Positions 1-64,000 of a stretch of 64,000 nt of DNA are shown piece after piece. Under the pieces are notes generated by a model that saw only the letters and a list, made by a program, of their open reading frames with translations, was not told the DNA's origin and ran no database searches. Position 1 is the stretch's first letter. Each line of letters opens with the position of its first letter. The DNA comes from Rhodocytophaga aerolata (GTDB taxonomy: Bacteria > Bacteroidota > Bacteroidia > Cytophagales > 172606-1): assembly GCF_030503435.1 (NCBI RefSeq), contig NZ_JAUKPO010000001.1, forward strand, positions 434,001 to 498,000, given 5' to 3'. Both the position numbers and the translations under genes were made by a program.

Positions 1-1
1 C

Positions 2-3000
2 CTCAACAACGATGGATTGCAAGATATTTATTTCACAGGCAATATGGTGGGCAACCGACTATACCTCAACAAAGGGGAGTTAAAATTTGAAAACATTACC
101 GAAAGTGCAGGTGTAGCGGCGATGGTTGGATGGAAAACCGGCGTAACCATGGCCGACTTAAATGCCGATGGCTTACTGGATATATACGTTTGCCGTTCCG
201 GAAGCAGTGTAGCCAAAGAACGTGAAAACTTGCTTTATATCAATCAAGGGAATATGCGGTTTACAGAGCAGGCCGCCCAATACGGATTGAATGATACCGG
301 GTATTCTACACAAGCCGCTTTTTTTGACTATGATAATGATGGCGATCTGGATATGTGGCTGCTGAACCATTCTGTACAGGAATACGCCGGATTCAGCCAG
401 ATCAGCGCTAAACTAAAAGATCAGAAAAATCCTCTATTTGCCAGCCGCTTGTTGAAAAATGAAGGGGGAAAATTTACAGATGTAAGCGAAGCCGCCGGTT
501 TGGTAAACAATGTCCTAAGCTTTGGCCTGGGAATTGGTATTTCTGACTTTAATAAAGATGGATGGCCCGATGTGTATATTTCCAATGATTACAACGAACA
601 AGACTACCTGTACCTCAACCAGGGAAATGGCACCTTTAGCGAAAGGTTAAAAGACTGCATCGGACATACTTCCCTCTTTTCGATGGGTGTAGATGTGGCC
701 GATGTAAATAACGATGGCTGGATGGATGTACTCACCCTGGATATGCTTCCGGAAGATAACTTCCGCCAGAAACAAGTGCTTGGGCCAGATAATTACGATA
801 AATACCAGATGCTGGTAAAGTCAGGCTTTTATCACCAGAACATGCGCAACATGCTGCAACTCAACAACGGACCAATGCAACTAACGGATTCTGCTGGAAA
901 ACCAAATCCGGTCAAAGGAGTTTCGTTTAGCGAAATTGGGCAACTGGCTGGCGTTTCGAATACCGACTGGAGCTGGGCGCCTTTGTTTGCCGACTTTAAC
1001 AACGATGGCCATCAGGATCTTTTTATCAGCAATGGGTACGCCCGCGATTATACCAATATGGATTTTCTGAGCTTTGCGGCAGACGAGAAAATGAAAGAAG
1101 GCCAGGGCAGCCAGAAAATGACCATGCAACAGATTATTGGCAAAATGCCATCTGCCATTGTAAAGAATTATATCTACGAGAACAAAGGGGACCTGACTTT
1201 TGCTAAACAAACAGAGAAATGGGGGCTGGACCAGACCAGCATTTCCACCGGAGCCGCCTATGCCGACCTAGACAATGATGGTGACCTGGATTTAGTAGTA
1301 AATAACACCAATGAAGCTGCTTTTGTATACCAGAACAACCTGGAGAACCAAGTAAAAGACCACCGTTTTTTAAAGGTAAAACTTATAGGAGAGGGAAAAA
1401 ACAAACAAGGAATTGGAGCAACTGTACAGCTTATTTGTTCAGATAAAACATTGGTTCAGGAAATGATGCCTACCAGAGGATTCCAGTCCTCAGTACCTGC
1501 CGAACTGGTATTCGGTTTGGGAACCTCTGACCTGCAACAAATACAGGTAACCTGGCCAAGTGGAAAAATACAAACCATTTCCTCTTTGAAGCCTAACCAA
1601 ACCATTACTTTACAAGAAAAAGAAGCCTCTCTGCCATCAACTCCACAGGCAACTACTTCTCTGCTGTTTACACAACTAAATACTCTAGTAGATTTTACAC
1701 ACCAGGAAGAAAACTTTGTAGACTTTAAAATTCAACGATTGCTACCCAATGCTCTTTCTGCACAAGGGCCGCACATAGCCAAAGGTGATGTAAATGGAGA
1801 TGGACGGCAAGATTTGTTCGTTTGCGGTGCCCGGGGACAGGAAAGTAAACTATTTCTTCAAAAGGCGGATGGCACTTTTCATGCACTTCCACAAGCTGAT
1901 TTAGCCAAAGATGCGGCCGCTGAAGATACGGATGCCTCTTTTTTTGATGCAGATGGAGACAAAGACCTGGACCTACTGGTCGTAAGCGGGGGCTATTGTT
2001 TTCCGGCCAATGATCCAAGTTTACAACCCCGTTTATATGTGAATGATGGCAAAGGAAAATTTATCCGGAAAAGTGACCTGCTTCCCTCCTTCTTTGTAGA
2101 TGCCTCCTGTGTACGGCCTGGAGATGTAGATGGTGATGGGGATGTAGATCTGTTTATTGGTGGAAGAGTTATTCCAGGCCAGTATCCAAAAGCACCCGAA
2201 AGCTATTTACTAGTCAACAATGGCAACGGACAGTTCACAACACAAACCGACAAACTGGCACCCCAATTAAAACATGCAGGCATGGTTACCGATGCTCTCT
2301 GGCTGGATGTAAATGGAGATAAAACCCAGGATTTAGTGGTTGTCGGAGAGTGGATGCCCATTACCCTATTTATTAATCAGGATGGAAAACTCGTAAATCA
2401 AACATCCACCTATTTGCCACAAGCTTCATCCGGATGGTGGAACCGCATCCTGGCTGAAGATTTCGATAACGATGGCGATCTGGATTTGGTAGCAGGAAAT
2501 CTGGGATTAAACAACCAGATGAAAGTAACCGGGCAACAACCTGCTACACTACTCTACAGCGATTTTGACAATAATGGTACCATTGATCCTGTACTAAGCT
2601 ATTACATAGAGGGCAAGAATTATCCTGCTTTCAGCCGAGACGAACTAGGCGGTCAGATGCCTGCCATAAAAAAACGGTTTACGAGTTACGAAGCTTATGC
2701 CAAAGCAACTATGGAAGATGTATTTTCGAAAGAGCAATTACAGGTTGCTCAAAAATTAACCGCTAGCCGCTTTCATACCACGTATTTTGAAAATAATAAG
2801 GGCCTATTCACTGCTAAAGAGCTGCCCATACAAGCTCAATTTGCACCTGTGTATGCCATACAATCTCTGGATATAAACAGTGACGGGCACCTGGATATAC
2901 TACTTGGCGGAAATCTGGAGAAAACCAGGGTAGTTACCGGGAAATACGATGCCAGTTACGGAACCGCTTTTCTGGGAGACGGCAAAGGCAATTTTACTTA

Positions 3001-3184
3001 TTTGCCTCAGGCACAAGCGGGCCTGCATATCAGAGGCGATGTCCGGGATATAGTTGTTTTGGAGCAAGGCAACCAAACAAAAGTACTTTTTGCTGTTAAC
3101 AATGACAAAGTACGTACGGTAGCTCTAAACAAGAAGAATCAAAACATGGCAGCTTCAACCACTAACACATCTGCTAATAAATAA
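2..3184 (+). CDS. FG-GAP/VCBS repeat protein with ASPIC/UnbV domain (CRTAC1-like), 5'-truncated
   Basis: The frame is open from the first base of the window, so the gene starts to the left; the first codons already encode a calcium-loop repeat, so the TTG at 17 is not a true start. The 1060 visible residues carry many Asp-rich loops of the DxNxDGxxD type (for example DLNADGLLD, DYDNDGDLD, DVDGDGDVD), typical of FG-GAP/VCBS beta-propeller blades that bind calcium. A region near residues 450-535 (VKLIGEG to QTITLQ) matches the ASPIC/UnbV domain, which separates two propellers. Such proteins are exported in Cytophagales and often lie next to SusC/SusD genes; any partner is outside the window. 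No catalytic residues are recognised, and the role (adhesion, surface binding) is unknown. It is convergent with the minus-strand deacetylase, 40 bp away. Confidence 0.9.
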   Translation, partial: LNNDGLQDIYFTGNMVGNRLYLNKGELKFENITESAGVAAMVGWKTGVTMADLNADGLLDIYVCRSGSSVAKERENLLYINQGNMRFTEQAAQYGLNDTGYSTQAAFFDYDNDGDLDMWLLNHSVQEYAGFSQISAKLKDQKNPLFASRLLKNEGGKFTDVSEAAGLVNNVLSFGLGIGISDFNKDGWPDVYISNDYNEQDYLYLNQGNGTFSERLKDCIGHTSLFSMGVDVADVNNDGWMDVLTLDMLPEDNFRQKQVLGPDNYDKYQMLVKSGFYHQNMRNMLQLNNGPMQLTDSAGKPNPVKGVSFSEIGQLAGVSNTDWSWAPLFADFNNDGHQDLFISNGYARDYTNMDFLSFAADEKMKEGQGSQKMTMQQIIGKMPSAIVKNYIYENKGDLTFAKQTEKWGLDQTSISTGAAYADLDNDGDLDLVVNNTNEAAFVYQNNLENQVKDHRFLKVKLIGEGKNKQGIGATVQLICSDKTLVQEMMPTRGFQSSVPAELVFGLGTSDLQQIQVTWPSGKIQTISSLKPNQTITLQEKEASLPSTPQATTSLLFTQLNTLVDFTHQEENFVDFKIQRLLPNALSAQGPHIAKGDVNGDGRQDLFVCGARGQESKLFLQKADGTFHALPQADLAKDAAAEDTDASFFDADGDKDLDLLVVSGGYCFPANDPSLQPRLYVNDGKGKFIRKSDLLPSFFVDASCVRPGDVDGDGDVDLFIGGRVIPGQYPKAPESYLLVNNGNGQFTTQTDKLAPQLKHAGMVTDALWLDVNGDKTQDLVVVGEWMPITLFINQDGKLVNQTSTYLPQASSGWWNRILAEDFDNDGDLDLVAGNLGLNNQMKVTGQQPATLLYSDFDNNGTIDPVLSYYIEGKNYPAFSRDELGGQMPAIKKRFTSYEAYAKATMEDVFSKEQLQVAQKLTASRFHTTYFENNKGLFTAKELPIQAQFAPVYAIQSLDINSDGHLDILLGGNLEKTRVVTGKYDASYGTAFLGDGKGNFTYLPQAQAGLHIRGDVRDIVVLEQGNQTKVLFAVNNDKVRTVALNKKNQNMAASTTNTSANK

Positions 3185-3224
3185 GCGGCTATGAATTAAA
3201 AATTAGAAATAACCATCCATACAG

Positions 3225-4493
3225 TTATCTGGATGCGGCTGCTGGTTTTTGTGGTACAACAAGCGGACTGGCTATGCCATTGAGATCATATACAATTTTG
3301 CCGTCCCTGATAGTCATTTCACATTCCAGGCGCTTGTTTCCTTCTAGTTTATAGCCAGTATAATCGAAATAGCCGAATTTACCGTTACGTAAAGTAAGTA
3401 CTGCCACGTCGGCTAGGGCACCAACCGATAAATGGCCTAACTCTTCGCGTTTAATAGCTTTAGCAGAATTCCAGGTACTGGCTTGTATAACAGGCTGCAG
3501 TTCCATACCCATTATCAGGAATTTAGACATAGTCGTCAGCATATCTTTCATGGCATTATTCATACTGCCGGTGTGGATATCGGTACTGATGGTATTCGGA
3601 TAAAAGCCATTTTTAAGGGCTGGTACAGCCTGCGAAAAAGCAAAACTGATGCCTCCGTATCCTACGTCAAAGATGATTCCCCGTTTTTGCGCTTCCCAGA
3701 CAAAGGGCTTTACTTTTTTAGACGCTGTGTCTACAATCGCTTCTCTGGTAGCCAGCTGCCCGAAAGCATGCGTATAAATATCCCCAGGCCGCAGGTGTTT
3801 CATAAATAGTTCTTCAATAGACAACGGAGGGTTGCTTCCCCCAAAATCAATAATTACAGGAATATTCGCCATATTACCTGCTTCCACTGCCCGGTCTACC
3901 GGAGTCCATTCCGGGCCTTCGTAATGAGCCACTTTTACACCTACTATGTAATTTTTATGTTGCTTGGCTACCAGAGCAGTCATTTTTGCATCCATATCCT
4001 GCGTGTTCTGCTCATAGGCACCGCCTCTCATGCCTTCGCCTACAATATTTAAAAAAGAAAGTACCCGTGTTTTGGAGTTATCAATCACATTTTGTTTGAA
4101 TGTAGGAAAACTGCGCCAACCGGCACCCCCGCAATCTACCACGGTAGTAACTCCATTACGGAACGTAAATCCATCCGGGGGAAGGGCATTAAAGCCATTG
4201 CTGTAGGCATGGTTGGGTTCTGTGCCAAAGAAATTATGAGAATGGATATCAATCAGGCCGGGCGTTACATACATACCTTTGGCATTCACCACTTGGGCAG
4301 CACCTTTGGTGTCTATATTTTTGCCAACCTGGGCAATTTTTCCATCCAGAATGGCTACATCCATCACGCCATTAAGGTTATTCTTGGGATCAATTACATG
4401 TCCACCTTTAATAACTATACTATAGGTCTGTGCCTGAACAAAGTTTAGCGTAAAAAATACGAGAGATAAAAAAATGAGATATACTTTTTGCAT
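3225..4493 (-). CDS. Exported amidohydrolase/deacetylase, Atu3266/EF_0820 family (copy 1)
   Basis: A 422-residue metal-dependent amidohydrolase with a Sec signal peptide ending at about residue 21 (LNFVQAQ). Metal-site residues are visible: HxH at H84/H86 (IDIHSH), a candidate carboxylated lysine K187 (VGVKVAH), H242 (IYTHAF) and catalytic-type D305 (ISTDIHTG). This pattern and the N-terminal IKGGHVIDP block fit the COG3964-type deacetylases, whose studied members remove acetyl groups from N-acetyl or O-acetyl hydroxy/amino acids and are often encoded with SelA-like PLP enzymes. That partnership is seen here: the PLP enzyme gene lies just upstream on the same strand. Being exported is unusual for the family. 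It is a close paralogue of the gene at 8451-9749. The actual substrate is not known. Confidence 0.9.
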   Translation of the reverse strand: MQKVYLIFLSLVFFTLNFVQAQTYSIVIKGGHVIDPKNNLNGVMDVAILDGKIAQVGKNIDTKGAAQVVNAKGMYVTPGLIDIHSHNFFGTEPNHAYSNGFNALPPDGFTFRNGVTTVVDCGGAGWRSFPTFKQNVIDNSKTRVLSFLNIVGEGMRGGAYEQNTQDMDAKMTALVAKQHKNYIVGVKVAHYEGPEWTPVDRAVEAGNMANIPVIIDFGGSNPPLSIEELFMKHLRPGDIYTHAFGQLATREAIVDTASKKVKPFVWEAQKRGIIFDVGYGGISFAFSQAVPALKNGFYPNTISTDIHTGSMNNAMKDMLTTMSKFLIMGMELQPVIQASTWNSAKAIKREELGHLSVGALADVAVLTLRNGKFGYFDYTGYKLEGNKRLECEMTIRDGKIVYDLNGIASPLVVPQKPAAASR

Positions 4494-4529
4494 ACGTACG
4501 GGTTAGGGATTCAATAGCTGTAAAGAAAG

Positions 4530-4555
4530 AACCCTCTACAATAAAGTAAAGGGTT
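4530..4555. other. Hairpin between PLP-enzyme and deacetylase genes (copy 1)
   Basis: AACCCTCTAC and GTAAAGGGTT form a 10-bp stem with one mismatch around a 6-base loop, in the 115-bp gap of the cassette. There is no clear U-run on the minus strand, so it may be an attenuator or RNA-stability element rather than a terminator. Confidence 0.35.
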
Positions 4556-4608
4556 AAAAGGATTAACAAACCAGGTAAGTTTTTCAGTAATTCTGCTTTT
4601 ATACAGCG

Positions 4609-5832
4609 TTAGACAGTGGCTTTTGAAAATTCTTCTGTCAGACGTTTGGCTACTATTTTCTCCTGGCCCGGCTTCATCATCCAAACGGTCACACTAAAGG
4701 ACTCTGGCCCACCACCCCCCAGTTCAATAGATGGATTGCCCTTGCGCAAGTTGGCGACGAGATCGTCTTTAGCAAGCTTGATTTTATTTTTGTCCCAGGT
4801 TACTTGCAAAGTAGGTGTATGGTTGCCCAGAGGTGGCACGGTTATTTGAGTTTGCACACCTTCTACTTTTTTGATGGAATTGTCAATGTGTGCTATGCCT
4901 TCCTCCCACTGCTTCCAGGTTTTCGCATGATCCTGATTAATAAATTTCTCCAGAGCCACATACATGCCGAAAATTTCTTCTTTGTTAATTTTCATGCCCC
5001 GGCCAATCGTAAAACCTCTGGGAGGCATGTGCATCCGGGCAGCAGCAATCAGGTCTTTTTTGCCCATCAATAATCCGGCGCTTTGGGGTCCCCGCATGGC
5101 TTTGCCGCCAGAGATACACACTAAGTCAAAGCCCATGTCATTAAATTTCCACAGGTTTTCTACCGGGGGCACATCGGCGGCTATATCAATCATGGTAGGT
5201 ATATTGTGCTTTTTGCCCAGGGCTACCCATTCTTCATGCATAATTTTCCCTTTATCTGCCTGGATGTGTAGAAACCACAGCATAGCTGTGCGTTCGTTAA
5301 TGGCTTTTTCTACCTCTTCTACCGTTTCTACAAACACCACTTTACACCCAGTATTGGTCAAGGCTTGTTTATACACAATATCGTGCCCTTTCTGAATGAT
5401 TACTTCGGATTTCATACCAGTGTATTCCAGATGCGGCAGTTGCTCTACTTTTTTCTGATCGGTACCGGTTAGTACACCTGCCAGGCCTAATGTCAAAGCG
5501 GAGAAGGCACCGGATGTAACTACAGCTGATTCTGAATGAACCATTTTGGCAATCCGTTCGCCTACTTTGTCTTGCACCTCATCGAGCAAACAAAATTCCT
5601 TGGAGGTAGAAACAATGGTATCCAGTACTTCATCTTGCATCAGGGAGCCCGTCATGAAAGTAAGCGTACCTGCCGCGTTAATAAAGGTACGTACACCTAG
5701 TTCTTTAAACAGATCCCGTTTGGGCTCTTTAGGAGCAGCCTGTGCAGGCAGAAAGGGAATACTGCTTCCGACAAGTCCGCCCAAGACTGGTATGGCAGAC
5801 AAGCGTTTGATTAAATTTCTTCTATTAAGCAT
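4609..5832 (-). CDS. SelA-like PLP-dependent enzyme with Tat signal (copy 1), D-glucosaminate ammonia-lyase-like
   Basis: A 407-residue fold-type I PLP enzyme of the SelA-like group that includes the D-glucosaminate-6-phosphate ammonia-lyase DgaE. The predicted PLP lysine is K244 in ISGGKAMRG, and the cofactor-ring aspartate is D216 in MIDIAADVP. I start at 5832 rather than the in-frame ATG at 5886 because this places a twin-arginine signal at the N-terminus (NRRNLIKRL followed by a hydrophobic stretch ending AQA). Tat export would suit a protein that folds around PLP before transport. It lies between the deacetylase and RidA genes, so it may act on the freed amine by elimination and release an enamine. 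Some residues are near-identical to those of its paralogue at 9783-11015. Substrate is inferred from family and context only. Confidence 0.85.
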   Translation of the reverse strand: MLNRRNLIKRLSAIPVLGGLVGSSIPFLPAQAAPKEPKRDLFKELGVRTFINAAGTLTFMTGSLMQDEVLDTIVSTSKEFCLLDEVQDKVGERIAKMVHSESAVVTSGAFSALTLGLAGVLTGTDQKKVEQLPHLEYTGMKSEVIIQKGHDIVYKQALTNTGCKVVFVETVEEVEKAINERTAMLWFLHIQADKGKIMHEEWVALGKKHNIPTMIDIAADVPPVENLWKFNDMGFDLVCISGGKAMRGPQSAGLLMGKKDLIAAARMHMPPRGFTIGRGMKINKEEIFGMYVALEKFINQDHAKTWKQWEEGIAHIDNSIKKVEGVQTQITVPPLGNHTPTLQVTWDKNKIKLAKDDLVANLRKGNPSIELGGGGPESFSVTVWMMKPGQEKIVAKRLTEEFSKATV

Positions 5833-5892
5833 TAGGGTATAGGTTAAATAGGGAAAGAAAGTGGTATCTCGGCTTAGAAATACCATGAGTTG

Positions 5893-6351
5893 TTAGACGT
5901 AAGCAATGCAATCCATTTCTACCAGTGAGTCGCCTGGTACGCCCCCATACACTGCCACTGTGGTACGTACCGGGGGTTTACTGCCAAAACGGCCTTTATA
6001 TACTTCGTTCATCCCTTTGTAATCATTCAGGTCGTGCAGGTACACGTTTACTTTCAGTACTTTATCCATAGAGGAGCCGGCTTTTTTTAGTTCAGCCTCC
6101 AGTTCCTTCAGTACTTCATCGGTGTGTACTTTTATATCGCCTTCTTTATGATACCCTTTTCCGGCAACAAATATCAAATTTCCATGCTTAGTAGAACCTG
6201 AAAACAAAGGTACATCCTGATAAGTAGTGACATTAAATACTTCTTTTTCCGGAGTGGCATCTGTTTTAGCCTGAGCAACGGCTCCTAAACCGGTAACACC
6301 TGCAAGGGAGGCAAATAGTCTTTTTAGAATAGATCTTCTTTGTGATTTCAT
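5893..6351 (-). CDS. RidA/YjgF-family protein with twin-arginine-type signal (copy 1)
   Basis: A 152-residue protein whose last ~110 residues match RidA, the enamine/imine deaminase that hydrolyses reactive products of PLP enzymes. Family motifs visible are NLIFVAGKG, VLKVNVYLHDLNDY, KPPVRTTVAV and the C-terminal VEMDCIAYV, in which the arginine of PPVRTTV is the usual substrate-binding residue. I start at ATG 6351, not 6447, since this gives QRRSILKRL plus a hydrophobic stretch ending AQAKTDA, a Tat-like signal. RidA is normally cytoplasmic; an exported form beside an exported PLP enzyme suggests a periplasmic clean-up step. The gene lies 60 bp upstream of the PLP-enzyme gene on the same strand. 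A decayed second copy lies at 11045-11499. Confidence 0.88.
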   Translation of the reverse strand: MKSQRRSILKRLFASLAGVTGLGAVAQAKTDATPEKEVFNVTTYQDVPLFSGSTKHGNLIFVAGKGYHKEGDIKVHTDEVLKELEAELKKAGSSMDKVLKVNVYLHDLNDYKGMNEVYKGRFGSKPPVRTTVAVYGGVPGDSLVEMDCIAYV

Positions 6352-6443
6352 AGTGGGTTTTTGTAAAGGAATAAAATTGAATTGGTATGTTGAAAATTTA
6401 CTTTGTTGATTAGTCTGGAAAGAAACGGTTTCTAATTCCCCTC

Positions 6444-8237
6444 TCACTTAGTTGTCGAAGTATTTTGCACGTGTAATGCATTTCTCACCTTATTCACTTC
6501 GTCTGCATTGATGGCGCTTGCCGTATTTCCAAAATTTTGCCGGATATAGGTCAGTACCTGGGCTATATCTTCATTTCCCAAAAAGCTATGCTGCGGCATT
6601 ACATTGTTATACGATTGTCCTTTTACTTCAATAGGGCCCTGTAACCCATTCAATACTACTTCAATCAACCGATTTTTATCGCCTACTACCCAATCTGAGT
6701 TAGCCAGCGGGGGAAAACGGCTGTTATCGCCTAAGCCATTCCGCTGATGACAGGAACCACAATAGGTATTGTATATTTTTTCGCCGGCTACTACTACCCC
6801 TTTATCCAGGTTATCATTCACTTCATCGGGGGTGCGCAGGTGAGAAAGAGATTTGCGTTTTTCCATCTGGGCTAATTGCGGCTCTCCAAAGGTATCTTTC
6901 TCCCCGGTGTACATAATCCGCCATACTTTGCCTTTTTCTGTTTCAGCAATGTATAAAGACCCATCAGGCCCCATAGCAATGCCCATAGGTCGGTAATGTG
7001 CATCACTTACGTTCACAATGGGGTCTACTCCGGCAAATCCATCGGCAAACACTTCCCATTCGCCAGTAGGTTTACCATTTTTAAACGGAATAAAGCCAAT
7101 AAAATAACTGGCTTGCGGATAAGGTGCCCGGTTAGTAGATCCATGAAAGGCAACAAAGGCCCCTTCCCGGTACCTTTCGGGAAACTGAGTTCCTGTATAG
7201 AAAAGCACATCGTTTGGAGCCCAGTGGCCAGGAAAGCCGAAAATCGGTTGTTCCAGGTCTTTTTCTTTTCCAGCCAACGCTGCTTTCCCTTCATATTCCG
7301 GATTTATTACTTTCTTTTTCTGCATCTGGTCGTAATAGAAGTAGGGCCAGCCGCCATCCATTCCTTCCCGTACCTTAAAAAATTCTTCTGAAGGCAGCAC
7401 CGCACTTTGCCAGGGCGTATACTTATGTGCCCATAAGCGCAGCAGGTCATCGCGGCCATGGTTGAGTACGTATAAGCTTTTATCAGCCTGATTCCAGTCC
7501 ATGGCTACAATACTTCGCAGGCCAGTGGCATACTTAGTACCATCTCTCTGGGTCTGGTGAAGTTTATCTGCACTAAACCGCCAGATGCCTGCATGATCTT
7601 CCAGGAGCGGGCAAGGATAGATGCCTGGAGAGTTAGGTGTGCGGTTAGTTTCCTGGCACGCATTGGAGGGAGCGCCAAACGGAACATACATATTTCCCTG
7701 ATCATCGAATGATAGCGGTTTGGCGATGTGTTCGTGCATGCCATGCGCATGGTCGTCGGTGAGGATTATCTCCATCTTGCCTTCCGGCACCAGTTTACCC
7801 GGCGTCAGTTTATACCTGTACACAAGTAATTCCGAGCTGAAATAAATATATCCTTTATGAATCCGTACGGCTGTACCATAACCTCTTTCCTTTCCTACGC
7901 CACCAAACCGTTTCAAAATATCTGCTCTGCCATCGTTATTGGTATCACGCAGTGCAATAATTGAACTATCGGCTCCGCCATACCGGGCCTTTACATACAC
8001 ATCTCCATTATCGTTTACTGCAATATGCCGGGCTTTGCCTTCCAGACTATCTGCTACCACTACGGCCTGAAAATTACCAGGAAGAAAAAGACCTCCATTG
8101 TCTGGGCTGGGTGGCGGCAGCTTTACTTTTTCTTTACACTGTGAGAAGAAAAGAAGGAGCAATAACCAACAAAAAGTTCTGCTGAACAGTCCTGTTGCAG
8201 AGGTTGCCTTTAAATACGTCAGGTATATGTGTTGCAT
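6444..8237 (-). CDS. Sorbosone/aldose dehydrogenase-like beta-propeller fused to cytochrome c, lipoprotein
   Basis: A 597-residue exported protein. The N-terminus has a hydrophobic core followed by FFSQC, a probable but non-canonical lipobox at about residue 34. Residues ~45-480 form a propeller of the sorbosone/PQQ-glucose dehydrogenase type (GDVYVKARYGG, FSSELLVYRYK, HGMHEHIAKPLSFDDQG, GPDGSLYIAETEKGKVWRI). Residues ~500-580 are a c-type cytochrome with heme site CGSCH and a late Met ligand candidate in NNVMPQHSF. It probably oxidises a sugar or aldehyde and passes electrons to the respiratory chain. I cannot confirm PQQ binding from sequence alone; related Bacteroidota proteins exist with unknown substrates. 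It sits between the two deacetylase cassettes and upstream of copy 1, all on the same strand. Confidence 0.8.
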   Translation of the reverse strand: MQHIYLTYLKATSATGLFSRTFCWLLLLLFFSQCKEKVKLPPPSPDNGGLFLPGNFQAVVVADSLEGKARHIAVNDNGDVYVKARYGGADSSIIALRDTNNDGRADILKRFGGVGKERGYGTAVRIHKGYIYFSSELLVYRYKLTPGKLVPEGKMEIILTDDHAHGMHEHIAKPLSFDDQGNMYVPFGAPSNACQETNRTPNSPGIYPCPLLEDHAGIWRFSADKLHQTQRDGTKYATGLRSIVAMDWNQADKSLYVLNHGRDDLLRLWAHKYTPWQSAVLPSEEFFKVREGMDGGWPYFYYDQMQKKKVINPEYEGKAALAGKEKDLEQPIFGFPGHWAPNDVLFYTGTQFPERYREGAFVAFHGSTNRAPYPQASYFIGFIPFKNGKPTGEWEVFADGFAGVDPIVNVSDAHYRPMGIAMGPDGSLYIAETEKGKVWRIMYTGEKDTFGEPQLAQMEKRKSLSHLRTPDEVNDNLDKGVVVAGEKIYNTYCGSCHQRNGLGDNSRFPPLANSDWVVGDKNRLIEVVLNGLQGPIEVKGQSYNNVMPQHSFLGNEDIAQVLTYIRQNFGNTASAINADEVNKVRNALHVQNTSTTK

Positions 8238-8303
8238 CTGATAGAAAATGCTTCGGTATTAGAAATTTCACTTTAGTAGCAGGCATAGCAAAGCACCTTT
8301 TTG

Positions 8304-8322
8304 CCCGGCAACACTAGCCGGG
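8304..8322. other. Short GC-rich hairpin between cassettes
   Basis: CCCGGC and GCCGGG, 7 bases apart, form a perfect 6-bp stem in the 213-bp gap between copy 2 of the deacetylase and the dehydrogenase gene. No U-run follows on the minus strand. It could be an attenuator or terminator with the neighbouring hairpin at 8391. Confidence 0.3.
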
Positions 8323-8390
8323 AAAGACGGCCACTTTTGCTTTCTAACTTACAGATAAAAAAGATACCAGTCAACTAAAAGGATGAATAC

Positions 8391-8423
8391 GTGTACGTGC
8401 ACGTTTCTTGTGTGCGCGTACAC
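8391..8423. other. 12-bp stem-loop downstream of deacetylase copy 2
   Basis: GTGTACGTGCAC and GTGCGCGTACAC pair over 12 bp with one G-U wobble around a 9-base loop. It lies 28 bp past the stop of the deacetylase gene at 8451-9749, in line with transcription towards the dehydrogenase. It lacks a clear U-run, so partial termination or mRNA protection are both possible. Confidence 0.4.
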
Positions 8424-8450
8424 ACAGTTTGTCAAAGGCAAACTTCCTTA

Positions 8451-9749
8451 TCAATGCCCGCCACTCTTCTGAGAAGAAGTAGCCCGTTGTGTAGAGGCTG
8501 TTCTGGGTACGACTATTGGATTGGCAATGCCATTCAGGTCGTATACAATTTTGCCGTCTTTAATGGTCATTTCACATTCAAATTTCTTTTTGCCTTCCAT
8601 CTTATAGCCTGTTTTATCATAGAAGCCAAAATTGCCTTCCCGCATGGTGAGCACGGCTACATCGGCCAGGGCACCCACGGACAGATGCCCCAATTCTTCC
8701 CGTTTGATAACCTGAGCCGGAGCCCAGGTACTGGCTTTAATGACGCTGGCTTCGTCCATACCCATGGCTACAAATTTGGACATGATGCTTAATATATCTT
8801 TCATCGAGCCATTCATGCTGCCTGTATGCAAATCGGTGCTGATGGTGTTGGGATAAAAGCCTGCTTGTAGGGCCGGGATGGCCTGGGAATAATTAAAACT
8901 GGCTCCCCCATAGCCTACATCGAACACAATTCCTCTTTTCTGGGCTTCCATTACAAAAGGCTTCACTTTTTTGGTGGCTTCATCTACCACCGTTTCCCGC
9001 ACATTTCCTTCCAGCAATGTATATGTATGGGTATAAATATCCCCGGGCCGCAAGCGTTTCATAAACAATTCTTCAATAGAGAGTGGAGGCGTGTTGCCAC
9101 CAAAATCTATAATAACTGGCATATTGGCTAAGTTACCTGCTTCTACTGCCCTATCTACCGGTGTCCATTCCGGGCCCTGGTAATGCGCTACTTTGAATCC
9201 TACGACATAGTCTTTGTTTTGCCTGGCTACCATGGCAGCCATTTTTGCATCCATGTCATTCAGGTTCTGCTCATAGGCTCCTCCCCGCATGCCTTCACCT
9301 ACAATGTTCAGAAAAGACAGCACTCTCGTCTGCGAATTATCAATAATGTTTTTCTTGAAGGTAGGAAAAGACTTCCAGCCGGCACCCCCACAATCGACTA
9401 TAGTGGTACACCCGACCCGGAACGTAAATCCATCTGGCGGCACGGCCACCAGGCCATTACTCAGGTAATGATCTGGCTCTGTACCAAAAAATACATGCCC
9501 GTGAATATCTACCAAGCCAGGCGTTACATACATGCCTTTGGCATTTACTACCTGGGCAGCGCCTTTGGTATCTATGTTTTTGCCTACCTGGGCAATTTTT
9601 CCATCCTGAATGGCCACATCCATCACAGCATTGATGTTATTCTTAGGATCAATTACATGTCCGTCTTTGATGACGATGCTATAGGTTTGTGCTTTGGCAA
9701 AGGAAGCCAGGAGCAGCATAGAAAAAATATAAAGTACTACTTTTTGCAT
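8451..9749 (-). CDS. Exported amidohydrolase/deacetylase, Atu3266/EF_0820 family (copy 2)
   Basis: A 432-residue paralogue of the gene at 3225-4493, with the same signal-peptide type (ending FAKAQ) and long shared blocks (DTKGAAQVVNAKGMYVTPGL, SFLNIVGEGMRGGAYEQN). Metal residues are kept: HxH as IDIHGHVFF (HGH instead of HSH), the lysine of VGFKVAHY, the histidine of IYTHTYTL and the aspartate of ISTDLHTGS. It therefore looks active. The residues after HxH and after TEPD differ from copy 1, so the substrate range may have drifted. The C-terminus is extended by a Ser/Thr-rich tail (TASTQRATSSQKSGGH). It is 33 bp downstream of the second PLP-enzyme gene, a spacing that suggests one transcript. 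Confidence 0.9.
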   Translation of the reverse strand: MQKVVLYIFSMLLLASFAKAQTYSIVIKDGHVIDPKNNINAVMDVAIQDGKIAQVGKNIDTKGAAQVVNAKGMYVTPGLVDIHGHVFFGTEPDHYLSNGLVAVPPDGFTFRVGCTTIVDCGGAGWKSFPTFKKNIIDNSQTRVLSFLNIVGEGMRGGAYEQNLNDMDAKMAAMVARQNKDYVVGFKVAHYQGPEWTPVDRAVEAGNLANMPVIIDFGGNTPPLSIEELFMKRLRPGDIYTHTYTLLEGNVRETVVDEATKKVKPFVMEAQKRGIVFDVGYGGASFNYSQAIPALQAGFYPNTISTDLHTGSMNGSMKDILSIMSKFVAMGMDEASVIKASTWAPAQVIKREELGHLSVGALADVAVLTMREGNFGFYDKTGYKMEGKKKFECEMTIKDGKIVYDLNGIANPIVVPRTASTQRATSSQKSGGH

Positions 9750-9782
9750 AAGTATTAAGGATAATTTGTTTTACTAAAGTTA

Positions 9783-11015
9783 TCAAGCAGAGGCAGAAGA
9801 TAGTTCTTCGGCCAGTCGTTTGGCTACTATTTTTTCCTGGCCTGGCTTCAACATAAACACCGTCAGGCTGATGGATTGGGTACCTTTTTCTCCTCCCACT
9901 ACTTCAATGGAAGGATTGCCTTTGCGCAGTTTCTCCTGCAAATCCTGAGGCGAAAGCTTGATCTGGTCTCTATGCCAGGATATGCGCAAAGCTGGTGTAT
10001 GGTTGGCTATAGGGGGCACAAATGTTTCTGTTTGCACGCCAGTTACTTTTTTTACAGCCGTGTCGATGTGAGCTATCCGGGTTTCCCACTCTTTCCATTC
10101 TTTTGCATGATCCTGGTTTATATACCGTTCCAGGGCTACGTACATGCCTAGTATTTCCTCTTTGTTTACTTTCATGCCCCGGCCTATATTTCCCCCTCTG
10201 GGTGGCCCGTTTAGCCTGGCAGCAGCAATGAGATCCTTTTTCCCCATCAATAATCCGGCACTTTGGGGTCCACGCATAGCTTTGCCGCCAGAGATACACA
10301 CTAAGTCAAAGCCCATGTCGTTGAATTTCCACAGGTTTTCTACCGGGGGCACATCGGCGGCTATATCAATCATGGTAGGAATAGTATGCTTTTTGCCCAG
10401 GGCTACCCATTCTTCATGGGTTATTTTTCCCTGCGGGGCAGCATAGTTTAGGAACCACAGCATGGCTGTGCGTTCGTTAATGGCTTTTTCTGCTTCTTCC
10501 AGGGTTTCTATTTCTACTACCATTACGCCAGTATTGGTAATGGCATGTACATAGCCGGTATTATGTGCCTTCTGTACAATCACCTGCGACTTCATGCCGG
10601 TGTACTCCAGGTGGGGCAGCTGAGCTATCTTTTTTTCGTCTTTGCCCGTAAGCACGCCTGCCATGCCCAGCACCATGGCCGACCAGCAGCCGGCCGTTAC
10701 CATAGCCGCTTCGGAGTGTACCAGTTTGGCAATCCGCTCGCCTACTTTATCCTGTACTTCTTCCAGCATCATAAATTCTTTAGAAGCGGCGTTGATGGTA
10801 TCCATCACCTCATCTGGCATTAGCGAGGCTGTCATGGCGGTGTAGGTTCCGGCTGCATTAATAAAGGTCCGCAACCCAAGTTCCTGGATGACATTTCTTT
10901 TAGCAGCAGTTGGGAGAGCTGCTCCGAGTGTTGCAAAGGGCAAACTGCTTCCAAACCAGCTTCCAATAAATGGGGCAGCTGACAGGCGTTTAATCAGGCT
11001 TCTTCTAGTGAACAT
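9783..11015 (-). CDS. SelA-like PLP-dependent enzyme with Tat signal (copy 2)
   Basis: A 410-residue paralogue of the enzyme at 4609-5832. The ATG at 11015 begins MFTRRSLIKRL, a twin-arginine motif followed by a hydrophobic region, so export is likely. PLP-site residues are retained (MIDIAADVP and ISGGKAMRG), and the stretch NLWKFNDMGFDLVCISGG is unchanged between copies. Sequence differs more around the region after EYTGMKS (VIVQKAHNTGYVHAI against VIIQKGHDIVYKQAL), which may face the substrate. The family includes D-glucosaminate-6-phosphate ammonia-lyase, so an ammonia-lyase role is plausible but unproven. It lies between the deacetylase copy 2 (33 bp) and the RidA pseudogene (about 30 bp). 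Confidence 0.86.
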   Translation of the reverse strand: MFTRRSLIKRLSAAPFIGSWFGSSLPFATLGAALPTAAKRNVIQELGLRTFINAAGTYTAMTASLMPDEVMDTINAASKEFMMLEEVQDKVGERIAKLVHSEAAMVTAGCWSAMVLGMAGVLTGKDEKKIAQLPHLEYTGMKSQVIVQKAHNTGYVHAITNTGVMVVEIETLEEAEKAINERTAMLWFLNYAAPQGKITHEEWVALGKKHTIPTMIDIAADVPPVENLWKFNDMGFDLVCISGGKAMRGPQSAGLLMGKKDLIAAARLNGPPRGGNIGRGMKVNKEEILGMYVALERYINQDHAKEWKEWETRIAHIDTAVKKVTGVQTETFVPPIANHTPALRISWHRDQIKLSPQDLQEKLRKGNPSIEVVGGEKGTQSISLTVFMLKPGQEKIVAKRLAEELSSASA

Positions 11016-11044
11016 GAAAATACAATTCTAATACCTATTCAACA

Positions 11045-11499
11045 TTATATATGCGCAATACAATCTATTTCCACCCATGAATCACCTGGGGGCCCCCATA
11101 CACCGCCACTGTGGTACGAACCGGAGGTTTGCTTCTAAAGCGGCCTTTGTATACTTCATTCATGGTTTTATAATCATTCAGGTCGTGCAGATAGACGTTT
11201 ACTTTCAGCACTTTATCCATAGAAGATCCGGCTTCTTTCAGCGTTTTTTCCAATTCTGACAGCACGTGACCTGTATGAGCTTTGATGTCTCCCTCAAAAT
11301 GGACACCTATGCCATGAGATAAAAACCAGCGTACCTTGCTTTTTAAATTTACTATACAAAGGTATATCCTGCACGGGCCCAGCTCTTGATTCTGCTTTCC
11401 TAGCCTGCGTTACAGCATGAGCAACCGTACCCGTTCTGGTAATTCCTGCTAACGAAGCAAGCATTTTTTAATGAGGGTTCTCCGTTTGTGTGTGATCAT
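11045..11499 (-). pseudogene. Decayed RidA copy with at least three frameshifts
   Basis: Reading the minus strand from ATG 11499 gives a Tat-like start (THKRRTLIKK, matching SQRRSILKRL of the intact copy) that then hits a stop. Shifting frame restores LASLAGIT and QDIPLYSKFKKQGTLVFIS, equivalent to LFASLAGVT and QDVPLFSG...NLIFVA. A second shift is needed to recover the GIGVHFEGDIKAHTGHVLSELEKTLKEAGSS region split in pieces, and a third at TATGGGGGCCC near 11090, where one base is missing and the last residues (VEIDCIAHI) fall out of frame. The open remnant is only 66 codons (11065-11265). Sequencing error is possible for one site but not likely for all three. The intact paralogue lies at 5893-6351. 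Confidence 0.85.
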
Positions 11500-11843
11500 A
11501 GAAAAGGAAAATAAGCGGCAGATTAGTTACTAAATTTACCTAACAAAATCAACATCTTTTACTAATTATCCCACTAAACCCTGCTGGCAAGCCGGTTATG
11601 CCCTTGCCGGTTGATGGCTGCATAAAAATTAGCTGCATTACTATTTTCTTCGGATGGCGGCAATACAAAAAGGCGGGGAATGGTGCCGCCAGTTAACTTA
11701 CCAGGATAGCTGAAAAACAAACCGAGAGATAGGGTGCAGATACCATGTTTGCATTAAAATAAAAAAATAGTAAGCATCATGAAAGTATTCGCATCAGTTA
11801 TTGCTAATTTAAGCGTTCTTCAACTTTTTCAGTTCAGGCTACT
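11500..11843. other. Intergenic region between RidA pseudogene and lactonase-like gene
   Basis: A 344-bp divergent gap. It should hold promoters for the leftward cassette and the rightward lactonase-like gene, but I see no convincing TAnnTTTG box with a partner, no hairpin and no credible ORF. Confidence 0.4.
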
Positions 11844-12782
11844 ATGCAACCTACCTACTCACGTACCTTTCTTTTATTCCGGATTTATGTATGCCTATCA
11901 ATTTTCATTACCTTTTCCTGCTCTTCTAAAAAGCAGCCATCCGGTTCAGAAGATTTATTCAAACCTGCTGCTTTTACACCTGCCAACAGCTTTACGTCCG
12001 GTGCAGAAGGGCCTGCTGTAGACAAATCAGGAACGGTGTATGCCGTAAACTATGCACGTGAAGGAACCATTGGCCAGGTAAATCCTGCCGGACAGAGCAC
12101 TATGTTTGTAGAATTACCCAACAGCAGTATCGGCAATGGTATCCGCTTTAATTCCCGTGGCGAGATGTTTATAGCCGATTACACGAACCATAATGTACTG
12201 AAAGTGGACATGCGTACCAAGCAGGTAAGTGTATTTGCTCATGAACCCCGCATGAATCAACCCAATGACATAGCCATCGATAGCAAAGACCGTTTGTATG
12301 CCAGTGACCCGAACTGGAAAGCAAGTACTGGTAATATCTGGCGTATTGACACTGATGGCAAGGTTACCCTTCTGGAAGATAGCATGGGTACTGCCAATGG
12401 CATAGAGGTTAGCCCGGACGATAGAATATTGTATGTAAACGAATCTGTGCAACGCAAAATATGGGCCTATGATTTATCTCCTGAAGGGCAGATCAGCAAC
12501 AAACGCTTGCTTATTGAATTTCCAGACTTCGGTATGGATGGCATGCGCTGCGATGCAGAAGGGAATTTGTATGTAACCAGACATGGAAAAGGAACGGTGG
12601 TAAAAGTATCTCCCAGTGGCAAAGTTGTACAGGAAATAACATTAGCCGGAAAAAAACCCTCAAACATTGCTTTTGGTGGAGAGGATGGCCGCACAGCGTA
12701 TGTTACCTTACAGGATCAGGGGAATCTGGAAACTTTCCGGGTAGATATCCCCGGCCGCGAGTGGCAAATGCAACACAAATAA
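11844..12782 (+). CDS. SMP-30/gluconolactonase-like lipoprotein
   Basis: A 312-residue protein with a lipoprotein signal (hydrophobic stretch ending FITFSCSSKK, lipid-cysteine near residue 28). The rest is a six-bladed propeller of the SMP-30/gluconolactonase/LRE type, with blades such as FTSGAEGPAVDKSGTVY, GNGIRFNSRGEMFIADY, QPNDIAIDSKDRLYASDP, GTANGIEVSPDDRILYVNE and FGMDGMRCDAEGNLYVTRHG. Family members bind a divalent metal through Glu, Asn and Asp residues (E of GAEGPA, N of TANGIE, D of GMDGMR fit) and hydrolyse sugar lactones. Such an enzyme could open a lactone made by the nearby sugar-dehydrogenase-like lipoprotein, but that link is inference. It is alone on its strand and ends at a bidirectional terminator. 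Confidence 0.82.
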   Translation: MQPTYSRTFLLFRIYVCLSIFITFSCSSKKQPSGSEDLFKPAAFTPANSFTSGAEGPAVDKSGTVYAVNYAREGTIGQVNPAGQSTMFVELPNSSIGNGIRFNSRGEMFIADYTNHNVLKVDMRTKQVSVFAHEPRMNQPNDIAIDSKDRLYASDPNWKASTGNIWRIDTDGKVTLLEDSMGTANGIEVSPDDRILYVNESVQRKIWAYDLSPEGQISNKRLLIEFPDFGMDGMRCDAEGNLYVTRHGKGTVVKVSPSGKVVQEITLAGKKPSNIAFGGEDGRTAYVTLQDQGNLETFRVDIPGREWQMQHK

Positions 12783-12810
12783 ATTGGCGGTACATCTATT
12801 TTGTGAATGA

Positions 12811-12844
12811 ATCCCAATAGCCGCACAAAGGCTGCTATTGGGAT
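12811..12844. terminator. Bidirectional terminator hairpin
   Basis: ATCCCAATAGC and GCTATTGGGAT form a perfect 11-bp stem, extended inside by AGCC/GGCT. It lies between the convergent lactonase-like and TonB-receptor genes, with A/T-rich flanks, so it probably stops transcription from both sides. Confidence 0.7.
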
Positions 12845-12897
12845 AAATTATTCTCTACTAAATCTATACTTGAGTACGTTCTACAGGTTTGTATAAG

Positions 12898-15800
12898 CTA
12901 AAAAGTATACCGCAATTCCAATTGCCCTTGCCATAAAGCACTGTTGATGCCAGATTCGAGTATATTCCATGGTTCTACGCCGGAAGGGGTATTAAACGAG
13001 AAAGCTGGCGTAGTGCCGTCTGACAATTTGCCCAGATAGGTAAGCAGGCGATAGTTCGGATTACCGGCTGTGCCTACAAAATACCGGCGGCCCCAGTTAT
13101 TATTAAGGAAGTTAGCGGCATTGAACATATTGAAACCTACCGTTAACATATGGCGTCTGCTGGAGGCAGTTTTTACAAAGAAATCTTGGCTGATTTTTAC
13201 ATCAACTATACCTGTGAAAGGTGTACGGTCGGCAAAACGTTCGGCATAGGAACCCCGGTTTTCCCGCAGGTAATCTACACTTTCTATGTACGAATTCAAG
13301 GCCTGCCACATTACTTGCTGCTGATCTTCCGGCAAACGTTCAACCGTCGTCTGGCCATTGCTACCCGTTACAGTCTGGCCAAATACAATTTCATCTGGTG
13401 AGGCAGGTATATACACCAGGTTTCTGGCTGCGCTAATGCCGGGGCTAAAAATTTCATTATTGAGCAAGCCATCATCGTTGTATACATAAGAGAAAGGACT
13501 GCCTGTTTGCCCGGTAAAAACCAGAGAAATTTTAGTTGCCATAAAGCCCAGGTATTCTTTCTGGTAGCCAATGGCCGCTACTATCCGGTGACCTGCGTCA
13601 TACAGGGAAGTAGCCAGTACAGCATTGTTTCTGCCGTTTACCTGTTCGCGGTATACCCAGTTATCGTTGTTAATAAACTGCTCTCCATCGTATAAGGATT
13701 TAGCTCTGGTAAAAGAATAGGCAATGCTTCCGCCAAAACCTTTCCGCACAGGATACGACAGCGTAGCCGTTGCATTCCAGGTATAGCCCTGACTGGTATT
13801 GGTTACCAGCGTAATATTATTATAGGTAGGGTCTATTTTATCTTCGGTGTTGAATATGGGCCGATTATCCGGCGTACCAGCCAGCGTAGCAGTGGAAGGC
13901 TTTACATTCACATTTTGCACCCGGATATTGCTGATATTTTTGGTATACATAAATTCGGCAGAACCTACAAAACCTCCCGGCAACTGAATATCTGTTCCCA
14001 AACTTCCTCTGAATACCTGCGGATATTTAAAATCTTCCGCATAAATATCTACATCTCCGGAGGGTTTGGTCAGGTTAGTGGCTAAGTTAGTCTGCCATTG
14101 CCCCGGATTGGGATAAAAAGGCTGCACACCCAGGGATAAACTACTGGTCAGTCCATTCCGGATGTAGATACCTCCCGGCCAAACCCAGGGAATACGGCTG
14201 GTAAATATGCCTAGTCCGCCACGCAGCTGAACAGCATTTGCGTTACTCACATCCCAGTTAAATCCAATACGCGGGCTCCAGTGAATACGCGACTTAGGTA
14301 ATACACTGGCTCTGGCTCCCTGCAAGTCATAGCCAAAGCTTTCAATCAAGGGTATGGTAGTCTGGTTGAAGGGGGTATTTATCTGGGGTGCATCATCCAG
14401 GTTTACCGGAATATCTATGCGAAGGCCAGGAGAAATCTTAAACCGGTCAGAAACCACAATTTCGTCCTGCACATAAAAGCCCAGCTGCATGGCACTAAAG
14501 TCGGCGGCTACGTTTTCCGCATTATCTGCCAGCCGGATGGCTTGCCCTGGGCTTACCGGCAACTCATGTCCGAACAAGTAAAAACCCGGTGCACCACTCA
14601 GGAAACTTTCCAGTCCGGTAGGACCGCCATAAATATAGCGGGGTGTAGAAAAAATAGTAAACGTGTTGAGTAGCTTAAAAAACTCATTATGGGTGCCCAC
14701 AGTAAGGGTATGATTATTTTTATAGAAGGTCAGGTTATTGGTTAAGGTAAACACATCCTGGTTTACAATGTTAGTATAGGAGAAGTTATCAGTTCCAAAA
14801 ATAATAGTAGCATCGCCATCGCCAGCTTGTACCTGCGGAAAAGGTTGCCCCAGAATGTCGCGGTCATCTCTGACAGTAGTCAGGCCCAGGATTAGATGGT
14901 TAGACAGAGAGGGGCTAAAACTGCTGCGCAACTCAACAGCAGAAGAATTAGTGACACTTGGGAAATATACCCCGGTGTTTCCAAAGTAAAGCGTAGTACT
15001 ATTCGGCCTGTTACGCGTTTCTGCAATGCCTTTTACGTAGCTATGCCGCACCGACAGTTTATGCACTTTATTAATATTCCAGTCGAGTTTGCCTAGCACC
15101 TTCGTTCCTTTTAAAGAGTTCAGTTCATTCAGGTAGCCTCCCGGATCATAGCCATATTGCTGCCGCAGCACATCCACTAGTTGGTTAATTTTAGTAGCAT
15201 CGGCATTGCCTGCATAGGTATTAAAAGAGAAAGGCAACGGAGTTTCATCTTTTTGCAGTTCTATATTGGTAAAGAAAAACAACTTATCTTTTACAATAGG
15301 CCCTCCCAGCCGGACTCCATAAATGTTAGACGTGAAAGGTGCCAGCTTATTGCCGGTAGAAGGGGTAACGCCAGCCAGTTTTTCGTTCCGGTTCAGGAAA
15401 TAAGCTGAGCCCTCAAAATAATTTTTTCCACTTCTGGTAACCGCATTTATCCCTGCTCCTACAAATCCTCCTTTGGTAACATCGTAGGGCGAAGTAACTA
15501 CTTGTATCTGTTCCAGGGCATCTATACTGATAGGCGAAATACCAGCCTGTCCGCCATTGGTGCCGGAATACGCCAGGCCAAATACATCATTGTTAATGGC
15601 TCCATCAATATAAATAGCATTGTAGCGGTTGTTCATGCCGGCAAAAGAAATACCAGTGCCTTCGCCCTGAACTAGTGTGGCCTGGGGCGTAAGCCGCATA
15701 TAATCGGTAAGCGACCGCTCTATGGTAGGAAGGCTTTCTAGTTGTTCCCGGTTTACTGTAGTGGCTGGGCCTGTCCGGTTTCTGTCAAAGGAACCCTGGG

Positions 15801-16176
15801 CTGTAACATTAATTTCGGCCAGTTGCAGGGCCTCTTCCTGTAGCTTAATCTGTAGTGGGTATTGCTCCCCCAAACGCAGATTGATGCCTTCTCTGGTATA
15901 GGTTTGAAAACCCACAAAAGAAATGGCGACTTTGTAGGGGCCGCCAATCTGTAAATTAGGTAAACGAAAATTGCCTTTCTCATCGGCTACGGTACCGTAG
16001 GTGGTGCCGGTAGCCTGGTGGGTGGCTACCACTTGTGCGCCAGGCAAAGGCCCGCCGTTGGCTTCTTCTATTTTGCCTACCATAGAAGCAGTAGTTACGC
16101 CTTGACCAAGGCTACTAGTATATGTAATAACAAAAAGAATGAGTGTAAGGGAGAAGGCATGTAATTGCTGTTTCAT
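12898..16176 (-). CDS. TonB-dependent outer membrane receptor with carboxypeptidase-like N-domain
   Basis: A 1092-residue receptor. I start at ATG 16176 (MKQQLHAFSLTL) rather than 16230, because this gives a clean signal peptide ending SLGQG. Residues ~30-110 form a CarboxypepD_reg-like domain (MVGKIEEANGGPLPGAQV). A plug follows (TTVNREQLESLPTIERSLTD, NNRYNAIYIDGAINND, VTSPYDVTKGGFVGAGINAVTRSG), then a long beta-barrel ending in an aromatic C-terminal strand (LRYTF). It has no SusD partner, so it belongs to the OmpA/Oar-like class rather than SusC. It is downstream of the NUP-like and adenosine deaminase genes on the same strand, which makes nucleosides or related purines possible ligands; this is inferred from context only. 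Confidence 0.88.
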   Translation of the reverse strand: MKQQLHAFSLTLILFVITYTSSLGQGVTTASMVGKIEEANGGPLPGAQVVATHQATGTTYGTVADEKGNFRLPNLQIGGPYKVAISFVGFQTYTREGINLRLGEQYPLQIKLQEEALQLAEINVTAQGSFDRNRTGPATTVNREQLESLPTIERSLTDYMRLTPQATLVQGEGTGISFAGMNNRYNAIYIDGAINNDVFGLAYSGTNGGQAGISPISIDALEQIQVVTSPYDVTKGGFVGAGINAVTRSGKNYFEGSAYFLNRNEKLAGVTPSTGNKLAPFTSNIYGVRLGGPIVKDKLFFFTNIELQKDETPLPFSFNTYAGNADATKINQLVDVLRQQYGYDPGGYLNELNSLKGTKVLGKLDWNINKVHKLSVRHSYVKGIAETRNRPNSTTLYFGNTGVYFPSVTNSSAVELRSSFSPSLSNHLILGLTTVRDDRDILGQPFPQVQAGDGDATIIFGTDNFSYTNIVNQDVFTLTNNLTFYKNNHTLTVGTHNEFFKLLNTFTIFSTPRYIYGGPTGLESFLSGAPGFYLFGHELPVSPGQAIRLADNAENVAADFSAMQLGFYVQDEIVVSDRFKISPGLRIDIPVNLDDAPQINTPFNQTTIPLIESFGYDLQGARASVLPKSRIHWSPRIGFNWDVSNANAVQLRGGLGIFTSRIPWVWPGGIYIRNGLTSSLSLGVQPFYPNPGQWQTNLATNLTKPSGDVDIYAEDFKYPQVFRGSLGTDIQLPGGFVGSAEFMYTKNISNIRVQNVNVKPSTATLAGTPDNRPIFNTEDKIDPTYNNITLVTNTSQGYTWNATATLSYPVRKGFGGSIAYSFTRAKSLYDGEQFINNDNWVYREQVNGRNNAVLATSLYDAGHRIVAAIGYQKEYLGFMATKISLVFTGQTGSPFSYVYNDDGLLNNEIFSPGISAARNLVYIPASPDEIVFGQTVTGSNGQTTVERLPEDQQQVMWQALNSYIESVDYLRENRGSYAERFADRTPFTGIVDVKISQDFFVKTASSRRHMLTVGFNMFNAANFLNNNWGRRYFVGTAGNPNYRLLTYLGKLSDGTTPAFSFNTPSGVEPWNILESGINSALWQGQLELRYTF

Positions 16177-16371
16177 GGTGTAAGGTGGATAATACAGGCT
16201 AAATATACTGCCAACACTACTCTTACACAAAATTTAATTCTCAAAAATTATATATATCTAATTTATAATTTTAGTTATTTAACTATTTTAAGAATAATTA
16301 TACCATAAAACACATTTATGCATTTAACTTCATTTACCTGCCTTACTTGTTATATGAACCGAAGTGGCTAA

Positions 16372-17490
16372 TTACATTTCTTCGGCTGAAGGTATTTTGG
16401 TTTTGTAGGTTTGCCAGTGAGTTACCAGGCTATCTACGACGACCGAACCAGTCCGGTAAGCTGCTTCCAGAGATGGAATAAAAGCTGTATAGCCTTCTTC
16501 TCCTCCATGATCTTCATGCGTCAGGCTCTGGGCAGCCGTGATACCAGGATATTGCATAGTGAAATTACTGGCGGTACGCAACACCAATAGCCGGTTCATA
16601 TCTGCTTTGCCGGCTTTGTGTAGAAACTCCAGCGATTGGCCAGTTCCGGTATCTTCCATAGCTGAGGTTACAAAGTTGCCTTTTCCTTGTGTCCAGTAGC
16701 TTACCCATTGATTGGCCCAATCATTCAGGTGCTTTCCGTGCCAGTAAGTCATAGCGGCCAGGTGATCGCCTTTCATTACAGCAGGCGGGTTTTGTGCTTT
16801 CGGATAATTGCTATACTTTTCCCGCATCCGCTTTATTTTCTCGTTATCCTCTAGTTTTAGGTCTTTAGTCAGGCCATAGGCCCAATTAACCAGCCCAGGA
16901 TTCAGGTGAATAGCATTGTTATACTCATTTTCCATCACTGGTTGCTGATAAGGTTTTGTTTTACTCAAAGGCAGATATCCGGTTGGCCAATCTTTAGGCA
17001 TTTCCCTCACATCTATTTCGTGCGCCAGGTCGCCATCTACCAGCCACTCGGCCCATACTGCCGAACCAGTGCTGCCATCTTCCGGATCAATGCCGGCTAT
17101 GCCAGCTACCAGCCAGTACGCATTGGTCAGGTCGAAGCGGGGGTCCATACCCAGGGCCATAATAGAGGCAGCAGACCGGGCCGTACCCATGCCAGTACAA
17201 ATACCCAATACTTGTTTTTCGCGGTTGTAGCGGAGTGTTTTATAGCCTTGTGGGAAGGAAAGAGTATCTGGCAAAGGCAGCCGTTCTACCCAATATTGAA
17301 ATTCACCTGGTGCATCCCCACTATCTTGTCCACGTTCAAACATCGTAACCACCACTACTTTCACTGGGATAAGGCTGTCTGAAGCAGGTTTACTGGCAGC
17401 AGTTTGAGAGGTATTTTCTTTGCCGGAAGGCTGGCAACAGGTACACGAAAAGATGGCGATTAACAACAGTAGGTAAACAGGTAGTTTCAT
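16372..17490 (-). CDS. Purine nucleoside permease (NUP)-family lipoprotein
   Basis: A 372-residue protein of the NUP family (first described as Candida purine nucleoside permease). Typical blocks are VKVVVVTMFERG, GICTGMGTARSAASIMALG, AYWLVAGIAGIDPEDGS and SAMEDTGTGQSLEFL. The N-terminus is a lipoprotein signal (LLIAIFSCTCCQ), so it acts outside the cytoplasm. There are no multiple membrane segments, so it cannot itself be a channel; the fold resembles nucleoside phosphorylases, and binding or cleaving nucleosides in the periplasm is more likely. It is followed 195 bp later by a TonB receptor and preceded by an exported adenosine deaminase. Confidence 0.85.
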   Translation of the reverse strand: MKLPVYLLLLIAIFSCTCCQPSGKENTSQTAASKPASDSLIPVKVVVVTMFERGQDSGDAPGEFQYWVERLPLPDTLSFPQGYKTLRYNREKQVLGICTGMGTARSAASIMALGMDPRFDLTNAYWLVAGIAGIDPEDGSTGSAVWAEWLVDGDLAHEIDVREMPKDWPTGYLPLSKTKPYQQPVMENEYNNAIHLNPGLVNWAYGLTKDLKLEDNEKIKRMREKYSNYPKAQNPPAVMKGDHLAAMTYWHGKHLNDWANQWVSYWTQGKGNFVTSAMEDTGTGQSLEFLHKAGKADMNRLLVLRTASNFTMQYPGITAAQSLTHEDHGGEEGYTAFIPSLEAAYRTGSVVVDSLVTHWQTYKTKIPSAEEM

Positions 17491-17565
17491 GGGCAGTTTA
17501 TATAAATTTATAAGTAGGTATAACAGGTATTGTTCAGCCTGGTGAAGTAATTTAGTTAACTCCCA

Positions 17566-19155
17566 TTACAGGGATGAATTAGCCATACTAACGAAACGCT
17601 GCCAGCGGCTTTCCCAGATTTGTAAGGCTTTTTTCTTCTCCGGTGCATCCAGCAAACTGTATTCAATAGCATTCATAGAAAGCTTCTTTAACGCCCGCAG
17701 GTCCAGCTCCCAGGCCAGAAAGATACTCCAGTAATCAGGCGTGGTGCCAGTGTACTGAAATATAGCCGGGTCATCGGAGTTAATAGAAATCTGGATGCCC
17801 CGCTTAATCCAGGCATGGGCCGGATGCATCCGTAAATCGCCGATATAGCCCAGGATCTGGTTACTCAGCGGACTAACCTCTATACATATATTCCGCTGCC
17901 GGATCATCTCTTCTGCAGCCGGGAAAAAAGACAAGTTAAAACCATGTCCAATGCGGGTGCTACCCAGCAGCACAGCATCGTATACATTCGATACGTGTTC
18001 CCAATTGCTTTCGCCATCGTGGAGGCAGAGCGGCATATCTATCTTGTAAACTTTTGCCAGAGAATCACGCAGTTGCCAGGCCTCCAGAAAGTACAGCGTA
18101 GAATTGCCGGCATCTTCCTCGGCTACCAGGTCGTAAGCTTTTACCAGATGAGGATATTTTGCCCGTATGGCAAAGGCTTTGGGCAGGTCCTGTTTAATAA
18201 TGTCGAGTGGCCGGAAGCGGACATTGGTATAAATCAGCTGGTAAGTAAATGCCGGATCACTTTTTTGGCGTACAAGGGTAGCCGCCTGTTCCAGATAATG
18301 AATGATAGAATCTGCCGGAAAACTACCTGGCGAATGAGTTAAATCATATAAGCTTCCTCCCAGAAAAACACGCAACTCCGCATGCTGGATGCCATCTGCC
18401 AGTAAGGAATCAAAGCAGGCGGTGTAAAAATCCTGAAAAACGGGCTGATAAGTAGTGAAGCCACCAGTTCTGCGGAAACACCGCTCAAATTCATACCAGA
18501 TATCTACAGAATCGTTGGCTTCGGAGGCATTAAAGGTGAACAGTTGGTAGAGCTGGCTTTTGAACCCGGCAATAGATTCGTTTAATTGTTGAATGGCATA
18601 AAATCCTTCTGGCACTTCGTCTTTTTTGTAAAAATGCATTTGCCCTCTGATGTATTGCTCATTATCATTTTGCCAGTATACATAACAATCCGGCTCTTGC
18701 AAAGCCCGGTTAATTACCCATTCAAAATTGAGCCCGGCTGTTGGATGAAAATGATGAATGCCTCCTTTCGGCATTTTCTTTAATACTTGAAAAAGAGGAG
18801 TAGTATAGATGTGCTCCTGCGATTTATAAAAGTTGTGGGCCGGGGGAAAAAAGTTTACAGCATCATATTGTTGGATCATTTGCTTGCGGAGAGCAATTAA
18901 CTTCTCATTTAGTTGTTGCTCTTCCGTAGTTAAGGCTATGTGTGCGTCAAAATCTTGTATACTATCTGTAGCTACCAGTTGCTGCCTGGCCTGTAGATAA
19001 GCTTGTGCGGTTGGATAGAAGGTAGGGTATGTAGTAGCTGCTTTAGTAGAAGAGGTACCTGCCAGTTTCGAATGGCAGCCAGAAAACACAAAAGACAAAG
19101 TTACCAGATAAAGGAACCAGAGCCCTACATCCGGCTTTCCGCTTATACAGCGCAT
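17566..19155 (-). CDS. Adenosine deaminase-family lipoprotein (ADGF-like)
   Basis: A 529-residue protein with an N-terminal lipoprotein signal (SFVFSGC, lipid-cysteine at residue 27). The catalytic domain has the adenosine deaminase metal residues: HxH at H135/H137 (GGIHHFHPTAGL), the histidine of LCLHDGESN, the HG of RIGHGFNL, and the Asp pair of ISINSDDPAIF; EVSPLSNQILG is also a family signature. The extra ~120 N-terminal residues and export resemble ADGF/CECR1-type extracellular deaminases. It should convert adenosine (or deoxyadenosine) to inosine outside the cytoplasm. It is 75 bp upstream of the NUP-family gene, and both could serve nucleoside scavenging with the TonB receptor downstream. 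Confidence 0.88.
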   Translation of the reverse strand: MRCISGKPDVGLWFLYLVTLSFVFSGCHSKLAGTSSTKAATTYPTFYPTAQAYLQARQQLVATDSIQDFDAHIALTTEEQQLNEKLIALRKQMIQQYDAVNFFPPAHNFYKSQEHIYTTPLFQVLKKMPKGGIHHFHPTAGLNFEWVINRALQEPDCYVYWQNDNEQYIRGQMHFYKKDEVPEGFYAIQQLNESIAGFKSQLYQLFTFNASEANDSVDIWYEFERCFRRTGGFTTYQPVFQDFYTACFDSLLADGIQHAELRVFLGGSLYDLTHSPGSFPADSIIHYLEQAATLVRQKSDPAFTYQLIYTNVRFRPLDIIKQDLPKAFAIRAKYPHLVKAYDLVAEEDAGNSTLYFLEAWQLRDSLAKVYKIDMPLCLHDGESNWEHVSNVYDAVLLGSTRIGHGFNLSFFPAAEEMIRQRNICIEVSPLSNQILGYIGDLRMHPAHAWIKRGIQISINSDDPAIFQYTGTTPDYWSIFLAWELDLRALKKLSMNAIEYSLLDAPEKKKALQIWESRWQRFVSMANSSL

Positions 19156-19362
19156 ATACTTATGGATTTAACCTGCAATAAAAAACGAAGCTATCTAACA
19201 ATTTCTATTTTCAAAATAAAAAATAAAATATTTATAGATATTCCTAATATTATTCTACCAAATAGACAAACAACAGAATTAAGACTGCCTCTACATGTAT
19301 TTGTCATTAGTTCACTAAGGCATTTGCTCCCCTGCATTTTATAGGTAAAAACAGAGATTGGG

Positions 19363-20694
19363 TTATACAACAGTTTTTGATGTAACAGCTTCTACCGGTA
19401 CGTTTTCATGTTTCTTGCCAATAATTAACCGGATACCTTTGTCGTAACTAAAATAACTCCACATCCAATTCATCAGGACAAAGAGTTTGTTGCGGAAACC
19501 AATTACTGAGATCAGGTGGATAAACATCCAGATTAACCAGGCCCTGAAGCCCTGCGTACGGTATTCTTTTTTGAAGACTTTTAGATCGGCTACTGCCCGG
19601 TTGCGTCCGATAGTAGCCATAGAGCCTTTATCGTCGTAGGTAAAAGCTTGCAATGGCTTTCCGGCCAGCATATGCATGATATTTTTTCCGAGTAACCTTC
19701 CTTGCTGCAAAGCAGGCTGAGCCATCATGGGGTGGCCTTGTGGGTATTCTTCCGTTATCATGGCGGCTATATCGCCAATGGCAAAGATGTTAGTGTAGCC
19801 ACTAACCCGGTTGTGTATATCTACCTGCAGGCGATTGCCTTTTAAAATACTTTCTTTCCGTAAGCCTTTGATAGGTGCCCCGGATACGCCCGCAGCCCAG
19901 ATCAGCGTACGGCTGATAAACTTCTCTCCACTGTCTAAGGTTACCGTATAGCCGTCATAGGATTGTACGCGTCTGTTCAGCCATACTTTTACTCCGAATC
20001 TTTCCAGATATTCCAGCGCCTTAACAGCTGCTTCTTCCGACATACCATTCAGCAAACGCGGCCCACTCTGGATCAGGTGAATATCCATTTTTACAAAGTC
20101 CAGTTCCCGGTAATCTTTAGGGAAAACGTGTTTGCGTAGTTCACTTAAAGCGCCGGCTATTTCTACACCGGTAGGCCCTCCGCCTACAATCACATAATCC
20201 ATTAAGCTGTTTAGCTGCTCTTCATCATCTATCTGCAAGGCTTTCTCAAAGTTGGTCAGAATGGTATTCCGTAGCGAAAGTGCATCTTCAATACTCTTAA
20301 TAGCAATGGACGACTGCTCAATAAGGTTATTTCCATAGAAATTTGTAGTGGCACCTGTGGCAATTACCAGATAATCGTAGCGCAGGTACCCAATAGAGGT
20401 CTCCAGAATCTGTTTGTCGGTATCCACACATTCAACGGTAGCTAAGCGGAAAAACAAATTGTCCTGTTCTTCGAATATCTTGCGGAAAGGATACACAATA
20501 GAATCTGCTTCCAGCCCGGCTGTAGATACCTGGTACAGTAAGGGTTGAAAAGTATGGTAGTTCTGTTTATCGATTAACACGACTTGCAGGTCTGCATGGC
20601 GCAAGGCCTTTGCTAATTCAAGCCCTGCAAACCCACCGCCTACAATAACCAGGCGGGGTTTACCATTATCGGCTATTCTGGTTTGCTCCAGCAT
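19363..20694 (-). CDS. ndh: Type II NADH dehydrogenase (NDH-2)
   Basis: A 443-residue FAD enzyme. The FAD-binding GxGxxG is at residues ~18-23 (IVGGGFAGLELA), the NAD(P)H-binding motif is at ~166-172 (VIVGGGPTGVEIAG), and the C-terminal FAD contact is IFAIGDIAAM. Hydrophobic or amphipathic segments near residues 380-410 (AWLIWMFIHLISVIGF) would hold it at the inner membrane. NDH-2 enzymes transfer electrons from NADH to quinone without proton pumping. The gene is monocistronic and divergent from the Bcr/CflA exporter; a TAGGTTTG box lies about 55 bp upstream of its start at 20749-20756. Confidence 0.9.
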   Translation of the reverse strand: MLEQTRIADNGKPRLVIVGGGFAGLELAKALRHADLQVVLIDKQNYHTFQPLLYQVSTAGLEADSIVYPFRKIFEEQDNLFFRLATVECVDTDKQILETSIGYLRYDYLVIATGATTNFYGNNLIEQSSIAIKSIEDALSLRNTILTNFEKALQIDDEEQLNSLMDYVIVGGGPTGVEIAGALSELRKHVFPKDYRELDFVKMDIHLIQSGPRLLNGMSEEAAVKALEYLERFGVKVWLNRRVQSYDGYTVTLDSGEKFISRTLIWAAGVSGAPIKGLRKESILKGNRLQVDIHNRVSGYTNIFAIGDIAAMITEEYPQGHPMMAQPALQQGRLLGKNIMHMLAGKPLQAFTYDDKGSMATIGRNRAVADLKVFKKEYRTQGFRAWLIWMFIHLISVIGFRNKLFVLMNWMWSYFSYDKGIRLIIGKKHENVPVEAVTSKTVV

Positions 20695-20748
20695 CGAAGT
20701 ACGTTTTGGGTGGTTGATATACTAGGTAATTATATGGGCACTACTAAA

Positions 20749-20756
20749 CAAACCTA
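20749..20756 (-). promoter_or_regulatory. Candidate -7 box (TAGGTTTG) for ndh
   Basis: On the minus strand TAGGTTTG matches the Bacteroidota TAnnTTTG element, 55 bp upstream of the ndh start. A TTTT, not TTG, stands at the -33 distance, so the call is tentative. Confidence 0.4.
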
Positions 20757-20923
20757 TGCTTCAAACCGGATGTTTAAAAGGATAAGTTTCAAGTTATGGC
20801 AATTTTCCGGAATTTTATTTTCATGTACGAACTTTCAACGTATAGCTGAAAAATTTACTATCATTTATTAACCAAAAACTTTCATTATTCCAAGAGGCAC
20901 TCTGCTTAGCCCATAACTTCCCT

Positions 20924-20931
20924 TATCTTTG
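20924..20931 (+). promoter_or_regulatory. Candidate -7 box (TATCTTTG) for the Bcr/CflA gene
   Basis: TATCTTTG matches the Bacteroidota TAnnTTTG consensus 17 bp before the ATG at 20949, which would give a very short 5' leader. No TTG is seen at the ideal -33 spacing. Confidence 0.45.
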
Positions 20932-20948
20932 CAGGCTTATTCCTGACA

Positions 20949-22142
20949 ATGACCCGTAAAACCTACCTCTCCCTCATTCTTATCTTAGGCTCCCTTACAG
21001 CATTAGGACCTTTTTCCATTGATATGTACCTGCCTGGCTTTCCGGCGATTGCCAAAGATTTAAATACGACCGTGGCAGAAGTGTCACTTACCCTTTCCAG
21101 CTACTTTATCGGAATTTCTTTCGGGCAATTGCTGTATGGCCCCTTGCTGGACAGGTTCGGCAGAAAAAAGCCTTTATATATAGGAATGATTGTTTATGTC
21201 TTGTCTTCGCTTGCCTGTGCGTTTTCTACCTCCATTGATGCACTTATTTTGCTCCGGTTTATTCAGGCAGTAGGTAGCTGTGCAGCCGCAGTTGCTTCCC
21301 GGGCTATGGTCCGCGACTTGTTTCCTATAGAGGATAATGCAAAAGTATTCTCGTTATTGATGCTGGTCGTAGGTGTTTCTCCGATGGTGGCCCCAACGGT
21401 AGGTGGCTATGTAACTGCCGGATTTGGCTGGCCCTGGGTCTTTGTTATTCTGGGCGCTATGGGAGCTATTCTGTTAGTGGTGGTTTACCTGGGCTTGCCT
21501 GAAAGCAGTGTTCCGGACAGAACGTTGTCACTACGGCCCAGGCCCATTATCTTAAATTTTCTCTCTGTGGCAAAGATTCCGGTTTTCTATACCTATTCTC
21601 TTTGTGGAGCCCTGTCTTTTGCCGGTTTGCTTGCCTATGTTTCAGGTTCGCCGCTGTTGTTTATGGAAATATTCAGTGTCAGCGAAAAAGAATACGGATG
21701 GATATTTGCCTTCCTCTCGATAGGGTTAATTGGTGCCAGCCAGGTAAATAGTCTTTTACTAAATAAATTTCCCAGCAACCAGATTATTTTCGTAGCCCTG
21801 ATCGGTCAATCGGTTATTGCCTTTGTATTGATGCTGGGTACATGGCAGGGCTGGCTGGGCTTATACGAAACCATTGGTTGTATATTTATCTTCTTGTGTT
21901 GCCTGGGCTTTAATTTTCCGAATTCGTCTGCCCTCTCTATGGCTCCTTTCTCCAGGAATGCAGGCAGCGCCTCGGCATTAATGGGAGCTTTGCAAATGGG
22001 TTGTGGCGCCTTGGCAACCGTTGTACTAAGCTTGTTCAGTAATCATTCTTCGCTGCCTATGACCATCGTCATGATTAGCACTTCGCTGCTGGCGCTGCTA
22101 CTTATGATTGTAGGCCGCAGGCATATCCAATCGTTTGCTTAA
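20949..22142 (+). CDS. Bcr/CflA-family multidrug MFS exporter
   Basis: A 397-residue MFS protein with about 12 hydrophobic segments. The N-terminus LILGSLTALGPFSIDMYLPGFP is the hallmark of the Bcr/CflA drug:H+ antiporter family, with the acidic Asp in SIDMYLPG. The MFS motif A is GPLLDRFGRKKP between TM2 and TM3. VGVSPMVAPTVGGYV corresponds to antiporter motif C in TM5. Family members export bicyclomycin, sulfonamides or cysteine; the substrate here is unknown. It is a single gene, divergent from ndh, and ends at a strong terminator at 22172. Confidence 0.9.
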   Translation: MTRKTYLSLILILGSLTALGPFSIDMYLPGFPAIAKDLNTTVAEVSLTLSSYFIGISFGQLLYGPLLDRFGRKKPLYIGMIVYVLSSLACAFSTSIDALILLRFIQAVGSCAAAVASRAMVRDLFPIEDNAKVFSLLMLVVGVSPMVAPTVGGYVTAGFGWPWVFVILGAMGAILLVVVYLGLPESSVPDRTLSLRPRPIILNFLSVAKIPVFYTYSLCGALSFAGLLAYVSGSPLLFMEIFSVSEKEYGWIFAFLSIGLIGASQVNSLLLNKFPSNQIIFVALIGQSVIAFVLMLGTWQGWLGLYETIGCIFIFLCCLGFNFPNSSALSMAPFSRNAGSASALMGALQMGCGALATVVLSLFSNHSSLPMTIVMISTSLLALLLMIVGRRHIQSFA

Positions 22143-22520
22143 TGCGCAATAGTCGACCAGACTAAAAATAGAAAAGCCTCTATCATAAATAGAGGCCTTT
22201 ATAAATATACACTTTTGCATTATTAATTAGCTATACGCAAATACTGGTCCATAGGATGATTTTTTATAAAATATTTTTTAGTGTGTGGATGCATCAATAG
22301 TAGAAGGCAGATTAAATGAAAATTATTAAATAGTTATCAAGCAGTTGTTATAGTTATTTTCCGGTTTTACACTATTTTTTATACATTTTTTATCAGTAAA
22401 GTTAGTAAGTTGATAATCAAAGTACTTATATTTAATTTTAAAGAGATACATGACATTTTCTAGTTAAAAATATGAAAAAAAACAGCGTATTCTTTTAGCT
22501 GCTATTACCCCTAATTGCGT
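22143..22520. other. AT-rich intergenic region after Bcr/CflA
   Basis: A 378-bp gap. Its first part holds the terminator at 22172; the remainder is very AT-rich and presumably carries the promoter for the HAD-UbiA pair. No ORF or further hairpin is supported. Confidence 0.4.
22172..22200 (+). terminator. Rho-independent-type terminator after Bcr/CflA gene
   Basis: GCCTCTAT and ATAGAGGC form a perfect 8-bp stem with a 5-base loop, flanked by AAAA on the left and CTTT on the right. It begins 30 bp after the exporter stop. Confidence 0.8.
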
Positions 22521-23261
22521 ATGAAGCTACAAATACTCATATTTGTAGTTTATATTGAACAAACATTTATACACTTGAGCTTTGATTGGAGTAAACTAAA
22601 AGTAGTAATCTTTGATGTGGATGGTACCTTGTATACTCAGTCGCGGCTACGGAAGAAGATGTTGTTTTCTCTGCTAGGATTCTATGCACTACGTCCGTGG
22701 AGAATAAGGGAAATGCTTATTTTACATCATTTCCGGGCACAGCGGGAGAAGATGATTCATAGCCAGTATACCGATCTGGAGAATACGCAATATGAGTGGT
22801 GTGCTCAAAAAATTAATTTGCCCATAGAGGTGATAAAAAAAGTAGTCGATCATTGGATGTTCACCTTTCCGATTGCCTACTTAAAGCAATGTATGTATCC
22901 GGGTATCCATGCTTTTTTTGATGCACTACGTAAGCATCATGTTAAGATAGCTATTTACTCAGATTATAAAGCACAAAAAAAATTAGAGGCAATGGGTCTA
23001 CAGGCAGATTTAGTAGTTTGCTCTACCGACCCCCAGATAGACAGGCTTAAGCCAGACCCGCAAGGGTTATTATATATTGCTAAACAACTACACGTACGAG
23101 CAGACGAGTGTTTATTTATTGGCGACCGATATGAACTAGATGGGGAGTGTGCCATACAAGCTCAAATGCCTTACCGGATTGTTGATAAAAAACCATACAA
23201 GGAATTTGATTTCTACCATCGTATTACCCAGGAAATGACCCTAAACCTAACCAAGAAATAA
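22521..23261 (+). CDS. HAD-family hydrolase, probable phosphatase
   Basis: A 246-residue HAD protein. The nucleophile motif is FDVDGTLY (Asp near residue 33), motif II is IYSDYKAQKK, motif III lysine is in DRLKPDP, and motif IV is FIGDRYELDGECA, so all catalytic elements are present. An alpha-helical cap lies between motifs I and II (subfamily I cap type). I use ATG 22521; the TTG 6 bases upstream is less likely, and the N-terminal ~28 residues are variable. Its stop overlaps the start of the UbiA-type gene by one base, so the two are probably translationally coupled. In that setting it may dephosphorylate decaprenyl-phosphoryl-5-phosphoribose; this is inference. Confidence 0.85.
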   Translation: MKLQILIFVVYIEQTFIHLSFDWSKLKVVIFDVDGTLYTQSRLRKKMLFSLLGFYALRPWRIREMLILHHFRAQREKMIHSQYTDLENTQYEWCAQKINLPIEVIKKVVDHWMFTFPIAYLKQCMYPGIHAFFDALRKHHVKIAIYSDYKAQKKLEAMGLQADLVVCSTDPQIDRLKPDPQGLLYIAKQLHVRADECLFIGDRYELDGECAIQAQMPYRIVDKKPYKEFDFYHRITQEMTLNLTKK

Positions 23262-24283
23262 TGAATCAAACGACTCTTACCCCATCAGACGTGGTTCCGC
23301 AGGAAATTGTATCAAGACCTGCCGGATTTAAAGAATACCTGGCTATTGCCCGGCTCGATCACTGGTTCAAAAACATATTCATGTTGCCAGGTATGCTGTT
23401 CGCCTTGCTTGTATACAGCACTCCATTAGATTTAACGTTACTGATCCGCATAATAATCGGGATTACAAGCACTTGTCTTATCGCTTCTGCCAATTATGTA
23501 ATTAATGAATTTCTGGATGCAGAATTTGACCGTTTCCATCCGGAAAAGAGGAAAAGAACAGCCGTAGTAAGTGTGTTGCAGGCAAAAGTTGTGTATAGTC
23601 AGTGGGTATTATTAGCAGCCGTAGGCCTGGCTTTGGCCTATCTGATCTCCATTCCATTTCTGGCCCTGGAGGCTTTTTTGCTGGTCATGGGAATTATTTA
23701 TAACGTTAGACCCTTCCGCACGAAAGAACGGGTGTATCTGGATGTGCTTTCTGAATCTGTTAACAACCCCATACGGTTTGCCCTGGGCTGGTTCATTTTT
23801 GTGCCCGTTACCTTGCTGCCAGACAGCTTATTTGATCTATCCTGGGTAATTATCCCCCCAAGTAGTATTGTAGTAGCCTACTGGATGAGTGGTGCTTTTT
23901 TGATGGCGACCAAACGGTTTGCCGAGTACCGCTTTATTAATAACCCTCAATTAGCTGGCCTTTACCGGAAATCTTTTAAAAAATACACCGAAGAAAGCCT
24001 GCTGATCTCCATGTTCTTTTATGCCATTACCGCTTCATTCTTCCTGGGTATTTTCCTGATAAAGAACAAAATAGAACTACTGATCAGCTTTCCGTTCTTC
24101 GCCTTATTATTTGCCTGGTACTTCAAATTAGGTTTACGGAAAGATTCAGTAGTACAGGGGCCTGAAAAATTGCATAGAGAAAAAAAGTTCATGGCTTATG
24201 TAGTCTTTCTGACTTTGCTGGTGATGGTGTTGATTTATATAGATATTCCGGCCTTAAACTGGTTCCTGAAAAAATCTTTCTGA
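23261..24283 (+). CDS. UbiA-family prenyltransferase, decaprenyl-phosphate phosphoribosyltransferase-like
   Basis: A 340-residue integral membrane enzyme with about nine membrane spans. The first Asp-rich motif is N82-E-x-x-D86-x-x-x-D90 (INEFLDAEFD), followed by RFHPEKRKR; the second is YLDVLSESVNNPIRF, and ATKRFAEYR is also typical of the DPPR synthase branch (Rv3806c type). Members of this branch transfer phosphoribose to polyprenyl phosphate, a step toward lipid-linked arabinofuranose or ribofuranose donors. It overlaps the HAD gene by one base, and a GT-C glycosyltransferase starts 117 bp downstream. The three could make and use a lipid-linked pentose for surface glycans. UbiA members with other substrates exist, so the pathway is inferred. 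Confidence 0.8.
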   Translation: MNQTTLTPSDVVPQEIVSRPAGFKEYLAIARLDHWFKNIFMLPGMLFALLVYSTPLDLTLLIRIIIGITSTCLIASANYVINEFLDAEFDRFHPEKRKRTAVVSVLQAKVVYSQWVLLAAVGLALAYLISIPFLALEAFLLVMGIIYNVRPFRTKERVYLDVLSESVNNPIRFALGWFIFVPVTLLPDSLFDLSWVIIPPSSIVVAYWMSGAFLMATKRFAEYRFINNPQLAGLYRKSFKKYTEESLLISMFFYAITASFFLGIFLIKNKIELLISFPFFALLFAWYFKLGLRKDSVVQGPEKLHREKKFMAYVVFLTLLVMVLIYIDIPALNWFLKKSF

Positions 24284-24399
24284 TCGCCAGAACCATCGTC
24301 AGCAATACCTCTTTCTCAATAGTTATTAGTTGTCCATTTTGAGCAACACTGCTCTATACCATTAAAACAAGTCAATGTTTATATTGGCTGCTTTATTAG

Positions 24400-26070
24400 A
24401 TGCACTTTCAGACAAACGTACTTTCCAGAGAGCACGTGCCAGGCTCTTCTACTTCTATTGAGAGGTATATTCGCGAAAACATTGCGATGCTCACCTGGCT
24501 AATTATAGGGGTGGGCATCGCCGTACGATTGTTTCATTTTTTCTATAACCGTTCCCTCTGGACAGACGAAGCTTATTTAAGTAATAGCATCATCCGAATG
24601 GATTTTGTCCGGTTGGCAATCCCTCCCTTGGAGTATGAGCAAAAGGCTCCTATAGGATTTTTATGGATGTCTAAGCTTTGTGTTCTGCTGTTTGGCAAAA
24701 AAGAAATGGCTCTCCGGCTGTTTCCGCTGATCTGTGGCATTAGTTCGTTGTTTGTTTTTAAACGGGTAGCCAGCTACTTTTTAAAACCAGCAGGTCTGCT
24801 GGTTGCCATGGCTATAATAGCCATAGCTCCTCCCCTTGTGTACTATGCCGTGGAAGCGAAACAATATGCCACCGATCTGCTGGCTACTACCCTGGCTTTG
24901 TATGCATACCTGCGCTTTCATGAAAGAAAAACCATTCTTTCTATGCTGCTTTGGGGCGTATGGGGAGCTGTTATTATTTGGTTTTCTTATGCAGTTATCT
25001 TTATTCTGGCAGGTATAGCTTTCGCCCTTTCCGTGTACTATCTTTTTACCAGAGACTGGCAAAAGTTCTTCTATGGTATGCTTCCTTTTTCCATGTGGTT
25101 ACTAAGCTTTGCCATTAACTACTTGTTGTTTACTCAAAAACATGCCGATTCACAATGGCTAATTGACTGGTTTGCAGGAATTAAATCCTTCATGCCTTTT
25201 CCCCCAACCTCGGGTAAGGAGTTAACATGGTTTATTACCATGCCTCTTTCTATGTTGCATTTTAGCATAGGGCTCTCCTGGCTGGATTTGGGTTACAACT
25301 ACAGCAACCTTTGGAGAACTTTGGGAAGAATGCCCTGGCTGCCTTTGATCTGTATAGGACTAGGAGCATTGGTGTTTTTCCGGCAAGAGAAAAAACATTT
25401 CCTGGTATTGCTTTTTCCTTTTTTACTGGCAATGGTAGCTTCCGGACTCAAAATGTATCCTTTGTTTGAGCGGCTTTTCATCTTCCTTGCTCCTTTGCTG
25501 ATTTTATTGGTGGTCCGGGGATATGAGCAGCTTATGCACCAACTGTCTGCTGTCAGGTGGAAGTATATCATTCCTGCCTTACTCCTAGTGGGGGCTATCG
25601 GCAATTCACTTCATATCCTTTTTAATCCCTCCACATTTGGTAAACATGCCAAAAACATGACCGGCAGAGCCGCATTGCTATATGTAAATGATAGAGTGCA
25701 AAAAGGAGATGGCGTGTATATTTACTGGAATTTTGAACCTATTTACCGGTATTACAAAGAGGCTTACGAGCTTAAATACGAGGCAATTGTGGGGCAAGAT
25801 GTACGCCTGGCGTCTAATAACCAGATTGACTACTCCTATAAGTTGACTCCTGATATTGACCAACTGGAAGCCTATAACCGGGTCTGGCTTGTTTACCATA
25901 AATACCGGAAGTTCACCATAGGCGATTATGCTCACCAACCTGCCTGGTATTATGCCACCGACTTTCATCCCGGACAAGTGGTGTACCAGAAACTTTTAGA
26001 AAAAGGCAAAGAAGCCAACACCTTTCAAACCAGGGAAGTAAAGGTGCATTTGTTTACTTTATCAAAATAA
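24400..26070 (+). CDS. GT-C membrane glycosyltransferase (GT39/ArnT-like)
   Basis: A 556-residue multi-spanning membrane protein. The first periplasmic loop carries the GT-C acidic pair D56-E57 in WTDEAYLSN, right after TM1 (MLTWLIIGVGIAVRLF). A further glutamate-containing stretch, YYAVEAKQYATD, resembles the second conserved loop of ArnT/PMT enzymes. At least ten hydrophobic spans follow, then a soluble C-terminal domain of ~150 residues rich in Tyr/Arg (GVYIYWNFEPIYRYY). Such enzymes move a sugar from a polyprenyl-phosphate donor to lipid, glycan or protein in the periplasm. Placed after the UbiA-type gene, a lipid-linked pentose is a plausible donor. The precise acceptor is unknown. Confidence 0.8.
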   Translation: MHFQTNVLSREHVPGSSTSIERYIRENIAMLTWLIIGVGIAVRLFHFFYNRSLWTDEAYLSNSIIRMDFVRLAIPPLEYEQKAPIGFLWMSKLCVLLFGKKEMALRLFPLICGISSLFVFKRVASYFLKPAGLLVAMAIIAIAPPLVYYAVEAKQYATDLLATTLALYAYLRFHERKTILSMLLWGVWGAVIIWFSYAVIFILAGIAFALSVYYLFTRDWQKFFYGMLPFSMWLLSFAINYLLFTQKHADSQWLIDWFAGIKSFMPFPPTSGKELTWFITMPLSMLHFSIGLSWLDLGYNYSNLWRTLGRMPWLPLICIGLGALVFFRQEKKHFLVLLFPFLLAMVASGLKMYPLFERLFIFLAPLLILLVVRGYEQLMHQLSAVRWKYIIPALLLVGAIGNSLHILFNPSTFGKHAKNMTGRAALLYVNDRVQKGDGVYIYWNFEPIYRYYKEAYELKYEAIVGQDVRLASNNQIDYSYKLTPDIDQLEAYNRVWLVYHKYRKFTIGDYAHQPAWYYATDFHPGQVVYQKLLEKGKEANTFQTREVKVHLFTLSK

Positions 26071-26583
26071 AACATAGAAGTTGTTTAAAGTTATTTGAAA
26101 TGTTATTGAAGCTTTGCTTAAACTAGATAGATTTGACCATATCTTCTTACTTTTTTGTCATTGCCACAGGGCAAAGCGCATGCTTTGAGCCAGCCTTATG
26201 TGTCATTAACAAAAAAAGTCTAGGATTCCCAAGTATGCGAATGCGAAGGGAACCAACGCAGTTGACAATGCTTCTCCGCTGCAAGCCTACGCTTGGCTCG
26301 CTGTTTTTCCGGGCCAACGCAATTTTTAATCCTTTTAATAAAACGTTAAATAAGTTCATAGTCAACTTAAGGCTGAACCATATGCATTTGTAAGGTGGTA
26401 GGCGAAGTTTATTCCGGACGGTAAATCACTTTAATCTGATTGAAAAAGTAAGTTAACATAAATAATCAGCTCACCGCTACCTATTGAAGATATTAGCTGA
26501 TGAGCTGATTACGTGTATATTCAACTAAAATTGTTTTATTATAGCTAGTTAAAAACTATAGATGTATCCATTCAAAGGCTGAT
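26071..26583. other. Intergenic region with compositionally distinct block (26156-26330)
   Basis: A 513-bp convergent gap between the glycosyltransferase and the GH32 gene. A central block of ~170 bases is clearly richer in G+C than its flanks and stays open in two frames (86 and 72 codons on opposite strands), but neither translation looks like a known protein. It may be a remnant of an inserted element. A stem-loop at 26463-26511 follows. Confidence 0.4.
26463..26511. other. Long-loop stem between convergent genes
   Basis: TAATCAGCTCA and TGAGCTGATTA are perfect 11-bp inverted arms separated by 27 bases. It lies near the ends of two convergent genes and may be part of a terminator, but no T-run follows. 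Confidence 0.45.
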
Positions 26584-28200
26584 TTAGTTGGCAGAAGCTA
26601 ACTTTTGATCCCAAATAGATTTGAGCCTGGTTAGCTGCCCGCTAGTCAGTTGGATGGCCCCCTCTTTTGAATATAGCTTCACCTGATCGTAATTGGCATC
26701 CGGAAAGAAGATACTCGTCATTACGGTTTCTCCATTGTCGGCAAATACTTCTACGGAAGCTACATCAATAAAGACCTGTAATGTTAAGGTATTGCCGGTA
26801 GAGAGTCTGGGAGCGGTTTGTTTTTTAGGAAACTCTTTAGAAAAATCTATTTTGCCAGACTTGCTACGGTCAATGTAAAACTGCTTGCTTGCTGGTTCAT
26901 ATCCAATTAGTAATTTTTGTCCTTGTGCATTAGAAAGCTCAATGCCCAAATCTTTGCTTTTATCAATGTCTTCTAAAGATACGGTTAGTTCGGATAAAGT
27001 TACCGGAAAGGATGCACTTTTGGTCAGGTCTACTTCTCCGTTAATTGTTTGACTCTTCAAGTCAGCAGATTCTGCTCTGATGGAACTCAACTCTTTCACT
27101 GGCTGCGAAACCAGGCGGATGCCTTGAGGAGTGTTTTTTAAGCTAAGTTCCCTGGGTAAAGTCATGGCACTGCGCCAGGTATCAGTCGGCACATCATCGG
27201 CATACAGCCAGTTACTCATCCAACCCATAAACAACCTGCGGCCATCCGCCTGCGGAATATTCGACCAGGTTACCCCAGCATAATTATCGGTGCCATGGTC
27301 TACCCATAAAGTGGTTTTGGCCGGATTATCACTGGTAAACGTTTTGCCATCGAAGTTGCCGATAAAATACTGGGTAGCCGAGCCGCCATTGGGCCCGCCA
27401 GGATTAATGCTTAATAACATTACCCACTTCTGCTTGCCATCTACAGTTAATGGAAACAGATCCGGGCATTCCCATACGCCCCCATGGCCACCATACGTTT
27501 TGCCAAATTCACTTAGCTTGGTCCAGCTGGTCAGGTTCTTGGAACCGTAAAATTCTACATGGTCGGCTACAGCTAAAATCATCACCCATTGTTTGGAGGG
27601 TTCGTGCCAGCTAACTTTCGGGTCGCGGAAGTCTTTAATACCTGGATTTTTCAGCACCGGATTTTGCTTGTATTTTTCCCAGGTACGGCCATTATCTGTA
27701 CTATACGCGATGCCCTGCGTCTGGTAATCTATTTTTCCTGCTTTCTCTCCTTCGGCTAAGTGATAGGTATAAATGGCTACCATGGGTGGATTCTCTTTCG
27801 TGCCCAGGCCAGAGGTATTGTTTGCATCTACCACTGCACTGCCGGAAAATATATACCCCAAACTATCCGGATACAAAGCAATAGGCAGGTGTTCCCAGTG
27901 AATCATATCTTTGCTGACAGCATGCCCCCAGTGCATAGGGCCCCAAACCGTGCTATCCGGATAATGCTGATAAAATAAATGGTATTCGCCATTGTGGTAC
28001 ACCATGCCATTGGGATCATTCATCCATTTAGCCGGCGGCGAAAAGTGGAATTGCGGCCGGTGGGTTTCCTGAAAATTGTTGGCTACCTGGGTAACTTCTT
28101 GTTGAGTAGTATCCGTTTGGGCTGTTTGGGTATTTTCCTGGCTCTGGTTGCATCCTATGCATAGAAGCATAAATAGAGCAATAGCAATGTTGTATTTCAT
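26584..28200 (-). CDS. Glycoside hydrolase family 32, fructan beta-fructosidase/levanase-like lipoprotein
   Basis: A 538-residue GH32 enzyme. I start at ATG 28200, not 28338, because this places a lipoprotein signal at the N-terminus (MLLCIGCNQ). The catalytic nucleophile is in WMNDPNGMVY, the stabiliser in FRDPKVSW and the acid/base in WECPDLF, so all three GH32 signatures are intact; WGPMHWGHAVSKDMIHW is also typical. A C-terminal beta-sandwich ends near residue 538. It should release fructose from inulin, levan or sucrose, outside the cytoplasm. It is the last gene of a leftward fructan-use operon (sugar porter, fructokinase-like, SusC, SusD, GH32). A stem-loop at 28301 lies between SusD and this gene. 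Confidence 0.93.
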   Translation of the reverse strand: MKYNIAIALFMLLCIGCNQSQENTQTAQTDTTQQEVTQVANNFQETHRPQFHFSPPAKWMNDPNGMVYHNGEYHLFYQHYPDSTVWGPMHWGHAVSKDMIHWEHLPIALYPDSLGYIFSGSAVVDANNTSGLGTKENPPMVAIYTYHLAEGEKAGKIDYQTQGIAYSTDNGRTWEKYKQNPVLKNPGIKDFRDPKVSWHEPSKQWVMILAVADHVEFYGSKNLTSWTKLSEFGKTYGGHGGVWECPDLFPLTVDGKQKWVMLLSINPGGPNGGSATQYFIGNFDGKTFTSDNPAKTTLWVDHGTDNYAGVTWSNIPQADGRRLFMGWMSNWLYADDVPTDTWRSAMTLPRELSLKNTPQGIRLVSQPVKELSSIRAESADLKSQTINGEVDLTKSASFPVTLSELTVSLEDIDKSKDLGIELSNAQGQKLLIGYEPASKQFYIDRSKSGKIDFSKEFPKKQTAPRLSTGNTLTLQVFIDVASVEVFADNGETVMTSIFFPDANYDQVKLYSKEGAIQLTSGQLTRLKSIWDQKLASAN

Positions 28201-28525
28201 ACAAATGTATTTAAAACGACTAGATGGCTTTAAGATATGAATATAGTGATCTGGTGGATATATTTTAACGTGTGTATAAACAAATCGTAAGTTAGTGAAG
28301 AAAGCGTATGCACCAGAAGCATACGCTTTACTGAACAACTATGTCTACTTTAACCTATTTATTTTCGATATAAAAAGTGATTGCATGGCATAGCCACTCT
28401 TTACTTGTAAGCTTCCTTTGTAACATTTATTGTAGTTTGATCAATCAGTAATGGATACGAACTCCTGGGTGTAAAACTGTTTGTAGAGGTTACAAAAGCT
28501 ATTATACTAAATATATCACCCTCCG
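28201..28525. other. Intergenic region between susD-like and GH32 genes
   Basis: A 325-bp gap in the fructan operon, AT-rich. It holds the 11-bp stem at 28301 and no plausible ORF. The three 14-bp motifs found before the sugar porter are not repeated here. Confidence 0.4.
28301..28329. other. Perfect 11-bp stem-loop before GH32 gene
   Basis: AAAGCGTATGC and GCATACGCTTT pair perfectly with a 7-base loop. It lies between the SusD stop and the GH32 start. Neither strand has a long U-run after it, so it may lower read-through to GH32 or protect the susCD mRNA. Confidence 0.55.
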
Positions 28526-30241
28526 TTAATACCCCGGATTTTGTTGATATAAGCCTTTGGTGAAGTTTATTTCCCGCTGAGGAATAGGTAAATACTCATC
28601 CCGGCCTGCCGTGAATTTAGCTCCGTTCAGGTAAGACCTTCTTGTCTTCTCTTTAGCCAGATACGCATTCAGGGTTGGTTCGGCAATTCCCCATCTTACC
28701 AGGTCAAAGAAACGTGGGCTTTCCATGGCAAATTCCAGCCGCCGTTCCCATTGCAGGGCTTTCCTGGCATATTCCTGTGTCCAGTTAGCTGTGGTATAAG
28801 GTTTTATTAAGTAATTAGATGGATTAGTGCCATCCGCTTTCTTAGTCCGGCCTGTGCTGGCAGCAGCTCTTTCTCTCACCTGGTTTATCAACTGCAAAGC
28901 CAGTGCTTGTTGGCCTGTTTCTATATAAGCTTCAGCTTGCATGAGCAATACATCGGCATAGCGGATAATGTCTATATTTTTGGAAGTACCAATAAAAGGG
29001 CCTTCTTTTTTGTAGCAAGAACAATCGGCTAATTGCTGCTCTTTCATACTTTGGAAGAAACCATATACTCCAGCATCCCGTACCCAGCTGTTTTTAAACG
29101 GAAGGGCAGCATTGTATTTATAGGGGTGTCCATCAATGCCGATGGTATGGTCTACGCGGGGGTCGACCGTGGCCGTCTGGAAATTGATTTCGCTTTCGTT
29201 GAATGTATCGAATTTGGGTAGCCCGTTTGCATCCGTTCCGAAAGCATTGGCCAGGTTCTGGCTTGGCTGGTGAAATCCGCAGCAACCATATTGGGGCGCC
29301 CCATGCGGATAGTTTAGTCCGGTTACCGTACTTATTCTGCCTAACGAGGTACCATCATTAATGGAATACTGAATGGCAAATACAGATTCCGGTCCGTTAT
29401 CAAAACCATCGAGAAAGTTTTCGCCAAAATCGGGCTGCAAACTATATTTTCCCGAACCGATCACCATCTGTGTTAAGCTAATCACTTCCTGCATTCTGGC
29501 CTGATTGATTCCAACAACCTGATGATTATCGTTCTGCTCATAGGCCTGATATAGCCGGAGTTTTGCCAGATAGGCAGCGGCAGACAATTTATTAGCCCTT
29601 CCTACTTCGGGTTGTGTTTCTGGTAAATTATCCACTGCATACTGGAAGTCTTGGGCTATTTTGTTCCATAGTTCATCGTTGGTATATTGCCTGTTTGAAG
29701 TTTCCAGAATCTGCTCATTGGTAAGGGTCTCATCTATATACGGAATGTACTTAAATAACATTTTCATCATAAAATGCGAATGTCCTCTCAAAAAACGTAA
29801 CTCAGCCTGCCTGGTAGTTTTCATCGCAAAATCTGTTTCAGATAGATTATTGAGAGAACGCAGGGCAAAATTAGCTCTGGAAATAGCTCTGTAGAAATTC
29901 TCCCAGGTATAGGGATGAAAAAATCCGCCGCCCTGTTGTGGCTGTGTCAGGTTATATTGTTCGTAGAAGTTAATATCTTCCAGGTCGGCTACCCCGCCGC
30001 CACCTTTATACGAATCGTCGGAGCGGACACTGCCATATACCCACATGCTGGTCATAGGCCCAATCATTTCATCGTTGCCGATGCCGGCATAGGCGGCTGT
30101 TACCAGAGCTTCTGCATTTTGTGCGGTGGTTACACTTTCGGAGGACAAGGCCCCTTGCGGTTGTGTTTCCAGGTAATCTTTACAAGAGCCCAATGTGAGC
30201 AGGCTGATCAGAAGGGAGCTATATATAAGTTTATTTTTCAT
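28526..30241 (-). CDS. SusD/RagB-family outer-membrane glycan-binding lipoprotein
   Basis: A 571-residue SusD-like protein. ATG 30241 is used instead of 30253 because it starts the lipoprotein signal directly (MKNKLIYSSLL, lipobox LTLGSC). Family blocks are the N-terminal CKDYLETQPQGALS, the TPR-like helices (RAISRANFALRSLN, LRFLRGHSHFMMK) and the C-terminal DIIRYADVLLMQAEAYIETG, LINQVRERA and WERRLEFAMESPRFFDLVRWG. It ends in KGLYQQNPGY, the normal SusD end. It caps the SusC-type channel and binds oligosaccharides at the surface. The gene is 20 bp after the SusC gene, so the pair is translated together. By context the ligand should be a fructan. Confidence 0.95.
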   Translation of the reverse strand: MKNKLIYSSLLISLLTLGSCKDYLETQPQGALSSESVTTAQNAEALVTAAYAGIGNDEMIGPMTSMWVYGSVRSDDSYKGGGGVADLEDINFYEQYNLTQPQQGGGFFHPYTWENFYRAISRANFALRSLNNLSETDFAMKTTRQAELRFLRGHSHFMMKMLFKYIPYIDETLTNEQILETSNRQYTNDELWNKIAQDFQYAVDNLPETQPEVGRANKLSAAAYLAKLRLYQAYEQNDNHQVVGINQARMQEVISLTQMVIGSGKYSLQPDFGENFLDGFDNGPESVFAIQYSINDGTSLGRISTVTGLNYPHGAPQYGCCGFHQPSQNLANAFGTDANGLPKFDTFNESEINFQTATVDPRVDHTIGIDGHPYKYNAALPFKNSWVRDAGVYGFFQSMKEQQLADCSCYKKEGPFIGTSKNIDIIRYADVLLMQAEAYIETGQQALALQLINQVRERAAASTGRTKKADGTNPSNYLIKPYTTANWTQEYARKALQWERRLEFAMESPRFFDLVRWGIAEPTLNAYLAKEKTRRSYLNGAKFTAGRDEYLPIPQREINFTKGLYQQNPGY

Positions 30242-30261
30242 GATGGAAAGCATTAAATGGG

Positions 30262-33200
30262 TTAGAAAGAAACATTGATACCGGCAGTAAAAACTCTGGG
30301 TACTGGAATAGTATTTACATCTATCCGCTCTGGATCTGGCCCTTTAAAAGAATTGCTTTTTACCCAGAATACATTATCAGCCATCAGATACACCCGTAAC
30401 TTTTCCATGCCTCCAATTTTGCTGATAGCTGTGGTGGGCAGGCTGTAGCCCAATTGCATGTTCCGAAGCTTAAAATAGGAAGTGTTTACGTTGAAATAGT
30501 CAGAGGGACGGGTCTCGTTGTTGCTGTCAGATAAGGTTAAGGCCGGCACATTAGAAGTGGGGTTCTGTGGTGTCCAGGCATTAAACACGCCAGGGCCAAC
30601 ATTATCTCTGCCCCGGATAAAGTCATTGTAGAAAGTATAGGGGTCAAAACCTGTTCTGCCGGCTATACCAGAGCCGAACAGGGAGAAGTCAAAGTTCTTG
30701 TAGCCCAGATCTACCCGTACGCCATAGTTGAAAGCAGGCAGGGTGGTTCCATAAAACTCCTGGTCTAAGGCATTGATGATACCATCGTTGTTCAGGTCTA
30801 CATACCGGATTCTGCCGGGGCCTACGCCTACTTGGGTGGCATGAGCATCTACTTCTGCCTGGCTCTGAAAAATACCATCGGTGCGGTACCCAAACAGATC
30901 CAACTGGGAATGGCCAATAATGGTGGTAATGGCATTTCCGGCAAAGGCAGACCGTACTTCTTCTGGCAGCACTGTAATTTTATCTCTGAAGCGGAAGACG
31001 TTGGTAGATACACTGTAAGTAAAATCTCCTTTAGGCTTGCCATAATAGGCCAGAGAAAATTCCCACCCTTTGTTGGTCTTGGTGGCGCCGTTCACAAACT
31101 TTAACTGCCCCTCGCCTACCGCTGAAGCTACCGGAGGTTTAATCAATATATCTCTGGTTTCTCTGGTAAAATAGTCAAACGAACCTACAATGCTTTCGCC
31201 GAAAAAGCCAAAGTCTATCCCTACGTTTACCTCATCGGTGGTTTCCCATTTCAGTGCCGGGTTAGCTCCCTGGGTAGATACAAAGCCAGAAGGAAGGTTA
31301 CCTGAATTTATTCCACCCAGATCATAGGCCGTTCCGACGTTCCAGTATTGGTCAAAGAAGCCATTATGCCCGTTGGGTACTTGCGAGGCTCTGGTGCCAT
31401 ACCTGGGTTCAAACAAACCAAATCTGGCTACGTCTCCAATATCCTGGTTACCAATTCTTCCCACGCCGGCTCTCAGTTTCAGGTTGGTTACAGGCGTAAG
31501 GCTTTTCATGAATGCTTCCTTGTCAAGTCTCCAGCCCACAGAAGCAGCCGGGAAAAAACCATACCGGTTCTCTTCTCCGAATCTGGAGGAACCATCTCTC
31601 CGTAGGGTTACGGCCGCCAAATAGCGGTCTGAGAAGGCATAGTCGATGCGGGCAAACTGGGAGAGCAGGCGGCTTTGCGTAGCATTTCCGGCACTGTTGG
31701 CATTGCCAGATCCGGCACTGATAACAAAAAAGTCCTCGGACTGTACAGCAAAATTCTCCCGGTAAGCGGTTAGGTCATTCAGGTTATCTCTAATAGCTTC
31801 GATACCTGCCAAGAGGTTAAATCTGCTTTCTCCTACATTGAAATTATATCTGGCGGTATTGGACCAGGTTAAACTGACAAACTTATTGGTATTGATTGTT
31901 AAGCTGTTGAGTGAACGGGCGATAAAGCCTTCTTTATAGGATTGTTCTATATTTTTATTTGTATATCCGGCAATATCTGCTCCCAAAGAAGACCGCAAAA
32001 TCAGGTTGGTTACCGGCTCCACTTCCGCATATACGTTACCGAAAATGAATTCTCTTCTGGTATTATCCCATTTATTAATATCCTGCATATGCAAAGGATT
32101 GTTGCGGTCAGAATAACCTGAGCCCAGGGGCCCGGCATACCTTCCATCCGTAGTATACACCGGAATGGTTGGGGCCAAGGTAATGGCCAAGCCAGGGGTT
32201 GGAGCACCACCCAGATCAGTTGCGGCCAGCGTTTCTTTGGAAGAAACCAACTGCGTGTTTACGCCCAATTTGAGGCGGTTATTGAACAGTCCAGTGTAAG
32301 CATTGATGCGGCCGCTGTACCGGCGGTAGTTGGTGAATTTCAACATACCGGAATTGCTCAGATAACCAAAATTCATTAGCAGGGAAGAATTCTGGGTGCC
32401 ACCAGAAACGGTTACATCATTAAAGGTAACATAGCCGGTTTTGTATACTTCATCCTGCCAGTCGGTATTGCCAGCTGGAGTAAGCGGATCGCCTCCAACC
32501 AAAGGTTTCACAGATACACTATTGAGGACCGGGTTGTTAAAATCGTTATTCCAATCGAAATTATATATTTCCCCGTAGCCGGAAGCCGGATCTACCCGGT
32601 CGTTGACAGATGCTTGCCAGAGTGCCCGGCCACGGTCTACTGAATTGAGCATTTCAAACCGCTGCGACTTTTCGGATTGGGTGGAAATACTGGAGTTGAG
32701 CTGTACCTTCAGCTTACCATCTGTATTGCCTCCGTTATTGGTGGTAACAATGATTACACCATTCGATGCCCGGGAACCATAAATAGAGGCCGAGGAAGCA
32801 TCTTTTAATGCCTGAATAGATTGGATAGTACCAGGATTTAAGCTCTGAAATACCTGCGAACGCTTAGTAGGAACTCCATCAATAATATACAAGGGATCAG
32901 TATTTCCTAACGTGTTTACGCCACGTAGCAGAATCCTGCTATTATCTCCGGATGGCGTACCGGTTTTTTCAATATATAAACCAGGTACCCGGCCTTGTAA
33001 TGCCTGCATCGGATTGCCAGAACTGGCAGTAGCATTTTGAATGGGTGCTAACTCTACTACGGCTACTGCACCAGTCAGGTCTTGCTTTCTGGAGGTAGTA
33101 TAACCTACTACTACTACTTCGCTTAGGGCTTTAATATCAGGGGCCATTGCCATATCAATAATTGATCTGCCGTTTATGGGCACTTCTTCCAGGGTGTAGC

Positions 33201-33432
33201 CAATAGACGAAAAAACCAGTGTAGCATTAGCATCCGGTACTTGTAAAGTATAAGCACCATTCACGTCCGTGGTAGTTCCGATAGTGGTCCCTTTAACCAG
33301 TATGTTGGCACCAATCAGGGGCTCGTTGGTTTCCGATTCAGTCACTTTTCCGGTAACTGTGAAGGTAGTCTGGGCATGCACACCTATACAGGTGCACCAA
33401 AGCCAGACTACCAGGAGTACGCTTTTTTTCAT
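30262..33432 (-). CDS. SusC/RagA-family TonB-linked outer membrane transporter
   Basis: A 1056-residue SusC-like protein. It has a signal peptide (CIGVHAQ), then the CarboxypepD_reg-like domain (VTGKVTESETNEPLIGANIL), a plug with the RagA signature (ALQGRVPGLYIEKTGTPSG, ILLRGVNTLGNTDPLYIIDG, IQSIQALKDASSASIYGSRASNGVIIVTT), and a beta-barrel that closes in an aromatic-ended strand (FTAGINVSF). It imports oligosaccharides with its SusD partner, driven by TonB. The preceding gene (PfkB kinase) ends 158 bp upstream; no consensus promoter is obvious in that gap, so read-through from the sugar porter is likely. Substrate assignment to fructans rests on GH32, the hybrid sensor and the fructokinase-like kinase. 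Confidence 0.95.
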   Translation of the reverse strand: MKKSVLLVVWLWCTCIGVHAQTTFTVTGKVTESETNEPLIGANILVKGTTIGTTTDVNGAYTLQVPDANATLVFSSIGYTLEEVPINGRSIIDMAMAPDIKALSEVVVVGYTTSRKQDLTGAVAVVELAPIQNATASSGNPMQALQGRVPGLYIEKTGTPSGDNSRILLRGVNTLGNTDPLYIIDGVPTKRSQVFQSLNPGTIQSIQALKDASSASIYGSRASNGVIIVTTNNGGNTDGKLKVQLNSSISTQSEKSQRFEMLNSVDRGRALWQASVNDRVDPASGYGEIYNFDWNNDFNNPVLNSVSVKPLVGGDPLTPAGNTDWQDEVYKTGYVTFNDVTVSGGTQNSSLLMNFGYLSNSGMLKFTNYRRYSGRINAYTGLFNNRLKLGVNTQLVSSKETLAATDLGGAPTPGLAITLAPTIPVYTTDGRYAGPLGSGYSDRNNPLHMQDINKWDNTRREFIFGNVYAEVEPVTNLILRSSLGADIAGYTNKNIEQSYKEGFIARSLNSLTINTNKFVSLTWSNTARYNFNVGESRFNLLAGIEAIRDNLNDLTAYRENFAVQSEDFFVISAGSGNANSAGNATQSRLLSQFARIDYAFSDRYLAAVTLRRDGSSRFGEENRYGFFPAASVGWRLDKEAFMKSLTPVTNLKLRAGVGRIGNQDIGDVARFGLFEPRYGTRASQVPNGHNGFFDQYWNVGTAYDLGGINSGNLPSGFVSTQGANPALKWETTDEVNVGIDFGFFGESIVGSFDYFTRETRDILIKPPVASAVGEGQLKFVNGATKTNKGWEFSLAYYGKPKGDFTYSVSTNVFRFRDKITVLPEEVRSAFAGNAITTIIGHSQLDLFGYRTDGIFQSQAEVDAHATQVGVGPGRIRYVDLNNDGIINALDQEFYGTTLPAFNYGVRVDLGYKNFDFSLFGSGIAGRTGFDPYTFYNDFIRGRDNVGPGVFNAWTPQNPTSNVPALTLSDSNNETRPSDYFNVNTSYFKLRNMQLGYSLPTTAISKIGGMEKLRVYLMADNVFWVKSNSFKGPDPERIDVNTIPVPRVFTAGINVSF

Positions 33433-33590
33433 GGGTTAGGAGTTTAAAGTGTAAGTGGATAAACAAGTGTTAGAGAAGCTTCCGGTAGGGAGAAGCCTCT
33501 GCTCACTAGAGGAATCTTCTCTGTTCGCAAAAAACTGTTGAATTAAAAGCCTCAGATTAACCAAGTGATCGGCTCTGAAAGCTGCTTTTC

Positions 33591-34487
33591 TTAAGAATAA
33601 ATAGATGATTTCATCAATGCGTGCGTAAAGTGTTCTGGCACTTCCGGTGTTGCTCCGCGTTGGGTAGCTACATAGGCGCCGGCTGCACAAGCATACGAAA
33701 GCGCCTCAGATGGTGGCATTCCCAGCAAATACCTATGTAAATACATCGCCAGGAAAGCATCGCCACTGCCAATGGTATCTTCTACAGTTACCTGAAAACC
33801 CGGATGTTCGGCGTATCCATCTCTGGTTATCAGCGATGCGCCATTTTCGCCTCTGGTTACTAATAGCAATTGTTTATTAAACCGTTTGAGCAGATACTCC
33901 ATGCTTTCTTTTTCCTCCAGATTCTTCCCAAACCAGCTCATAATTTCTATCAATTCCTGGTGATTCATCTTCACAATGTCTGCCTGTTCCAGGAGTTGCA
34001 TGACCCCTTCTGGCGTGTAATGCGGCGGCCGCAGGTTTACATCAAACACTTTCAGTCCGGCAGCAAGCGCTAAATAATTCATCAGGGTTTCACGGGTGGT
34101 TTTATGGCGGGCCGCCAGGCTTCCGTAAATGAATACCTTACTTTTCCGGATACTCTCTGCCAGTTGCTCATCATAGGATATAAAATCCCAGGCTACCGGC
34201 TCCACAATTGTGTAGGTTACATGTAATTTGTTGCTGACGTTCGCTTCTACTACCCCTGTTTGATGAGTTTGGTCTTGCTGTATTAAAGCTGTAGGAAGTC
34301 CTTTTGATTCTAAAAAACCAGTTAGCTCTTTGCCAAAAGCATCTTTTCCAACACGGCTGATTACTAAAGGAGCATGTCCATTATAAGCTAGATGAATAGC
34401 CACATTCATAGGGGCTCCACCTGGCATAGCACCATCGGGTAATATGTCGAACAGGGTTTCGCCGAAGCAGATAATTGTTGGGTGCAT
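33591..34487 (-). CDS. PfkB-family carbohydrate kinase, probable fructokinase
   Basis: A 298-residue ribokinase-fold enzyme. The N-terminal sugar site is FGETLFDILPDG and PGGAPMNVAIHLA; the C-terminal PfkB signature DTIGSGDAFLAMY contains the catalytic Asp and anion hole. Length is normal for fructokinases. In this locus it should phosphorylate fructose brought in by the adjacent sugar porter, giving fructose-6-phosphate for glycolysis. It starts 45 bp after the sugar porter stop and is on the same strand. Other sugars (ribose, adenosine, ketodeoxygluconate) are handled by close relatives, but the locus favours fructose. Confidence 0.88.
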   Translation of the reverse strand: MHPTIICFGETLFDILPDGAMPGGAPMNVAIHLAYNGHAPLVISRVGKDAFGKELTGFLESKGLPTALIQQDQTHQTGVVEANVSNKLHVTYTIVEPVAWDFISYDEQLAESIRKSKVFIYGSLAARHKTTRETLMNYLALAAGLKVFDVNLRPPHYTPEGVMQLLEQADIVKMNHQELIEIMSWFGKNLEEKESMEYLLKRFNKQLLLVTRGENGASLITRDGYAEHPGFQVTVEDTIGSGDAFLAMYLHRYLLGMPPSEALSYACAAGAYVATQRGATPEVPEHFTHALMKSSIYS

Positions 34488-34532
34488 AAAATTAAGGGGT
34501 TGAGTTATTTTGCAAGCGGCACTACTTAATAC

Positions 34533-35867
34533 CTAGTGCATGACTACTGTTTTTTCGATTTGCTCCAGCGAAGTATTTTTAGTTTCCGGCATTATGCGCC
34601 ATACAAAAAGTAATTGCAAGACCATCATCACACTAAAGAGCAGAAATGTATTGCCACCGCCCAGGGTGTCTGCTATGTAAGGAAAGGTAAAAGCAATGAT
34701 AGCGGCCATAAACCAATGGGTGAAACTGCCCAGCGCCTGGCCGGAAGCCCGCACTTTGTTAGGGAAGATTTCAGAAATAAACACCCAGATGACAGCTCCC
34801 TGCGAAAAAGCAAAGAAGGCGATATAGACAAACAAGTATACCGGAACAGAATAACTAGTAAATTCTTCAAAATAAAAGGCTTTGGCTACCAGGCCCAAGG
34901 TAAGAATGAGTCCGACAGAACCAATGAGCATGAGGGTGCGGCGGCCGAAGCGGTCTATGAAGTTGATAGCCAGTAAGGTGAAGAGAAAGTTAATGAGCCC
35001 AATGCCAGCTGATGAAAGTAATGCCGAGCTTTTACCAAGACCTGCCATTTCGAAAATACGTGGCGCATAATAGATGATGGCATTAATTCCGGATGCCTGA
35101 TTGAAGAAAGCAAACAAGATTGCCAGCATCACAGGCGTACGGAACTGCTTAGAAAACAAGGAACCTTTTGCCTGGCTGCCATCTGCATTCTGGGAAGATA
35201 ATACAATGTCGGCGACCATCTTATTGGCATCAGCCTCCGGATTAGCTATTTTAAGTGTCATTTTGGCTTCTTCTATGCGGCCTTTTTTCAATATCAGCCA
35301 TCTGGGGCTTTCAGGTACCATTAAAACTGTTACCAGAAATACTAGCGAGGGAAAAGCTTGTACACCCAGCATCCATCGCCAGTCGTTTTCTGCTTCTCCT
35401 CCAATTAAGTAATTCGTGAGATAGGCGATCAGAATGCCAAAAACTACATTGAACTGGAACATGCCTACCAATTTTCCGCGTGCATGTGCCGGAGCAATTT
35501 CAGAGATATAGAGCGGAGCCGTAACCGAAGACACCCCTACGCCCACCCCACCTAAAAAGCGGAAAATTAAAAAAGTGATCCAGTCTGGAGCCAGGGCCGT
35601 ACCAATAGAAGACAAGAGGTATAAAACAGCTATAGCAAACAGGGTAATTTTGCGGCCATATTTATCGGAAGGAATTCCTCCAAACAAGGCACCCAATACA
35701 GTTCCTATTAATGCAATAGATACGGTAAGCCCATGTTCAACGACGCTTAATTGCCATAGCTGCTGAATAGCTTTCTCAGCACCTGAGATAACTGCTGTAT
35801 CAAAGCCAAATAAAAAGCCACCTAATGCTACAACCGTTGCCCAGAAAAATACTTTTGTGTTTGTCAT
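34533..35867 (-). CDS. Sugar porter-family MFS transporter, probable fructose permease
   Basis: A 444-residue transporter with 12 membrane spans. Sugar-porter signatures are GGFLFGFDTAVISGAE in TM1, DKYGRKIT in the TM2-3 loop, the RFLGGVGVGVSS stretch in TM4, the PESPRWLILK block after TM6, and FNQASGINAIIYYAPRIF in TM7 (the QQSGINA-type sugar contact). PETKNTSLEQIE is the family C-terminus. It should import a monosaccharide by H+ symport; fructose is the best guess because a GH32 and fructokinase-like gene lie on the same transcript. It is the first gene of the operon. Three 14-bp repeats and a TAGTTTTG box lie upstream. Confidence 0.88.
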   Translation of the reverse strand: MTNTKVFFWATVVALGGFLFGFDTAVISGAEKAIQQLWQLSVVEHGLTVSIALIGTVLGALFGGIPSDKYGRKITLFAIAVLYLLSSIGTALAPDWITFLIFRFLGGVGVGVSSVTAPLYISEIAPAHARGKLVGMFQFNVVFGILIAYLTNYLIGGEAENDWRWMLGVQAFPSLVFLVTVLMVPESPRWLILKKGRIEEAKMTLKIANPEADANKMVADIVLSSQNADGSQAKGSLFSKQFRTPVMLAILFAFFNQASGINAIIYYAPRIFEMAGLGKSSALLSSAGIGLINFLFTLLAINFIDRFGRRTLMLIGSVGLILTLGLVAKAFYFEEFTSYSVPVYLFVYIAFFAFSQGAVIWVFISEIFPNKVRASGQALGSFTHWFMAAIIAFTFPYIADTLGGGNTFLLFSVMMVLQLLFVWRIMPETKNTSLEQIEKTVVMH

Positions 35868-35889
35868 CGGAAAATTATTTTCGTTCTGA

Positions 35890-35897
35890 CAAAACTA
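35890..35897 (-). promoter_or_regulatory. Candidate -7 box (TAGTTTTG) of the fructan operon
   Basis: On the minus strand TAGTTTTG fits TAnnTTTG, 22 bp upstream of the sugar porter start. A -33 TTG is missing, as expected for a promoter that needs an activator. Confidence 0.5.
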
Positions 35898-35940
35898 GGG
35901 TATGGGCAGAGGTCTTTATTGCCGCATTATACCAATTTCC

Positions 35941-36055
35941 TTCGAATTTGTATCAATCCGGTTTATTACACACATTCCGTTGATTATCAAATAATTATCA
36001 ACTAATCAAGTTATTGAATTTTCAATTTTGTATCCTGTTTTTTCAAATTTGTTTC
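35941..36055 (-). promoter_or_regulatory. Three 14-bp repeats, probable hybrid-sensor operator
   Basis: The motif TTCRAWTTTGTWTC on the plus strand occurs at 35941-35954, 36021-36034 and 36042-36055. The last two are exactly 21 bp apart, two helical turns, as for AraC-type dimeric sites. The nearest copy is about 45 bp beyond the candidate -7 box. The third copy touches the stop codon of the hybrid-sensor gene. Confidence 0.6.
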
Positions 36056-38813
36056 ATTCCTGCGGGGAATATTTCTGGTTCCTGTACTCCAGGGGAGAAA
36101 GTCCATACCTGGCTTTGAAGGCAGTGGAGAAGTAGGCAGGAGAAGAGAAGCCTACCTCATAGGCAATATCGGCTACCGATACCCCTGGTTGCTGGAGGCT
36201 ATGGCAAGCTTTGTTGAGGCGGATGGATTGTATGTAGTCGTTTATGGTAACCCCCAGCAGTGCTTTTACTTTCCGGTAGAGCTGAACTCTAGATAAGCCT
36301 AGTTCTTTACACAGACAGTCTACTGTTAAGGAAGGATCAGCAATTCTAGAATCTATAATAGCTTTAAAATCGGTTACAAATTTTTTGTCTACTTTACTGA
36401 GTCTGCTGCCAGCTTTAGAAGTAGGTATTATTTCGCCGGTATAATGATTTTTCAAGATGGCCCGGTTACTTAGCAAACTTCGAATATTTTCCTGCAAAAA
36501 CTGTAGATTAAAGGGCTTGGTCAGGTATAGGTCTGCGCCGGTTTGTATTCCTTCTATCTGCTGTTCTACGGTAGTTTTAGCTGTTAACAATATAATGGGG
36601 ATATGGGAAGTCCGGATGTCTGTTTTTAGGGTTGAGGTTATTTTCAACCCATCCGTATCCGGAAGCATAATATCACAGATAATCAGGTCGGGAATTTGCT
36701 CAAAGGCCTCTTTCATGCCTGCGTTGCCATCTGTAGCCGTGGTTATCTGAAAAGTTGACTGGAGCTTTTCTTTCAGGAAAACTTGGAGGTCTTCATTATC
36801 TTCTATAATTAAAATCGTTTGTTCTAAGAAAGCAGGAATATTCTGCGCTGTTTCTAGGGTGGTAGCTTCGGTGTGTTGCAAAGCAAAATGCTCCGATAAT
36901 ACGCTTTCTGGTTTTTCTGCTGAAAGAGCTTCTCCGGTGAAATGGGTTTTGCCTAATGGCAGTTCTATGGTAAACACCGTTCCTTTGTACTTCTCACTTT
37001 TCACAGTTATTTTTCCCTGATGCAGTTCTACTAACTCCTGCGAAAGTGGCAAACCCAAGCCAGTTCCTTTGGCCGAAGCGTTACTGCCCTGATAGAACAT
37101 TTCAAATGCACTGGCTGCCTCTTCTTCCGACATTCCTACGCCTGTATCTTCCACCTTCAGAATAGCCTTTTCTCCGCTGGCATCTTGTTCGATATATACA
37201 TAAATGCGGCCTTTGTCCAAGGTAAATTTAAAGGCATTGGATAAGAGATTAAACAAAACGGTATCCATCATGTCTACATCTATCCAGGCAGGCAGGGAGC
37301 TTAGCTTAGTAATTAATTGAAAATCGATGCTGCGTTTTTTAGCCACTATTTCAAAGGGCAGCATGGTTTCCTGTACCAGGGCAATCAGGTCGGTCTGCGT
37401 AGCTTTTACCATAATTTTTCCGCTTTCAATCTTGCGGAAATCCATTAGCTGGTTTACCAGCCGGAGCAGGCGGAGGGCATTTTTATGAATAAGCAGCAGG
37501 TCTTTTTTTACCATACTTGCCTGGTTTTTTTTGGCGGCTACAATTTCTTCAATGGGTGCCAGAATGAGGGTTAAAGGTGTCCGGAACTCGTGAGAGATAT
37601 TGGTAAAGAACCGGAATTTAGATTCGGTGGCTTCCTGGGCTTTCTCTGCCATCTCCTGCACCTTGTTGCGCTGCTCTAAAATTTCTGCATTTTTGGCTTT
37701 CAGCTCCCGGTTTATTTTTTTGTTTTCTGTTAAGGAATATAGCGCCAACGACCCGGCAACAATGGTTACCAGCAGCAAGCCCGACATGCCATACAGAAAC
37801 ATTTGCTGATTCTGGTATATCTTAAGCTGGTCGTCAATTTTTCGTTGCTGGGTTTCTATATCTTCTTGCTGCAGGAGAATTTTATCCGTCTGCTGTTTCA
37901 TCATATGCACATTCGAGGAATCTATTACAGCCGTTTGCAGAATGGTTTCTTTGTCGTAGCTGTCTTTTTTAAGAATCTTCATGGCTGTCCGGATAGCCTC
38001 TTCGCCACCTGGCGAATAGAGTATGGTAGCTTTAAAGATGCTATCACTTACCATCTGCAGCCCTCCCGTTTTTCCGGCCAAGCCATCAATCCCAACAAAC
38101 TTCACCTTGCCCAGCAGTCCTTTTTCTTTGCATACTTCGTAGGCGCTTACTGTCATCCGGTCGTTGTGCCCAAATATCAGATCTACATCGCGGTGCTGAT
38201 CGATGATTTGTAATAAGGCAGGTCTGGCATATTGTTTTTCCCACTCCCCGTTGATGGTTACTACCTTTATGTCTGGGGAAGAGGCTACCTGATCCATGAA
38301 AGCCTGGTGGCGGTCCATGGCTGGGGAGGATTTTGGCGAACCAGTTATTTCAATTACTTTTCCTTTTCCTTTTAACAGCATTTGAATATACTGGCCGGCC
38401 AGCTTACCTACTTCTCCATTATTCCCCCCAACAAATGCCGAATAGAGGGGAGAAGAAATACGGCGGTCTACTACCACTACCGGAATACCCATGCGGTAAA
38501 CTTCCTCTACTACCGGGGTAATGGGCTGGTCTTCATTGGGAGATACAATCAGCAGATCAATATCCGAATTTGCTAACTCCCGTATCTGTTCTATCTGTTT
38601 CTGATTATCGTACTTGGCATCTCTGTACAACAATTCTACATTCGAATGGAAAGCTAATTCCCGTTGCATCCCGTTAAGCATCGCTCTACGCCATTCGTCG
38701 CCGCCAGTACATTGAGAAAAGCCAATAGTAAATTCTGCAGCAGGCTTTTGATCACAACCTGCCAGTATATGAGAAATAACTAGTACAAGAACTAAACAAA
38801 AACGGCCAAACAT
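36054..38813 (-). CDS. Hybrid two-component sensor/regulator with periplasmic-binding domain (BT1754-like)
   Basis: A 919-residue one-protein phosphorelay. Order: signal with LAGC at residue 20 (possible lipid-cysteine); periplasmic-binding-protein type 1 sugar domain at ~28-290 (FTIGFSQCTGGDEWR, DLIFGHNDRM); transmembrane segment at ~338-360; HisKA with H408 in NISHEFRTPL; HATPase with N526, DTGVG and GLGLPLS at ~510-620; receiver at ~665-780 with D714 (ICDIMLPD); and an AraC DNA-binding domain at ~815-919 (DIAYEVGFSSPAYFSTAF). This architecture is that of the Bacteroides fructose sensor BT1754, which binds fructose directly and turns on the levan locus. It lies upstream of and in line with the fructan operon, with its own promoter region. 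Confidence 0.93.
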   Translation of the reverse strand: MFGRFCLVLVLVISHILAGCDQKPAAEFTIGFSQCTGGDEWRRAMLNGMQRELAFHSNVELLYRDAKYDNQKQIEQIRELANSDIDLLIVSPNEDQPITPVVEEVYRMGIPVVVVDRRISSPLYSAFVGGNNGEVGKLAGQYIQMLLKGKGKVIEITGSPKSSPAMDRHQAFMDQVASSPDIKVVTINGEWEKQYARPALLQIIDQHRDVDLIFGHNDRMTVSAYEVCKEKGLLGKVKFVGIDGLAGKTGGLQMVSDSIFKATILYSPGGEEAIRTAMKILKKDSYDKETILQTAVIDSSNVHMMKQQTDKILLQQEDIETQQRKIDDQLKIYQNQQMFLYGMSGLLLVTIVAGSLALYSLTENKKINRELKAKNAEILEQRNKVQEMAEKAQEATESKFRFFTNISHEFRTPLTLILAPIEEIVAAKKNQASMVKKDLLLIHKNALRLLRLVNQLMDFRKIESGKIMVKATQTDLIALVQETMLPFEIVAKKRSIDFQLITKLSSLPAWIDVDMMDTVLFNLLSNAFKFTLDKGRIYVYIEQDASGEKAILKVEDTGVGMSEEEAASAFEMFYQGSNASAKGTGLGLPLSQELVELHQGKITVKSEKYKGTVFTIELPLGKTHFTGEALSAEKPESVLSEHFALQHTEATTLETAQNIPAFLEQTILIIEDNEDLQVFLKEKLQSTFQITTATDGNAGMKEAFEQIPDLIICDIMLPDTDGLKITSTLKTDIRTSHIPIILLTAKTTVEQQIEGIQTGADLYLTKPFNLQFLQENIRSLLSNRAILKNHYTGEIIPTSKAGSRLSKVDKKFVTDFKAIIDSRIADPSLTVDCLCKELGLSRVQLYRKVKALLGVTINDYIQSIRLNKACHSLQQPGVSVADIAYEVGFSSPAYFSTAFKARYGLSPLEYRNQKYSPQE

Positions 38814-39730
38814 CTATATCAGCTAAAGTTATTCAAAAGCCTGGCTTCCGTTGCAAGCAGTTACGATGCAGGAAAGTAACTAAACTATCTATTAAAGATA
38901 CCTTAAGTCCTGGTAAGAAAATATAAGAAGGAAAGATTTTATATAAAATACCTATCGGGAATAGAATATCCGGATGGCTGGTATGTATAGGCTTTTCGGG
39001 CTGGTTAGATAGGTAAATTCAATAAAATTTCATAGCAAACTCAATTTTTATATTTGTAAAATATTCAATTTTTATTACATGTAAACATATGATATACTTT
39101 TTACAAACAAATCATACCAATAACGTAAAATTCAGCATTTAACTACTTATGTAATTTTACTATACTCAGTATAAAGATGATTATTATGTATAATATATGG
39201 TAATTTTTTTTAAATATTAATACATATCTTACATAGAATGCATATTTTTTGATGCATGACTCAAGGCAATACATAATCTATAAATTATACTATACTCTTA
39301 AAACTAATTCTTTTTTATAGTAATATAAATTTATTAATCTCATCATTTTTAGCAACAACTTAAAACAATACGTATATAATATTATAATAGTACAAAAACC
39401 TATCTAACTTCTTATATTTTTCTAAGCCATAATTGCAATATATAAATAACACAAAGTTTAAATATTACTAATCAGATTTAGCAATTATCCGTCCTGAAGT
39501 TAATTTTATTGACTAAAACCGTCCTAATCCATTAGCAATAACCTTGATATAGTTATATTTTTCACCGAACCAATAGTGGGATTGTACCGTGTGAAGAGGT
39601 AACTTTGTTTATAATTAATTCAATTTCAGTATAACTAACTAATTAATTAACAAATTAAATATTTCTAATAAGAGGGGGTAATTACTAGGATGCTCGTTGT
39701 ATCCACCAATTGAACCAACTACCTAAACCT
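38814..39730. other. Very AT-rich intergenic region
   Basis: About 0.9 kb without a credible ORF. The proximal part should hold the hybrid-sensor promoter (TAACTTTA on the minus strand just upstream of the gene). A TAACTTTG box at 39600-39607 on the plus strand may serve the gene at 39731. A tiny ORF at 39690-39713 (MLVVSTN) follows a purine run AGAGGGGG and could be a leader, but it is too short to judge. Confidence 0.4.
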
Positions 39731-40309
39731 ATGAACGCAACTAAAATAAATCAACCTATAGATACTCCATACTTTACCAATGCTGAACCAAAGACCTTAC
39801 ATAGTCTTTCTGGAAAATCTGACACACAACCAGCACCGCTGCAATGGGTTAAACATACGCTACATAAAGTACTACGGGCAGTGTACCATATGTTACATAG
39901 CAGCCTTGCAAAACTGGTAACGGTTAACCAAGATGGGCAACAGGTATTGGTTGATATCATAAGTCCAGAAGGCTCTTCCTTGCCCAGATACTCTTTTTCC
40001 GGAACAGCACAGGTATTATACATGCTACCAGTCAATTCAGCTACGAAAAGCGCAAGAACTGTCCCTTTTAAAGCCATTGTTAAGCCTCTGGAAGAAAACT
40101 GCTATGAGTTGATCATTGAAGGAGGCCGGCAGAAAAAAGAACCGTTGGCAATCAACATTTATGGGGAGACAAACACCCTGCTCTATAGTGAGAAAATTAT
40201 GTACAATGGCCACTTTAGCCGCCTTTACGACTTAAAATGGCCTCATCTACCAAATATTTCTTTCGAGGTGATCAGCAGATATGGAGCATGCAAAGCTGAA
40301 ATTATCTGA
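39731..40309 (+). CDS. Hypothetical protein with C-terminal beta-domain
   Basis: A 192-residue protein that I do not recognise by function. I use ATG 39731 instead of TTG 39710. The first ~90 residues are polar with a short amphipathic stretch (VKHTLHKVLRAVYHMLHSSLAKL), and there is no signal peptide at the start. The last ~90 residues, with FKAIVKPLEENCYELIIEGG, LAINIYGETNTLLYSEKI, NGHFSRLYDLKWP and SFEVISRYGACKAEI, recall small Cytophagales beta-sandwich proteins related to secretion-type C-terminal domains. No enzyme motif is seen. A 35-codon membrane ORF follows 57 bp later on the same strand. Confidence 0.7.
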   Translation: MNATKINQPIDTPYFTNAEPKTLHSLSGKSDTQPAPLQWVKHTLHKVLRAVYHMLHSSLAKLVTVNQDGQQVLVDIISPEGSSLPRYSFSGTAQVLYMLPVNSATKSARTVPFKAIVKPLEENCYELIIEGGRQKKEPLAINIYGETNTLLYSEKIMYNGHFSRLYDLKWPHLPNISFEVISRYGACKAEII

Positions 40310-40366
40310 TTACCGAAAATCTGTTTCATTCAATAATTTAATTCAATAAACTAAGCTCTTAATTTT

Positions 40367-40474
40367 ATGGAAGCCATATTCAGTATCCTTTTTATCATTG
40401 TGTCCGTTGGTGCCCTGGATGCCCTAACCTATAAGTCACTCGACCATTTGTTCAAAACAAAGAACAAGTCCTAG
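40367..40474 (+). CDS. Small membrane peptide (35 aa), hypothetical
   Basis: ATG 40367 opens 35 codons to a TAG. Residues 4-20 are hydrophobic (IFSILFIIVSVGALDAL), giving one membrane span, followed by a basic tail (KTKNKS). It follows the hypothetical gene at 39731 by 57 bp on the same strand. A short ORF with a coherent span could be real or chance; there is no clear ribosome site (AATTTT precedes it). Confidence 0.4.
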   Translation: MEAIFSILFIIVSVGALDALTYKSLDHLFKTKNKS

Positions 40475-40956
40475 TCTACAGGCTTTCTGCATTTTCAGTT
40501 TCATTCACCGACTAATCTCATTTCAACAAAAGTATCTCACCTTTCACAGAGGTACTCCAACAAATACATCATTTAAAACCTGATACAGGCGTTATCAGCC
40601 CTGGAAGTACCTGGGGCTGTACAAAACCTGTGTGCCAGATTTTTAACGGAGCCTGCATATTCAGGCCGCTGGCACAAAAGCAAATCCCAGCCAACGCATC
40701 TACCCAGATGCGCTGGGGATTTGTACAGGAGACTTAGTATAGCCTTTCAGTTCTACTTGCGGGTACACGAAGTAATAGGCACAGCATAGACTATTACAAA
40801 CGGTATACTCTAAGGCCCTGCCAGTAGAATAGTATGAAAGGCCTACACCTAACGGATAAACGCTATCTCCATAGCTTCTCATCCTCTTATTACCCGGACA
40901 TTCAGCTTTACCGGTTTCATCAGTTCCTCCACCCTTTACTATTTCTCGTACAGAAT
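40475..40956. other. Intergenic region with multiple hairpins
   Basis: About 480 bp before the YbjJ-type transporter. It contains four consecutive inverted-repeat elements between 40531 and 40722 and no supported gene. The in-frame ATG at 40834 would extend the transporter by 41 residues, but they do not look like transporter sequence. Confidence 0.5.
40531..40722. ncRNA. Four-hairpin block, possible structured RNA or attenuator
   Basis: Stems seen in order: AGTATCTC/GAGGTACT (40531-40556, one G-U pair); CAGCCC/GGGCTG (40596-40619); TGTGCCAG/CTGGCACA (40631-40676) with inner GCCTG/CAGGC; AAATCCCAG/CTGGGGATTT with inner CGCATCT/AGATGCG (40682-40722). The last resembles a terminator stem but has only short U-runs. 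The close packing of stems is unusual in this AT-rich DNA. No known riboswitch family is recognised. Confidence 0.4.
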
Positions 40957-42120
40957 ATGTTATCAAAACTTAGTATATTCCCTTCTCCGCGAAGGGTAAT
41001 CCGCTTAACCATCGGTACCTTTTTCTTTCTGCAGGGCCTATGTTTTTCTTCCTGGGCAAGCCGCATTCCTACCATCGGGCACCAACTAGGTCTCAGTCAT
41101 GGAAAACTAGGCGCGGTGCTTTTTGCCTTGCCCATAGGGTTAATTACTAGCCTGCCTCTGTCGGGCTGGCTCATTAGCCGGTATGGAAGCCGACAGGTAC
41201 TTATTGTATCTGCCATTCTATATGCATCCTTTTTGCCGTTAATTGGCTTAACCGCCGAAGCCTGGCAATTGATGGCTATGTTATTTTTGCTGGGGCTTTC
41301 CGGAAACGTATCGAATATTGCCATGAATACGCAAGCCGTACATGTAGAAGCCTGGTATGGCCGCTCCATTATGGCTTCTCTGCATGGATTGAACAGCTTA
41401 GCCGGATTTGCAGGAGCTGCTATCGGAATGTATTGCGTTTCTCTTCATCTGTCACCGTTTGTTCATTTCAGCCTGATATGCGCTCTTGCTTACATGTCTA
41501 TTGCCTTCCTGTACAGGTATGTTCTGCCGTTCAAAGAAAAGGTAAAACCAGCCAAACCTACGTTTAGTTTTGCCCTACCGGAAGGAAGATTAACCTTGCT
41601 TGGCCTCATTGTATTTTGCGGAATGGTCTGTGAGGGTACCTTATTTGACTGGAGCGGCATTTATTTTATGGAAGTAGTGAAAGCACCTGTTGACCTGACT
41701 TCGGTAGGCTATCTGGCTTTTATGTACGCAATGGCCTTTGGCCGCTTCGTAGGAGACTGGCTTTCTTCCCGCTTTGGCACCAAACAAGTAATCCGGGTGA
41801 ATGGCCTGCTCATTGGTATCGGGCTGACTACGGCTATTGTACTGCCCTATGTATCTACGGCTACCGTGGGTTTTCTATTGGCAGGTGCCGGCGTATCAAC
41901 CATTGTGCCGCTAATCTATGGCTCTATCGGAAAACAAACGAATGGTACGGCTTCTAATGCGTTAGCCGCCGTAGCCTCTATGGGATATATTGGTTTCTTG
42001 CTGGGCCCTCCCATAATTGGAATGCTTGCAGAAATAATTAATCTACAATGGGCATTTGCTTTTGTCGCTTTGCTTGGCATGCTAGCTGCCGTACTGATTA
42101 GCAAAGTAAAATTTGAATAG
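40957..42120 (+). CDS. MFS transporter, YbjJ-like
   Basis: A 387-residue membrane protein with 12 predicted spans. ATG 40957 begins a basic segment leading straight into TM1 (VIRLTIGTFFFLQGLCFSSW), which is the normal start of YbjJ/FucP-type MFS proteins. Signature ASRIPTIGHQLGLSHGKLG follows TM1, and the TM2-TM3 loop has LISRYGSRQVL. Later AMAFGRFVGDWLSSRFGTKQV is the second-half motif. The substrate of YbjJ-like proteins is not settled; some relatives carry sugars or metabolites. It has its own terminator at 42157 and stands alone on its strand. The four-hairpin block just upstream may influence expression. Confidence 0.85.
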   Translation: MLSKLSIFPSPRRVIRLTIGTFFFLQGLCFSSWASRIPTIGHQLGLSHGKLGAVLFALPIGLITSLPLSGWLISRYGSRQVLIVSAILYASFLPLIGLTAEAWQLMAMLFLLGLSGNVSNIAMNTQAVHVEAWYGRSIMASLHGLNSLAGFAGAAIGMYCVSLHLSPFVHFSLICALAYMSIAFLYRYVLPFKEKVKPAKPTFSFALPEGRLTLLGLIVFCGMVCEGTLFDWSGIYFMEVVKAPVDLTSVGYLAFMYAMAFGRFVGDWLSSRFGTKQVIRVNGLLIGIGLTTAIVLPYVSTATVGFLLAGAGVSTIVPLIYGSIGKQTNGTASNALAAVASMGYIGFLLGPPIIGMLAEIINLQWAFAFVALLGMLAAVLISKVKFE

Positions 42121-42669
42121 TTTGAATACCTCTCCGCAAGTATGTGCCTGTATCTGCCTCCATCAACAAACCGGTCTTGTTGATGGAGGATTTTTACTAA
42201 GGGCTACTTGATGTTTCATCTTTCTACCAGTATACTTCTTCACATCTTACTCGCCTTCTGTCACCCCGTTTGCTCCTGCATTGTGCTAATTTCTGCTTTA
42301 ATTAAGAGCCAGATATAGGCCCTGTTCTGTTAAAAAGCTAAGTATATGCAGCGGCTGATGGCCGTTACACTAGCGTAGTTCCTCTTACTTTTACTAATGC
42401 CAGACTTACCGCTAGCTATAAGTATATATCCTTAGTAATTTACTACCCAACATTTTACGGCTATTCTGCTATACATTTATTAATTTTGCCTGCAACTTAA
42501 AGAGTTACTATTTAAAATCTTCTTGAGAGAATAGTATCTTTAGCATTTCACCTGAATTAGCAGTAACTTATTTAATTCTGTTATCGCCCTTGAAACGTAC
42601 TTTCAGGTTACCCAGCTATGGTGAGTTGTCGGTATACTAATGAATAGCTTCTTATGACTTGCATAGTTT
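42121..42669. other. Intergenic region before TPR kinase
   Basis: After the strong terminator at 42157-42195 there are about 470 bp of AT-rich sequence with no supported ORF; it likely carries the promoter of the TPR histidine kinase. Confidence 0.4.
42157..42195 (+). terminator. Strong rho-independent-type terminator
   Basis: CCTCCATCAACAA and TTGTTGATGGAGG form a perfect 13-bp stem with a 7-base loop, followed by A and TTTTT. It begins 37 bp after the MFS stop. Confidence 0.9.
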
Positions 42670-44850
42670 ATGTGGATAAAGCAGTTCTACAGCCGGATTT
42701 TTCTTATGTTACTGGTACAACCTGTATGGGCCAGGTGGCAAAACAGGATACAGCCTTTGCAGATTGGTCGTATGCATGTGATATGTATGGTTGGGTTGTT
42801 GTTTATTTCGGTAGCTAGCTTAGCACAGAACCAACCGGGTAGCGGGCAAAAAACAGGCACCCAACGTCCGGATACAAATCAGGTGAATGAATTAAACCGG
42901 TTAGCCAGAATTTATCAATGGAAGGCGCCGGAGAAATCAAAAGACTATGCCAGGGAAGCGTATCTCCTGGCAACCAGAATCAATTATGCCAAAGGAGCTT
43001 CCTATGCCTTATGGAAACTAGGCAGCCTTCACGAATTGCAGGGGAATTACAACAAAGCCCTGTATTATTTTTTAGAATCTATCCGGGTACATCCTCCTCA
43101 AGAAAATACCACCGCAAAAGCACATGCGTTTGGCAGTATAGCTAACTTATATACCAGCCTGGGGCAATACAAGCAGGCAGAAACCTATCTTACCGAATCG
43201 TTTTCCATTTTCAAGAACCTCTCTCATCCCCTGGGAATAGCCATTTCGCACAGGCGACTGGGATTTTTACACTTCAATCAGAATCAGCTTCAACAAGGAA
43301 TGCAACACTTTTTGCGTTCGCTTACCTTAATGCAGGAGTTGCAAGATACGGTAGGTATCGGGTATGCACGGGCGAGTATGGGACAGGTTTACTTCCAGGA
43401 AAAAAAGTATACGCAAGCTCTGGAAGAATATACCCAGGCAGTAACTTTACAAGAGAAAACAGAAAATTTTGCTGAAAAAGCGTATTTGCTGATCTATATA
43501 GGTAAAATATACACGCAAACCGGCGAGTATGCAAAGGCAATTGAAAGTTGTACGCAGGCCCTTACCTTAGCTAAAGAACTGAATTTTAAGCCTGCTTTGC
43601 AGGAAAGTTATAAAAGTTTAGCTGCCATCTATAAAGCCCAGGGTAACTTAAAGCAAGCCCTTTATTGTTATGATCAGTTTCTGGTTTTACACAATGAGCT
43701 GTTAAGTGACGAAACCATGGAAAACATAGCTGACTTACAAATTCAGTATCAAACCTTTGAGAAAGAACAAGAGATAGAATTGTTGAAAAAAGAGAAGGAA
43801 ATACAATCGCTGAAAATTACTGAAAGCACCCATATTGTATACTTTTTTGCCGCTATTCTGCTGCTGCTGTTAGTGGTTTGCGGGTTACTCTACAGCCGGA
43901 TTACCTTGAAGAAAAAAGCAAATCTTATTCTGCGGACACAAAACGAAGCTATCGGGTATCAGAAAAATAAAATTGAGCAGCAAAACAAGCTGTTAAAAGA
44001 GGCAAACAAAGTTATTGAAGATCAGAATCAGTTGCTAGAGCTGGACAAGATAGAATTGGAGGAGAAGGTAAAGGAGAAAACAATGGCATTGATGGAGGCA
44101 TACACGCATTTATTGCAGGCAACGGAAGAAATGGATATCCTCGTCTATAAATCTTCGCATGATCTACGCGGACCGCTGGCAACAATACTTGGTCTTTGTA
44201 ACATAGCTTTCATTGATGTTAAAGAAAAAACGGCCCTTACCTATTTCAACTTACTGGCAAAAAATGCCACCCGGATGGATGCGTTGTTGCATCGGCTTCT
44301 AAAGGTAAACCATGTAAAACATGCTGAAATACATAGCACTTTGTTACAACCTACTCAGCTCATTTCAGATGCCATAGCCGCTGTTGCCACTACGGACGGG
44401 TATGCAGCTATGCAATTTTATATAGAGTCAGAACCTGAGTTAAACCTGTATTCTGATCCGGATTTAGTAAAAACAGTGCTAGAAAACCTGCTGCAGAACT
44501 CCATTCACTACCGTTCGCTAACGGTAGATAACCCGCCCAGTGTATGGCTAAAAGCAGAAAGGTATGGAAATGCTGTACGATTTATGATCAGCGATAACGG
44601 AATTGGTATTGAGAAAGAATATGTCTCTAAGTTATTTACCTTATTTTCCAAAGTCTCTTCCCGGTCTCAGGGTTCAGGCCTAGGTCTTTATATAGCCAAA
44701 GCAGCTGTTTCCAGGGTGCAGGGGAGTATCCGGTATTGCAGTGAACTAACGGAGGCCACTACTTTTGAAGTGATCATCCCAAACCTGAACAACAAACCTG
44801 TTTTTCATCCGTTGCCGATGAAAAAAGAGATTAGTATTTACAACAGCTGA
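42670..44850 (+). CDS. TPR-containing sensor histidine kinase
   Basis: A 726-residue kinase. ATG 42670 is given; ATG 42772 (MHVICMVGLLF, ending SLAQ) gives a cleaner signal peptide and may be the true start. Residues ~60-360 are TPR repeats (for example ASYALWKLGSLHELQGNYNKAL, ASMGQVYFQEKKYTQALEEY) in the periplasm. One transmembrane span lies at ~395-415, then a coiled coil, then HisKA with H497 in YKSSHDLRGPL and an HATPase with N-box LENLLQNSI, SDNGIGI and GSGLGLYIAK. It has no receiver domain. A single-domain response regulator at 46711 could be its partner but is on the other strand 2 kb away. The signal sensed is unknown. Confidence 0.88.
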   Translation: MWIKQFYSRIFLMLLVQPVWARWQNRIQPLQIGRMHVICMVGLLFISVASLAQNQPGSGQKTGTQRPDTNQVNELNRLARIYQWKAPEKSKDYAREAYLLATRINYAKGASYALWKLGSLHELQGNYNKALYYFLESIRVHPPQENTTAKAHAFGSIANLYTSLGQYKQAETYLTESFSIFKNLSHPLGIAISHRRLGFLHFNQNQLQQGMQHFLRSLTLMQELQDTVGIGYARASMGQVYFQEKKYTQALEEYTQAVTLQEKTENFAEKAYLLIYIGKIYTQTGEYAKAIESCTQALTLAKELNFKPALQESYKSLAAIYKAQGNLKQALYCYDQFLVLHNELLSDETMENIADLQIQYQTFEKEQEIELLKKEKEIQSLKITESTHIVYFFAAILLLLLVVCGLLYSRITLKKKANLILRTQNEAIGYQKNKIEQQNKLLKEANKVIEDQNQLLELDKIELEEKVKEKTMALMEAYTHLLQATEEMDILVYKSSHDLRGPLATILGLCNIAFIDVKEKTALTYFNLLAKNATRMDALLHRLLKVNHVKHAEIHSTLLQPTQLISDAIAAVATTDGYAAMQFYIESEPELNLYSDPDLVKTVLENLLQNSIHYRSLTVDNPPSVWLKAERYGNAVRFMISDNGIGIEKEYVSKLFTLFSKVSSRSQGSGLGLYIAKAAVSRVQGSIRYCSELTEATTFEVIIPNLNNKPVFHPLPMKKEISIYNS

Positions 44851-45006
44851 TATAGCTTGCCAAGAGAGTAATTTCTGAAGAATAGCAAGACACCCGACTA
44901 TCTTAAATAGGGGTGGCTAAATGGAATCTCCTCTGAGAACTTCCAGTACAGCTACTCCAGCCAACGGCTATACAAAAGAAAGCTACCTTCTGTTTCCAGC
45001 GAGTAG

Positions 45007-45240
45007 TTAAAAAATAACCTGTTGACTTTTTGTTTGCTCTTTAAGCCGGTAACTCTGGTATAAATCTTTAATTTCTTGGGTCATTTTCCGGGCTGCCTCC
45101 ATTTGCTGGGTTTGTAAATGAAGCTTGTGTTTACAGCGGCTAGAACACGTTTTTTTGTCGGAACGGCAGGCATAAAATTCTTTTTTACAAACCGGGCAAA
45201 CCAGTGTGTTCCTTGTAGAGCGGCTATGAACAGGATTCAT
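45007..45240 (-). CDS. Small zinc-ribbon protein
   Basis: A 77-residue protein from ATG 45240 (the in-frame ATG at 45282 would add 14 residues with no clear role). It contains CPVC at ~17-20 and CSSRC at ~34-38 around KKEFYACRSDKKT, a four-cysteine zinc ribbon of the DUF2116 type. A basic helical tail follows (HLQTQQMEAARKMTQEIKDLYQSYRLKEQ). Such proteins may bind nucleic acid or partner proteins; no pathway is suggested by the neighbours. Confidence 0.65.
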   Translation of the reverse strand: MNPVHSRSTRNTLVCPVCKKEFYACRSDKKTCSSRCKHKLHLQTQQMEAARKMTQEIKDLYQSYRLKEQTKSQQVIF

Positions 45241-45327
45241 GGTACTAGATAATCTTAATGGGACTAAAAAATGAGACAGCAAAAGTAACAGGAAAATGCG
45301 GAACCTGCTATATACCTTTACCGGGAA

Positions 45328-45489
45328 TCATACATTTGTGATGGAAAAGCATTTAGTGCAGGCTGCCTGCTTGCGAACATACCCAAAAATGCTCTCTATA
45401 CAGTCTGATTCTAATTTTTTTAGCTCATAGGTACTTAGCTGCTTACCTGTATCCGGTAGAAAGTGCCTGCCTACAAACCCTCCATTCAA
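45328..45489 (-). CDS. Possible short ORF without ATG
   Basis: A minus-strand frame stays open from the end of the SDR gene to a TGA at 45328, with protein-like content (FVGRHFLPDTGKQLSTYEL, YVRKQAACTKC). The only usual start is TTG at 45489, giving 53 residues. It may be the tail of a decayed gene or chance. No family is recognised. Confidence 0.2.
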   Translation of the reverse strand: MNGGFVGRHFLPDTGKQLSTYELKKLESDCIESIFGYVRKQAACTKCFSITNV

Positions 45490-45548
45490 CAGATGGCCAG
45501 GTGCGTTAACATGTGCATTCCCTACATACCAGCCATACGATTGGAAGC

Positions 45549-46364
45549 CTAACCGAAAGCTGATTCTACACTGCCGCCATCTACCCGGTAATTACTGCCG
45601 TTAACGTAACTGGACAGCCCGGAGCATAAGAAGGCAATAACAGCCGCTACTTCTTCCACGTTTCCACGCCTGTGTACCTCAATGTGAGGACGTTTATTTT
45701 GCAGAAACCACTCCACTGCTTCTTCTACCGTTGTACCCCGTTGCTGGGCCAGTTCTTCCATCATGGCATCCGTCATGGGAGTGGCAATAAAGGCTGGCGA
45801 AACAGTATTAATGAGTACGCCCTCTTTGGCATAGGCTCTGGAAAGGCATTTAGCCAGATTGATAATGCCTGCCTTACAAGCATTATATGGGCTTTCTTCT
45901 TCATAGGGCTGGAAAGCATTTTCTGAAGCAATTAACACAATACGGCCCCACTTTTTTGCCTGCATCTGAGGAATAAATGCCCGGCATACCCGTACTGCCC
46001 CCATCAGATCTATATCAATGGTATCGTACCAGTCTTGGTCACTCAATGTAAGAAAGTTACCTGCTGCGCCTCTGGCACCCGCACAATTTACCAGAATATC
46101 AGCCCCACCGTATTTTTTCTTAACCTCGCCGGCTAGTTGCTGTACTTCCTGATTATTAGTGATATCTGCCCGGATAGCTACTATGCTGCTGTTTTGCCTG
46201 GTGTATTTTTGTAGTTCTTGAAGGGCTTTATCTAGCGGTTCTTGTGTTTTATCTGTTAAAATAATGGTAGCTCCTTCGCTGGCTAATACCTTGGCTGTTG
46301 CCAAGCCAATTCCTGAATCGCCACCGGTAATTACAGCCGTGCGGCCTTGAATAGATAAGTTCAT
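45549..46364 (-). CDS. SDR-family oxidoreductase (FabG-like)
   Basis: A 271-residue classical short-chain dehydrogenase/reductase. The nucleotide-binding motif is TGGDSGIG (residues ~14-21), the central motif is NCAGARG, the catalytic Ser is in VLIASENAF, and the catalytic Tyr/Lys is YNACKAG. The acidic Asp at the end of beta-2 (LTDKT) favours NAD over NADP. The substrate cannot be told from sequence; FabG-like enzymes act on many secondary alcohols or ketones. It is monocistronic on the minus strand, with a small possible ORF and the zinc-ribbon gene downstream. Confidence 0.85.
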   Translation of the reverse strand: MNLSIQGRTAVITGGDSGIGLATAKVLASEGATIILTDKTQEPLDKALQELQKYTRQNSSIVAIRADITNNQEVQQLAGEVKKKYGGADILVNCAGARGAAGNFLTLSDQDWYDTIDIDLMGAVRVCRAFIPQMQAKKWGRIVLIASENAFQPYEEESPYNACKAGIINLAKCLSRAYAKEGVLINTVSPAFIATPMTDAMMEELAQQRGTTVEEAVEWFLQNKRPHIEVHRRGNVEEVAAVIAFLCSGLSSYVNGSNYRVDGGSVESAFG

Positions 46365-46710
46365 TGTAAAATAAGTATAGCTGGTTCAAATGGTTTTACA
46401 TACAGATATGTATTTTTCTAAAGGCCTGTGTGTAAAAATCTACGTTACGGATATAACTGCCTTATTCCGCTTTTGTTTTCCGGTTGAAAAGATTACCTGG
46501 CGGGCAGAGTAGAGGAGCTAAGTATAGAGCAGCGCATGAGAAGAATGTACCTACGCTACTATTTGCTTCATATAAGCAAAGGAAGTAGCTCGTTGTGAAC
46601 GAAATTGCCGATACAGCACGGTCCGTATGCGAGGTACTCCCCGGATAGAAACAGTTGTTAGTATGATAGATCCTGCGAAACAATCAAAAGATGAATTGCT
46701 ATCTAATATC
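46365..46710. other. Intergenic region between SDR and response regulator
   Basis: 346 bp with no supported gene. A 73-codon minus-strand ORF at 46462-46683 has no domain or ribosome site and is judged chance. Confidence 0.35.
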
Positions 46711-47124
46711 TTATCTTTCTTTCTCTAAAATGGGTAATAGGTTATCTACCGTTAATGGCTTGGTAATAAAACCGGCTATACTGTATCTGCCTGCTCTGGA
46801 AATATCTTTGGAAGAAACCGAGGAAGTAAGAATGCAAATAGAAACTTTATTTAAAATGGACTCATAATTAGCTGTAAATTCATCTAAAAATTCAAAGCCG
46901 TTCATCACAGGCATATTTAAGTCAAGCAGAATTAAGGTAGTACCCTGCTCTGATTCATCTGCCTGGGTAGTACCCAAAGTAGCCTCTAAATAATCTAATG
47001 CCTGCTTGCCATTATACACCGTTTTTACCTTATCAGTAATGGCTAACTCTTGAAGGGTATCTTTTATTAAATAGCTACTTGCTTCATCATCATCTACAAT
47101 CAAAATTGTCGTTACATTTTTCAT
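46711..47124 (-). CDS. Single-domain response regulator (CheY/Rcp1-like)
   Basis: A 137-residue receiver domain with no output domain. ATG 47124 is chosen over GTG 47133. Acidic pocket residues lie in LIVDDDEASS, the phospho-Asp is in LLDLNMPVMNGFE, the Thr/Ser switch is in CILTSS, and the conserved Lys is in FITKPL. It is of the type that follows PAS or phytochrome-like kinases and acts by protein-protein contact. The divergent CheB-CheR-PAS gene and the PAS kinase downstream of that are likely partners. Confidence 0.88.
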   Translation of the reverse strand: MKNVTTILIVDDDEASSYLIKDTLQELAITDKVKTVYNGKQALDYLEATLGTTQADESEQGTTLILLDLNMPVMNGFEFLDEFTANYESILNKVSICILTSSVSSKDISRAGRYSIAGFITKPLTVDNLLPILEKER

Positions 47125-47688
47125 AGGAATCACCTAATTTATAAAATTGCTGTTTTACTTCCGGAAAAGAAGTGGCTTACAAATAAATACTAAAATACTA
47201 CGTGTTTCCTATGACCTCTTGCCGATGGCTTGTTTAATAAAGTGCCTTGGGAAGCTTAAAATACCCAAGCTATACAAAATACATTTGTCCTTTTCTCCCT
47301 ATGAAAGCTCATATCAGGTATAGCTAATATATAGATAGAGATATGAAAGAGGCACTTTCAAAATAAATACCTACGTACTTATACTGTTAAATGAAGCTAA
47401 AAATAGTATAAATAACAAACAATACCCTTTTATTTAAAACAAATTCCGTATAAACCACCATATACATTTCAAATTTTTGCTATCAACTTAGCTTAATGCA
47501 AACGAAAGAAGATAGAAACTTGGAGCATAATCAAATTCACAACTAGCAAAAGTAAATATACTTGCCTGTATCTAGTGAGTATATCTATATTTATCTTCAT
47601 TTTCACGCGTATGCACACATACGTATTTTCTTTTTTTAAGTACACCTAATCAGAACTGTATACCGATACTTTTCAAATTTGTTTACCC
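47125..47688. other. Divergent intergenic region between regulator and CheB-CheR gene
   Basis: 564 bp, AT-rich. It should hold promoters for both directions. I see no full TTG-N19-TAnnTTTG element, no operator repeat and no ORF. Confidence 0.35.
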
Positions 47689-50661
47689 ATGGTCAATGGC
47701 AAACCCCTAGACAACAACAAACTTACCAAAGAGGAATTCCTGGAGGAATGGCAGGTAGATGTACAGCAGCTAAAAAACAGAGCATTCCCTATTGTAGGTA
47801 TTGGTGGTTCAGCTGGCGCGTTGGATTCATTTAAAGAATTTTTCTCAACTATTCCTTCCGATACCGGCATGGCTTTCGTGCTGGTGCAACACCTGGACCC
47901 AACCATGAAGAGTATGTTGCCTGAACTTCTTCAACGGAATACTCCAATACCGGTAGTGGCGGTGGCAGATGGCCTGCAAGTAGAGCCAAACCATATCTAC
48001 GTAATTCCTGAAAATACAGAGATGGTGATTTTCAATGGCCGGCTACTGCTCTTTAAGCCTACCCGTCCGCGGGGCCTGCGAATGCCCATTGATACCTTTT
48101 TCCAGAGCCTGGCAGCGGATTGGGGTGAAAAAGCAGCAGGCATTATTTTCTCAGGCATGGGCTCTGATGGGGAACTAGGCGCCCGGTTTATTAAAAAGGG
48201 CTTAGGCCTGGTAATTGCCCAGGACCCCAAAACTGCCTCCTACGATAGTATGCCCCGTAGCGTAATAGATACTAACTCCGCTGACTATGTGCTTGCCCCT
48301 AAACAAATGGCAGAAAAATTACTGGAATTTATTAAAAAACCGTATCAACATATGCAGAAAAAGAATGCCTTCGACAATGCGAAGGTAGTCAATACATTAC
48401 AAAAAGTGCTTCAGCTCCTACGTAGCCATACCGGCCACGATTTTTCATTGTATAAACCCAATACCATATTCCGCCGCCTGGAGCGCCGCCTGCATACACA
48501 CCAGCTTACTAGCATGGAAGAATATGTGGAGTTTCTGCACAACAACCCTGGAGAAATAGACCTGCTTCTGCAAGATATGTTGATTGGGGTAACAAAATTC
48601 TTCCGCGATTATCCGGCATTTAAGCTGCTGGAAGACAAGATTCTGCCCAACCTGCTTAAAAACAAAAGTAAGGATAAGCCTCTGCGGATCTGGGTGGCCG
48701 GGTGCTCCACCGGAGAAGAAGCCTACTCACTGGCAATTATTATTAAAGAATTTGTGGAAAGAAGCAAGGCTAAGCAGTTTTTGAAAATACAATTCTATGC
48801 GACAGATTTAGCCCACGAAGCCATTGAAAAAGCCCGCAAAGGGGTCTATTATTCCAACATTGCAGCAGATATAAGCCCGGAACGTTTACATCGCTACTTT
48901 GTTAAGCAGGGAAATCTCTACCAGATTAACCAGGAAATCAGAGAAATGATCGTATTTGCCCAACATAACCTGGTAAGCGATCCTATTTTTACCAAGCTCG
49001 ATCTGCTCTGCTGCCGGAATGTATTTATTTACTTTAATCCTGAGTTACAGAAAAAACTCCTGCCCATCTTCCATTTTGCCCTTAATCCAGAGGGCGTGCT
49101 GTTTTTAGGTCCTTCCGAAAACATACAGGGCTCAGAGACTTTATTTGACTCGGTAGACCTGAAATGGAAACTATATAAGCGCCGGCTCAATACCTCAGCC
49201 TTGGCGGATATTACAGATTTTCCGGGGAAAAATTTTACGCATGTTACTCCGAAGGATGCCCCTGCAGAAAGAGAACTGCCCATAGCAGTAGGGGAATATG
49301 TGAAGAGAGTCTTGTTAAGAGAGCATACACCGGCGGCTGTGTTAATTAACGATAAAGGGGATATTATATATATTAACGGACGTATATCTCCCTATCTGGA
49401 ACTGATGCCCGGCGAGGTAGAAGTGAATATTTTTTCGATGGCTACGGAAAAACTAGCCTTCGATTTACGTAATGCGGTAAAGCAAGCCATTACCAAACAA
49501 GAAGTGGTCGTAAGCCAGACCAAGATCAAAGCCAATGGCAAAGGAGCGGTGCTTAAACTTACCGTTAAATACCTAAAGAATCCGGAAGAAATCAAAGGTT
49601 TGTTACTAGTCGTATTTGAAGAGTTGCCCTTGCCTGCAAAACGTCCGAAAACTACGTCCCTTTCTGCCCTTACCAAACAAGACTTAGAAGAGAAGGAAGA
49701 AGAAATTAAGCTTTTACGGGAACAACTGCAGCAGATCCGGGAAGAAAGGGATGTAACAGTAGAAGAAATTAAATCGGCCAATGAAGAGCTGCAATCTACC
49801 AACGAAGAATTACAGTCTACCAATGAGGAGGCTATTTCTGCCAGGGAAGAGCTTCAGTCTATGAATGAAGAGCTAATGACGGTAAATACCGAATTGCGGG
49901 AAAAAACCGATCAACTGACAGAAATTAACAACGATATAGTAAACCTGCTGAACAGCTCTCATATTGCCACTATTTTTGTAGATACCAGCCTGCATATCCG
50001 GCGTTTTACGCCAGCGGCTTCCCAGGTAATGAACCTGATTGCAACAGATATAGGCCGACCTCTAGTCCATATCCGCTCTACGCTTCAGTACAACACGCTG
50101 ATAAAAGATTTGCAAGAGGTAATTAACTGCTTAATACCCACAGAAAAGGAGATACAATCAGACGATGGCAAGTATTACTCGGTCCGTATTCTACCCTACC
50201 GGACCACCGACAATTACATTTATGGAGCCGTAATCAATTTTGTGGATATTACCTCCAGCAAAGTATCTCAGCAGAAGCAACAAGAAAGTTTACTGCTGAT
50301 GGAAAACATTGTTGACTCTATACGCGACCCCATGCTGGTACTCGACGGGCAAAAACGGGTAATTGCACTCAGCCGGGCTTTCCGCAAAATCTTCAGAGTA
50401 ACTGAGGAAAACACCAAAGGAAGAATACTTTTTGAGCTGGGCAACGGAGAATGGAACATTGATGGCCTGAAACAGTTATTAGATAAGGTAATAGAACAAG
50501 ACCAACAAGAAGACTTTAATGATTTTATTGTAGAGAAGCACTTTCCTAAAATAGGTTTTAAGCGGATGAAACTTCACGGCAGGCATATAGTAAACAGATT
50601 AGGCCACCAGCAGGACCATCTGCTCCTGCTCACCATTGAAGATATCACAAGCAAGCAATAA
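47689..50661 (+). CDS. CheB-CheR-PAS fusion protein
   Basis: A 990-residue cytoplasmic signalling protein. Residues ~25-215 are a CheB methylesterase with Ser in IGGSAG, His in LVQHLDP and Asp in FSGMGSDGE. Residues ~230-490 are a CheR methyltransferase with SAM site VAGCSTGEEAY and LCCRNVFIYF. A PAS-like segment at ~535-640 is followed by a long coiled coil with repeated NEELQSTNEEL-type blocks, and two further PAS domains to the C-terminus. No kinase domain is present. Such fusions are common in Bacteroidota without a full chemotaxis set and are thought to work in other signalling. The PAS kinase gene 148 bp downstream likely supplies the kinase half usually fused to these proteins. Confidence 0.9.
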   Translation: MVNGKPLDNNKLTKEEFLEEWQVDVQQLKNRAFPIVGIGGSAGALDSFKEFFSTIPSDTGMAFVLVQHLDPTMKSMLPELLQRNTPIPVVAVADGLQVEPNHIYVIPENTEMVIFNGRLLLFKPTRPRGLRMPIDTFFQSLAADWGEKAAGIIFSGMGSDGELGARFIKKGLGLVIAQDPKTASYDSMPRSVIDTNSADYVLAPKQMAEKLLEFIKKPYQHMQKKNAFDNAKVVNTLQKVLQLLRSHTGHDFSLYKPNTIFRRLERRLHTHQLTSMEEYVEFLHNNPGEIDLLLQDMLIGVTKFFRDYPAFKLLEDKILPNLLKNKSKDKPLRIWVAGCSTGEEAYSLAIIIKEFVERSKAKQFLKIQFYATDLAHEAIEKARKGVYYSNIAADISPERLHRYFVKQGNLYQINQEIREMIVFAQHNLVSDPIFTKLDLLCCRNVFIYFNPELQKKLLPIFHFALNPEGVLFLGPSENIQGSETLFDSVDLKWKLYKRRLNTSALADITDFPGKNFTHVTPKDAPAERELPIAVGEYVKRVLLREHTPAAVLINDKGDIIYINGRISPYLELMPGEVEVNIFSMATEKLAFDLRNAVKQAITKQEVVVSQTKIKANGKGAVLKLTVKYLKNPEEIKGLLLVVFEELPLPAKRPKTTSLSALTKQDLEEKEEEIKLLREQLQQIREERDVTVEEIKSANEELQSTNEELQSTNEEAISAREELQSMNEELMTVNTELREKTDQLTEINNDIVNLLNSSHIATIFVDTSLHIRRFTPAASQVMNLIATDIGRPLVHIRSTLQYNTLIKDLQEVINCLIPTEKEIQSDDGKYYSVRILPYRTTDNYIYGAVINFVDITSSKVSQQKQQESLLLMENIVDSIRDPMLVLDGQKRVIALSRAFRKIFRVTEENTKGRILFELGNGEWNIDGLKQLLDKVIEQDQQEDFNDFIVEKHFPKIGFKRMKLHGRHIVNRLGHQQDHLLLLTIEDITSKQ

Positions 50662-50809
50662 ACCTAGCCACCGTACGGAAACTGCCGGAAGACCAGAATA
50701 AAACAGGCAACCAAGCCTCTTCCTGGTACAGTAAAAACCGTATATATAAGAATAGAACCAGGTAATGTATGATACAGAGATGTTGAATAGTTAGCTGTTA
50801 GCAGACAAA

Positions 50810-52435
50810 ATGAAGAACAGAGAGGAAGAAAAAATAAACCGGATTGAGGCACTTCGTTCCAAGGCCGAAAAACTACTTGAACAGCAGCGGATGGATATTC
50901 CTTTACATACAGTAGATCCTGCCACGCTGCAAGAGCTTATGCAGGAATTGCATGTGCGCCAGGTAGAACTAGAGATGCAAAATGAAGAACTGTTAGAGTC
51001 CAGGGTAACCATTGAAAAATCGCTGAATGATTATGCAAGCCTATATCAGTTTGCACCGGTTGCCTATTTTACGCTGGATAAATATGGGGCAATCGTACAA
51101 GCTAATATAGCAGCCAGCCATTTAACTGGTTACCCAACCAAATCACTTGTCAAAAAGCCCCTGCGCAGCTTACTGCCCCCCTCGCAGGCCTCCGCTTTTT
51201 ATGAGTTTATCAATAAAATATTTACCAACGGTACTAAACAAGTAAGCCAGTTCCATATCCGCAACAAAACCGGAAACCTTCTTTCGGTTCATATGGAAGC
51301 GCAGAGCCTTCATGACAAAGGACACCCTCATCAGTGTTTGCTGGCTATGGTTGATCTAACTGCCCAGAAAGAAGCAGAAAATAAAGTACACCGCGAAAAA
51401 GCTTTCTCTGAAAGTTTGCTGGAAAACAGTATAGACGGCATTGTTGCCTTTGATACGGAGGGTAAGATTACCTCCTGGAACAAAACCATGGAAACCCTTA
51501 CCGGTAAACACAAGGCTGAGGTAACAGGCAGGCGGATAGTGGACTTATTTCCTAATTACCAGGTAAACGCAGAAGGACAAGCCATTCAAAAAGCCTTACA
51601 GGGCGAAACATCCATCTTGCATAATCACCCTTTCGGCATCCGGAACGGGTTTTATGAAATATCTACTGTTCCTTTATACGAACAGGAATTTTATACAACC
51701 AATCAGGTAATTACCGGGGGACTTTGCATAGTTCATGATGTAACCGACCGTATAAAAATAGAGCAAGAACGTATTTCATTAAAGCTAAAAAGCCAGCAAG
51801 AACTACTGAATGCCATCTTGCAGGCACAGGAAGAAGAAAGAAAACGCATAGCCGAAAGTTTGCACAATGGTATAGGCCAGATTCTCTATGCTGCCCAGCT
51901 AAGTTTGCAACAGATTAAACTCTCCGAAACGCCCCTATCCACGGAAGAATTAAGAAAAGCAAAAAAGCAAACAGAAGAACTACTAAAGGAAGCTATCCGG
52001 TCTTTGCGGCAGGCTTCTCATGAATTGGTGCCCGTTCTGCTGGAGCAGTTTGGCCTGGCCGAAGCAATTAATGATTTTTGTAGCCGTTTTTCCCATACAG
52101 GCATCAATATCACTTGCCATGGCTTTGAACAATCCCTTAACAAACCTCTGGAACTGGCTATTTACCGCATTGCTCAAGAGTTAATAAATAATATTGTCAG
52201 ACATTCCCAGGCCACCAGAGCACGGTTAGAAATGTTTATGGAAGGCGGACAGCTGGTACTGGAGGCGCAAGACAATGGAAAGGGCCTTGAGGAAGGTGCT
52301 TTGCAAAAAAAAGGCATCGGCCTAAAAACGATTCAGAACCGGGTAAAACTCCTGGGAGGAACCATGGATATTGACTCTACGCCTAACAAAGGAACGTTGC
52401 TTACAGTTACCTTGCCCATTAGCCATGCGACATAA
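50810..52435 (+). CDS. PAS-domain sensor histidine kinase (HisKA_3, NarX/DegS-type)
   Basis: A 541-residue soluble kinase with no membrane span. An N-terminal coiled coil leads to two PAS domains (~75-190 with PVAYFTLDKYGAIVQAN and ~200-325 with SIDGIVAFDTEGKITSWN). The phospho-acceptor is H352 in RIAESLHNGIGQ, of the HisKA_3 class that normally pairs with NarL/LuxR regulators; the ATPase follows (ELINNIVRHSQA, AQDNGKGLEE, IGLKTIQNRVKLLGG). No LuxR regulator lies near; the closest regulator is the single-domain protein at 46711. It is 148 bp downstream of the CheB-CheR-PAS gene on the same strand. Confidence 0.88.
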   Translation: MKNREEEKINRIEALRSKAEKLLEQQRMDIPLHTVDPATLQELMQELHVRQVELEMQNEELLESRVTIEKSLNDYASLYQFAPVAYFTLDKYGAIVQANIAASHLTGYPTKSLVKKPLRSLLPPSQASAFYEFINKIFTNGTKQVSQFHIRNKTGNLLSVHMEAQSLHDKGHPHQCLLAMVDLTAQKEAENKVHREKAFSESLLENSIDGIVAFDTEGKITSWNKTMETLTGKHKAEVTGRRIVDLFPNYQVNAEGQAIQKALQGETSILHNHPFGIRNGFYEISTVPLYEQEFYTTNQVITGGLCIVHDVTDRIKIEQERISLKLKSQQELLNAILQAQEEERKRIAESLHNGIGQILYAAQLSLQQIKLSETPLSTEELRKAKKQTEELLKEAIRSLRQASHELVPVLLEQFGLAEAINDFCSRFSHTGINITCHGFEQSLNKPLELAIYRIAQELINNIVRHSQATRARLEMFMEGGQLVLEAQDNGKGLEEGALQKKGIGLKTIQNRVKLLGGTMDIDSTPNKGTLLTVTLPISHAT

Positions 52436-52771
52436 ATCAGTTGAGCAAAAATATATACCCATAGCCATAAACAAAGAAAGGACACTGGATGCCCTTTTTT
52501 TGTGTTACCTTTTATTTTTTAACCAAAACGAACTATAAAGAGATTCGATTAGCAAACCTATACAGGCAACATTAGCAGATTGTTACCGCTGCATGAATAT
52601 ACGACTAACTTTTCAGGGATAAGCTTTACAAAAAAGTGAAGAAATTACTGTAAATTCTCCATCTACTTAGCAGGCTAGGAAATAATTAAGACAGTAGTTC
52701 TTTCCCTTTTTTCTGCCTGTAGAGGCTGTTCAGCGTATAACCCGCTAAACTATTCATACTTGCAAGCAGGC
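52436..52771. other. Convergent intergenic region
   Basis: 336 bp between the PAS kinase and the phosphodiesterase gene. A weak hairpin with a T-run lies at 52476-52501; no ORF is supported. Confidence 0.35.
52476..52501 (+). terminator. Weak terminator after the PAS kinase
   Basis: AAAGG and CCTTT bracket a short loop, and seven T follow. The stem is only about five pairs. Confidence 0.4.
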
Positions 52772-54028
52772 TTACTCTTGTTTTTGCTTAAGCAACAGCC
52801 ATACATTTTTACTACTGAACGGGGCTTCCAGCACAATTTTATAAAAAGAAGCAGGCAGCTTTTGTGTAGAAATAGTGGCATATTCCTTTTGCAGGGGTAC
52901 TTCAGCAAGCAGGTGATAGGTATCTTTCCCGCCCGTTTTGAATGCATTTGTCGTAGCAACCCATATTTTCACGTTTCCGGTTGGCTCCAGGGCCTTCCAG
53001 GCTATATCTAACTGGTTCTGAAAGTAATTTACTTTTACTTCTGCCAAAGAGACCTTACCTGCCAGCGGTACGCCATCCAGTTCGCGGCTTATTTCTACAG
53101 GTAAAGTCAGGTCAAGAAAGTGGGCTATGGTGGGCATAATATCAACAATAGCCGGGGTGTAGTAACCGGCATAATTATTTAGCTGGGAATGATTGGTTAC
53201 AAGCCAGGTGCTGCGTTGCCTTGCGCTTTGCCCGCCATGCGATTTACCGGTCTGCTCATCGCGGCCATGGTCAGTAGTGATAAAAATGAGCCACTCTTCA
53301 TTATGGTTCTTTTGGCGGTAACTAACGGCTTGGGCAATCTTTCCGATCTGGGCATCCATCTGTTGAACCGCCTTGTAAAACTTATCGCTGTCTCCGTACA
53401 TATGTCCCATATCGTCGGTATATTCCAGGTATACCCAGGAAAGATCCGGTGCCTGCTCGCGTATATGGCTGGCTGCTTCGGCTACTACCCGATTATCAAT
53501 CTTACTCATAAAATCCCGGCCTTTGTCATGAGGAAACTGAAGCGTATCCAGTTCGTAGTCATCGGCATGGTAATCGAAGCGAAGGTTGCCTGTTGCAGCT
53601 AAGCTCTCCCCTACTAGTTTAGTGCGGTTGTCAAGCCAGCTGGAGAAAATGGCAATTTTCTTCTCTGGATACTGGTTTTTAAACAAGCGGAAGATAGTAG
53701 GATAGTGATAGTTGGGTTCCTTAATATCATTATCCCAGACGTTGTGCTTGTTCGCCCAGGTGCCAGTGAGCAGGCTATTATAGCCCACGGCTGAGATGGT
53801 GGGACTTTGGGAATAGCCTCCTTTTTCTCCCCCTACGTAGGCCCGCATATAGCGGCCAGCTTTCGAAAGGCTGTCCAGCGACGGGGTGTGCACCTTTTCT
53901 ACCACATCTGCCGGGATGCCATCTACCAAGATAAATACGGCTTTTCGGGTTTTGCCCTGGCTCAGGCTTTCGGTGGTTGCATAGAAACAAAGCAGCAGCA
54001 GCCCGATCTGCACAACAGTATTTTTCAT
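52772..54028 (-). CDS. Exported alkaline-phosphatase-superfamily phosphodiesterase
   Basis: A 418-residue protein with a signal peptide (MKNTVVQIGLLLLCF to SLSQG; ATG 54028 chosen over TTG 54037). It fits the nucleotide pyrophosphatase/phosphodiesterase branch: metal Asp in FILVDGIPAD, the nucleophile Ser/Thr region SPTISAVGYNSLLTG, DDMGHMYG with Asp and His ligands, and the TTDHGR block near residues 250-255. The C-terminal ~100 residues form a separate beta domain. It may cleave phosphodiesters of nucleotides, lipids or sugars in the periplasm. It is a lone minus-strand gene facing the PAS kinase. Confidence 0.85.
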   Translation of the reverse strand: MKNTVVQIGLLLLCFYATTESLSQGKTRKAVFILVDGIPADVVEKVHTPSLDSLSKAGRYMRAYVGGEKGGYSQSPTISAVGYNSLLTGTWANKHNVWDNDIKEPNYHYPTIFRLFKNQYPEKKIAIFSSWLDNRTKLVGESLAATGNLRFDYHADDYELDTLQFPHDKGRDFMSKIDNRVVAEAASHIREQAPDLSWVYLEYTDDMGHMYGDSDKFYKAVQQMDAQIGKIAQAVSYRQKNHNEEWLIFITTDHGRDEQTGKSHGGQSARQRSTWLVTNHSQLNNYAGYYTPAIVDIMPTIAHFLDLTLPVEISRELDGVPLAGKVSLAEVKVNYFQNQLDIAWKALEPTGNVKIWVATTNAFKTGGKDTYHLLAEVPLQKEYATISTQKLPASFYKIVLEAPFSSKNVWLLLKQKQE

Positions 54029-54892
54029 AAAACGCAAGGTTTAGTAGAAGGTAAAGCCCGGAAATGCTATTTCTTTTGCAGGACAATTTGCAAATTTTCT
54101 CTGGTTTACCAAATATAAGCATATGTGCCTCACTTGCTGGTTGCCGCTTCTCTATTATATCCCTGTAAACAATATTCTACTAAGTATTTCTGCTAATACG
54201 TATTAACTGTTTCCTCTTTTAAAGGCTCCTCATAGGTTTCTTTCTCAAACTGATACAAGTAAGGTGCCCGGTGCGGACCTAAATTGCGTCTTTCTTCCAG
54301 TATTCAGAATCTGTTAGAATTCAAAACAAATGAATGGTTATAACAGAAGGCATCAGCGTTCTGGAATGATTGTTAGCAAGTTGACAGATACCTTAAACTG
54401 GTAAGTAAGCCTGAGGAATTTGTTTTGGCCTAAGAGAGCAGGCTTAGCTGGCAAAATAGACAGTTTATTCCTTACAAAGTATGAAAAGAAAGGTATAGGA
54501 GACAAAAAGGCTACCTTATTTTATTACGCGCAGGCATAAAAAAGCCTATTTTGTTGTAGTAAAAAGAAGAGTAAAATGTAAGATATTATTCGCTTATCTA
54601 CAGAAAACAATTTAACGATAATAGCTTGTCAAAAAAGGATGTATAGGTAAGACACGCATAAAAAGGCCATTTGCAGGCTTTTTGAGCCTATTAGTGGCAG
54701 AAACTATCCTTTATTAAATAGCAGACAGCTGTTTAATAAGCTATTTTTCAGTTGTTTATCTACCAATATTTACATTCAACAGATGTGTTTTTTCTGCCAA
54801 AGTTATAGTACTCAGGCTGTTTACCCTTTTGTTCGCTTAGTGTATCAAGCATCAGTTAACATAAACACTAATTAAGAAACAGGTAAAAAAAC
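54029..54892. other. Intergenic region with possible gene remnant
   Basis: 864 bp before the histone-like gene. On the minus strand 54193-54306 reads as a protein-like C-terminus (RRNLGPHRAPYLYQFEKE) with an in-frame TGA just upstream, so it may be the tail of a decayed gene. A stem-loop lies at 54660-54683. No intact gene is seen. Confidence 0.4.
54660..54683. other. Terminator-like hairpin
   Basis: AAAAAGGCC and GGCTTTTT pair with one bulged G and a 7-base loop. No gene ends close by, so its role is unclear. Confidence 0.35.
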
Positions 54893-55402
54893 ATGGCAAC
54901 TGCTAAGACAACAACAAGCAAAACAACAGCTCCGGCTAAAAAGGCTACGGCTCACAAAAGTGTATCAACTGTAAGCAAAACAACAGCTTCTGCGAAGACG
55001 CCAACACCAAAAAAGGCGGCTCCTAAAAAATCTACTACAGCCAAAGCAACTCCGGTAAAAGGAGTATCTGCGCCAAAAGTAGTTGCAGCGAAAAAAGCTA
55101 CTCCTGCAAAATCAGTTACCTCTGCAAAATCTACTACTCCTGCAAAGAAAACTACTGCTTCTGCCAAGCAAGTATCTTCCAAGCCAGTAATTACTGCTAA
55201 AGTAGCAACTACACCCAAAAGTGCTACAACAGTAAACAAAACAGTGAGTGCTGCAAAAAAAACTACGGTAAGTGCCGTAAAAAAATCAGCTGCACCTGTA
55301 AAGCAGACAGCAGTGGTTGCTAAGAAAGAAACAAAAACTAAAGTAGCTGCTCCAGCTAAAAAGTTGATCGCTAGCAGCGTGAAAACAAAAACTACCAAAT
55401 AA
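54893..55402 (+). CDS. Histone H1-like Lys/Ala/Thr-rich protein
   Basis: A 169-residue low-complexity protein built almost wholly from Lys, Ala, Thr, Ser, Pro and Val, with repeated PAKK/SAKK/TKTT-type units (TTAPAKKATAHK, AAPKKSTTAK). There are no acidic clusters; the net charge is strongly positive. It resembles the C-terminal tails of eukaryotic H1 and bacterial Hc1/AlgP-type proteins, so DNA or chromosome binding is likely. ATG 54893 follows an AGGTAAAAAAAC leader. It is a single gene closed by a strong terminator. The antisense strand is also open for 148 codons, an artefact of its repetitive codons. Confidence 0.85.
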   Translation: MATAKTTTSKTTAPAKKATAHKSVSTVSKTTASAKTPTPKKAAPKKSTTAKATPVKGVSAPKVVAAKKATPAKSVTSAKSTTPAKKTTASAKQVSSKPVITAKVATTPKSATTVNKTVSAAKKTTVSAVKKSAAPVKQTAVVAKKETKTKVAAPAKKLIASSVKTKTTK

Positions 55403-55447
55403 TAACGGTAGCATACTATTTGTATAGCCTATTTAGGCTATACTACA

Positions 55448-55478
55448 CCAAGTTTCCCTACCGGAAACTTGGTTTTTT
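55448..55478 (+). terminator. Rho-independent terminator after histone-like gene
   Basis: CCAAGTTTCC and GGAAACTTGG form a perfect 10-bp stem with a 5-base loop and six T follow. Confidence 0.9.
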
Positions 55479-55714
55479 AATTTTATTTATAACAGAATTT
55501 CTGCATTTGTTTAGCAGCTAAAATCCGCTAAGTATGCCCCAGGTTAAGGGAAGTTTTTCAGCAGATTATAGAGAGTAATTACATAATTAAACTTTTATAG
55601 AAATATCGTTTTTAAACAAAGATTCTTCTTCTATATTCGCATATTGGTGTATTTCTTTAATCTCAAGAACATTATTTACATACTCACCCATATCCCCTTT
55701 ATTTTATAGATTCC

Positions 55715-55933
55715 ATGTTAGCCGTAAAAAAATTAACAATTAAATACTTCTCCCCTGCCAATAGATTTTACAAAGCAAAGTTAGAAGCCAACAATCAAGT
55801 AATTACCCTTTCTCAAGAAGAAGCTACTAAGCTCATTCAAGCTACTATCTGGACCTCTACTGAAACCAGGTCTGTCAGTGATAACAAGCGGACAATGATT
55901 GAAAAAACGTATCTGCTTCAAATGGCTCCTTAA
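55715..55933 (+). CDS. Small hypothetical protein (72 aa)
   Basis: A 72-residue protein with no recognised domain. It starts MLAVKKLTIKYFSP, has the block FYKAKLEANNQVITLSQEEATKLIQATIW and ends LLQMAP. The mix of charged, polar and hydrophobic residues is protein-like and it has no signal or membrane span. A preceding 30-base region is AT-rich. It could be a small cytoplasmic regulator, but nothing points to a role. Confidence 0.55.
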   Translation: MLAVKKLTIKYFSPANRFYKAKLEANNQVITLSQEEATKLIQATIWTSTETRSVSDNKRTMIEKTYLLQMAP

Positions 55934-56063
55934 TAAGGAACAGATGACTTCTTTCAGCTTATCTGGCCGCTAAACGTCAATAACAAGGCTTTTATTTTTT
56001 TACACCTTCTTTTGTAGCTATGGTATTACTTCCTGTACATAATAATCCTGGCAAGGAATATTT

Positions 56064-56104
56064 GATTTTTGCAAATAGTCGATTGATGCTTGCAAACAGT
56101 TAAT
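56064..56104 (+). promoter_or_regulatory. AraC-type direct repeat operator upstream of SDR gene
   Basis: Two copies of GATNNTTGCAAAYAGTNNAT lie at 56064-56083 and 56085-56104, exactly 21 bp apart. Downstream, CATCTTTG at 56118-56125 is a near-match to the TAnnTTTG box, so an activator bound here would sit where the -33 element should be. The AraC regulator at 57238 is the obvious candidate. Confidence 0.6.
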
Positions 56105-56156
56105 CCTGCCTATACCCCATCTTTGTGTCATCAAATTCACTATAAATTGATTTCAT

Positions 56157-56921
56157 ATGACAACAAAGAAAAAAATAGCTATTGTAACTGGCGGCAGCCG
56201 CGGTTTAGGGAAAAATATGGCGCTGAGCTTGGCTAAGAAAGGCAATGACCTAATTATTACCTATCACAGCAAAAAAGAGGAAGCACTTGCTGTTGTATCA
56301 GAAATTGAGCAGATGGGTCAAAAAGCGGTGGCCCTGCAATTAAATGTGGGCGATGTAAAAACCTTTGATTCTTTTTTTTCCCAGGTAAGCATTATCCTAC
56401 ATGAGACCTTTCATACCGATAAATTTGATTTCCTGGTAAATAATGCAGGTATCGGAAAACACGTGCCCTTTGCAGAGACAACCGAAGAAGCCTTTGATGA
56501 ATTGATGAATATTCATTTTAAAGGAGTTTATTTTCTTACGCAAAAAGCATTGGCACTTATTAAGGATGGCGGGCGTATCATAAATCTGTCTACCGGCTTA
56601 GCCCGCTTTACTTTAGAAGGAAACTCAGCGTATGCTTCTATGAAAGGAGCTGTAGAAACGTTGACTAAATACATGGCGAAAGAATTAGGCTCCCGCGGTA
56701 TTACGGTTAATATAGTTGCTCCGGGTGCTATTGAAACTGATTTTGGAGGCGGCGCTGTGAGAGATAATCAGAACTTAAACAAATTTGTAGCCGGAATTAC
56801 TGCTTTAGGACGTGCCGGATTACCAGATGATATTGGAGGGGTGGTAGCCTTCCTGTGCAGTGAGGATGCCAGATGGATTAACGCTCAACGGATTGAAGTA
56901 TCTGGTGGCATGGCGCTTTAA
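56157..56921 (+). CDS. SDR-family NAD(P)-dependent oxidoreductase
   Basis: A 254-residue classical SDR. Cofactor motif is VTGGSRGLGKN (residues ~10-20), NNAG is in VNNAGIGKHV, the Ser is in INLSTGLAR, and the active-site Tyr-Lys is YASMKGA. ARWINAQRIEVSGGMAL is the typical C-terminus. After beta-2 the residues YHSKKEEA suggest preference for NADP. Its promoter carries a 21-bp-spaced direct repeat, and an AraC regulator gene follows 316 bp downstream after a terminator-like stem. The substrate is unknown; such SDR-AraC pairs often respond to small molecules. Confidence 0.85.
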   Translation: MTTKKKIAIVTGGSRGLGKNMALSLAKKGNDLIITYHSKKEEALAVVSEIEQMGQKAVALQLNVGDVKTFDSFFSQVSIILHETFHTDKFDFLVNNAGIGKHVPFAETTEEAFDELMNIHFKGVYFLTQKALALIKDGGRIINLSTGLARFTLEGNSAYASMKGAVETLTKYMAKELGSRGITVNIVAPGAIETDFGGGAVRDNQNLNKFVAGITALGRAGLPDDIGGVVAFLCSEDARWINAQRIEVSGGMAL

Positions 56922-56927
56922 TACATA

Positions 56928-56972
56928 ACTGAATCGGGTAATGTTCTGCCCGTATTCATTACCAGATTCAGT
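56928..56972 (+). terminator. Terminator-like hairpin after SDR gene
   Basis: ACTGAATCGGGTAATG and CATTACCAGATTCAGT pair over 16 positions with one mismatch, around a 13-base loop. The stem starts 7 bp after the SDR stop; a short T-rich stretch (CTTCATTTT) follows. Confidence 0.65.
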
Positions 56973-57187
56973 CTTCATTTTAAGGTAGGGAATTTTACTA
57001 CAGCGTTTATTGAAATTCTCTACCTTTCATCATGACTTATTGCCGTCAGCGCCTACTAAGTTTTAACACCCCCTGGCAAGTGTCGCTTGCCATTTTAAGG
57101 TATGTGCATTTTGTAATGAAATGAGTGTATATTAAGTAATTCAATAGAACACACATTCATATTTTACCTTGCTCTAGAACACCATTA

Positions 57188-57216
57188 TTGTAAGCGGACA
57201 TACTTTTGTATCTTTG
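57188..57216 (+). promoter_or_regulatory. Bacteroidota promoter TTG-N18-TATCTTTG for AraC gene
   Basis: TTG at 57188-57190 and TATCTTTG at 57209-57216 match the family consensus, and TACTTTTG at 57201-57208 is a second overlapping box. It covers the TTG at 57214, so that codon is unlikely to be translated as the start. Confidence 0.65.
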
Positions 57217-57237
57217 ATATATACAAATGCTAAAGAT

Positions 57238-58137
57238 GTGAAAACTACTTCACTAGAGGAATTCTACAATCAAGTAAACAGACTTATTCCGCAAGAATTA
57301 AGCAAAGAGATTGGGCATTTTAATGTTTTCAATATAGAGGATTTGAATGCAAAGGGAACGTCAGTTATGCCTTATAACAGACGTGCGTATTATAAAATAA
57401 GCCTGATAAGCGGCAGGAACCGGGCCGAATATGCTGACAAGGTAATTTCTATTGAAAACAATGCTCTCCTGTTTGCTACACCTAAAGTACCCTATCATTG
57501 GATACCAGAGGACACCAAGCAATCTGGCTACTTCTGTATTTTTACCGATGAGTTTTTACTCCCTGCCAAAAGCGGTGTGGTGTTAGACGACTTACCAATT
57601 TTCAGATCAGGTGGTTATCCGGTGTTTCAGGTAACAGAGGAAGACAAAGAAGATATTCTGTCCATTTTCAAGAAAATGAATAAGGAAATAACATCCAACT
57701 ATGTCTACAAATATGACCTGCTGCGTAATTATGTATTGGAACTAATCCATTTCGGGCAAAAGCTGCAGCCCGTTACTTCTCTATACCCTACTCATACTGC
57801 TTCTGCCAGGGTATCTTCTTTGTTCATTGAACTATTGGAGCGCCAGTTTCCTATTGAATCGCCACACCAGAAGTTGCATCTGCGTACCGCTAAAGATTAT
57901 GCGGACCGGCTGTCTGTACATGTCAATCACTTAAACAAAGTGTTAAAAGAAAATACAGGAAAAACTACTACCGATATTATCAAAAACCGTGTAGCACAGG
58001 AGGCAAAAATTCTTTTAAAACAAACTGACTGGAATATTTCTCAGATAGCTTATTGCCTTGGATTTGAGGAAGTAGCTCATTTCTCTAACTTTTTCAAAAA
58101 ACAAACATCTGTAGCTCCGATAATTTTCCGTTCATAA
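57238..58137 (+). CDS. AraC-family transcriptional regulator
   Basis: A 299-residue regulator from GTG 57238; the longer frame from TTG 57214 overlaps the promoter. The N-terminal ~170 residues form a cupin-like sensing domain (YNRRAYYKISLISGRNRAEY, NALLFATPKVPYHW). The last ~100 residues are the AraC double helix-turn-helix (YADRLSVHVNHLNKVLKENTG and WNISQIAYCLGFEEVAHFSNFFKKQTSVAP). It likely binds the direct repeats before the SDR gene at 56157. No partner other than the SDR is evident. Confidence 0.88.
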   Translation: MKTTSLEEFYNQVNRLIPQELSKEIGHFNVFNIEDLNAKGTSVMPYNRRAYYKISLISGRNRAEYADKVISIENNALLFATPKVPYHWIPEDTKQSGYFCIFTDEFLLPAKSGVVLDDLPIFRSGGYPVFQVTEEDKEDILSIFKKMNKEITSNYVYKYDLLRNYVLELIHFGQKLQPVTSLYPTHTASARVSSLFIELLERQFPIESPHQKLHLRTAKDYADRLSVHVNHLNKVLKENTGKTTTDIIKNRVAQEAKILLKQTDWNISQIAYCLGFEEVAHFSNFFKKQTSVAPIIFRS

Positions 58138-58349
58138 ACTCTTTTTTAAAAAGGTACTTTATATAAAACAGTAGCTGCTAGCCTGCAAAGTTGACGTATG
58201 CTGTAGCTATAGTATTGCTTAGCATGGTTAGGTGCTTTCCATGTTTATTACACTTTTGCCGCAATTTGTAGAACACCTGTGGTTAGTTTATCCAATGTTT
58301 GTTAGCTGGTATGGTTTTCCTTATGCAATAAAAGCGGCTCATACGAATT

Positions 58350-61300
58350 CTACTCTTCTTTGGGCTGCATAGTAGGCAGTTTGATAATAAATGTAGTTCC
58401 GACACCCAGTTCCGATTGCAGGTGAATAGAGCCCTTAAGCTTTTCAATAGCTTCTTTTACAATATACAAGCCAAGGCCAGAGCTGTTGGAGAGCTGGCTG
58501 CCTCTGTAAAACATATCAAATACCTTTTCTTGCTGGCAAGGGTCAATACCTATGCCATTATCTTTTACAGTTATTGTAGCAAAATGTGTATCTGTCTGTA
58601 TGTGTATGTGAAGGAATGATTGATCAGCGTGCAAATTCTGATACTTAATGGCGTTTGAAAACAGATTACGCAGGATGATGTGCAACCGCCTGACATCATT
58701 ATAATGAGGAGCCTCAAGCTTAAAATCTGTTAGCAGTTTCAGCTGGTGGGCATTCTCCATGTATTGGAGTTCGGCGTGCACATTATCTACTAATTCCGGG
58801 AAATTGATTTCTTCCTGATTAATGGTTATCCGCGAATTCCGGGAGTAGTCTAATATATCTTTTACAAAACCATCTAACTTATTAATACTCTTATCAATCA
58901 TCTGCAAATACAGTTGTTGTTGTGCCGGATCTTGCTCAAGTTTAATTAGTGTGACCAGACCTAGAATAGAAGACAAAGGAGCCCGGATATCATGCGATAC
59001 CCGGTATACAAAATTATCCAGCTCCTCATTCGTCTTTTTTAGGTCTGTTGTCCGGAGTTCTACCCTTGTTTCTAGTTCCTGGGCATGCGTCTTAATTTCT
59101 TCTTTTTGATCTTGAATCAGCCTGTTCATTTCTTTGAGAGATTCATTGGCTTTTTGCAATTCTACGGTACGTTGAGTTACCTTTTTTTCCAGCTTTTTGT
59201 TTTGTGCCCTAATACGTCTGATCCGCCAATAATAGAGGACGGTTAATAAGGTTGATGTAGCCAACAAAAAAACAAGGCGCGCCCACCAGGTATGCCACCA
59301 GGGCGGCGTTATGATGATTGTTAGGGTGCGGGATGGTACAGCAATCGTACCTTCTGTAACAGTAGTAAGCTCAAAGACATAGCGCTTTGGCGCTAAGTTC
59401 GTATAGGTTACCTTCCGGGTAGTACCTGCCTGCTGCCAGCTTTCATCGGTAAATCCTTTCAGCCGGTAAGCATATTGAATATCTTCCGGGGCAGTATAGT
59501 TTAGTGCGGCATATTCAATACTAAATACCGATTGTTTATAATCTAACGTAATTGCTTGCGTCTGATTCAGCCTGGCTTGTAAAGGAGAGTTGTCTTTGCC
59601 TATCGGAACAGGTTTATTAAAGATCTGGAAATCTATCCACACCAAGGGTACCTGTGACGTGAGTTGCTTTAAACTATCGGGATGAAACAAATTAAACCCA
59701 TTATTTCCTCCAAAAAGCAATTCACCTGAATACAATTTACCCGAAGCTTGCCTATTGAATTGCAGGCTCTGAACACCGGCGCTGATGCCAAAAATTTGAC
59801 ACCTTTCCGTTTCCGGATCAAAACGTACAATTCCCTGGTTTGTGCCCAGCCACAGCAATCCCTTGTTGTCTTCCTCAATCGCATTAATCGTATTACTGGG
59901 TAGGCCATTCGCTACTGTAAACGTTTTAAACGTTGAATCTTTTTTTTGCAGCAGCTTTAACCCTCCACCCCCGGTTCCAATCCATATTCGTCCTTTATTA
60001 TCTTCAACTAAAGCCCGCACTGCATAACCGGTTTCTCCTGGCTTTTGCAAAGGAATATGCTTAAACCATTCCCGTTTGTTATCTAGTACATCCAGATAGC
60101 CATTGGAAGTCCCAATCCATACATTGTTTAATGTATCTACCAGAAGCGCCCATACGAAATTATCACTTATGTCTGCCCGGTTGTTGGCTTTCTGGGTGAA
60201 AGCCGTAAACTTTTTTTGAACCGGATCAAATCTGCTGATTCCCCCACCAAAGGTACCCAGCCAAACATAGCCATCCTGATCTTGGGCCAGACAAGTTACA
60301 TTGTCATTATTCAGTTGCCCTTCAACTGGCGCTTTTCCTTTTCGGAAATGGGTAAAAACTTTCTGCTGGGAATCAAAGTAATCCAGGCCGCCATCCCAGA
60401 ATCCTATCCAGATCCCTTGCCTGCGATCTGCCAGCATGGCTTTAATTTTATTGCTGCCAATGCTAAACGGGTTGTTATAGTCGTGCCTGTAAGCTACAAA
60501 AGAATCTCTGGCTGGGTTCAGTACATTCAGGCCTCCTCCATCGGTTCCAATTAACACCTGGCCGGAAGGCTTCGCTAAGAAAGCACTTACATCATTATGA
60601 GTAAGAGAATTACCGCCAATTTTTGTATAATAATGTCCCATCTGGGTTAGATAGGGATCTGTCAGGCACAAGCCATTATTATTTGTGCCTACCCATAAAC
60701 GTCCCTGTTTGTCTCCATATAAGCTCTTTACAGAATTGCCTGCCAGGCTTTTAGGATCAAAAGAATCATGATGATAGGTATAAAAGGATTTCTGGGCTTC
60801 GTTGTATAAGCACAAGCCTTTGTCGGTCCCGATCCATACCCGGTTATGCCCATCTTCTACAAGTGCCCATACCTGGTTGCTGGTTAAAGAATTATTTGCT
60901 GACGGCAAGTAACTAAAACGGGTAAATCCGTGTGAGGAACCTTCTTTCAGGTTTAAACCATTATTCCAGGTACCTACCCATAGCCTGTCTTTACTATCCC
61001 ATAATATGCTAAATACATCGTTGTGGCTGAGACTTTGCTCATTGCCGTTCTCATGCAGATACCGCTGAAAAATACCAGTAGCAGGATCAAACTGATTAAC
61101 ACCACCGCCAATTGTACCAATCCAGAGTTTTCCTTGCTTATCTTCTGTAATGGCGCTTACCCGGTTATGACTAATGCTGGTTGAATCTTGTCGATCATGA
61201 ATATAGGACTTAAACGTATATTTTTGTGTGTCGCATAGATTTAGGCCATAACCATTCGTACCCACCCAGATCCTACCTTTAGAATCTTTGTATAAGTCGT

Positions 61301-61724
61301 ATATATAGTTACTGCTAAGGCTAGTATTTTGCTGAGGTACATGTTTGAGCTGCCGGAAATTATCTAATTTCCGGTTGTAAATGAAGATTCCCCCTCCCCA
61401 GGTTCCTACCCATACGTTATGGTCGTTATCTTCAACTAATGCTACAATGGGATGATTCGTCAGGCTGGTGCTGTCTCCCGGAATATGCTTATATACCTGG
61501 AAGGTATAACTATCAAATTTATTGAGGCCATCTTCTGTAGCCACCCAGATAAAACCTTCACTATCTTGCAATATTTTCCTTACATAATTATTGGATAGTC
61601 CATCTTGAACAGTATACCGCTTGAAGGATACTTGTGGTTTGCTTGCCCAGGTTTTCAGGCTTGGCCAAAACAAAAACAGCATAAGAAAAAACAAATAAGG
61701 AAAATAAGTAAACAGTTTTCTCAT
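58350..61724 (-). CDS. Two-component sensor kinase with Reg_prop beta-propeller
   Basis: A 1124-residue kinase with a signal peptide (ATG 61724 used; TTG 61730 not needed). Residues ~25-700 hold about 14 Reg_prop blades (repeats of the DxxGxxWVGTxxGGLN type, for example DNDHNVWVGTWGGGIF), then a Y_Y_Y domain (~750-810: YRLKGFTDESWQ), a membrane span near 825-845, a coiled coil, HisKA with H911 (YRVSHDIRAPLSS) and an HATPase (LRNLFSNAIKYQ, DNGIGID, SSGLGLYIVKEA). Unlike the fructan hybrid sensor it lacks receiver and AraC domains, so a separate regulator must exist. Such proteins sense glycans or other periplasmic ligands in Bacteroidota. No glycan genes are near. Confidence 0.9.
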   Translation of the reverse strand: MRKLFTYFPYLFFLMLFLFWPSLKTWASKPQVSFKRYTVQDGLSNNYVRKILQDSEGFIWVATEDGLNKFDSYTFQVYKHIPGDSTSLTNHPIVALVEDNDHNVWVGTWGGGIFIYNRKLDNFRQLKHVPQQNTSLSSNYIYDLYKDSKGRIWVGTNGYGLNLCDTQKYTFKSYIHDRQDSTSISHNRVSAITEDKQGKLWIGTIGGGVNQFDPATGIFQRYLHENGNEQSLSHNDVFSILWDSKDRLWVGTWNNGLNLKEGSSHGFTRFSYLPSANNSLTSNQVWALVEDGHNRVWIGTDKGLCLYNEAQKSFYTYHHDSFDPKSLAGNSVKSLYGDKQGRLWVGTNNNGLCLTDPYLTQMGHYYTKIGGNSLTHNDVSAFLAKPSGQVLIGTDGGGLNVLNPARDSFVAYRHDYNNPFSIGSNKIKAMLADRRQGIWIGFWDGGLDYFDSQQKVFTHFRKGKAPVEGQLNNDNVTCLAQDQDGYVWLGTFGGGISRFDPVQKKFTAFTQKANNRADISDNFVWALLVDTLNNVWIGTSNGYLDVLDNKREWFKHIPLQKPGETGYAVRALVEDNKGRIWIGTGGGGLKLLQKKDSTFKTFTVANGLPSNTINAIEEDNKGLLWLGTNQGIVRFDPETERCQIFGISAGVQSLQFNRQASGKLYSGELLFGGNNGFNLFHPDSLKQLTSQVPLVWIDFQIFNKPVPIGKDNSPLQARLNQTQAITLDYKQSVFSIEYAALNYTAPEDIQYAYRLKGFTDESWQQAGTTRKVTYTNLAPKRYVFELTTVTEGTIAVPSRTLTIIITPPWWHTWWARLVFLLATSTLLTVLYYWRIRRIRAQNKKLEKKVTQRTVELQKANESLKEMNRLIQDQKEEIKTHAQELETRVELRTTDLKKTNEELDNFVYRVSHDIRAPLSSILGLVTLIKLEQDPAQQQLYLQMIDKSINKLDGFVKDILDYSRNSRITINQEEINFPELVDNVHAELQYMENAHQLKLLTDFKLEAPHYNDVRRLHIILRNLFSNAIKYQNLHADQSFLHIHIQTDTHFATITVKDNGIGIDPCQQEKVFDMFYRGSQLSNSSGLGLYIVKEAIEKLKGSIHLQSELGVGTTFIIKLPTMQPKEE

Positions 61725-62278
61725 AGGCAACGCAAACTAAAAAATTTCCTTGCGAAATGTGGCACACAAGGAAGATGCACCTGTCTATTTAAGGCAGTAC
61801 GTCTAACTTACGAAAATATACTATATGCGTATTGTTTATTTTTAGTGTTTTCTTCCAAATAAATAGAAAGTAACACAATAATAGTTATAGAACCTATTGA
61901 GTTAACCATATGTAGTAATTCATCACTATACCTGGACAGGGAAGCGGTTATTTTGTCTATACCTATTTTATGGAAGGAACCTATTGTATACATCCAAGGC
62001 TCCTCTATTTTTCTGTGCAGGTTAAATTATGAGAAAGGCCTTCTTCTATCATGGATATAGCTTAAGAATGCCTCCTGAAGAAGACAGTTTCTAACGGGCC
62101 GCCTATGTTTTAAGGAGATTTGAATCAGCTTTCTGGAAGCTTTACCAATTATTTCTTACTTAACTATCTGTTTGAGATAGCTACACACAAATTAGTCTAG
62201 CAATACAAGCTAGAATCGGCTAGGCTTTCATTGATTAGTAGTCTATTAAAATAGCTAGTTTATGGTTACTAGTTGTGG
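61725..62278. other. Intergenic region between sensor kinase and LOG gene
   Basis: 554 bp, AT-rich, with promoters expected for the leftward kinase. A 61-codon minus ORF at 61808-61993 lacks any family features. No hairpin or repeat stands out. Confidence 0.35.
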
Positions 62279-62860
62279 CTATGTATCCCTGTTTGTTAGC
62301 CACTTCTCTACCGCAGGCGCTTGGTATGCATTCATTTGGGTTAGTAGCACCTCTGCTTTATCTGCATGTAAAAGCATTTGGTGATGCTTTTCTCGCAAAA
62401 AACCTTCTTCTACCATTTTTTGGAAGAGTTGCAGTAGAAAATCATAATACCCATTTACATTTAATACCCCGGCAGGTTTACCGTGCAAGCCCAGCTGCGA
62501 CCAGGTAAGAATTTCACATAACTCTTCCATAGTGCCCATGCCACCGGGTAAGGCAATAAACCCATCTGCCAGCTCCGACATTTTCATTTTCCGTTCATGC
62601 ATCGATTCCACCAGAATTAGTTCGGTAAGGCTGGCATGGGCTATTTCTTTACCGGCCAAAAAGGTAGGCAACACACCCGTAACCTTTCCCCCCTGTTTTA
62701 ACACTCCATCGGCTACTTTCCCCATTAAGCCTACTTTGGCCCCTCCATAAATCAGCCGGATGTTATTTTCTGCCAGTAATCTGCCCAGCTCATAAGCAGC
62801 CCCGGCATACAAAGGGCTGTTTCCCATACTGGAGCCGCAAAATACGCATACACTTTTCAT
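62279..62860 (-). CDS. LOG-family protein (cytokinin riboside 5'-monophosphate phosphoribohydrolase-like)
   Basis: A 193-residue Rossmann-fold protein of the TIGR00730 LOG family. The N-terminal VCVFCGSSMGNSP and LIYGGAKVGLMG are followed by the signature PGGMGTMEEL (~107-116), and MHERKMKM also matches. Members cleave purine nucleoside 5'-monophosphates between base and ribose phosphate. In bacteria without cytokinin this may serve nucleotide salvage or quality control. The gene has a near-perfect Bacteroidota promoter and is divergent from the ABC-F gene. Confidence 0.93.
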   Translation of the reverse strand: MKSVCVFCGSSMGNSPLYAGAAYELGRLLAENNIRLIYGGAKVGLMGKVADGVLKQGGKVTGVLPTFLAGKEIAHASLTELILVESMHERKMKMSELADGFIALPGGMGTMEELCEILTWSQLGLHGKPAGVLNVNGYYDFLLQLFQKMVEEGFLREKHHQMLLHADKAEVLLTQMNAYQAPAVEKWLTNRDT

Positions 62861-62885
62861 GAGTTATTGCTTAGTTGGTTATTTA

Positions 62886-62915
62886 CAAAAGTAAAGGTAT
62901 CTATCCATACAGCAA
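62886..62915 (-). promoter_or_regulatory. TTG-N19-TACTTTTG promoter of LOG gene
   Basis: On the minus strand TTG (62915-62913), 19 bases and TACTTTTG (62893-62886) match the Bacteroidota consensus exactly, 25 bp upstream of the LOG start. Confidence 0.75.
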
Positions 62916-62998
62916 GTTCTGGAAATTGTTTTTTACTGACCTTAGATAAATCCATTTAACATCCGGGCTATGCTTCTGCTTCTTAGCCTATAATTTGC

Positions 62999-63006
62999 TA
63001 CCTTTG
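62999..63006 (+). promoter_or_regulatory. -7 box (TACCTTTG) just before ABC-F start
   Basis: TACCTTTG matches TAnnTTTG only 4 bp before ATG 63011. Transcription would begin at or close to the A of the start codon. No TTG is seen at the -33 distance. Confidence 0.45.
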
Positions 63007-63010
63007 CCCC

Positions 63011-64000
63011 ATGAATTATCTATCTGCTGAGTTTATCTCCAAAAGTTTCAGCGACAAATGGCTGTTTAAGAATGAGTCTGTGGGTATTAGCAAGGGTGAA
63101 AAAATTGCTTTAGTGGGAGCCAATGGAGCAGGCAAAAGTACCTTGCTGAATATTCTGGCTGGCAAACTACCTCCAGACGAAGGCAAAGTGAGTGTCCGGA
63201 AAGATATCACCGTTGGGTATCTGGGACAGCACCCTCAATTTGATGAAGAAAGTACCATTCTCGATACCCTGTTTGCTTCTGACAATCCAACTTTATCAGC
63301 CGTAAAAGCTTATGAAGAAGCATTGAATGGAAATGGCAACCTGGAGCATTGCATCGAGCGGATGGATGCCTTAAAAGCCTGGGATTACGAAGCCAAAGTA
63401 AAGCAGATACTCGGAAAATTGGGGATACATGATCTGGATAAGCCGGTAAAGCAACTCTCTGGCGGGCAACGCAAGCGGGTAGCCATGGCCCGTGTGCTGA
63501 TCGAGCAACCCGACCTGCTTATTATGGATGAACCCACCAACCATCTGGATCTGCAAACCATTGAATGGCTGGAAAACCTTATTGCTACCCAGCAGCAAAC
63601 GCTACTCTTAGTTACCCACGACCGTTATTTCCTGGATAGGGTAGCCAATGAGATTATCGAAATCAATCAGGGGCAATTTTTCCGCTACAAAGGCAATTAC
63701 AGCTATTTTCTGGAGAAAAAAGCCGAACGGGAACTTGCCCAGGAAGCCGAAACAGAAAAAGCCAAAAACCTGATGCGTAAAGAACTGGAATGGATGCGGC
63801 GGCAACCCAAAGCCAGAGGTACTAAGTCTAAATCCAGGATAGATGCTTTTTACGAGCTCAAAGACAAAGCTAGCCGGCAGAATACGAGCAACGCTCTGGA
63901 ACTGAGTGTAAAAACTACCCGCCAGGGAAGCAAAATTATGGAACTGGAAAAAGTAAATAAACAATTCGGAGACCAGGTACTGATAAAAGACTTTTCCTAC
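63011..64000 (+). CDS. ABC-F family ATPase, 3'-truncated
   Basis: The first 330 residues of an ABC-F protein; the gene runs off the window. The first nucleotide-binding domain has Walker A GANGAGKST (~36-44), signature LSGGQ (~151-155), Walker B LLIMDEPTNHLD (~172-183) and the H-loop VTHDR. The arm/linker region rich in charged residues (EKAKNLMRKELEWMRRQPKARG) and a second domain start (IMELEKVNKQFGDQ) follow. No membrane span is present. ABC-F proteins act on the ribosome or DNA rather than in transport; this one resembles Uup. The TAnnTTTG box is almost touching the start codon. Confidence 0.92.
   Translation, partial: MNYLSAEFISKSFSDKWLFKNESVGISKGEKIALVGANGAGKSTLLNILAGKLPPDEGKVSVRKDITVGYLGQHPQFDEESTILDTLFASDNPTLSAVKAYEEALNGNGNLEHCIERMDALKAWDYEAKVKQILGKLGIHDLDKPVKQLSGGQRKRVAMARVLIEQPDLLIMDEPTNHLDLQTIEWLENLIATQQQTLLLVTHDRYFLDRVANEIIEINQGQFFRYKGNYSYFLEKKAERELAQEAETEKAKNLMRKELEWMRRQPKARGTKSKSRIDAFYELKDKASRQNTSNALELSVKTTRQGSKIMELEKVNKQFGDQVLIKDFSY

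Follow-up and report, generated by a model that had tools for sequence, protein, structure and literature searches.

The window analysed here, a 64,000-nucleotide stretch of the Rhodocytophaga aerolata genome, contains a block of genes encoding deacetylases, PLP-dependent lyases and RidA proteins. This block is real, and what had originally been predicted for it is confirmed in part. The features are:

11045-11499, minus strand: RidA pseudogene (upstream copy), with at least two frame breaks
9783-11015, minus strand: PLP2, SelA/DgaE-type PLP lyase with a Tat-type leader, 410 aa (TIGR01437, 169 bits; TRRSLIK)
8451-9749, minus strand: deacetylase 2, amidohydrolase/deacetylase with a Sec-type leader, 432 aa (NF006689, 446 bits)
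6444-8237, minus strand: probable lipoprotein of 597 aa, a fusion of GSDH-type sugar dehydrogenase and cytochrome c (PF07995 and PF00034)
5893-6351, minus strand (ATG 6351, stop 5893): RidA1, RidA family with a Tat-type leader, 152 aa (PF01042)
4609-5832, minus strand (ATG 5832, stop 4609): PLP1, SelA/DgaE-type PLP lyase with a Tat-type leader, 407 aa (TIGR01437, 187 bits; NRRNLIK)
3225-4493, minus strand: deacetylase 1, amidohydrolase/deacetylase with a Sec-type leader, 422 aa (NF006689, 456 bits)
11844-12782, plus strand: SMP-30/gluconolactonase-like (SGL) lipoprotein, divergent to the block, likely lactonase step (PF08450, 167 bits)

The order of transcription is PLP2, deacetylase 2, GSDH-cytochrome c, RidA1, PLP1 and deacetylase 1; the inner ATGs of RidA1 and PLP1 were taken from the translations of their ORFs. 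The dehydrogenase-cytochrome c lipoprotein expected within the block and the gluconolactonase-like lipoprotein expected beside it were both found (6444-8237 and 11844-12782). A SusC/SusD pair lies to the left of the block on the opposite strand. No GH20, RraA or SBF gene was seen in the part of the window's genes that was scanned.

The original prediction described two tandem copies of a three-gene module. Two paralogous deacetylase/lyase pairs are indeed present (the deacetylases are 76% identical and the lyases 71%), but two complete copies are not supported since the upstream RidA is a pseudogene. Its longest ORFs, of 56 and 66 aa, do not share a frame, whereas RidA1 has 152 aa, and a third reading contains the ATG at 11499; a tblastn search with RidA1 recovered 11313-11092 (84%) and, in another frame, 11467-11048. 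The copies are also old. Both lyases and deacetylase 2 pair with their own counterparts in another genome of the same genus (G001), which indicates that the paralogs arose before the genus did and rules out a recent tandem duplication. At the corresponding locus, G001 is devoid of deacetylase 1 and of the upstream RidA and carries an additional cytochrome c and a second GSDH; a different locus of this genome encodes two more deacetylases (53-57% identical). In several genera, both ancient paralogous lines of the lyase and of the deacetylase still occur side by side.

The GSDH-cytochrome c protein scores above the cut-off for both of its domains (32.0 bits for PF07995 and 42.3 bits for PF00034); the PF07995 match is weak (E about 1e-7), and any sugar substrate of the protein is a candidate. 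The protein contains a CGSCHQ heme motif and a lipobox-like FFSQC in which the Gln before the Cys is atypical. Its PDB sequence matches correspond to the cytochrome domain and include no solved sugar dehydrogenase. Two weak matches to teneurin structures were also observed at 399-442.

Export leaders of the lyases, RidA and deacetylases

A Sec signal on the deacetylase and twin-arginine motifs on the PLP enzyme and RidA had been predicted, and their loss on correct start mapping would have spoken against the prediction. With the starts mapped, these leaders are still present, and relatives conserve them. The lyases start with MLNRRNLIKRL (PLP1) and MFTRRSLIKRL (PLP2), and RidA1 starts with MKSQRRSILKRL, which includes the twin-arginine motif QRRSILK. 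The leaders of deacetylases 1 and 2 end in VQA and AKA, respectively, each followed by QTYS, and both match the shape of the Bacteroidetes Q-rule as given in the portion of the literature consulted. In all three families, the leader precedes the start of homology to solved relatives.

We compiled 102 lyases, 88 deacetylases and 75 RidAs from the loci of relatives and from the window itself (8 of the 102 lyases are less than 50% identical to the window lyases), and rows chosen for diversity were aligned for each family (32, 27 and 29, respectively). The twin arginines are invariant in all 32 lyases and all 29 RidAs. Using a home-made heuristic leader test, not SignalP, we observed a Tat-like start in 97 of 102 lyases and 64 of 75 RidAs, versus 29 of 922 other ORFs of at least 140 aa from the same loci (excluding two known Tat families and RraA gives 20 of 894). 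The lyases and RidAs therefore carry a twin-arginine leader that is absent from their solved relatives, and a TatC gene is present in the genome. The pattern A-x-A followed by Q was found in 85 of 88 deacetylases, but also in 334 of the 922 other ORFs, many of them exported as well, and this control makes the pattern a weaker independent argument for export by Sec. Overall, the predicted export of the lyase and RidA by Tat and of the deacetylase by Sec is well supported.

PLP enzymes and RidA are regarded as cytoplasmic, with RidA seen as protecting the PLP enzymes there. If the conserved Tat-exported lyase/RidA pair is true, enamine chemistry can move outside the cell. The use of Tat for the lyase would be explained if the enzyme must fold around cytoplasmic PLP before its translocation.

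Linkage of the three genes in relatives

A search for the same gene set in relatives yielded 79 related loci (from the best 80 of 131 in the scan); these loci are not independent, as two of them (L024 and L031) cover one and the same region of a genome and many come from Dyadobacter, Spirosoma, Larkinella and Niastella. Within this set, the lyase, the deacetylase and RidA are all present in 62 of 79 loci based on BLAST, in several gene orders; counting non-overlapping ORFs gave 58 loci and missed the RidAs hidden by overlapping ORFs, and the BLAST count was used. The lyase and the deacetylase lie at most 600 bases apart on one strand in 57 of the 79 loci. At least one of the three genes is missing from 17 loci, and 9 of these, all full-length, present solo lyases of Dyadobacter or Larkinella. 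This census rules out a chance association of the three genes: they form a linked module rather than the unrelated single genes that would have counted against the original prediction, and, judging from gene neighbourhoods, the relatives of the block genes stay linked across Bacteroidota. Next to one deacetylase relative, on a Salmonella plasmid, neither a lyase nor a RidA is annotated.

Several other families recur in these 79 loci (from the best 80 of 131), counted across the whole locus on either strand from non-overlapping ORFs: GSDH-cytochrome c (38 loci), second GSDH (26), SBF symporter (23), cytochrome c (19), SusC (19), CBM9 (19), RraA-like (16), 7-bladed lactonase (14), SGL (13; the BLAST count of 15 minus two 25%-identity matches to another protein) and GH20 (8).

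Enzyme families and active-site residues

Both lyases match TIGR01437 below its cut-off (187 and 169 bits for PLP1 and PLP2; cut-off 385), and they reach 152 and 149 bits for NF047797 against a cut-off of 600. The AlphaFold model of PLP1 (pLDDT 82) has DGL (7lc0) as its lowest-E PDB fold match in Foldseek (TM 0.82 by target). DGL/DgaE, from the Salmonella dga operon (7lc0/7lce), has its fold, its family and a putative glucosaminate-type chemistry in common with the exported lyases. The PLP lysine is also shared: K262, invariant in the 32 aligned lyases, aligns to residue 213 of the DGL PDB sequence by our own count, which is Lys-217 in PMC9529869. In contrast, the DGL PDB sequence has no leader and DGL uses a PTS-phosphorylated substrate, with His-162/163 described as strictly conserved and proton-donating and Arg-301/332/346 as a phosphate cluster in the sections of PMC9529869 available to us. 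The exported lyases are devoid of these residues. None of the 102 exported lyases aligned (100 Bacteroidota rows out of 102, and 2 from Granulicella) has equivalents of His-162/His-163; 54 of the 102 present a His elsewhere in the shortened loop, so that another proton donor is possible. By a hand count on a single profile alignment, the three arginines correspond to T359, to about position 390 (variable, hydrophobic or Gly) and to W402. No Arg is listed at 359, 390 or 402 in the 32 lyase rows, where position 359 is T, S, A, F, N or K and position 402 is W or F.

According to the same sections of PMC9529869, the H163A variant of DGL releases free enamine, and the missing histidines of the exported lyases would therefore explain their RidA partner. 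We retain this as a supporting point only: a cytoplasmic lyase encoded on a Rhizobium plasmid keeps the His-His pair and yet has a RidA neighbour, so that losing the pair is not the reason for recruiting RidA, and over half of the exported lyases have the other loop His mentioned above. In this Rhizobium pair, RidA adjoins a SelA-like lyase as in the exported block and an ABC importer is present, but no leaders were seen, RidA belongs to the YjgF_endoribonc type (PF14588) and no deacetylase is annotated within the 13 kb shown.

The deacetylases pass the cut-off of NF006689, a PRK09237-type amidohydrolase/deacetylase family (456 and 446 bits for deacetylases 1 and 2; cut-off 371), and they are the only two to do so among 24 matches in the genome. 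H84, H86, K187, H242 and D305 are invariant in the 27 aligned deacetylases, and may form part of a ligand set for two metals (HxH, Lys, His, His, Asp). Position 216 is Asp in 85 of the 88 exported deacetylases and Glu in the remaining 3. The structures 2ics and 2ogj, presumably deacetylases of the EF_0837/Atu3266 type, belong to the same amidohydrolase family but carry the fifth-ligand His where the exported deacetylases carry this acidic residue. D-aminoacylase structures match the deacetylase weakly, over residues 21-87. The nearest studied deacetylases prefer acetyl-(R)-mandelate-type esters, which counts against an amino-sugar substrate.

RidA1 scores 72.3 bits for PF01042 (cut-off 27.3) and 68.5 bits for TIGR00004, the NCBIfam detoxifying hydrolase, for which it remains below the cut-off of 106.25. 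In the numbering of the 184-aa ORF, R37/R38, R161 and E177 are invariant across the 29 aligned RidAs; R161 and E177 would be the counterparts of the Arg and Glu that act in catalysis in the E. coli protein.

A candidate periplasmic route for amino sugars

Soil and water bacteria appear to export a normally intracellular enzyme set across the inner membrane for the oxidation and breakdown of acetylated amino sugars. We propose, with moderate confidence, that the conserved exported genes form a catabolic module for the periplasmic C1 oxidation and subsequent breakdown of an N-acetylhexosamine, most likely GlcNAc, the substrate being a candidate. GH20 enzymes act on GlcNAc and GalNAc. In the proposed route, GH20 would free the N-acetylhexosamine from glycans and the sugar dehydrogenase would oxidise its C1 in the periplasm, passing the electrons to cytochrome c. 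The lactone would be opened by SGL or the 7-bladed lactonase, and the deacetylase would convert N-acetylhexosaminate into hexosaminate and acetate. The PLP lyase would then eliminate water from hexosaminate to yield an enamine, which RidA would convert, as enamine or imine, into ammonia and 2-keto-3-deoxygluconate, and this product may be imported or further cut. The periplasmic oxidative route of the original prediction is in part supported: it fits the GSDH, cytochrome c, lactonase, SusC/D and GH20 neighbours, as well as glucosaminate-6-phosphate ammonia-lyase as the nearest characterised relative of the lyase.

A deacetylation-deamination chain with an essential RidA is already known, but it is cytoplasmic and uses other protein families (PMC9537276). 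As described in the accessible parts of this source, the ong cluster of Pseudoalteromonas prydzensis deacetylates and deaminates GlcNAc1A to 2-keto-3-deoxygluconate, and deletion of its RidA gene abolishes growth on GlcNAc1A. Ong therefore presents a deacetylase, a PLP deaminase and a RidA gene for N-acetylhexosaminate, as proposed for the exported block. In the text available from PMC9537276 and PMC12017989, ong is reported from Gammaproteobacteria and one Achromobacter, OngB and OngC are predicted to be cytoplasmic, OngB, which has a subtype V metal site, groups as sister to D-aminoacylases, and OngC, of fold-type III, is also active on D-serine and D-threonine. The exported block instead combines a PRK09237 amidohydrolase with a SelA-type lyase; its proteins fall outside the OngB and OngC families, as the lyase model matches SelA-type structures and the D-aminoacylase match is weak. 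Moreover, ong acts after LPMO cleavage of chitin, whereas the Rhodocytophaga genome has no match to LPMO_10 (AA10; 0 PF03067 matches at E 0.001). If true, the exported module would allow Bacteroidota of soils to use N-acetylated sugars by an oxidative route that needs no LPMO.

The same chain could act on another C1-oxidised amino sugar (GalNAc, ManNAc, MurNAc or a 3-O-substituted unit), with paralogous copies specialised by stereoisomer or substituent. The persistence of two old lyase and deacetylase lineages together in several genera is consistent with this idea, which we regard as rather unlikely. It seems more doubtful still that the substrates of the module are N-acyl-D-amino acids, or hydroxy amino acids of cell walls or glycopeptides, broken down through deacylation, PLP dehydration of a D-serine/D-threonine-like product and RidA. 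The ong enzymes do stand between amino sugars and D-amino acids, and 2-aminoacrylate is the textbook RidA substrate (in the part of PMC9529869 consulted); however, sugar dehydrogenases, lactonases, CBM9, SusC/D and GH20 recur as neighbours, and the closest characterised relative of the lyase by sequence uses a sugar acid. Finally, it is very improbable that the lyase is an O2-dependent PLP oxidase/oxygenase like Cap15 (8t7j) with RidA clearing the released imine: Cap15 ranks second among its PDB neighbours in both profile and fold (24% identity) and its TM by target is slightly above that of DGL (0.85 vs 0.82), but DGL is ahead by profile score (157 vs 124 bits) and Foldseek E-value, and a glucosaminate reaction suffices given the linked lactonase and deacetylase.

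The exported amino-sugar module may, more tentatively, belong to a full extracytoplasmic, non-phosphorylated, Entner-Doudoroff-like pathway. C1 electrons would pass via cytochrome c directly into the respiratory chain, the release of acetate and ammonia would take place outside the cytoplasm, and RidA would act as a pathway enzyme that quenches the enamine before it meets cytoplasmic PLP enzymes, export keeping this poison out; where present, an exported RraA-like aldolase would cleave 2-keto-3-deoxygluconate and an SBF (BASS-type) symporter would take up the product. We do not claim RraA as a proven 2-keto-3-deoxygluconate aldolase: one RraA-like enzyme of an alginate-degrading Flavobacterium is a dehydratase/decarboxylase of 2-keto-3-deoxyglucarate in the accessible text of PMC8563752. 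An exported version of the pathway was not found among the matches listed in the literature searched, where subscription journals are thinly covered, and the available portions of PMC11378808 and PMC12419801 contain nothing on an exported deacetylase/lyase/RidA module.

A comparable operon is found on a plasmid of Granulicella tundricola (Acidobacteriota), with a lactonase, a deacetylase (51% identical), two lyases, RidA and RraA, with leaders, but with a berberine-bridge (BBE) FAD protein in place of GSDH-cytochrome c. No leader was found on this FAD oxidase, including in the 240 bases upstream, and we therefore did not count it as proof of periplasmic C1 oxidation. The proposed module would give this linked set of genes a testable role, where the nearest names in databases read selenocysteine synthase-like, adenine deaminase or dihydroorotase, and translation inhibitor.

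Composition of the block

The block lies on the minus strand of contig C111, in a genome of 9.07 Mb, and is listed here in transcription order with a divergent neighbor.

Genes of the block and its neighbor (window coordinates)
11045-11499, minus strand: broken RidA (pseudogene)
9783-11015, minus strand: PLP2, SelA/DgaE-type lyase
8451-9749, minus strand: deacetylase 2
6444-8237, minus strand: GSDH-cytochrome c protein
5893-6351, minus strand: RidA1
4609-5832, minus strand: PLP1, SelA/DgaE-type lyase
3225-4493, minus strand: deacetylase 1
11844-12782, divergent to the block: gluconolactonase-like lipoprotein

The original prediction described two tandem copies, but its second RidA is not intact: the gene heading the block is a pseudogene. 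RidA1 is a clear PF01042 protein. Both deacetylases score above the cut-off of NCBIfam NF006689 and are its only such matches genome-wide. PLP1 and PLP2 belong to the SelA/DgaE group with scores below that group's cut-offs, and TIGR01437 has three matches in the genome, the third being marginal (21.7 bits). Among named genomes of the same family, Xanthocytophaga flavus (Rhodocytophagaceae) is nearest; the stretch is common to G003 and L031.

In phylogenetic trees, each window lyase groups with the matching lyase of G001, a genome of the same genus, and other Bacteroidota fall between PLP1 and PLP2. Deacetylase 2 likewise pairs with its G001 counterpart, and deacetylase 1 is single on its branch. 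These positions of the lyases and deacetylase 2 mark the two copies as paralogous sub-modules of old origin. They may serve different sugars and would share one intact RidA. The corresponding locus of G001 lacks both the upstream RidA (no match) and deacetylase 1.

Linkage and leaders across relatives

We scanned named genomes with PLP1 and obtained 79 loci from the best 80 of 131. Lyase, deacetylase and RidA were all found at 62 of these 79 loci; lyase and deacetylase lay less than 600 bases apart on one strand at 57, and lyase and RidA at 38. The expectation of a linked module elsewhere was thus upheld, in varying gene orders: we observed RidA-lyase-deacetylase, lyase-deacetylase-dehydrogenases-RidA, deacetylase-RidA-lyase, and RidA on the opposite strand. 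Because linkage persists despite rearrangement, we argue that the three enzymes share a common task. At least one partner was missing at 17 of the 79 loci (same set, from the best 80 of 131). Nine of these are full-length loci of Dyadobacter and Larkinella with solo lyases (57-61% identity to PLP1), with neither deacetylase nor RidA in about 21 kb. Another two full-length loci are incomplete as well, L038 having no deacetylase and L106 neither partner; the contigs that carry the remaining ones measure 3 to 13 kb. The lyase is sparse, occurring in 8/395 genomes phylum-wide and 6/59 relatives, the window's genome included in both counts. The solo lyases carry Tat leaders (L083, L085, L088, L092, L094, L095, L102, L103, L109).

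PLP1, PLP2 and RidA1 each begin with a twin-arginine leader; for these and for the deacetylases, homology to solved relatives begins only downstream of the leader. The arginine pair is invariant among lyases (R22, R23; 32 aligned rows) and RidAs (R37, R38; 29 aligned rows). A simple Tat test was positive for 97/102 lyases and 64/75 RidAs, relative to 29/922 other ORFs of at least 140 aa at the same loci (20/894 when known Tat neighbors and RraA were left out). Permitting downstream starts raised the lyases to 100/102, and a looser motif the RidAs to 70/75. The genome encodes one TatC. At the sequence level, the case for Tat leaders on lyase and RidA is strong; the location itself is predicted. 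The Sec leaders of both deacetylases close with A-x-A then Gln, a form that matches the Bacteroidetes Q-rule. This pattern was found in 85/88 deacetylases; it is loose, being also present in 334/922 other ORFs, a control that weakens it as evidence for Sec export. The predicted export of the trio is borne out by twin-arginine and Sec leaders kept across relatives.

Active sites and proposed pathway

The deacetylases retain H84, H86, K187, H242 and D305 (27 rows). D216 of deacetylase 1 corresponds to a His in the solved relatives 2ics and 2ogj, which we take to be a further metal-ligand position; it is acidic in 88/88 exported deacetylases (Asp in 85, Glu in 3).

In profile comparison with the lyase, the O2-dependent Cap15 (8t7j; 124 bits) ranked below DGL, the Salmonella glucosaminate-6-phosphate ammonia-lyase (DgaE; PDB 7lc0; 157 bits); by fold the two were about equal for the lyase model (TM by target 0.85 vs 0.82 for DGL). 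The study of DGL (PMC9529869) places the phosphate of a docked model beside Arg-301, 332 and 346 and has His-163 protonate the enamine, mutant H163A giving off free enamine; its authors suggest that this His keeps a toxic product from forming, and they mention RidA as one kind of enzyme that removes such enamines. The exported lyases have other residues at the phosphate-arginine positions, and none of the 102 aligned has the His-His pair. This fits an unphosphorylated substrate and an enamine that would be handed to a partner RidA. Two observations call for caution regarding the lost histidines: a Rhizobium lyase with an adjoining RidA retains both, and in 54/102 exported lyases a His stands at another position of the loop.

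Alongside the established family assignments, leaders and linkage, we infer a substrate and a series of catalytic steps. A sugar would be oxidized at C1, the lactone opened, the product deacetylated and taken through an elimination by the lyase, and the enamine hydrolyzed to 2-keto-3-deoxygluconate; the chemistry originally predicted is plausibly right. Where relatives carry RraA and SBF genes, this product may undergo cleavage and import. The window's genome has three GH20 matches and no LPMO_10 match, so oxidation here would need to come from the dehydrogenase. The ong pathway for N-acetylglucosaminate (GlcNAc1A) of marine Gammaproteobacteria has identical chemistry but is cytoplasmic and uses other protein families; its RidA, OngD, is essential for growth on GlcNAc1A, with its role left open by that study (PMC9537276). 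No exported version was found in the literature searched, whose coverage mostly excluded subscription literature. The module is a new, exported form of an already known pathway type. Outside the phylum, a Granulicella tundricola plasmid carries the set again, with genes for a lactonase, a deacetylase (51% identity), a pair of lyases, RidA and RraA; on visual inspection, the lactonase, lyases and RidA have twin-arginine leaders.

Neighboring genes

Among the 79 loci (from the best 80 of 131), GSDH-cytochrome c was near at 38, a second GSDH at 26, an SBF symporter at 23, cytochrome c, SusC and CBM9 at 19 each, SusD and RraA-like proteins at 16 each, a 7-bladed lactonase at 14, SGL at 13 and GH20 at 8. 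RraA-like proteins have a Sec-like hydrophobic leader in 18/18 rows, relatives' rows included. No RraA or SBF gene was found among the scanned window genes. Left of the block, on the opposite strand and directed at it, lie, in succession, SusC-type receptor, SusD, DUF5107/TPR and ASPIC/FG-GAP genes (L030 743-8751 and window 17-3184, plus strand), ending 40 bases from deacetylase 1.

Some related modules contain a longer SelA-type lyase (about 530-570 aa, twin-arginine start, about 32-37% identity to PLP1), which replaces the usual lyase at L029 and has a DUF362 protein nearby at five loci (L082, L084, L087, L093, L097). Others contain a second RidA type, YjgF_endoribonc, with Sec-like leaders (PF14588 tested for L060).

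Additional enzymes in related modules
Longer SelA-type lyase: L027 5778-7436; L029 7169-8848; L052 13804-15525; L082 12993-14606; L084 9650-11257; L087 6222-7829; L093 14475-16142; L127 10821-12419
Second RidA type: L052 13211-13744; L060 12553-13104; L081 13264-13803

Finally, a TonB-dependent receptor, a purine nucleoside permease (NUP) and an adenosine deaminase are consecutive at window 12898-19155 (minus strand), which looks like an ordinary nucleoside-use cluster.
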